Source: a virus
Reading direction: 5' to 3' (one strand)
DNA length: 23,951 nucleotides
IMG/VR virus record: IMGVR_UViG_3300006875_000165
Coordinates: 1 to 23,951 of that record
Part shown: positions 1-23,951 of the stretch, in pieces
Numbering within the stretch: position 1 is the first letter of the stretch
Layout: the number at the start of each line of letters is the position of its first letter
Made by a program: the position numbers and the translations under genes
Notes under the pieces: generated by a model
Seen by the model: only the letters and a program-made list of their open reading frames with translations
Told to the model about the DNA's origin: nothing
The model's database searches: none

Positions 1-13
1 TAGACTGTGAGGC

Positions 14-154
14 ATGAGCCGACACCAAAGACTGGTCACCACAGCCGTCTTGATGTTAGCCTGCCTGACATTGAGCCAATGCTCCGACCGATACAGGAAC
101 CCAGCCGATGACCCAAGAAACCAAACCCCGCCAGCGTCGACGCCGTCTAAGTAA
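14..154 (+). CDS. Small putative lipoprotein
   Basis: A 46-residue reading frame with a basic N-terminus, a hydrophobic stretch (about residues 6-20) and a Cys at 23 in LTLSQC, followed by a short polar tail containing SDRYRNP. This fits a tiny exported lipoprotein, although Gln before the Cys is not a classical lipobox. Its last 47 bases overlap the start of the next gene in another frame. From memory, marine podoviruses encode a similar short lipoprotein (C-D-x-Y-R-x-P) just before a small membrane protein like the next one, which supports the call. GAGG is only one base from the ATG, so translation probably depends on coupling to an upstream gene: TGA at 15-17 closes an open frame entering from the left. 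It could be spurious, since it is short and overlapped. Confidence 0.5.
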   Translation: MSRHQRLVTTAVLMLACLTLSQCSDRYRNPADDPRNQTPPASTPSK

Positions 155-398
155 CGACGAAATCGAGTCACGCACTCGAGCCGTCCTTATTATGACCCTC
201 GCTGGGGTATTGGGCATCTCCGTCCTCGCCCTGCTTTACAGCCTGATCTTTGTGTTCCAGCCAATGGAACAATCCCCGAATGACAAAGCGTTCCTTGACA
301 TTCTTCAGCCGCTGATCTTCAGCATCGGTGGCGCAATGACCGGCCTTGCCGCCGGTGGAGCAATGGCGAAGCGCAAAGACGACGACAACGACGAATAA
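108..398 (+). CDS. Small two-helix membrane protein
   Basis: A 96-residue protein with a highly basic N-terminus (residues 7-14 mostly Arg), a first membrane segment at about 27-49, the polar stretch QPMEQSPNDKAF, a second membrane segment at about 67-86 and an Asp-rich cytosolic tail. The basic start and acidic end suggest both termini are inside. A protein of the same layout, with a QPM...PND loop, is familiar from marine podoviruses, where its function is unknown. Its place just before the endolysin makes a role in lysis (holin or antiholin) or in the host membrane plausible, but nothing proves it. The ATG at 108 is the first in frame. AAGG-type ribosome binding is weak. Confidence 0.75.
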   Translation: MTQETKPRQRRRRLSNDEIESRTRAVLIMTLAGVLGISVLALLYSLIFVFQPMEQSPNDKAFLDILQPLIFSIGGAMTGLAAGGAMAKRKDDDNDE

Positions 399-413
399 GA
401 AAGGACACCTGCC

Positions 414-644
414 GTGTCAATGATTGTTCAAGCCACCATCACGTTCAGCATTCCCGTGGAGCACCTTCCGCCGGACATCCCCGGCGAGAACGAAACACCG
501 GAAGCCGACGCGATTCTGCCCACCAGCGGAGCCGAACAAGTCGCCTACGACCTGCTCACCAAACTCCAGCCGCTGCTGCCTGAAGGCATCTATCCGATGT
601 TGGTCGAAGCGATGGCGTTCAAGATGGAGCGCATCGGTTCGTAA
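414..644 (+). CDS. Small hypothetical protein
   Basis: A 76-residue protein read from a GTG at 414, with AAAGGA seven bases upstream, so the start is well supported. No signal peptide or membrane segment is visible. The first part is beta-like (IVQATITFSIPVEHL), the middle is acidic and Pro-rich, and the C-terminal half (residues 40-76) is probably two helices. I do not recognise the family. It lies 15 bases after the membrane protein and seven bases before the endolysin, so it is presumably transcribed with the lysis genes. An overlapping 75-residue frame at 424-651 is a shadow. Confidence 0.7.
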   Translation: MSMIVQATITFSIPVEHLPPDIPGENETPEADAILPTSGAEQVAYDLLTKLQPLLPEGIYPMLVEAMAFKMERIGS

Positions 645-650
645 CTGCTA

Positions 651-1148
651 GTGTGGCGGGCTATGGCTCGTCCTTACACCGGTTCCAAAGACGCTGTTCA
701 TGCCGCCAAACGCGCTGGCACAATGGCCGTCTACGACAACCTCAAATTCCTATTTGGCTTGAAGCCATTAGGGGTGTTCTCGGATCGAGACGTGCGAGGC
801 AAGCCAGGCGTCAAATCCGTCCACGCCACCTACCGGGCGATGGATCTTGGCGGCAGCCCCGACCAGCTCAAGAAAGTCATTGACTGGGTGTACGCCCACC
901 GGGACGCTTTGGGCATCGAAGAAATCCATGACTATGCCGGTAACTACCTACCCAACCCCAAAGGGTTCGGAGCTGGCTACCGCTGCGACCGAGACAACGG
1001 CGGCCTCCTGTCCGGCTGGAAGGTGTACGACAAGAACACCATCGGCTCCCCCGGAGCCACCTGGACCCACCTTGAGGTCAGCCCTGCTATCGCAGATTCC
1101 ACCAAAGAACAGATTGACGCAATCTTCAAGAAGGCTTTGGAGGCATAG
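651..1148 (+). CDS. M15-like zinc peptidase endolysin
   Basis: A 165-residue protein with the layout of the small peptidoglycan-cleaving D,D/L,D-peptidases related to family M15. His58 and Asp65 lie in SVHATYRAMDL, matching the family's SxHxxGxAxD motif, and His140 lies in WTHLEV, matching the distal HxH/HLE motif. These three residues would bind the zinc. There is no signal peptide, so export would depend on the holin encoded next. The length is typical of a single-domain phage endolysin with no cell-wall-binding domain. The frame opens at GTG 651, and an ATG at 663 (MARPYTG) is an equally good start because neither has a strong ribosome site. The stop overlaps the next GTG by one base, so the two are translated together. 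Confidence 0.78.
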   Translation: MWRAMARPYTGSKDAVHAAKRAGTMAVYDNLKFLFGLKPLGVFSDRDVRGKPGVKSVHATYRAMDLGGSPDQLKKVIDWVYAHRDALGIEEIHDYAGNYLPNPKGFGAGYRCDRDNGGLLSGWKVYDKNTIGSPGATWTHLEVSPAIADSTKEQIDAIFKKALEA

Positions 1149-1408
1149 TGGAAGCCGTTCTCGTCGCCCTGATCTCGGGAGCGTTTGCCGTCGTTGGCAT
1201 CCTGGTCGAGAAAGGGAGACGGGAAAACAAACGGGACCATGCCACCGTGGTTGACCGGCTGGATCTGGTGTCATCAGAAATCCGCAAGGACATCCGCCAA
1301 GTGCGCGCCGATCTGACTAGCCACATCAACAGTTCGGCACATAGTTCCCAACCAGCACCAGCACCGGTTGCTAAAATCACCAGAGGACGCAAGCCGAAGG
1401 CCGGATAG
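1148..1408 (+). CDS. Holin-like membrane protein
   Basis: An 86-residue protein read from GTG 1148, which shares a base with the stop of the endolysin gene. One hydrophobic segment at residues 3-20 (VLVALISGAFAVVGILV) is followed by a basic stretch, a heptad-like helix at about 29-60 and a Pro/Lys-rich tail. This single-span N-terminus plus coiled-coil plan is common in small phage holins and in actinophage membrane proteins found beside endolysins. Its function is inferred mainly from position. It could instead be a spanin-like or superinfection-exclusion protein, and the sequence alone cannot separate these. Confidence 0.65.
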   Translation: MEAVLVALISGAFAVVGILVEKGRRENKRDHATVVDRLDLVSSEIRKDIRQVRADLTSHINSSAHSSQPAPAPVAKITRGRKPKAG

Positions 1409-1428
1409 CCGTAGGTCGTAGGAGACAC

Positions 1429-2076
1429 ATGGCTGTATCAAATCTCAATCTCGGACCCGGTTTCGCTGCGGCTCTTCTCGCAAAGAAGAGGCGTGATCTT
1501 GCCGCTGCCCAAGCAGAAGCTGCCGGTCAACTTCGCCAATCTGACATTGGTCGCCAATTTTACCAGGCTGGGCAAAACCTTGAATCGAATCTTGAGGGTC
1601 GTGGCATCCTCAAATCTGGCGAAGCGATGACCGGTCGAGTCAATCTTGGGGCCGAAGAAAAAGCTGCTCGAGCGGCAGCAACAATGCAAACCGAGAATGC
1701 AATCAATCAAGCCAACATGGATTACGCATCTGCCCTTGCCGCAGCGCAAGCAGCAAGCAGTCAAGGGACAGCCGCACAACCGGCCGCTCCCGCACCGCGT
1801 CCCAGCCGACCCGGTGGCGGCGGTAATAGTGGCGATGACGGTTCGTCAAATGCGCCAAAAGGCCCCACCCTTCCGCCGGGCATTGACTTTGGTGCTCTTG
1901 CCAACGCAATGAACAAGCCGAAGACGGTAACTCCGACGCCAGTCAGGACTGTTGGCGGCATCACCGTGCGTCCCGGCGATACGCCATCGGAAACAACTGG
2001 GCGCGGTACTCGCAAGCCAGTAACACGCCCATCAACGCCGACCAACCAGTTTGGCCGTATCCGAGGTGGCATGTAA
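1429..2076 (+). CDS. Hypothetical protein, probable virion protein
   Basis: A 215-residue protein with TAGGAG eight bases before the ATG. Residues 1-105 are Ala/Gln-rich and probably helical (AAQAEAAGQLRQS, GRGILKSGE, then repeated Ala and Gln). Residues 106-215 are low-complexity Pro/Gly/Ser/Thr. I do not recognise a family. It begins a run of four genes linked by TAATG overlaps or two-base gaps that ends in the giant 2005-residue protein. Helical Ala/Gln-rich proteins next to a giant gene are typical of podovirus internal or tail-associated virion proteins, so I infer a structural or ejected role. Confidence 0.7.
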   Translation: MAVSNLNLGPGFAAALLAKKRRDLAAAQAEAAGQLRQSDIGRQFYQAGQNLESNLEGRGILKSGEAMTGRVNLGAEEKAARAAATMQTENAINQANMDYASALAAAQAASSQGTAAQPAAPAPRPSRPGGGGNSGDDGSSNAPKGPTLPPGIDFGALANAMNKPKTVTPTPVRTVGGITVRPGDTPSETTGRGTRKPVTRPSTPTNQFGRIRGGM

Positions 2077-2597
2077 TGGGCATCGGATTCGATACGCCAC
2101 TCGGCGGACTTGCTATCGAAATGGCTATCCGCAACATGGAAGCCAAAAAGAAGGCTGGCGAACAAAACCAATACGAACAGGACTTGGTCAATAAGCGTCT
2201 CGAAATGTATGGCGGCGACATCAAGGACTACCAGAATGTCTGGGATCGTGGGTATGGCGGCACGATGCAAGCCGCGCAGTCCCAAGCACAAGCGTTGCAG
2301 GACTATTGGACTGGACTGCCCGAAATCATGGTCGCTGCCGCAAAAGAACAACAGGCCACCGGCGGAACCGGAACCTCGTCATCCATGCCCACTACGCCTG
2401 GCCTGACCGCTGCTCAGCAATACACAATCGCATCCAACGTCGCCACCCCACCGTGGACTGCCGGTAACCCAGTAACTCAAAAGCCACAGGTCGGAGCTGA
2501 TGTCATTGAGCAGCGTTCCGCTATCGCTCGACGCGCTAAAGCAGCAGCACCACGGTTGAAGTCTCGTCGGGTCTACACCCCGCAGATGGGCCGGTAA
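2076..2597 (+). CDS. Hypothetical protein, probable virion protein
   Basis: A 173-residue protein whose ATG overlaps the stop of the previous gene (TAATG), which implies translational coupling. Residues 8-85 look helical and Gln/Lys-rich (LAIEMAIRNMEAKKKAGEQNQY, split here as LAIEMAIRN and MEAKKKAGEQ). The rest is Thr/Ala/Pro-rich with a basic tail (RRAKAAAPRLKSRR). No known domain is evident. Its composition and overlap with its neighbours suggest the same internal-virion or tail-associated set as the flanking genes. Confidence 0.68.
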   Translation: MGIGFDTPLGGLAIEMAIRNMEAKKKAGEQNQYEQDLVNKRLEMYGGDIKDYQNVWDRGYGGTMQAAQSQAQALQDYWTGLPEIMVAAAKEQQATGGTGTSSSMPTTPGLTAAQQYTIASNVATPPWTAGNPVTQKPQVGADVIEQRSAIARRAKAAAPRLKSRRVYTPQMGR

Positions 2598-4126
2598 TGG
2601 CACCCCGTACTGGGCCGCAAGGAATCACCCTGCAAGACGTCGTTCGAGTTGCAAGCGGTGGTTCTCGAGCCATGAACGCCCCCCAGCCTCCCAGCGGTGA
2701 TCGTGGTGGATACACGTTCACGACACGCACGGCTGGGATGCCATCTACACCCGCAGCATTTGACGCCACCAAAATCTATGCAAGTTTGATTGGTGCACCA
2801 TCAACAGGTTACGGCAAAACTTACGGTGGATTCAAAACAGCTGGTCAGCTCCAAGATGCTGTTCTCGGACAGGCATACCAGTTGCCGCAAATCATTGCAT
2901 TGGCGCAACAGCAAGCCGCCGCCGAAGAAGCCCGCCTGAACGAACTTGCAACTACTGAGTCAAGTTTGATTCGCCCTGGCACCATCGGTTTCGACGCATA
3001 CAAACAAGCCCAAGAAGACGTGCGCCGTTATGGCGGTCCTCTTGGCAACCAGCCAGAAGTCCAGGCTGCGCGTCAGGCTTTGAATGTTGTGACCGGACAG
3101 CAGGAAGCGGCAGCCAACGCTGCGCCGACGGTTGCTCAAATGCAAAGGGACATCGGTATTTCTGGTGGATATGCACCAAGCCGCAGAGGATGGTTGAGCC
3201 CCAATGTTGCCGACCTAATTCAGCTGCGAAATCTTGGTGCGATCCCGACACAGCAAGAATCGGCCAGCCTCGCTTTAGCCCGCCAGAAAGCCGAAGAAGA
3301 CCTTCGCAACGCATCGTATGCAGCGCACATGAACCGCATGAACACGATGGCTATCCCAAGTGGTCGAGAAGAAGTCAACAGTCTCGGTGAAACTCGAGCC
3401 GACGTTGAGGCCGCAGGCCGAGAATTTGTGCCCGATCCCGCAGCTTCGCTGGCTATTTCACAAATGACCCCAGAGATTCGTGGCCTTATTCAGCCGCAAT
3501 ACGAACGTGGCGTCGTCCCGTACCAGCAGTTGGCAACCGAATTGTCCGGCATCCCCATCTCGCAGTTGGCACAGCAGATCGCCACCGAGTCCTACGGCCA
3601 GAACCCGTTCTTGGCGCAAGGAATGTTCACATCCAAAGTTGATCTTGACTATGCAAACCGTCAGCGTCAACTTGAGCAGGAAGCGTTGCGCCAACAGGGC
3701 ATTGACTTCGGTATGTCAACCGACGAAGCGATCTACCAGAAGTACGGCGCCGATGCTTATCAGCAGTATCAGGACGCCAAGACACAAGGCGCCTATGAGA
3801 AAGCATTCGGACCGGCGCAAACAGCCGAGGAAGAAGCATTTGATGCTCAGGCCATGAACACCCTCGGGGTCGTGCCTGCTGCTATCGCAGGAGACTTCCC
3901 TGCATCTAAGGCTCGAGAACTGCTGTCTGACCCAGGGTTCGTACAAATTCTTCAGGATTCGCGCACCGCAGTCCAAGACTACGAAGCGGTATCGAGCGCT
4001 GATAAGAAAGCCAAAGCAGCAGAAATTGCCGCTGAATTTGAAGCACAGAGCGGCGATCCAGTGGCAGCACAAATCCTTTACAATGCGCTACTCTCGTTTG
4101 ACTACCTGTATCAAATAGGAGAATAA
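2597..4126 (+). CDS. Hypothetical protein, probable virion protein
   Basis: A 509-residue protein starting at ATG 2597, in a TAATG overlap with the previous stop. The N-terminal 60 residues are Gly/Pro/Thr-rich. From about residue 85 it is dominated by helices rich in Ala, Gln and Glu (QQQAAAEEARLNEL, AQEEAFDAQAM-like stretches, KKAKAAEIAAEFEAQSG). There is no signal peptide, membrane span or enzyme motif. Its size, helical Gln/Ala composition and position immediately before the 2005-residue gene suggest a partner that is packaged with it, comparable to internal core proteins of podoviruses. That is inference from context. Long antisense frames across this gene are shadows. Confidence 0.75.
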   Translation: MAPRTGPQGITLQDVVRVASGGSRAMNAPQPPSGDRGGYTFTTRTAGMPSTPAAFDATKIYASLIGAPSTGYGKTYGGFKTAGQLQDAVLGQAYQLPQIIALAQQQAAAEEARLNELATTESSLIRPGTIGFDAYKQAQEDVRRYGGPLGNQPEVQAARQALNVVTGQQEAAANAAPTVAQMQRDIGISGGYAPSRRGWLSPNVADLIQLRNLGAIPTQQESASLALARQKAEEDLRNASYAAHMNRMNTMAIPSGREEVNSLGETRADVEAAGREFVPDPAASLAISQMTPEIRGLIQPQYERGVVPYQQLATELSGIPISQLAQQIATESYGQNPFLAQGMFTSKVDLDYANRQRQLEQEALRQQGIDFGMSTDEAIYQKYGADAYQQYQDAKTQGAYEKAFGPAQTAEEEAFDAQAMNTLGVVPAAIAGDFPASKARELLSDPGFVQILQDSRTAVQDYEAVSSADKKAKAAEIAAEFEAQSGDPVAAQILYNALLSFDYLYQIGE

Positions 4127-4128
4127 CT

Positions 4129-7100
4129 GTGGCCGACCAGCAGGATCTGCTCGGGAAATTCGGGATCAGGCCACCCCAGCAGACCGCACCAAGAACCATT
4201 CAGCCGACGCGTCGCACCGCCACGCCGCCAGTTGCTCGTCTCGCACCCGTTGCCGCACCCGCTGCAGGCGCAAGCAAGTTTGCCAACGTCAAGTTGACAT
4301 CGCTCGGCCAAACAAAAAAGAAACAAGAAGAAGATCGAGGTTTCTGGTCCAACCTTATTTCGATCCCAACGTCAGCAGTCAAAGCTGTCGGCTCGGGAAT
4401 CATGTCTCTCCCAACCGTCGCTGGCAAAGCCGCTCAAGAAGTTTATGGTTTAGGGGAACTCACCTTTGACACCGTCCTTGACGCCATTGACGACGACATT
4501 TTCACTAGCCGACTAGAAACCGACTACGCCAAAGGCAAAGAACTTGGCCTCAAAGGCGACGAATTGTACGCCTACGCGATGCACCGTCAACACCCGTTCA
4601 TTGGTGGCATGTTCGGCAGCATGGCAAAAACAGGTGGCCGTCTAGCCGAACTAGGTTCTTTGGGTTTCTACAACTACGGTCAAGAAGGCATTGATTACGC
4701 CAAAGCTTTCCGTGAAGGTCAGTTCGGCGCAACGCTCGTTGAAGATGTTGGCAACATCATTCTTGCTGGTCGCATGACCGGGGCAGGGAACCTTGTCACC
4801 AAAGCCGGTGCAGCACTAGGCGAAACAGCACCTCGACTTGGAAAAGCTGTCAGCACAACCGGACGAATCATTGAAGAACCAGTTGGTGAAGCAGTTCGAA
4901 CAACAGGAAAACTTGTTTCAAAAGCTGCTCCGACGGCAGCCAAACTAACCGAGGGGATGCGGTTCGCCCCCGAGCAAGACACCATCGCTCGACTTGGTAG
5001 CCGTGGCGGAGTCATCGGAGAAGCCGAACGGCCGATCCGTGTTCTATTCCAACAAATTGGCGACTCATACCGGATGAACCAGCAACGCAAACTAGGTGTG
5101 CTGGACGAAGAATACGCTCGCCTTGCAGCCGAACGGGACGCCGCTATCGCACAAGGTGACCGGCCGTTGGCTATGCAACGCGAAGCCGAAATCAAATTGA
5201 TTGAGGATCGGCAGATGAAACGCCTTGAAGGTGGCGGCGTCATCCGGCGTGGTCGCCAAATCGGACGCAGGTTCAAACTATTGGGCGAACGTGCCAGCCA
5301 ACAAGTGATCCAACAATTCAACCGGGTTCGTGACTATGGCATCGCCCCGGAACGCCCCGAGGTGTATCGCGCCAAAGCACAGAACCTTCGTGCGCAAGCA
5401 GAACAGATCGCCAAAGAAACACCTACATACCCCGAATACATAGATGTCATGGTTGGCCAACAACCACGGCAAACATCTCGAGCACAACAATTGCTTGACG
5501 CCGCCGACGCCCTTGATGAGATGGCCAACCTCAAGGAACAATTCCCCGAAGCTATGTCGGGACCCGTGCCTGCAGCTGTGCAAGAAGCAGCCATCCACCT
5601 TGCCACCAAAGCACAAGCACTTCTCGCTTTGGCAGACAAAGGCATGACCATTGACGACCTTGTCCGTGCTGCGACAGATCCGACAGTCAACCCAACTCTC
5701 GCACAATCGGGGATGCAGCCAACGGCCGAAGGTGTTGCCCTAGCTCTTGAGGTGCTTCGTGCGCTTCGAGGACAAGAGACAGCACTCAACCGGGCACAAG
5801 TAATGCAAGTGACCGCCATTCTGAATTTGCTCAAAGAATGGTCGCGCACCGCCCAAGAAGCAATGATGCGTGGGGAAGGCGTCCCTGATGGGCCGGTGCC
5901 TTTCACATGGTTTGAAACGTACCCGACACCCGCATATGTTGCAGCAGAACTAGCCAAAGGTGGAACCGAAGCTGCGGCCGTTGAAGCATTCCTTGACCGG
6001 GCAGTTGCCGACTTTGTTGGGGCGGCCGTTCAGGCCGGTGCATTGCCTCCTGAGGTTCTTCAAGAATGGCGCGTCAATGTTGAGAATCCGTCCCGCAACT
6101 ATCGTCGTTTAGCCGCCCTGGACCCCGACGACGCTGGCTACAAACTTGCGTTTGAACTTGGGCGGGTGGCATACAAACAGTTGCTGCGGACTGCACCGAA
6201 CTTCATGATGAACCCGCGCATCTATCCGGCGACGATGCGCCCAACGGTCATCACCCAACGGCAGGCAGTGCGCCGAGTTACGGGATATGACGTTGAAACA
6301 ATTGCCCTCAAACTTGCCGAACTAGAAGACGAGTTTGACACGCTGATTGACGCCAACATTCTGAAAGGTATCGGCAACGACATCGTTGATGCCATGAACC
6401 CGCAAAAGCGGATCACTCGGCAAACATGGGAACGTGTCAACGGTCGTATCCGAACAATTATTGAGCAAGCCCAAAAACGTCGGCTTGAGTTGGAGTCACG
6501 CGTTTCAACATTGACTGCTGAGCAGAACGCCCAGTTGACAAAACTGATCGAGTTGGAACAGGCATTGTCGGCTGCTGACAACATGTTGAAACGGCAAGCC
6601 GCTGAACCGGTCGCCAAGTCACCTCGGTTGATTGCCGCAGAGTCACGCCGCACCAACCTTGACGCCGAACGTGCCCGCCTTACAGAAGAATTAGACAATG
6701 TCAATCGGGACATCAACGACGCCGCTCAAGCGGAAGTTATTGACGCACCTCGTTTGCGTTCCATCATTGACGGCAACACCACCCGTGTTGAGGAACTACA
6801 AGCGCGCCTTGACGAGATTGACACCGAACTCAGCCCGTTGGAACAGGAACTTGACCGACTGAGTAGCGAAGTCAACGGCATGGATCGGTTGACCGAGAAC
6901 GAGCGCGAGAACCTTGCACTTGATTACGCCGACCTCATCAACGAGGGCTACACGCCTGGTGAAGCACCTATGTCCGCTCGAGCGCAACGGGAACCAACAC
7001 CAGCAGAACTAAAGAATCATAAGCAGCGAACCCTTGACGACCTGAAGCAAATCGAGGACGAAGCATCCGATGTCCTATTCAATGATCTTGCTGGCGGCGG

Positions 7101-10100
7101 TCTACCTGCTGGACGAATTACGCCACCGTGGCAGCTTGGTCAAGAAGCTGACTCAATTTATGTTGAAACAAAAAAGGTAACCATTGACGGTGCCGAAGAT
7201 TGGCGTTTGCCTGTTCAACAAATTCTTGGCGACGGACAGATGTACCAAGATTTTCTTGCCGAGGCGACCGGGTGGGCTGGCCCGCAAGCCGGATCTGCTG
7301 ATTACCCATCGGGTATGACCGTTGACCAATTTCCTGACGCTAAAGCTTCGTTAGGACGAGACGAAGCAGGAATTTTCAACCGACGCACAGAAGAACAAGC
7401 TCTTGTTGAATACGCTCGTAAATACAAAGAATTGTGGGAAACCCGCAAACGGCGACTAGAACTTCAAAAGAAACCAAACAAATGGTTTGCTGACGACTGG
7501 AAGCAGACACAAGCAGAATCCGCACCCGAAATCAGCATGATGAGTTACGGGCTGTCCCGCTTATCGCCTGAAGAAATCGCCGCCTACTACAAGTATCTTG
7601 ACCCCGAAACGCTCGCTAACGCCCGCCGTGAAATCAAGTACATGCAAGCCGAGGTTGACAAACTGCGCGCCGAGCGACGCAAACTAAATGACCAAGCACA
7701 GAAACTTGACGCCGAATCTCGAGACGCGCGTGGCCGGTTGAAGCCGCCGATCCCACGGGAACTGGGTGTCAAAGCGACCCGTCTCCAAGTGGAGTTGCGC
7801 CGTCTTTCACGGCAACAGACGCAAACACCTCGAGTGCTCAAAGCAGCTCGCAAAGCCGAACCGACCGAAGCGTTGCGCGCCGAACAGGCTGCGCTTCGTG
7901 GCACCGCCGGGGAAGTACGACGCCCTGCCCCCGGTGCGGAAGGCCCAGCGTTGGGTCGTGTTCGACGCCCCCGACGTCTCGTCGCAGAAAAAGAACAGGC
8001 ACGACTCAACCGTGAGGACAGCCGCCGAACAACGGTGCTACGCCGCCTTCGCAACGAAGCCGAACAACAGAGTGCGGTCGAGGTTGCCGCTCTTGAAGCG
8101 CAAGCCACCCCGCTTCAGCGCCCCGAGTTCACTCCCGAAGGTATGCCGTTCGGACCGGAGTTGTTCCAGCAAGGAGAAGCCCCGATCTATTTGCCCGCTG
8201 GTCCTGCTGGCGGAATGTTGCCGGAACGTGACTTGCAAGCTGTTATGCGAGGCGAAGGAGCTGGTGCGCAAACACGGCTACAAGCGACCCGTGAACGGTA
8301 TTCGGGTTCGTTCGTATTGAGTTTGGCGTCAATGGCACAACGAATCAAAGAAGTCACCGATCAGCAGTATCGCAACCTCGCCGTTGAACAAATTATTTCT
8401 GATCCCGAGATGGCTTCTACGGTAGAAAAATTGTTGCCTGAGCAAGAACTGGCACAAATGCAGATGGACGCCGAACAGTCCGTGGCTGCACAAAACATTG
8501 ATCGAACAAGTCCCGAGTTCGAACGTGAAGTTGGTGCGCAACTAGGTGTCCTTATTGCGGACGCCCTTGACAAGCGTGGTTATGAAGTTGTCGCCCCCCA
8601 GAAATTTGATCCAGAAACCGGTGGGCATGCTCCGCTAGGCACATTGAGCCAATCTGTACGGCCAGATCAAATTGCGTTCAATTCGCCTGTTATGCGCAAG
8701 GGAGTTGCGGCACGTTTGTTCACGCAGTTTGAACCAGCTGGAACACGCAATGTGCCCGTCATGATTCAACGCGCTCTTGACACTATTGGGTCCGTTACCA
8801 ACAAATGGAAATCGGTGGTCTTGCCGTTGTCACTTCGCTGGCAAATTGGTGACGCCATCGGCATTGTGATGTTTGCATGGTCACGAGGTGACATCAATCC
8901 ACTACAACTGACTAAACGCATCCGAGAAGTCATTGGTCGCATGACCGACCCCAACGATCCACGTCTGGGAACCATTTTGTTTGGCGACGTGTTGAGCGCC
9001 GGAGGTTTCACCGATCCCGTCCTTGCTGCAGGTTTCGGAGCTGCGCTCGCCGGTCGAGGCCTTCGACTTGAAGACCTGTCGTTCACAATGGAAGACGGCC
9101 GTCGTGTTCTGGCCGACCCGAACTATCGTCCGTCAAACAAAGCCGCCAATGTATTCAACTCGTATCGCACCAGGGCGTTCCGTTTCAACGAAGCAATCAA
9201 CAGCATCGGTCGTAGCGCCGTATTCATTGACAAATTAGACGGACTGCTGAAAGAAAAAGGCCGTTCGCTTGACGAAATCAACGGCGTCAATTCGCTTGGT
9301 GATGCAGAACTAAAGCAAGCCATCTCTGAGGCTGTTGACGCAACAAACGAAACACTTGGTGCGTTCTCCGATTTGTCGCCGTGGGAAAAGCAGGTGTTCC
9401 GCCAAATCTTCCCGTTCTGGTCGTGGATCAAGTTCATCAACAAAGCAGCATTCGAACTAGCGGCCGACAGCCCAGAGCGCGTTTTGTTATTTGCAAACCT
9501 CGGCTCCATGATGACTGAAGGCGACGACACCGGACTAGCCGACTGGCTTCGAGGCAAAACCCCGGTCATGGGCTACTTCGTTGACTTGAACTTCTTGAAC
9601 CCATACAGCGACGCCGCATTGTTCACCCGCAACCCATTCACCGATGTTCTTGAGACAGGAAGTTCGGTCAGCCCGGCAATCACATTCCCGTTGACAGTTG
9701 CCAACGAACTGTATTACGGGCAAACGGGGCGCAACCTCCCACTCGCCCCGCAACTATCACGCCCCGGATACCTTGAAGGACGACCCGAGGCAACAACCAG
9801 AGGATTCGGAGATGTTCTCGGCGGCATCGGATACAAGGGTCTGACCACTTTCGGTGGCCCGTTCCGCAACATCCTTGACGTTCTACCAACCGGCACTATC
9901 CCCGGCACCGACATTGCGACCGGACCGGCACCACGATTCGGGCAAGGTTCCCTACGCACCACCGGCGCATACGCTGAACCACGCCTCGGCCCCGTCGCCG
10001 GTCGGATCAGCCCCCTGCTTCGGACATTCGGTGTTCCGGCACCGCTGATTGATGTCAAACAGGCCAGAGAACAAGCCAGAAAACAAACACAACGAGACAG

Positions 10101-10146
10101 GGCTGCTCGCCTCCGCCGTATCAAAGAAAGAAAAGCTGCACAATGA
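4129..10146 (+). CDS. Giant internal/ejected virion protein
   Basis: A 2005-residue protein read from GTG 4129, with AGGAG ten bases upstream and two bases after the previous stop. Residues 1-70 are Pro/Thr-rich. Residues 75-280 hold amphipathic, Gly/Ala-rich segments that could touch membrane. Charged coiled-coil stretches lie at about 780-930 and 1165-1230. The C-terminal part is the most conserved-looking: a Trp/Leu-rich stretch near 1550 (NKWKSVVLPLSLRW) and PWEKQVFRQIFPFWSWIKF near 1755, followed by helices. A PFWSW-type motif near the C-terminus is familiar from large phage polyvalent proteins (LPD38-like regions), though I cannot confirm the family. No polymerase or transglycosylase motif was found. 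I infer an internal virion protein ejected with the DNA. The next gene overlaps its stop. Confidence 0.8.
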   Translation: MADQQDLLGKFGIRPPQQTAPRTIQPTRRTATPPVARLAPVAAPAAGASKFANVKLTSLGQTKKKQEEDRGFWSNLISIPTSAVKAVGSGIMSLPTVAGKAAQEVYGLGELTFDTVLDAIDDDIFTSRLETDYAKGKELGLKGDELYAYAMHRQHPFIGGMFGSMAKTGGRLAELGSLGFYNYGQEGIDYAKAFREGQFGATLVEDVGNIILAGRMTGAGNLVTKAGAALGETAPRLGKAVSTTGRIIEEPVGEAVRTTGKLVSKAAPTAAKLTEGMRFAPEQDTIARLGSRGGVIGEAERPIRVLFQQIGDSYRMNQQRKLGVLDEEYARLAAERDAAIAQGDRPLAMQREAEIKLIEDRQMKRLEGGGVIRRGRQIGRRFKLLGERASQQVIQQFNRVRDYGIAPERPEVYRAKAQNLRAQAEQIAKETPTYPEYIDVMVGQQPRQTSRAQQLLDAADALDEMANLKEQFPEAMSGPVPAAVQEAAIHLATKAQALLALADKGMTIDDLVRAATDPTVNPTLAQSGMQPTAEGVALALEVLRALRGQETALNRAQVMQVTAILNLLKEWSRTAQEAMMRGEGVPDGPVPFTWFETYPTPAYVAAELAKGGTEAAAVEAFLDRAVADFVGAAVQAGALPPEVLQEWRVNVENPSRNYRRLAALDPDDAGYKLAFELGRVAYKQLLRTAPNFMMNPRIYPATMRPTVITQRQAVRRVTGYDVETIALKLAELEDEFDTLIDANILKGIGNDIVDAMNPQKRITRQTWERVNGRIRTIIEQAQKRRLELESRVSTLTAEQNAQLTKLIELEQALSAADNMLKRQAAEPVAKSPRLIAAESRRTNLDAERARLTEELDNVNRDINDAAQAEVIDAPRLRSIIDGNTTRVEELQARLDEIDTELSPLEQELDRLSSEVNGMDRLTENERENLALDYADLINEGYTPGEAPMSARAQREPTPAELKNHKQRTLDDLKQIEDEASDVLFNDLAGGGLPAGRITPPWQLGQEADSIYVETKKVTIDGAEDWRLPVQQILGDGQMYQDFLAEATGWAGPQAGSADYPSGMTVDQFPDAKASLGRDEAGIFNRRTEEQALVEYARKYKELWETRKRRLELQKKPNKWFADDWKQTQAESAPEISMMSYGLSRLSPEEIAAYYKYLDPETLANARREIKYMQAEVDKLRAERRKLNDQAQKLDAESRDARGRLKPPIPRELGVKATRLQVELRRLSRQQTQTPRVLKAARKAEPTEALRAEQAALRGTAGEVRRPAPGAEGPALGRVRRPRRLVAEKEQARLNREDSRRTTVLRRLRNEAEQQSAVEVAALEAQATPLQRPEFTPEGMPFGPELFQQGEAPIYLPAGPAGGMLPERDLQAVMRGEGAGAQTRLQATRERYSGSFVLSLASMAQRIKEVTDQQYRNLAVEQIISDPEMASTVEKLLPEQELAQMQMDAEQSVAAQNIDRTSPEFEREVGAQLGVLIADALDKRGYEVVAPQKFDPETGGHAPLGTLSQSVRPDQIAFNSPVMRKGVAARLFTQFEPAGTRNVPVMIQRALDTIGSVTNKWKSVVLPLSLRWQIGDAIGIVMFAWSRGDINPLQLTKRIREVIGRMTDPNDPRLGTILFGDVLSAGGFTDPVLAAGFGAALAGRGLRLEDLSFTMEDGRRVLADPNYRPSNKAANVFNSYRTRAFRFNEAINSIGRSAVFIDKLDGLLKEKGRSLDEINGVNSLGDAELKQAISEAVDATNETLGAFSDLSPWEKQVFRQIFPFWSWIKFINKAAFELAADSPERVLLFANLGSMMTEGDDTGLADWLRGKTPVMGYFVDLNFLNPYSDAALFTRNPFTDVLETGSSVSPAITFPLTVANELYYGQTGRNLPLAPQLSRPGYLEGRPEATTRGFGDVLGGIGYKGLTTFGGPFRNILDVLPTGTIPGTDIATGPAPRFGQGSLRTTGAYAEPRLGPVAGRISPLLRTFGVPAPLIDVKQAREQARKQTQRDRAARLRRIKERKAAQ

Positions 10147-10517
10147 AAGACACCTGGTATCTCGAGATTCACGGGCGCCGTCCGACGACCCTAAATCAAG
10201 AACGCAAAACAAACAATTGGGGGCGGCGAGCAACCGATACCCGCTGGTGGCGTGAACAGTTCCGTGTTGCGGCAGAACACGCCGAGATCCCGCAATACGA
10301 ACGCATCCACATTTCCGTCGTCCCCCTTCACAAAAACGGCCGATCCCCGCAGGACACCGCCGCCTGCTTCCCCGCCGCCAAAGCCGCCATTGACGGGCTG
10401 GTCGACGCTGGAGTGGTTGAAGACGACACCCCCGACAAGGTTGTCAGAGTAGACTTTTATGCACCATTGGTCGACGGCAACGACGGCCTACGGATCGTTG
10501 TCAGGAGCGCAGAATGA
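10143..10517 (+). CDS. RusA-like Holliday junction resolvase
   Basis: A 124-residue protein, typical of RusA-family endonucleases, which cut Holliday junctions. The family core is visible at about residues 72-100: QDTAACFPAAKAAIDGLVD, then AGVVEDDTPDKV. The first Asp and the DD pair align with catalytic acids of RusA, and the Lys in PAAKAAIDGL matches the conserved basic residue. The usual D-x-D-N signature is replaced by D-T-A-A, so the second acid is absent. I recall actinophage members with similar D-x-x-A-x-x-P variants, so it may still be active. The N-terminal WYLEIHGRRP strand and the W-R-R-A stretch also fit. It overlaps the giant virion gene by ATGA, an unusual place for a recombination enzyme. 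Confidence 0.75.
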   Translation: MKDTWYLEIHGRRPTTLNQERKTNNWGRRATDTRWWREQFRVAAEHAEIPQYERIHISVVPLHKNGRSPQDTAACFPAAKAAIDGLVDAGVVEDDTPDKVVRVDFYAPLVDGNDGLRIVVRSAE

Positions 10518-10837
10518 TGGACATGGGAATGGACGGCGGCATGGCGGACTACAGTCCGCTTTACGCTCAGGCGAAGGAGATCCTCGCTGCTGGCATGCTG
10601 GCCGAACTGAAGGAAGATGCCGAGGAAGCGATGGGCGGCGAAGGTGGCTACGAGGAAGACATGTGCCCGCATTGTGGCTCCAAGATGGGTGGCCCGATGG
10701 GCAACCCGATGGCCACCCCCCGCCTGGCCCAGCCGATGGGACTGCCCCCCGAACTCGCCATGCGCGTGCCTGCTTCCCCGCAACCCCCAATGCCGATGGG
10801 AGGCATGAGCCTTCCGCAGATGAACCTAGGAGCCTGA
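10514..10837 (+). CDS. Met/Gly/Pro-rich small protein with CPHCG
   Basis: A 107-residue protein overlapping the resolvase stop by ATGA. Residues 14-38 form a probable helix (YSPLYAQAKEILAAGMLAEL). Then comes an acidic patch and one CPHCG knuckle at about 51-55, half of a zinc-ribbon pattern, so dimerisation would be needed to complete a site. The remainder is a repetitive Met/Pro/Gly tail. No function is recognised. Low-complexity Met-rich tails like this occur in small phage structural or scaffold-like proteins, but that is a weak guide. Confidence 0.65.
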   Translation: MMDMGMDGGMADYSPLYAQAKEILAAGMLAELKEDAEEAMGGEGGYEEDMCPHCGSKMGGPMGNPMATPRLAQPMGLPPELAMRVPASPQPPMPMGGMSLPQMNLGA

Positions 10838-10838
10838 C

Positions 10839-11369
10839 ATGGCGGTACCGTCAATCAACCTTGCTGGTCTCAACCTTTCCGGTCTCGCCAACCTTGGCGG
10901 CCTTGGCACCAGTCGATCCGTGACGTCAAGTGCTGCTTCACAGCGGGCAAGCAACGCCCGAGCAGCCTCGTCGTCACGTCCGTCTGTTTCTGCTAGGCCA
11001 ACTACTAGTGCATCCCGCACAGGTGGCGTAACCGCAGGCCGTCCGACGGCTGGCACACGACCTGTTGCTGGTGGTGTTGGCACCGTGCGTCCTGCTGGGC
11101 GTATCGGCCTCTACAGCCGTGAGGATTTGCCGCCGGATACCGGCCCGATGCCCGGTCGTGTCGGCCCTCCGGCACCCGTGATGACACCTGGCGAAGAAGC
11201 ACAGCAACAGCAGCAGCGCGGTGGTTATGAGCGTGGCGCCGGTCTTGTCGGCCGGTTCTCGGCAATGGGTACGCGTGACGGCCGTTTCAAGGCTCCTGCG
11301 TCCGACCTTGCTCAGCAGTTGGCGAAGCGCAAGTTGCGTCAGCCGACGTTCGCTATCGAAACAATGTGA
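10839..11369 (+). CDS. Low-complexity hypothetical protein
   Basis: A 176-residue protein with AGGAG nine bases before the ATG. Residues 1-30 are Leu/Gly-rich (INLAGLNLSGLANLGGLG), 30-85 are Ser/Ala/Arg/Thr-rich and 85-130 are Gly/Pro-rich, with a Gln run near 126-130. The last 45 residues (GGYERGAGLVGRFSAMGTRD...) look more ordered. I see no known domain. It lies two bases after its upstream neighbour and just before the DUF6321-like gene, so it belongs to the same late plus-strand transcript. A virion or tail-associated role is possible. Confidence 0.65.
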   Translation: MAVPSINLAGLNLSGLANLGGLGTSRSVTSSAASQRASNARAASSSRPSVSARPTTSASRTGGVTAGRPTAGTRPVAGGVGTVRPAGRIGLYSREDLPPDTGPMPGRVGPPAPVMTPGEEAQQQQQRGGYERGAGLVGRFSAMGTRDGRFKAPASDLAQQLAKRKLRQPTFAIETM

Positions 11370-11370
11370 C

Positions 11371-11697
11371 ATGGCTAGTCCGGCTTGGCAACGTGCCGAG
11401 GGCAAGAACCCGCAAGGCGGATTGAACGCTAAGGGTCGAGCCTCGTACAAGGCGCAGACTGGTGGCACGCTCAAAGCGCCAGTCAAGAGTCGCCCGTCAG
11501 GTCCGGAAGAAATGCGTCGCAAAGGATCGTTCCTATCGCGCATGGGCAACATGGCTGGGCCGGAACGGAAACCGAACGGTGAACCAACCCGCCTCCTGTT
11601 GTCGTTGAAGGCGTGGGGTGCCGACAGCAAAGCCGAAGCAAAGTCAATGGGCAAGCGTCTGCTTGAGCAGTACGCCGCACGAAAGGCAAAGGACTGA
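11371..11697 (+). CDS. DUF6321-like small phage protein
   Basis: A 108-residue protein. I place the start at ATG 11371, because the recognisable family begins MASPAWQRAEGKNPQGGLN and the longer upstream frame overlaps the previous gene. The signatures are GGLNAKGRASYKAQTGGTLK (residues about 16-35), GSFLSRMGNMAGPE (about 58-71) and PTRLLLSLKAWGA (about 78-90). I recall this pattern as DUF6321, a family of basic small proteins spread through marine phages and some bacteria, with no known function. It contains many Lys and Arg residues, so nucleic-acid binding is possible. Its stop overlaps the next ATG by one base. Confidence 0.8.
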   Translation: MASPAWQRAEGKNPQGGLNAKGRASYKAQTGGTLKAPVKSRPSGPEEMRRKGSFLSRMGNMAGPERKPNGEPTRLLLSLKAWGADSKAEAKSMGKRLLEQYAARKAKD

Positions 11698-11852
11698 TGG
11701 CAAAGGCATTTTGGGATAAGCCGAACCCGAACAAGAAGTCAACGAAACTGGACGAGAACGGTAAGCAGTTGGCCCGCGAGATGGCTCGCAAGGCTGGTCG
11801 TCCGTATCCGAACCTTGTTGACAATGCTGCTGCTGCACGGAGGACGCGATGA
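11697..11852 (+). CDS. Tiny basic hypothetical protein
   Basis: A 51-residue protein (begins MAKAFWDKPNPNKKS), too short for a standard gene length cut-off. Its ATG shares a base with the previous stop, and its own TGA overlaps the next ATG, so it sits in a chain of coupled genes. It is basic, with a helix-like centre (ENGKQLAREMARKAGRPYPN). The phrase F-W-D-K-P-N-P resembles short phage proteins that accompany DUF6321-like genes, but the function is unknown. Confidence 0.7.
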   Translation: MAKAFWDKPNPNKKSTKLDENGKQLAREMARKAGRPYPNLVDNAAAARRTR

Positions 11853-12007
11853 AACCCGAACGCAAAGTTGCCAAGGTGATGCGCGAGTTCAAGGCTGGTG
11901 GTCTGCACTCCGGTAAAGGTGGCAAGGTTGTTACCGATCCGAAGCAGGCTCTCGCTATCGCACTCTCGGAAGCGAAGATTGCTCGGAAGAATAACGGCAG
12001 GTCATAG
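11849..12007 (+). CDS. DUF6496-like small basic protein
   Basis: A 52-residue protein overlapping the previous gene by ATGA. It carries the pattern KVMREFKAGGLHSGKGGKVV followed by KQALAIALSEA, which I recognise as the DUF6496 type found in phages and in many bacteria. Its molecular role is unknown. The Gly/Lys-rich turn and an ALAIALSEA helix suggest a compact basic fold that may bind nucleic acid. It is the last gene of this plus-strand run before an intergenic region with a promoter. Confidence 0.78.
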   Translation: MKPERKVAKVMREFKAGGLHSGKGGKVVTDPKQALAIALSEAKIARKNNGRS

Positions 12008-12027
12008 CGTTATTTGGGCGTCCCGCC

Positions 12028-12055
12028 TTGACCTTTAGCGTCAACCTCATACAAT
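12028..12055 (+). promoter_or_regulatory. Sigma70-type promoter for 12120 gene
   Basis: TTGACC at 12028-12033 and TACAAT at 12050-12055 are separated by 16 bases, close to the housekeeping consensus. It lies in the 112-base gap before the exported lysozyme-like gene and would give a leader of about 60 bases ending in the GGAGG at 12110-12114. Confidence 0.55.
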
Positions 12056-12119
12056 CGGTGGAGCCACACAAACGGCAACTTGACGGCTACGGCCTCGTTG
12101 CCCTTCACCGGAGGTATCC

Positions 12120-12677
12120 ATGCGGCGCATTACCCAAGCAGTTCTTGTCATTGTGTTATCGGCATGCGGGGTCGCTCTCGCCCAGCCATCGGGCGCTCCA
12201 GCCCCAGCACCCACAACCACAACCGTCGTCCCCGTCACGACGACCCAAGCCCCGACGACGACCATCCCGGCCACGACGACCACTACCACCATCCCCTTCG
12301 GCTTCACACCGTTGTGCCCGGTGGCTATGGAGATCGCCCGCAAGGTCGGTTGGCCCGAGTCCGAACTCGAGCATCTCGATTACCTGGCTCATCGTGAGAG
12401 CCGGTGCGACATCACGGCTGACGGTCAGCCCCGCCACGCCTGGAATCAAGACGACCCAGGGTCAGGGTCAAGGGGCTTGGTCCAAATCAACTCGGCCTGG
12501 TGCGCCAAGAATCGCTGGAATCCGCATCCTGCGGGCTTCCTAGGGGCGCTAGGCATCCTTGACGACTGTGACGACCTGTTTGACTGGGGAACGAACCTGA
12601 GGGCCGCTAAAGCCATTTGGGACTATGACATTCAGGTACACGGTTGGGACGGCCGTTGGTACGCCTGGAGATTATGA
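12120..12677 (+). CDS. Exported lysozyme/transglycosylase-like protein
   Basis: A 185-residue protein with GGAGG five bases before the ATG. Residues 1-21 form a signal peptide. A lipobox-like LSAC with Cys15 competes with a cleavage site after ALA (19-21). Residues 22-60 are a Pro/Thr linker with runs of Thr. The catalytic domain (63-185) resembles small SLT/lysozyme-type muramidases: Glu93 in HRESRCD is the likely catalytic acid, and GSRGLVQINSAWC (116-128) matches the G-L-x-Q-I-N motif. Four Cys (66, 96, 128, 150) could form two disulphides, as expected outside the cytoplasm. A phage could use it to remodel the wall at late lysis or to display it on the host surface. It is separate from the main lysis block and has its own promoter. 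Confidence 0.78.
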   Translation: MRRITQAVLVIVLSACGVALAQPSGAPAPAPTTTTVVPVTTTQAPTTTIPATTTTTTIPFGFTPLCPVAMEIARKVGWPESELEHLDYLAHRESRCDITADGQPRHAWNQDDPGSGSRGLVQINSAWCAKNRWNPHPAGFLGALGILDDCDDLFDWGTNLRAAKAIWDYDIQVHGWDGRWYAWRL

Positions 12678-12678
12678 C

Positions 12679-12707
12679 TTGACAGTCCGGTAACCAGTCC
12701 ATAGAGT
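12679..12707 (+). promoter_or_regulatory. Promoter, probably leaderless, for 12715 gene
   Basis: TTGACA at 12679-12684, a 17-base spacer, then TAGAGT at 12702-12707 (TANNNT type). The ATG of the next gene is at 12715, only seven bases after the -10 box. Transcription should therefore begin at or within a base or two of the ATG, and no ribosome binding site precedes it. Leaderless transcripts are common in actinobacteria. Confidence 0.7.
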
Positions 12708-12714
12708 CCGAACC

Positions 12715-13236
12715 ATGACACCTGCCAAAGAGATAGTGCCCGTCGGGGACAGCGTCGTTGCTCTCGACACCACCGCCAGCCTTCAGGCTGACCTGTTGCG
12801 CGCCGACGACCGTCGCCGTGAACTCGTCGCAGCCGGAGACTGGCAAACCCTGACCTACGGACTGGTCGAACTCCGCAAGATCAAGAACGACCTCGACGCC
12901 CTAGTGCGCGAGGTGGAGGAAAACATTGCTTCGCTCCTGCCGGAGAAGAAGGTCGTCCTCGAGAACCTGGGAGTGATCGAGCGCCGTACCGCCAGCAGCC
13001 GCAAGTGGGACTCCGAGGGACTGTTGAAAGACCTCGTCCGCACCACGCTGGACCCGGAAGGCACCGGCGAAGTCCATGTTCAAAATGTCCTGAACCTGAT
13101 CGAGTTGCTCAAGAAGGTTCTGCCGCTGACCGGCTCGCTCGGTTGGAGAGTTACACCCCTGCGCGAACATGGCGTAGCGGTGGACGACTACAGCGAAACC
13201 ACCTACGGTCGTTCGACCGTCCAAATCACCAACTGA
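12715..13236 (+). CDS. RecT-associated hypothetical protein
   Basis: A 173-residue cytosolic protein with a coiled-coil helix at about residues 48-75 (LVELRKIKNDLDALVREVEE). A middle segment contains R-R-T-A-S-S-R-K-W-D, and a C-terminal part contains WRVTPLREHGVAVDDYSETT. The R-x-x-x-K-W-D...W-R-V...G-x-x-x-D-x-Y layout is one I associate with a common actinophage family of unknown function encoded next to recombination genes. It is the first gene of the recombination block, read from a promoter that places the ATG at the transcript start, and recT follows after 11 bases. Confidence 0.7.
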   Translation: MTPAKEIVPVGDSVVALDTTASLQADLLRADDRRRELVAAGDWQTLTYGLVELRKIKNDLDALVREVEENIASLLPEKKVVLENLGVIERRTASSRKWDSEGLLKDLVRTTLDPEGTGEVHVQNVLNLIELLKKVLPLTGSLGWRVTPLREHGVAVDDYSETTYGRSTVQITN

Positions 13237-13247
13237 AGGGGATAACC

Positions 13248-14168
13248 ATGACAGACACACAAGCCATCGAAGTGGCCCGGCCACTCTCACCCGCCGAAAT
13301 CTCATGGAAGGTGGCGCAAAAGATCGCCAACACGCCTTTCGTGCCGACAGCCTTCCGAGGCAAACCGGAATCGGTGTACGCCGCTGTCCTGTACGGCGAG
13401 GAACTCGGCCTCGGGCCGATGCAGTCCCTGACCCAAATCCACGTCATCGAAGGTAAGCCGTCTCTCGCCCCCGAAGGCATGCGTGGACTGGTCCTGAAGG
13501 CTGGTCACCGGATCGACGTGAAGATTGCCAGCAACGACAAGGTCGTTTTGTACGGCAAGCGTGCCGACTCCGGTTCCGAAGCCACCGTTGAATGGACGAT
13601 GAAGGACGCACAACTCGCTGGGCTTGCTGGGCGTGGCGCATGGAAAACCTATCCTCGGGCGATGCTCATGGCTCGAGCCACTTCCGAACTGTGTCGCATG
13701 CTGTTCGCTGACATCATTGCCGGACTGTCCTACACGCCGGAGGAAGCAGCCAGCATCGCCGGTGTCGAATGGTCCGAGACACCAGCGCCGACACCGACAC
13801 CAGCATTGGCAACCTTTGAGCCTGCCCCGGTGGCCGACATCGTGGACACCATTGACGAAGCCCTCGCCTACGAACCGGAGGTTCCGATGGTGAAGGAAGC
13901 ACCGATGACGGTGGCCGAGGTGCAAGAAATCTTTGATGCCGAAATCGTTGACAACGAATTCCAGGTGCGGCCCGAAGACGCCGCTACCGGCAAGCAGATC
14001 AACATGATCCGGGCTATCGGCAAAGGTGTCGGACTCGGCCATGACGACCTGAAAGGTGTGGCCTCCGGTCTGCTCGGACGAGAAATCAACGTGCTCGCCG
14101 GGATCACCAAGCGCGAAGCGTCGCAGATCATCGACCATCTGAAGGCCATGCCGGTGGTGGCATCATGA
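13248..14168 (+). CDS. recT: RecT-family ssDNA annealing protein
   Basis: A 306-residue recombinase that anneals complementary single strands. I choose ATG 13248, which has AAGGGG nine bases upstream, since a longer frame would overlap the previous gene by over 200 bases. The RecT core is clear at residues 15-165: VAQKIANTPFVP, YGEELGLGPMQSL, IEGKPSLAPEGMRGLVLKAG and AWKTYPRAMLMARATSEL. Residues 170-245 are an acidic Pro/Glu-rich linker. Residues 247-300 (ATGKQINMIRAIGKGVGL..., LTKREASQIIDHL-like end) form a small helical domain often attached to actinophage RecT and ssDNA-binding proteins. No partner exonuclease is seen nearby. The next gene overlaps by ATGA. Confidence 0.9.
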   Translation: MTDTQAIEVARPLSPAEISWKVAQKIANTPFVPTAFRGKPESVYAAVLYGEELGLGPMQSLTQIHVIEGKPSLAPEGMRGLVLKAGHRIDVKIASNDKVVLYGKRADSGSEATVEWTMKDAQLAGLAGRGAWKTYPRAMLMARATSELCRMLFADIIAGLSYTPEEAASIAGVEWSETPAPTPTPALATFEPAPVADIVDTIDEALAYEPEVPMVKEAPMTVAEVQEIFDAEIVDNEFQVRPEDAATGKQINMIRAIGKGVGLGHDDLKGVASGLLGREINVLAGITKREASQIIDHLKAMPVVAS

Positions 14169-14404
14169 GATTGTTCCGCCGGTTCGCTGACCGCAAACAC
14201 ACCATCGCTTTCATGAGCCGCCACTTGCTCGAATGTGCCGAAGTGATTGAAGCCCTACGCCTCGAGAACGAACAGTTACTGTTCCGAGGCAACCGGCTCG
14301 CTGAAGCCATCGACAACAACGACGGCACGATCAACGCCGCCTGGAAACTCGGTGACGCCATGAGCGCATGGATGGAATACTCGGAGCGCGTCAATGTCGA
14401 ATGA
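14165..14404 (+). CDS. Small hypothetical helical protein
   Basis: A 79-residue protein joined to recT by an ATGA overlap. It is mostly helical, with a basic N-terminus (RLFRRFADRK) and a Leu/Glu-rich coiled-coil stretch (LLECAEVIEALRLENEQLL). No family is recognised. Translational coupling to recT suggests co-production, and overlap of its end with the WhiB-like gene continues the chain. Confidence 0.68.
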   Translation: MRLFRRFADRKHTIAFMSRHLLECAEVIEALRLENEQLLFRGNRLAEAIDNNDGTINAAWKLGDAMSAWMEYSERVNVE

Positions 14405-14906
14405 CATCATCTTCAGTTGGCAAGCATCTGTCTCGGACGACTTCAAAAAGGACGCGGCATGTCGGGGAATGGACCCCGAGTTCTTCATGCCGTCCGTCGG
14501 TAAGCACGGCAGGGAGGCCAAAGAGGTGTGCAACGGGCGCACGGCAACGCGCTCCACACCCGGCCTTCCGCCGTGCCCCGTCAAAGACAAATGTCTCGAA
14601 TACTGCCTGTCCCTCCCTGGGCCGGTCGTCGGTATTTGGGGTGGATTGACCGAACGGGAACGCCGACTCCTACGACGCGAAGAACAACCCGTCCGAGTCC
14701 GATTCCATCACGGCACCGCCCACGGCTACCGGCTCCACACGCTGAACAAGACCACACCGTGCGACGCATGCCGCCGAGCACACACCGCAGCCAACCAGGC
14801 GTGGCGAGACAAGAACCGAGACAAAACCACCATGCGAGCATTGAAAGACCTGCTTGACACCGTCGCTGAAGTGCATCGAGATGCCACACCACGACCTGCC
14901 GAGTGA
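14394..14906 (+). CDS. WhiB-like regulator with extra C-terminal motif
   Basis: A 170-residue protein. Residues 20-95 carry the WhiB iron-sulphur domain: Cys23 (ACRGMDPEFF), Cys46 (EAKEVC), Cys61 and Cys67 (CPVKDKC), then the turn GIWGGLTERER (80-90). WhiB proteins bind a [4Fe-4S] cluster and act with sigma factor to control transcription. Here 14 residues separate Cys46 from Cys61, against the usual two, so there is an insertion in the cluster loop. Cys71 is an additional cysteine. Residues 107-130 add a second module, HGTAHGYRLH...CDACRRAH, a pattern I have seen in small actinobacterial and phage proteins and likely metal-binding. The likely role is switching host or phage transcription. 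It overlaps both neighbours. Confidence 0.85.
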   Translation: MSNDIIFSWQASVSDDFKKDAACRGMDPEFFMPSVGKHGREAKEVCNGRTATRSTPGLPPCPVKDKCLEYCLSLPGPVVGIWGGLTERERRLLRREEQPVRVRFHHGTAHGYRLHTLNKTTPCDACRRAHTAANQAWRDKNRDKTTMRALKDLLDTVAEVHRDATPRPAE

Positions 14907-15045
14907 AGCCGACTGCGACCTTTGCGGTCAACCAGTCAGCCCCGTCACCCGACACAACTTCCACCCACAAACCGGCCAGGTGACGTGCGATGCCTGCCAC
15001 GACCATGAACACTCATACACCCGATACAGAAAGGACTACGAATGA
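14881..15045 (+). CDS. Tiny zinc-finger-like protein
   Basis: A 54-residue protein from ATG 14881, the first ATG in frame; a TTG-started extension upstream is less likely. It contains CDLCGQPV at 12-15, His residues at 24 and 27, and CDACHDHEH from 36. Two CxxC knuckles separated by about 20 residues fit a small zinc ribbon. It overlaps the end of the WhiB-like gene by 26 bases and the next gene by four, so the reading frame is supported by tight packing. Function unknown, probably nucleic-acid or protein binding. Confidence 0.7.
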   Translation: MPHHDLPSEADCDLCGQPVSPVTRHNFHPQTGQVTCDACHDHEHSYTRYRKDYE

Positions 15046-15377
15046 ACGTCATCCAACTCCCGCTGGACTTCCGAGCCACCGACCCGGAAACCAGCAAGCA
15101 AGGCCCGAGAGGATTCCGCCGCACTAGCGCCATCTTCAAAATGCTCGAGGTCTACTGCCTGAACGACGTCACCGACGAAGAAGCCGTCGAACTGCTCGTC
15201 GGTCACCCGATCACCATCAACGAAGAAGGACTCCGCCGTCGCTGCTCCGACCTGCGGGCGCTCGGCTGGATCGCCCCCACCGGAGATGTCCGATACAGCG
15301 GCCGAGGCCGTTCGCGCATCGTATGCGCTATCACAGACGCCGGGCGTGACGCCTGGATGGAACTTCAAAACAACTAA
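15042..15377 (+). CDS. Winged-helix DNA-binding protein
   Basis: A 111-residue protein beginning in an ATGA overlap. Residues 11-30 carry RATDPETSKQG, a lead-in I know from many phage helix-turn-helix proteins (D-P-x-T-S). The centre has TDEEAVELL followed by LRRRCSDLRALGWIAPTGD (helix, recognition helix and start of the wing), then SGRGRSRIVCAITDAGR. This matches a MarR-like winged helix that would bind DNA, as a replication or transcription regulator. The family role is not established. It belongs to the plus-strand regulatory block after recT. Confidence 0.72.
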   Translation: MNVIQLPLDFRATDPETSKQGPRGFRRTSAIFKMLEVYCLNDVTDEEAVELLVGHPITINEEGLRRRCSDLRALGWIAPTGDVRYSGRGRSRIVCAITDAGRDAWMELQNN

Positions 15378-15387
15378 GGAGAAACCA

Positions 15388-15798
15388 ATGAAACCTGCCA
15401 TCATCATCACCGGCCTGCTCGGCCTCGTCGCCTGCTCCAGCAGCACGACAACCAGCACGACCCAAGCCCCGGCTCCGGTCGTCACCGAAGCACCAATCAC
15501 GTTGCCACCGGCAACCAGCCCCATTGTGCCCGACTTCGTCAACAGCGAACAGTTCCTGGTGGAATTCGTATCGGAGCAATACCCATACACGCTGTACGTC
15601 ACCGATCAGCAGATCATTGACACCGGCTGGGCGACATGCAACGCGCTCGACGCAGGCATGGACCCGACTGCGATTGTCGCAGAACTCTTGATCGCCGCCG
15701 AAGGTGACGAGAAGATCGCCCTGCTTCTGACCATCGTCACCGGCGGAGCGACCGGCATCCTCTGCCCCGAGTACGTCAACGTGTGGGACCGTGGCTGA
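15388..15798 (+). CDS. Exported lipoprotein, DUF732-like
   Basis: A 136-residue protein from ATG 15388 with AAGGAGA eight bases upstream, one of the strongest ribosome sites in the window. Residues 1-16 are a lipoprotein signal ending in LVAC with Cys16. A Ser/Thr/Pro linker runs to about 47. The mature domain has Cys84 in GWATCNALDAG and Cys126 in GILCPEY, a two-cysteine helical arrangement like the actinobacterial DUF732 proteins (C...lCP). Such a protein would be anchored on the host surface. A phage could use it for superinfection exclusion, as surface lipoproteins do elsewhere, but that is inference. Confidence 0.75.
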   Translation: MKPAIIITGLLGLVACSSSTTTSTTQAPAPVVTEAPITLPPATSPIVPDFVNSEQFLVEFVSEQYPYTLYVTDQQIIDTGWATCNALDAGMDPTAIVAELLIAAEGDEKIALLLTIVTGGATGILCPEYVNVWDRG

Positions 15799-16033
15799 CC
15801 TCGTGACTGACGACATTGTGACCCGACTGGAACAAATGGCAAGTAACTTCAAGACAAGCGAATGGGAGTTTGTGTATGCCGATTATGAAACGGTGTGTGA
15901 AGCAAGTCAAGAAATTGAACGACTGCGCAAAGCCATCGTGGACTATGTGATGACAATCAGCGACTGCTACGCCACCACCGCAACAGACAGCGATGCGCTG
16001 GAACTATTGAAACAGGCGGTGCGTGGTGAGTGA
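15791..16033 (+). CDS. Small hypothetical protein, paralogue A
   Basis: An 80-residue acidic protein read from GTG 15791, overlapping the lipoprotein gene by eight bases. It begins MADLVTDDIVTRLEQM and has EASQEIERLRKAIVDYV at about 36-52. The same DDIVT start and EIERLR segment recur in the next gene, so the two seem to be duplicated copies of a small coiled-coil family that is common in phage accessory regions. Function unknown. Confidence 0.65.
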   Translation: MADLVTDDIVTRLEQMASNFKTSEWEFVYADYETVCEASQEIERLRKAIVDYVMTISDCYATTATDSDALELLKQAVRGE

Positions 16034-16205
16034 CGACATTGTGACCCTGCTCCGTGAACTCATGTACTACGGGACATTCCCCGATGAGTCGGTGTACGGG
16101 CGAGCAGTACTTGCCGCCGCCGACGAGATCGAACGGCTACGGGCAGCCCTCGAGGAAACACGCAAAGAACGTGACTTGTGGGAGCGTGAAGCCCGCCGTG
16201 ACTAA
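16023..16205 (+). CDS. Small hypothetical protein, paralogue B
   Basis: A 60-residue protein read from GTG 16023 or GTG 16026, beginning (M)VSDDIVTLLRELMYYG and ending in a coiled coil, AADEIERLRAALEETRKERD. It overlaps the previous gene by 11 bases and shares its DDIVT and EIERLR motifs, which points to a tandem duplication. Function unknown; phage proteins of this kind are often annotated only as hypothetical. Confidence 0.6.
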   Translation: MVSDDIVTLLRELMYYGTFPDESVYGRAVLAAADEIERLRAALEETRKERDLWEREARRD

Positions 16206-16341
16206 AGAACCAATCAACGACCGATGGAGATGCCCAAAATGCCGCAGAAGTATTACGACCCACGTGCCGCTCTCAACGGCACCGCATTGCATACGCCATA
16301 CCGGCAAACCCGTGGAGATGAAGCCGTGGCCGCTGCGATAG
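16198..16341 (+). CDS. Tiny zinc-ribbon protein
   Basis: A 47-residue protein from GTG 16198, overlapping the previous stop by eight bases. It shows RWRCPKCRRSITTHVPLS (CxxC at 12-15), then APHCIRHTG (Cys31, His34) and a VEMKP end. This CPxC...HVPLS...C..HTG...M layout is familiar from short actinophage proteins. The site would bind one zinc through three Cys and a His. A longer frame with the same end, starting at 16054, would lie across the neighbouring gene and is not used. Confidence 0.65.
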   Translation: MTKEPINDRWRCPKCRRSITTHVPLSTAPHCIRHTGKPVEMKPWPLR

Positions 16342-16433
16342 GGCAACAGATTATCTTCTACACCTGGATGGCGGGCTTCACCGCCACCTGTCTCGCCATT
16401 ACTTACGCCATCATCAAACGGATTCTGAAGTGA
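16326..16433 (+). CDS. Tiny single-span membrane protein
   Basis: A 35-residue protein from GTG 16326 with GGAG eight bases upstream. One membrane span covers about residues 8-29 (IIFYTWMAGFTATCLAITYA), followed by KRILK, so the C-terminus is probably inside. A longer frame opens at ATG 16224, but its extra residues cover the zinc-ribbon gene and look non-protein-like. The following gene overlaps the stop by four bases (GTGA). Function unknown. Confidence 0.55.
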   Translation: MAAAIGQQIIFYTWMAGFTATCLAITYAIIKRILK

Positions 16434-16675
16434 CCCGCAACCGAATCAACATTGACGTCGACCCGCACCTGCTGAAATGGATTGACCTTACGGCAACCAT
16501 TGTCGGAGCGAACCGAACCGAAACCGCTAGGGCGCTACTCAAAATGATGTCCGAGAGCAACCCTCGCTACGACACGCTCAAGACACGGATCGCAGAGCGA
16601 CGGGCAGAGATGAATCAGTCTCGCTCCCAGCACCAAAGCGCCCGCCATCGTCCTCGACAGCAATCGCCGCAATAA
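16430..16675 (+). CDS. Ribbon-helix-helix DNA-binding protein
   Basis: An 81-residue protein from GTG 16430. Residues 3-45 fit a ribbon-helix-helix fold: strand NRINIDVD, helix PHLLKWIDLTATIVG, turn, helix NRTETARALLKMMSE. Such proteins bind DNA as dimers through the strand and usually repress promoters. The last 30 residues are low-complexity Gln/Arg/Ser and lie antisense to the end of the convergent recombinase gene. It closes the plus-strand block, and its natural targets could be the recombinase or island promoters, but this is speculative. Confidence 0.7.
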   Translation: MTRNRINIDVDPHLLKWIDLTATIVGANRTETARALLKMMSESNPRYDTLKTRIAERRAEMNQSRSQHQSARHRPRQQSPQ

Positions 16676-17498
16676 CCTCCGCCTGGCTCACCTGACGCAA
16701 CCGGGACGGCAAACACAAGACACGCCGAACCCAGCGTTCGTTCGTATGGCCAAGCCACTTCGAAATAATCAGCGGATCAACCCCACGCTGATACTGCCGG
16801 TACACCGACGCCCGACGAAGCTCCTGAGCAGTCAACGGACGACCAATCGCCGCCTCCACAAACCGTTTCACCCGCACCGACGCCCGATCAGCTGTCAAAC
16901 CACCAGCCAACGGCGACGACGGAGCGAACACCGCCGCCAACCCCAACGACAACACCTCAAGACGTCCTGACACCGCGACATCACGCGGTCGTTCCGCACG
17001 ACCCCGCACCCGCACCAACGTCTGCCCGTCAACCGTCCGAACATCCATCCCCCGCACCCGCAACGCCTCAGACGGCTCGAGAGCACAGTATGCGACCATC
17101 CCCACCAGCCACTCCCAACGAGGACCAGCCTTCCCCGCAGCATCCATAATCGCCCGAAGCTCATCCTCAGACGGCACATACGGCGTCACAACCTTCCGAA
17201 ACGGCTTCGGCACCCACGCATCACGCCACCCGTGACCATGCACCACACCGGCCTTCATCAACGCATCAAACCACGACGTCAACCCCGACACTCGAGATTG
17301 AACCGACGACGGCGTGTAATTCGACCGCAAAAAGTCAATAAACGCTTGACAATGCTTCCAATTCGCATCCAGCGCATGAACACCATTCTCTTTGCACCAA
17401 CGCTGCCAAAGAACAATGTCCTTCTTGTACCGATCCCGAGTCTCGAGCGACTTCTTCGACGCCAAAAACTGGGCGGTTACCGACCGAACCGTAGACAT
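16578..17498 (-). CDS. Degenerate tyrosine recombinase homologue
   Basis: A 306-residue protein with the plan of phage integrases: an N-terminal SAM-like DNA-binding domain (about residues 5-90, ETRDRYKKDIVLWQRWC) and a C-terminal catalytic fold (about 108-275). The ATG at 17498 has AAGGTGAG upstream. Active-site residues can be placed and most are missing. Box I reads ALEPSEALRVR, so Glu141 replaces the first catalytic Arg. TAQELRR has Gln225 for His but keeps Arg228. LGH keeps His251. The nucleophile position in GHTNERWVRRV is Val260, and no Tyr follows. The reading frame is intact, so this is not a simple pseudogene. It may bind DNA without cutting it, or work as a partner. It is encoded convergently with the preceding plus-strand genes. 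Confidence 0.8.
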   Translation of the reverse strand: MSTVRSVTAQFLASKKSLETRDRYKKDIVLWQRWCKENGVHALDANWKHCQAFIDFLRSNYTPSSVQSRVSGLTSWFDALMKAGVVHGHGWRDAWVPKPFRKVVTPYVPSEDELRAIMDAAGKAGPRWEWLVGMVAYCALEPSEALRVRGMDVRTVDGQTLVRVRGRAERPRDVAVSGRLEVLSLGLAAVFAPSSPLAGGLTADRASVRVKRFVEAAIGRPLTAQELRRASVYRQYQRGVDPLIISKWLGHTNERWVRRVLCLPSRLRQVSQAEVIAAIAVEDDGGRFGAGSETDSSLPVALRSVS

Positions 17499-17521
17499 AC
17501 ACTCACCTTACGCGAAACAAC

Positions 17522-17559
17522 GTCGGGACGCATTGAAATTTTTGAGTCGGGACGCATTG
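17522..17559. repeat. Pair of 14-bp direct repeats before recombinase
   Basis: GTCGGGACGCATTG occurs at 17522-17535 and again at 17546-17559, with a 24-base period, 24 to 61 bases upstream of the recombinase start on the minus strand. An AT-rich stretch, AAATTTTTGA, separates them. The spacing places the two sites on nearly the same DNA face (slightly over two turns). They could be operators for the recombinase gene or arm-type binding sites for its product. Confidence 0.75.
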
Positions 17560-17642
17560 CAAATTGTCCCACACCCAGAGCTTTGGGTGGCCCGCCCGCC
17601 TTGCCGTCGGCCAGCTCGCTTCGAATCGAGGCCAGCCGATAC

Positions 17643-17655
17643 TTGTAGAGTGCAA
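17643..17655. repeat. Dyad element, left copy (TTGTANNGTGCAA)
   Basis: TTGTAGAGTGCAA, inside a wider inverted repeat ATACTTG/CAAGTAT at 17639-17659. The same 13-base pattern recurs twice at 21292-21320 and I found it nowhere else in the window. It lies between the terminator of the island operon and the recombinase promoter, so it could be an operator or a recombination core. Confidence 0.65.
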
Positions 17656-17678
17656 GTATTCCGACCCGAGACGCGAAA

Positions 17679-17710
17679 CGGCCCCGACCCGCCGAAACAG
17701 ATCGGGGCCG
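17679..17710 (-). terminator. Terminator hairpin of the minus-strand operon
   Basis: CGGCCCCGA (17679-17687) and TCGGGGCCG (17702-17710) form a perfect 9-bp stem with a 14-base loop. It starts 22 bases after the stop of the last operon gene (17732). On the minus strand a short T run (GTTTCGC) follows the stem. The GC-rich stem with a weak T tract is usual for high-GC bacteria. Confidence 0.6.
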
Positions 17711-17731
17711 AGTAACTCGACGTGCTCGAGA

Positions 17732-18025
17732 TCAGGGTAAGCCGTCGAGCCGATACCGCGCGCCGACCGTGAACGCCTCGACAACGCCAGCGAGCGCGCC
17801 GACCGTGGCCGCCGGTGGAAGCCCGAGCACATGCCACCGAGCCCCACCGCCACCGACGCGCTCGAGCCACAACGCCCACCCGCCAGGTACCGAGCCGTAA
17901 CCCCACCGCCAACCGTCCGGGGCCGCAGGCAGCGCCCGAACGAGCAGCGGTAGGCACCCGGGGCCATGTCGATGCTCGACCGACCCGCTCGAGCACAGCG
18001 CACCGCGTCGAGGGTCACCGAGCAC
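17732..18025 (-). CDS. Hypothetical protein, last island gene
   Basis: A 97-residue protein read from GTG 18025, overlapping the preceding small membrane gene by 11 bases. The part from residue 26 looks protein-like: GPGCLPLLVRALPAAPDGW, then WALWLERVGGGGARWHVLG and ATVGALAGVVEAF. It is rich in Trp, Gly and Ala, with no signal peptide. No family is recognised. A hairpin terminator follows the stop. A longer frame at 17503-18468 in another phase has a less natural composition and is rejected. Confidence 0.6.
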   Translation of the reverse strand: MLGDPRRGALCSSGSVEHRHGPGCLPLLVRALPAAPDGWRWGYGSVPGGWALWLERVGGGGARWHVLGLPPAATVGALAGVVEAFTVGARYRLDGLP

Positions 18026-18143
18026 GACGCACCGCCCACCACACGAGCACCACGCCGGCCCCGAGCAGCCACCACGAGCCGCCCGACGTCGAGCACGTCA
18101 CGCCTGGCAGGTCGCAGGCCATGTCGACCGCGGCGGCGCTCAC
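18015..18143 (-). CDS. Tiny single-span membrane protein
   Basis: A 42-residue protein from GTG 18143, whose GTGA overlaps the stop of the GP88-like gene. It has two Cys (10 and 17) in an outer-side segment, then a Trp-rich span SWWLLGAGVVLVWWAV (about 23-38) ending RRAR, so the C-terminus is probably cytosolic. The overlap with both neighbours supports it, though it is below the usual size cut-off. Function unknown. Confidence 0.6.
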   Translation of the reverse strand: MSAAAVDMACDLPGVTCSTSGGSWWLLGAGVVLVWWAVRRAR

Positions 18144-19123
18144 GAGGCCACCTCGACACGCTCACGCAACCGCACCGCAACAGCAGCACCGAGCCGCCCA
18201 CTCGAGCCGCCTCGAGCTCGACCGCCGTGCACCGTGAACAGTACCGACGCCTCGAGGCCACCCGGTAGGCATAACCCGCAGGCCACGCAGGCCCCGACCG
18301 CCGGGCCGCCCTCGATGAGACTCGACCGCCGACCGTCGGGCCCGACGACGTGCGCAGGGAACCCGCTACCGTCGACGTAGGCGGCCGTGACAGGGCACCG
18401 CCGCATCGAGGCCACACCGGGCCACCGCTCGAGCACTCGAGCCCACAAAGCCGCAGCGTCGACGTCATCGACCGCGAGCAGTGCCACCGGTAACCGGTAC
18501 CGTCGAGCTACGTCGACCGCCCGACCGAGGTTATGCCTGTCGACCGAAACGTAGATTCGAGCGTTAGGCGCGTCCGTGACGACGTGCCGCACGAGGCCAG
18601 TCGAGCGCGTGTAAAGCCAATGATCGACGCTAGGTGTCGCCTCGATGACGTGCCGCACCGCTCGAGCGAACCAGGGCGCGAATAGGTCACCGTCTGACAT
18701 CCATCGAAACGTGGCCGACCGCACACCCTCGAGACGTTGGTCGACTGCCGACCGCTCGACGAGCTCGAGTAGAGCAGACTCGACCGCTCGACGTCCGCCG
18801 CACCGGTACAGATGCTCGAGCGTCTCGAGGTTCCTCGAGGCCATCCGACCGAATGGTCGAGCCCATGCCTCGAGGCCCGCTGCATAGCAGTCTGCACACG
18901 ATGGAGTCACACCCGGACAGCTGCCGCCGTCCTCGAGCGGGCCCGCCGGTAATGGGAAAGCGTTACCTATCGAGGCCTTAGCTACTCGACCATCGAGCCG
19001 CACTCGAGGCGACGTCTTAGAGTCGAGATGCAACGAGAACCGCAGCAGCTCACCGCATCGACACTCGAACTCGAGCCGACCCCTCGACAGACTCGACACC
19101 CGGGCAAACCGATCCCGTCTCAT
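18140..19123 (-). CDS. GP88-like cysteine-rich phage protein
   Basis: A 327-residue protein. I choose ATG 19123, in an ATGA overlap with the previous stop and GAGGCGGG upstream; the longer frame gives an unnatural N-terminus. Key motifs are SKTSP (35-39), a Cys triad Cys69, Cys76 and Cys79 in SCPGVTPSCADCYA, FRWMSDGDLFAPWFARAV in the centre and CVACGLC (279-285) near the end. A CXP...C..CYA start with a later S-D-G-D motif resembles the phage GP88 family and, more distantly, Gp37/Gp68 proteins. The cysteine spacing suggests iron-sulphur or zinc binding. The biochemical role of these families is not established as far as I know. It is the only gene of the island operon with a recognisable family. 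Confidence 0.75.
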   Translation of the reverse strand: MRRDRFARVSSLSRGRLEFECRCGELLRFSLHLDSKTSPRVRLDGRVAKASIGNAFPLPAGPLEDGGSCPGVTPSCADCYAAGLEAWARPFGRMASRNLETLEHLYRCGGRRAVESALLELVERSAVDQRLEGVRSATFRWMSDGDLFAPWFARAVRHVIEATPSVDHWLYTRSTGLVRHVVTDAPNARIYVSVDRHNLGRAVDVARRYRLPVALLAVDDVDAAALWARVLERWPGVASMRRCPVTAAYVDGSGFPAHVVGPDGRRSSLIEGGPAVGACVACGLCLPGGLEASVLFTVHGGRARGGSSGRLGAAVAVRLRERVEVAS

Positions 19124-19446
19124 GATGCACCCGCCTCGATGACGTAATACGTTTCCTCGAGGGTTCGAGCCTGCTCGATACAACTCGAGCACACCGGCAC
19201 AACGTCGAAACCAGGCTCGAACACGAGCAGCCACGACGTACGGTATGGGTCGAGCATCGACACTCGACAACCCTCGACCCCACACTCGAGCAGGCCAGTT
19301 AGAGCCCACTTGCGCGCCGCAATGTCGATTCCCTCGAGAACATGCCTCGAGGCCGCCGCCACCATGCCTACGCCTCGAGGCCCGCGCCGATTACCGGCCC
19401 AGGCCTCGACGACGTCGACAATGTCAGTCGATGAGATAACACTCAT
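19120..19446 (-). CDS. Zinc-ribbon-like hypothetical protein
   Basis: A 108-residue protein, joined to both neighbours by ATGA overlaps. It begins MSVISSTDIVDVVEAW. At 54-88 it has CGVEGC, a long beta-like spacer and VCSSC, a C-x4-C...C-x2-C pattern that probably binds zinc. The end, ARTLEETYYVIEAG, is likely a helix and strand. No family is recognised. It is encoded directly before the GP88-like protein and may act with it. Confidence 0.68.
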   Translation of the reverse strand: MSVISSTDIVDVVEAWAGNRRGPRGVGMVAAASRHVLEGIDIAARKWALTGLLECGVEGCRVSMLDPYRTSWLLVFEPGFDVVPVCSSCIEQARTLEETYYVIEAGAS

Positions 19447-19730
19447 GCCGCACCGTCACTCTCGAGCAGGCGCTTAGGCAACCGCGGCAGGTTTCGAATA
19501 CTCGACAACCCATCGACAAACTCGGTCGGAATCTCGACGCCTGTCACTCGATGCGCCCGCAGCCATACACCCGCGTCACAGTCCTCCTCGAGATACAGCC
19601 ACCCGGCCCGCGGGTCGACATACGAATACGTCGAGAACCGCAGCCCCTCGCCCGAGACAACCGGTACCCGCAGCCACGCGTGACCCGCATCGACATGCCA
19701 CCGCACACCCTCGAGGACGGCCGCCATCAT
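19443..19730 (-). CDS. Phage protein with YLEEDCDA motif
   Basis: A 95-residue protein that begins in an ATGA overlap with GAGGCGG just upstream. The core is beta-rich: HAWLRVPV, LRFSTYSYVD, GWLYLEEDCDAGVWLRA. I recall small phage proteins that share H-x-W-L-x-V-P, a S-x-Y-S-Y-x-D stretch and YLEEDCDA, spread across many phage groups. Their function is unknown. This lends support that the operon is genuine phage coding sequence despite its odd DNA composition. Confidence 0.7.
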   Translation of the reverse strand: MMAAVLEGVRWHVDAGHAWLRVPVVSGEGLRFSTYSYVDPRAGWLYLEEDCDAGVWLRAHRVTGVEIPTEFVDGLSSIRNLPRLPKRLLESDGAA

Positions 19731-20395
19731 GACACACCGCCTCGAGCGTCGCGCTCGAGTTCGTACTCGACTCGAGCCTCGACGGCCGCCTCGAGCATGG
19801 CCTCGATGTCGACCTCGTCGCCATACTCATCGAACCACAACCCACCATAACCGCGCCTCGAGTATCCCGAGTCGAGAGCCCACGCCTCGATTGATTCGTA
19901 ACCGTCGAGCACGTCAGCTCGAACACTTTCGAACCGGTCGAGTCGATCAACACAACGAGCCAACGCCTCGAGCAGCCGCACCGACCGCACCGACTCGAAC
20001 AGTCGAGCAGCCTTACTCGAGTCGAGCTGCTCGACACCGCCGAGAACATGCACCGAGAGACGCAACATATCGACTGCAGCTAACCGCACCGCCTCGAGCA
20101 CTCGAGTCTCGAGGGCACCGCGTCGAATAACTCGAGCAGCCTGCTCGAGCGCCGTCGAGTCGATCCACAACCCCGAAAGACTCGAATACGCCTCGAGCAC
20201 CGGCTCGAGCTCGACACCACGAGCGCGCACAATGTCGGCCGCGTGATGAGAGATACACCCGATGAAATCTGAATCCTCGAGAGCGTTCGCCTCGGCCGCT
20301 TCGAGACACTCGACGTCGAGCACGTAACTCGACGCGTCGACCGGCTCGATGGTCTCAGACTCGAGACCCATAAAGACCCACCGACCCGCGCTCAT
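19727..20395 (-). CDS. Leu-Glu-rich hypothetical protein
   Basis: A 222-residue protein, mostly helical and acidic. It contains about eleven Leu-Glu pairs, most encoded by CTCGAG read in frame, so the DNA word shapes the protein. Examples are VLDVECLEAAEANALEDS, VELEPVLEAY and LLEALARCVDRLDRF. The C-terminus has RRGYGGLWFDEYGDEVDIEA. No family is recognised. It overlaps both neighbours by ATGA. It could be a coiled-coil or helical-bundle protein. The abundance of the word in three phases across these genes makes a purely codon-level explanation unlikely. Confidence 0.68.
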   Translation of the reverse strand: MSAGRWVFMGLESETIEPVDASSYVLDVECLEAAEANALEDSDFIGCISHHAADIVRARGVELEPVLEAYSSLSGLWIDSTALEQAARVIRRGALETRVLEAVRLAAVDMLRLSVHVLGGVEQLDSSKAARLFESVRSVRLLEALARCVDRLDRFESVRADVLDGYESIEAWALDSGYSRRGYGGLWFDEYGDEVDIEAMLEAAVEARVEYELERDARGGVS

Positions 20396-20727
20396 TGCTC
20401 GAGCTCCGAACCCTCGACCGTCGACTCGACGATAGGCAGACTCACAACCTCGAACGAATGCACCGACCGCGCCAACTCGACATAATCAGAATGCTCGAGC
20501 TCGTAGCGAGCATCCCGACGCCAGTCACCACCTCGAGGCCGGCCCTCGATGTCGACCCCACCGACGCCTGGCTCATCGAGCGCACACTCGGCCGCATCCT
20601 GAGCACCGTCATACGTCGAGAACACACTCGACCCCACTCGACGCACACCGTCTCGATAGCAACGCACTAGACGCCACTCGACCGACTCCCCCCTCGAGGG
20701 AGGATGAAACGAAACTTGCAAGCGCAT
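20392..20727 (-). CDS. Hypothetical protein of the island operon
   Basis: A 111-residue protein with a good ribosome site (AGGAAAGGGGG) before ATG 20727. It starts MRLQVSFHPPSRGESVEWRL and continues with GSSVFSTYDGAQDAAECAL, beta-like and then helical, and ends Glu-rich. No family is recognised. The strong ribosome site makes this the most secure first gene of the minus-strand operon if the frame upstream of it (20753-21004) is not real. Confidence 0.7.
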   Translation of the reverse strand: MRLQVSFHPPSRGESVEWRLVRCYRDGVRRVGSSVFSTYDGAQDAAECALDEPGVGGVDIEGRPRGGDWRRDARYELEHSDYVELARSVHSFEVVSLPIVESTVEGSELEQ

Positions 20728-20752
20728 GACGCGCCCCCTTTCCTGGCCGCCC

Positions 20753-21004
20753 CTATGGCAACCTCGAGCACGAGCCTACGCCACCGCTATTACCCTGACA
20801 AGCACCGACCCCACCCTCGAGCACCACCCTCGACGAACTATTCGAGCTCGAGCACGCTCGAGGCCGGACGCCGTCGGGAAGCATGGCCGGGGCCTCGAGG
20901 TAGCTGCTCGAATAACTCGACTCGACGAATCCCGAGAGCCCTAGAGCCCTGTAAGCGTCTCGAGCGGTAGGGGATGGGTGGTAGTGGCCCTCGAATAACG
21001 TCAT
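20753..21004 (-). CDS. Possible first gene of the island operon
   Basis: An 83-residue frame from ATG 21004, ending 25 bases before the next gene. The first half looks protein-like (MTLFEGHYHPSPTARDAYRA, then LGLSGFVESSYSS). The second half is low-complexity Ser/Gly/Arg. No ribosome binding site is visible before the ATG. It may be a real small gene, or an open frame created by the CTCGAG-rich sequence, which rarely produces stops. Confidence 0.35.
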   Translation of the reverse strand: MTLFEGHYHPSPTARDAYRALGLSGFVESSYSSSYLEAPAMLPDGVRPRACSSSNSSSRVVLEGGVGACQGNSGGVGSCSRLP

Positions 21005-21287
21005 GACGAAATAGGTCGGGGCTCGAGTGTCGAGGTTCGGTCCTCGAGGCCGGCCGACTCGACTCGAGGATCGAGGCCGCAGGCCGATGGTCGACCGCTC
21101 GAGGCTGCTGCTCGAGTAGCACCGGGTTTCGAGAGCGGCTGCACCGGTGCTCGAGGCCGGCCCGCGCAGCGTCGAGGATCATCGAGGCCGGACTACTCGA
21201 GTCTCGAGCTCGAGCTCGAGGATGGCCGCCGGTGATCCCGACCGGCTCGACCGGTGACCGAGTGCCCTGCCCCGAGTGACCCACCCG
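21005..21287. other. Non-coding part of the CTCGAG island
   Basis: About 280 bases with no convincing gene on either strand, although open frames exist because the words here rarely make stops. It contains about ten CTCGAG copies, including CTCGAG alternating with CTCGAGCTCGAG near 21199-21221. If transcription of the minus operon starts near the dyad elements at 21292-21320, this stretch would be a long leader whose repeated palindromes can pair with one another. Confidence 0.6.
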
Positions 21288-21291
21288 TTAC

Positions 21292-21320
21292 TTGTATGGT
21301 GCAATAGTTGTACTGTGCAA
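21292..21320. repeat. Tandem dyad elements, right copies
   Basis: TTGTATGGTGCAA (21292-21304) and TTGTACTGTGCAA (21308-21320) are two copies of the 13-base pattern TTGTANNGTGCAA, 16 bases apart. The outer ends form ACTTG/CAAGT. The same pattern is at 17643-17655, on the other side of the island. They overlap promoter-like words: on the plus strand TTACTT (21288-21293), 17 bases, TACTGT (21311-21316); on the minus strand TTGCAC, 18 bases, TACAAG. They are probably repressor operators in a divergent promoter region, or recombination sites. Confidence 0.6.
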
Positions 21321-21540
21321 GTGTCCCCCCGACATGCCGGGTGGGGTCTGACCGACCCCTGCCCCCCGCCCAGCCCCCAAGGGGGGTCCCCGGCCTATCA
21401 CTATCACTACGTATTCCCGTATTTTTTGACCTTCGTGGGCGGCGGGGTGGGACTCGAAGTGGGGTGTGGTGACCGTAGGTTGTGGTTACTGCTAGTAAGT
21501 TTTCGTCGGGGTAATAATTTGACGCTCACTAATACCACTC
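21321..21540. other. Gene-free stretch with GC hairpin and AT patch
   Basis: No convincing gene on either strand. A hairpin GGGGTC/GACCCC lies at 21343-21348 and 21354-21359. C and G runs follow up to 21390. An AT-rich patch with T6 at 21422-21427 and TAATAATTT near 21512 lies after that. None of these forms a clear terminator or promoter. Confidence 0.45.
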
Positions 21541-21589
21541 GGAGTGACTAATCCGACCACTCAGGGTGGTTTCTCGAGCCGCAGGTCTT

Positions 21590-22030
21590 CGCTCCCGACG
21601 GAGTCGGGTAGACGGGATGACCGCTGTGAAGCGGTTGGGACGCTCCCGCCTCGCTGCGCTCGTTGGGCTGACGCCCTCACTTCGTTCGGTTGTCCTCGAG
21701 CAACCTTTGACCACGCTGCCGGGGCTGTCGCCCAGGCTGGTGGACTGAGGTTGTTGCTACGCGCTGGTTGGTGGCCGTTCCGGTCGGGTGGTCTAGTGCG
21801 CGTTCCCCCCGTCGGGTGCCCTCGCTGGCCGACTGCCGGACCTTGACGATGTCCACTCGTTGTTTGTGTTACTGCTTCTACCTGACGTCTTACCCAAGAC
21901 AACGGGTCCTACTGATCGCTTGCAATGGCGCGTCAGGTCGGTCCCCGTTTCCGGCCACGAAAACCCTACGCGCCTGACAGAACAGGACTGCTGCGGGTTG
22001 CGCCACGCTCGTGAGCCTCCCGGCTGACGG
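21590..22030 (+). ncRNA. Candidate structured RNA
   Basis: About 440 bases with no believable gene but many perfect short stems. They include CCCGAC/GTCGGG (21594-21608), ACCGCT/AGCGGT closed by a GTGA GNRA-type tetraloop (21620-21635), GGGA/TCCC (21637-21647), GGGC/GCCC (21665-21676), and a nested arm with CAACCT/AGGTTG (21701, 21748), CCAC/GTGG (21711, 21740) and GGGC/GCCC (21722-21733). Further on are CCTGACG/CGTCAGG (21881, 21931), a pseudoknot-like hairpin at 21887-21907 and AGCC/GGCT (22014-22025). The strand is assumed from the promoter-like words at 21288-21316 and from the GNRA loop. I do not recognise the family. It lies between the two divergent operons. Confidence 0.4.
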
Positions 22031-22053
22031 CGATGTCTTCAGATCACTATGCC

Positions 22054-22079
22054 CCTACCATACACCTCTTTATGGTAGG
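22054..22079. promoter_or_regulatory. Palindromic operator before packaging operon
   Basis: CCTACCATA (22054-22062), eight bases, TATGGTAGG (22071-22079): a perfect 9-bp inverted repeat, 36 bases before the first gene of the packaging operon. TATGGT within the right arm resembles a -10 box, although no good -35 word is seen. It could be a repressor site that covers the promoter, or an RNA hairpin in the leader. Confidence 0.6.
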
Positions 22080-22114
22080 TTGAGGTGTGGAGAAGTCCGA
22101 AAGGGGAAAAAAGT

Positions 22115-22399
22115 ATGACCCGAGTTGAAGAACTCATGGAATCCGTCAGTCGACTCGGTAACGACATGCTTGTCGCCCAGGCTCGGGCCGCTCTCGAGAT
22201 CGACGGCCACGACCCCACCCCCGAGTTCTGTAAGGCGGCGTTCATCGGTTCCGCCCATGTTGAGGAACTTGCCCGCCGTGCACACGACGCCGGAACCCTC
22301 ACCGCACAAGAATCCATAGCCACCCAGTCAGTAGCGGCGCTCTCCATGCAAATTTGGGCGACCCTACATGACATCCTCACCGGAAAGATCGAACTATGA
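22115..22399 (+). CDS. Hypothetical protein, packaging operon
   Basis: A 94-residue helical protein. ATG 22115 is chosen because AAAGGGGA lies eight bases upstream; a GTG at 22085 would add ten unnatural residues. It begins MTRVEELMESVSRLGNDMLV and contains VAQARAALEIDGHD and GSAHVEELARRAHDAGTLTA. No DNA-binding or enzyme motif is recognised. It overlaps the ribbon-helix-helix gene by ATGA and is transcribed with the terminase genes, so a packaging or regulatory role is possible. Confidence 0.68.
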   Translation: MTRVEELMESVSRLGNDMLVAQARAALEIDGHDPTPEFCKAAFIGSAHVEELARRAHDAGTLTAQESIATQSVAALSMQIWATLHDILTGKIEL

Positions 22400-22560
22400 C
22401 CGCAGCAGAACTTGAGAAACCCGTCCTCATCAACCTGCGAGTAACAGTCGCCTGGCGGGACTTCGCCCACGATCAAGCCCGAAAGCACGGGATGACCCTC
22501 ACCGCGTACATCAAGACGCTGATCGAACTCGCCGCAAAGACCGACACACCCAATGGCTGA
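22396..22560 (+). CDS. Small ribbon-helix-helix protein
   Basis: A 54-residue protein linked by an ATGA overlap to the previous gene. The sequence from residue 9 fits a ribbon-helix-helix fold: strand PVLINLRVTV, helix AWRDFAHDQARKHG and helix LTAYIKTLIELAAK. Such small proteins repress their own promoter through short palindromes. The inverted repeat at 22054-22079 is the nearest candidate site. Its end overlaps the start of the following gene by eight bases. Confidence 0.72.
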   Translation: MTAAELEKPVLINLRVTVAWRDFAHDQARKHGMTLTAYIKTLIELAAKTDTPNG

Positions 22561-23107
22561 ACGGAAAGTGTGGAAAGACGCCGCAGAAATCGCTGACGGC
22601 ATCGAAGGACGCAAACCTTCCGCCCCACGCCCACCCAAACTTGTCGTCGACAGCATCGCAGACCTCCCGGTTATCAGCAAAGCCGAAAAACAGCAGGTTG
22701 CTAAAGCGAAACGGGCCGCCGACATCGAAGAAGCCAGGGTTCGTAAGTCGCTCAATAAGGAAGAACAACGCAAACGAGCCGACCAACTCAAGGTATTGGG
22801 CGAAGAATTGCTCGCTCGAGGGGTGGCAAGCCGAGAAATCCTGCCCAAATTGGCGCAATCCATCATCGTCGACCTCGGACTACGGCTCGTATCAGGCGAA
22901 TGGGAGATCAAATCGGCTGAAGAAGCCACCAAAGTGTCCAAAATTTGGTATGACATCCTCCGTTTGGAGATGGGACAAGCCACAACGATCAACGAACAAC
23001 GTGTCGGCAGCCCCGAAGACCGCATGATGCGTCTCGAAGAACTCAAATTGGAAGCAAAACGGCGTGTCGAAGCCGGATTACGGGCAATCGGAGACGGAAA
23101 CTCGTGA
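22553..23107 (+). CDS. Candidate terminase small subunit
   Basis: A 184-residue basic, mainly helical protein directly before the terminase large subunit, with which it shares GTGA. Residues 40-85 are a charged coiled-coil-like stretch (KAEKQQVAKAKRAADIEEAR, then KSLNKEEQRKRADQL), and 85-150 look globular (ASREILPKLAQSIIVDLGLR). The position and helical nature fit a small terminase that recognises phage DNA for packaging, but no helix-turn-helix is obvious, so it could be a different accessory protein. Confidence 0.55.
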   Translation: MAERKVWKDAAEIADGIEGRKPSAPRPPKLVVDSIADLPVISKAEKQQVAKAKRAADIEEARVRKSLNKEEQRKRADQLKVLGEELLARGVASREILPKLAQSIIVDLGLRLVSGEWEIKSAEEATKVSKIWYDILRLEMGQATTINEQRVGSPEDRMMRLEELKLEAKRRVEAGLRAIGDGNS

Positions 23108-23951
23108 ACCTGCTCTCCGACGACGAATTCGTCCAACTCACCGCCCAAGAACAAGACGAATACCTCAAACTTCTTGAGGCCGACCTCACCGCCTGGCGGT
23201 TGACCGGCAACGAACGCCAAGAACGAGCCAACATCCTCGTAAAGAAAACCGATTGGCTCCTCTACGGAGGAGCGGCCGGTGGCGGAAAGAGCGAACTGCT
23301 TGCCTATCACGCACACGAACTATCCACCAAATACCCCGGACATCGCACACTTCTCGTCCGTACCGCCCTGCCGGAACTACGACGCTCACTCATCATCCGC
23401 AGCCAAGTCCGATACGCCCAACTGAACGTCCCCGCCCAGTTGCGATCCATCGACAACGTCAAAGCCTGGTGGTACGACAACGGTTCCATCATCGAATACG
23501 GCTATTGCGCTCGAGACGAAGACGTCGGCCAGTTCATGTCAGCCGAATACGACTTCATCGGATTCGACGAAGCAACACAGTTCACCCCCTACCAAATGCT
23601 CATGATGTCCGGCCGTCTACGCACCAGCCGCAAAATGACCCAAATGGGCGTCCGAACCCACGTCATGTTCGCCACCAACCCAGGCGACAAAGGCCATACG
23701 TTCCTCTACAAAATGCTGGTCCAACCCACCAACAACGGCCAATACGCCGTCGTCTACGACGTCCGAGAAGGATTCGAAAACCCCGACATTGTGAGACGGG
23801 TAGAACTACCGCTCGACAACACGGAACTGGCGAGTACCATCATCCCGCACGACCCCAACGATCATCTTGTGGTCGCCTTTGTCCCATCGACGGTAGACGA
23901 CAACCCACACATCGACCCGTCGTACCGCAAACACCTGTCGATGCTTCCCGA
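23104..23951 (+). CDS. terL: Terminase large subunit, partial
   Basis: The gene runs off the window end after about 282 codons. It starts at GTG 23104, overlapping the previous stop by GTGA. TerL is the ATPase and nuclease that drives DNA into the capsid. The ATPase domain is clear: Walker A GGAAGGGKS at about residues 55-63, Walker B YDFIGFDEATQF at about 149-160, with the catalytic acid in DE, and the coupling motif VMFATNPGDKGHTF further on. The nuclease domain lies outside the window. The missing portal and capsid genes should follow to the right. Confidence 0.93.
   Translation, partial: MNLLSDDEFVQLTAQEQDEYLKLLEADLTAWRLTGNERQERANILVKKTDWLLYGGAAGGGKSELLAYHAHELSTKYPGHRTLLVRTALPELRRSLIIRSQVRYAQLNVPAQLRSIDNVKAWWYDNGSIIEYGYCARDEDVGQFMSAEYDFIGFDEATQFTPYQMLMMSGRLRTSRKMTQMGVRTHVMFATNPGDKGHTFLYKMLVQPTNNGQYAVVYDVREGFENPDIVRRVELPLDNTELASTIIPHDPNDHLVVAFVPSTVDDNPHIDPSYRKHLSMLP

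Follow-up and report, generated by a model that had tools for sequence, protein, structure and literature searches.

One leftward operon in the window (the whole 23,951-nt stretch of phage DNA analysed) is packed with the palindrome CTCGAG, which by direct count occurs 63 times between positions 17700 and 21250 (17.7 per kb) versus 0.99 per kb outside, i.e., at about 18 times the density of the rest of the genome. The excess exceeds what proteins and codons explain, and together with its recurrence in a relative and in unrelated phages this means that something reads or shapes the word. Our preferred explanation, to which we assign a probability of roughly 40%, is an operon-wide array of sites for an inferred factor acting on double-stranded DNA, probably host-encoded and concerned with methylation or silencing. 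The phage is probably a temperate, actinophage-like podovirus, and the operon is probably expressed early.

A sequence-only reading had described a CTCGAG island against about one copy per kb elsewhere. The excess is real: an order-1 (dinucleotide) model gives only 3.7 copies for 17700–21250, so that the observed count is not near expectation, and the 87 CTCGAG of the whole window were not attained in any of its shuffles. The outside density is right as a number but is itself mildly raised, since 19 copies are observed there against 5.5 expected; at about one per kb, the observed/expected ratio is ~3.4 in the window phage and likewise in its relative G002. CTCGAG spacing outside the island was regular in only one of three segments (P 0.02), and no helical phasing of the sites was found within it. 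CTCGAG is indeed enriched, but the core of the enriched word is TCGA, with C and G favoured as flanks: TCGA occurs 176 times in 17700–21250 against 33 expected, and TCG is followed by A in 90% of cases inside the island versus 22% outside. The flanking C and G act independently (61 CTCGAG expected from the flank frequencies, 63 observed), which makes the palindrome a graded one with TCGA at its centre; flank preferences of both TCGA and CTCGAG are symmetric after composition correction. Other palindromes also vary widely among these operons, and TCGA is therefore the strongest odd word, though not the sole one.

The dense patch is not an arbitrary stretch but a single leftward operon, extending from the hairpin and operator-like element at 21290 to the terminator-like hairpin at 17679–17710, and the hairpin at each end of the enriched segment coincides with its edges. 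The features are as follows.

16578–17498, minus strand: tyrosine integrase, the left neighbour, without word bias
17621–21247, no strand: TCGA-rich segment (the island), 178 TCGA, from two-state segmentation and counts
17641–17657, no strand: third occurrence of the operator-like motif, located between the start of the integrase gene and the island
17679–17710, minus strand: strong GC-rich, terminator-like hairpin at the operon 3' end, from folding and alignment with G002
17725–21215, no strand: CTCGAG-rich segment, 63 CTCGAG, from two-state segmentation and counts
17732–18025, minus strand: 97-aa gene, the last of the operon, with tblastn homologs in other loci of the family
18140–19123, minus strand: GP88-family protein (PF17338), 327 aa, Pfam E 1.9e-19
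19120–19446, minus strand: 108-aa island ORF, no family matched
19443–19730, minus strand: 95-aa island ORF with a homolog in the locus L281
19727–20395, minus strand: 222-aa island gene, only in two CTCGAG-rich family members
20392–20727, minus strand: 111-aa island gene, restricted to two CTCGAG-rich members within the set of loci searched
20753–21004, minus strand: possible 83-aa ORF without supporting homologs
21005–21279, minus strand: non-coding operon leader, the densest part of the island, 10 CTCGAG and 18 TCGA in 275 bp
21290–21322, no strand: operator-like motif ACTTGTANNGTGCAAGT, two overlapping copies within a large inverted repeat
21373–21427, no strand: family-conserved GC hairpin and CCCGTATTTTTT element, adjoining the island
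22553–23107, plus strand: small protein directly ahead of the terminase, syntenic with relatives, no Pfam match
23104–23951, plus strand: terminase large subunit, cut by the contig end

The 3' hairpin (71-nt fold of −41.5 kcal/mol, z −4.5) is conserved in G002; its U tail is short, and it was absent from the output of an automatic terminator search. At the opposite end, the inverted repeat has a fold z of −5.1 and 0.46 matches to ACTTGTANNGTGCAAGT are expected by chance; 21290–21322 is likely the promoter/operator side of the operon. Contigs of several relatives begin or end at the 21373–21427 element. The product of 22553–23107 is a probable terminase small subunit, and scanning the window for Rfam families and tRNAs gave no match. 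The GP88-family protein is modeled as a putative TIM-barrel with conserved cysteine clusters (AlphaFold pLDDT 85; invariant residues C69, C76, C79, C243, C279, C282 and C285), and the model had no match in the PDB at E < 0.001. No further homologs of the 222-aa protein were found beyond the window and G002, and its structure model (pLDDT 56) is too poor to judge a role as DNA-binding reader. In phage and plasmid collections the island was found to have no relatives at the DNA level and no close ones at the protein level, and a literature search on CTCGAG clusters in phage operons found nothing relevant.

The contribution of coding was assessed by shuffling synonymous codons with the proteins and codon usage kept. 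Under these shuffles the z-scores remain at 5–7 for CTCGAG and 8–12 for TCGA (TCGA: 7.9 in GP88, 11.7 in the small genes), compared with a TCGA z of 1.4 in the adjoining integrase, and the islands of related and unrelated phages behave likewise (12.4 in G002, 7.0 in G005, 10.3 in G006). Codon usage and amino-acid composition are thereby ruled out as the cause, and neither a codon nor a dinucleotide model gives a similar count. With phases 0/1/2 defined as CTC.GAG, xCT.CGA.Gxx and xxC.TCG.AGx, GP88 has 9/4/2 CTCGAG and the small genes have 18/6/5; all three phases are used, with CTC.GAG leading. The claims that the excess spans genes and phases and that the DNA word is itself the object of the bias are thus borne out, the more so as the non-coding leader is the densest part.

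Comparison with other phages places the word bias in one lineage. G002, which is 77% identical, bears the island at the same place, and a second record of the window phage has it too; on this evidence an assembly chimera is not supported. GP88 orthologs occupy the same slot across a family of uncultured podoviruses, whose slot cargo and base composition vary. GP88 carries ~45–48 TCGA per kb in the window/G002 clade versus 0–12 per kb in full-length orthologs, one partial homolog being moderately enriched (19.6 per kb). That clade is monophyletic (support 99/98), and the phylogeny identifies the TCGA/CTCGAG density as derived within the family. Alignment further shows turnover of individual sites between the two phages at a maintained density: GP88 has 32 shared TCGA sites with 12 private to the window phage and 10 to G002, and the 111-aa gene 6 shared with 10 and 8 private, so many that simple decay from an ancestor is insufficient. 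Inside the island, conservation of fourfold sites in TCGA versus others is 0.64 versus 0.61 and 0.85 versus 0.54; outside, fourfold sites overlapping TCGA are mostly much less conserved than others. Two family members (L301 and L309) have operons rich in TCGA and GATC that avoid CTCGAG, and L276 has 2 TCGA versus 23 expected inside the slot, with a near-normal count outside it. The idea that each phage has its own saturated palindrome does not hold generally among 25 family slots: in slots other than those of the window phage, G002 and L301, word z-scores are mostly ~3–5, the top one being CCGA in L276 (8.3). The unrelated phages G005 and G006 have CTCGAG operons of their own, whose genes overlap little or hardly at all with those of the window phage.

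In the reading that we prefer, the operon would have been rewritten in place with TCGA/CTCGAG in the window/G002 lineage, the word serving as a short palindromic site for a factor that recognizes the operon as a block. That the flanks are symmetric and that the two strands fold alike speaks for double-stranded DNA as the target; the small number of genes shared with the G005 and G006 islands points to a host factor, for example a silencing or nucleoid protein, or an adenine methyltransferase that modifies TCGA/CTCGAG and is paired with a reader. Dense sites would allow the phage to silence the operon during lysogeny or to shut it down once replication has taken place. The contrast among relatives, some saturated with the word in this operon and others avoiding it, is consistent with a site that matters strongly at this location. 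The assembled island phages have no DNA methyltransferase among their Pfam matches, and no methyltransferase gene was found to track the bias across relatives. A methyltransferase lies between the terminase genes in L234 and L235, where the island slot is off the contigs. The host search gave a single genome match, to a short contig that appears to be misbinned in a planctomycete MAG. At 176 in 3.6 kb, the sites far exceed the need of any known regulatory array, and a mutational or repair process confined to the transcription unit would yield many of the same patterns; these points and the lack of helical phasing count against a factor array. A bolder extension, possible but doubtful, is that a factor in some hosts, probably Actinobacteria, reads TCGA/CTCGAG, that several unrelated temperate phages independently rewrote a whole accessory or early operon, its coding as well as its non-coding DNA, as an epigenetic block, and that relatives with other hosts erase the word.

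Such a process could take the form of a ratchet in which methylation- or transcription-linked repair turns near-matches into TCGA/CTCGAG, without benefit from the word, as proposed for HIP sequences in a model that saturates near one site per kb (PMC4390886). The near-neighbour words TCAA, TCTA, TCGC, GCGA and TGGA are depleted inside the island, the bias fits a transcribed unit, and the genome-wide ~1 CTCGAG per kb in the window phage and G002 lies near that saturation; the island itself, however, is 18 times above it, and the model accounts neither for relatives in which that slot avoids TCGA or CTCGAG nor for gains and losses in the alignment where the counterpart of TCGA departs from it at several positions, which leaves a ratchet rather unlikely. 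We also consider it unlikely, to a slightly greater degree, that the operon evolved in a CTCGAG-saturated host or element and was then recombined into these phages, as the proposal of transfer from a word-biased host would have it. Operon GC content and codon use do differ sharply from the rest (Glu is encoded by GAG in 91–100% of cases versus 22%), slot cargo is variable, and phages enriched in CTCGAG genome-wide exist (L098, 8.7 per kb; Gordonia phage BetterKatz, 2.1 per kb). However, GP88 is plausibly vertical, sitting in the slot family-wide with the density only in the window/G002 clade, so the patch was not brought in with the cargo; GP88 also diverges between the two phages about as much as terminase does (84% versus 87% aa identity), and no contig near 17 per kb genome-wide occurred among loci from two partial scans.

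Selection on UCGA/CUCGAG in RNA, for instance because the transcript pairs with itself, is stabilized or is bound by a protein, would suit an enriched region that equals a transcription unit including its leader, but the flank symmetry speaks against it, as does folding: the sense and antisense strands are equivalent in this respect, and neither exceeds shuffles in which TCGA is preserved. RNA structure as a cause was thus rejected, there being nothing beyond the palindromes themselves, and we regard RNA-level selection as very unlikely. Hardly credible is a restriction decoy or an assembly artefact: CTCGAG is a restriction-type palindrome, of a kind that phages usually avoid, temperate ones less so (PMC6286503), but a genome saturated with restriction sites has no known benefit, and the suspicion of an assembly chimera is answered by the second record and by G002.

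Among known systems, the cyanobacterial highly iterated palindromes such as HIP1 resemble the island in that a short palindrome is strongly over-represented (here 63 versus 3.7). HIP sequences are linked to methyltransferase sites and are spread through the genome at a density of about one per kb (PMC4390886); by contrast, the island is regional, a derived state of one phage operon in one clade and ~18 times denser, so the likeness drawn by the sequence-only reading is only partial. The protein-bound stoperators of cluster A mycobacteriophages are likewise many repeats in a temperate actinophage, and in those phages the leftward region at the right end contains comparable GP88 genes; stoperators, however, are 13-bp asymmetric sites in one orientation, spread over the genome (PMC6550527), while CTCGAG and TCGA are symmetric, flanks included, and packed into one operon. 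A phage immunity repressor, the protein that binds such arrays, was not found in the window phage, and its operator-like motif at 17641 and 21290–21322 is distinct from the CTCGAG sites. Dam-site clusters, as at P1 pac and at E. coli oriC with SeqA, are also dense methyltransferase-type palindromes and act there as a switch, but they are hundreds of bases long, compared with a 3.6-kb operon. P1 requires Dam methylation at pac (PMC12707154). By analogy, the mechanism proposed for the island would resemble Lsr2/H-NS-type silencing, in which a protein coats and silences a gene block. Known silencers of that type prefer AT-rich DNA, whereas the island has a GC content of 62–68% versus 53–61% in the rest of the window.

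Decades after their discovery, there is still no consensus on what HIP1-like palindromes do, in part owing to their distribution across entire genomes. In the window phage, a HIP-like bias is concentrated in one small operon; it is missing or reversed in close relatives and repeats in unrelated phages. This provides a natural on/off comparison in which methylation, a binding protein and repair bias are testable on a 3.6-kb target.

Of the 87 copies of CTCGAG in the 23,951-base window, 63 lie at 17700-21250, where dinucleotide composition predicts 3.7. The basic word of this island is TCGA (176 copies against 33 expected), around which a left C and a right G are each favoured independently of the other; 90% of the TCG trinucleotides inside the island are followed by A, compared with 22% outside. 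Segmentation sets the limits of the TCGA-rich stretch at 17621-21247 and those of the CTCGAG-rich stretch at 17725-21215. Outside the island, at 1-17000, CTCGAG is mildly enriched (about 1 per kb, 3.4-fold over expectation) and TCGA is not enriched.

The bias acts on the word and not on codons, because the excess survives a control for coding, occupies all three reading phases in the case of CTCGAG, and is densest in the non-coding leader at 21005-21279 (10 CTCGAG per 275 bp). With proteins and codon usage kept fixed, the recount of TCGA gave 44 copies against 18.4 expected in the 327-aa island gene GP88 (PF17338, E 1.9e-19), 91 against 44.0 in four small island genes, and 7 against 4.2 in the neighbouring integrase.

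Hairpins, gene order and the word density itself mark the island out as one predicted operon; word-rich DNA fills the space between the hairpins and repeats at its edges:

17641: third ACTTGTANNGTGCAAGT copy, ahead of the integrase
17679-17710: strong, terminator-like hairpin with a short U tail only, at the left edge; kept in the close relative G002
17700-21250: island, whose genes in leftward order are a possible 83-aa ORF, genes of 111, 222, 95 and 108 aa, GP88, and a 97-aa last gene
21290-21322: inverted repeat with two overlapping ACTTGTANNGTGCAAGT copies, at the right edge
21373-21427: family-conserved hairpin and CCCGTATTTTTT element, right of the island

The terminase genes also lie right of the island. 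The element at 21373-21427 is the start or end point of several independent contigs, and it could be a genome end, a hairpin that is hard to sequence or a recombination boundary.

The presence of an integrase, RecT, an SU10/P22-like portal and WhiB suggests a temperate podovirus of Actinobacteria, for which no close kin was found among the cultured phages searched. GP88 homologs in cultured phages lie among leftward genes near one genome end, in Streptomyces phage Wofford next to an Lsr2-like gene, and by analogy with this placement the island operon is probably expressed early. The predicted GP88 structure is a good model of a TIM-barrel-like fold with conserved cysteines; its comparison with solved structures gave no match with E below 0.001. 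In many family members without the island bias, a second GP88-like protein is encoded ahead of the terminase large subunit, at L135:1336-2079 and in about 13 other loci.

The island stands at the same place in a second record of the phage (42.6 kb) and in G002, which has about 77% DNA identity to it. A terminase scan returned 70 loci, almost all belonging to the window phage's own uncultured family, and the operon slot was readable in 25 of them. GP88 occupies this slot across the family, and the 97-aa gene has homologs throughout it; the 222-aa gene was found in the window phage and G002 only. Among the GP88 orthologs compared, TCGA reaches about 45-48 per kb solely in the window/G002 clade (support 99/98); full-length orthologs elsewhere in the family have 0-12 per kb, and for the partial homolog of L005/L354 the value is moderate, at 19.6 per kb. 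Two further observations come from family contigs. The contigs of the window phage's closest relatives, L234 and L235, stop at the right edge of the island; between their terminase genes they carry a gene (L234:1668-2969, L235:2118-3464) whose DPPY motif is typical of N6-adenine methyltransferases. The 3.2-kb contig L303, binned as a planctomycete MAG and probably misbinned, codes for the family's terminase at 83% identity.

Since GP88 is family-wide in the slot and the density is confined to one clade, the bias is a derived trait that arose in place in an operon common to the family, and not the mark of foreign cargo. The reading as recognition sites of a DNA factor, given below, has two rivals. 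One is import of the operon from a CTCGAG-saturated donor; phages with genome-wide CTCGAG enrichment do exist but reach at most about 9 per kb among the matches listed. The main rival is a repair-driven ratchet, as proposed for the highly iterated palindromes (HIP) of cyanobacteria (PMC4390886), but a ratchet of that type saturates near one site per kb. Comparison of the window phage with G002 shows that density has been maintained despite site turnover. GP88 has 32 common TCGA sites, with 12 and 10 private to the two phages, and the 111-aa gene has 6 common, with 10 and 8 private; sites are thus being gained as well as lost, because simple decay in the latter gene would require an ancestor with more than 100 TCGA per kb. 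Within the island, the fourfold-degenerate sites that overlap TCGA match or exceed other fourfold sites in conservation; in other genes they are mostly much less conserved, partly since a rare word present in one sequence marks a difference.

The bias recurs in unrelated phages. The search for other islands began from CTCGAG patterns, and the loci described here are those among the matches listed; island limits are less sharply defined in phages of other families. The phage G006, whose portal is of the HK97 type and which has next to nothing in common with the window phage, carries 93 CTCGAG within its island against 3 in the remaining 23.5 kb; for a further phage, G005, the counts are 49 within the island and 4 in 20.8 kb outside. 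Smaller patches occur at the contig ends of L187 and L227. The G006 island lacks ACGT, GTAC and TGCA and has essentially no CATG, a word that is likewise all but missing from coding DNA in the 23.5 kb downstream. Within the window's own family, the word matters in the operon in either direction, because some members avoid it there. The MoxR/VWA operons of L301 (4180-8356) and L239/L309 (L309:1-4368) are rich in TCGA and GATC yet avoid CTCGAG, which occurs twice in the former, against 15 expected from the flank frequencies, and is absent from that of L309, although it occurs at about 1 per kb outside. L276 has 2 TCGA in the operon slot (3900-8500) against 23 expected there, an about eightfold avoidance, and near-normal counts outside it.

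HIP1-type iterated palindromes, stoperators (PMC6550527) and Dam-site clusters (PMC12707154) are among the closest known kinds. The island is not genome-wide, unlike HIP1, and differs from stoperators in asymmetry and orientation; we file it as a regional, operon-limited and far denser variant of iterated palindromes. Three features of the island favour DNA over RNA as the level of action: word and flanks are symmetric, the non-coding leader has the bias too, and the two strands do not differ. At that level, a double-stranded DNA factor would recognise TCGA/CTCGAG. We favour a host-encoded factor, since the window phage and G006 have the bias without shared phage genes. Such recognition may keep the operon silent in the lysogen, shut it off once replication has taken place, or serve as a methylation mark.
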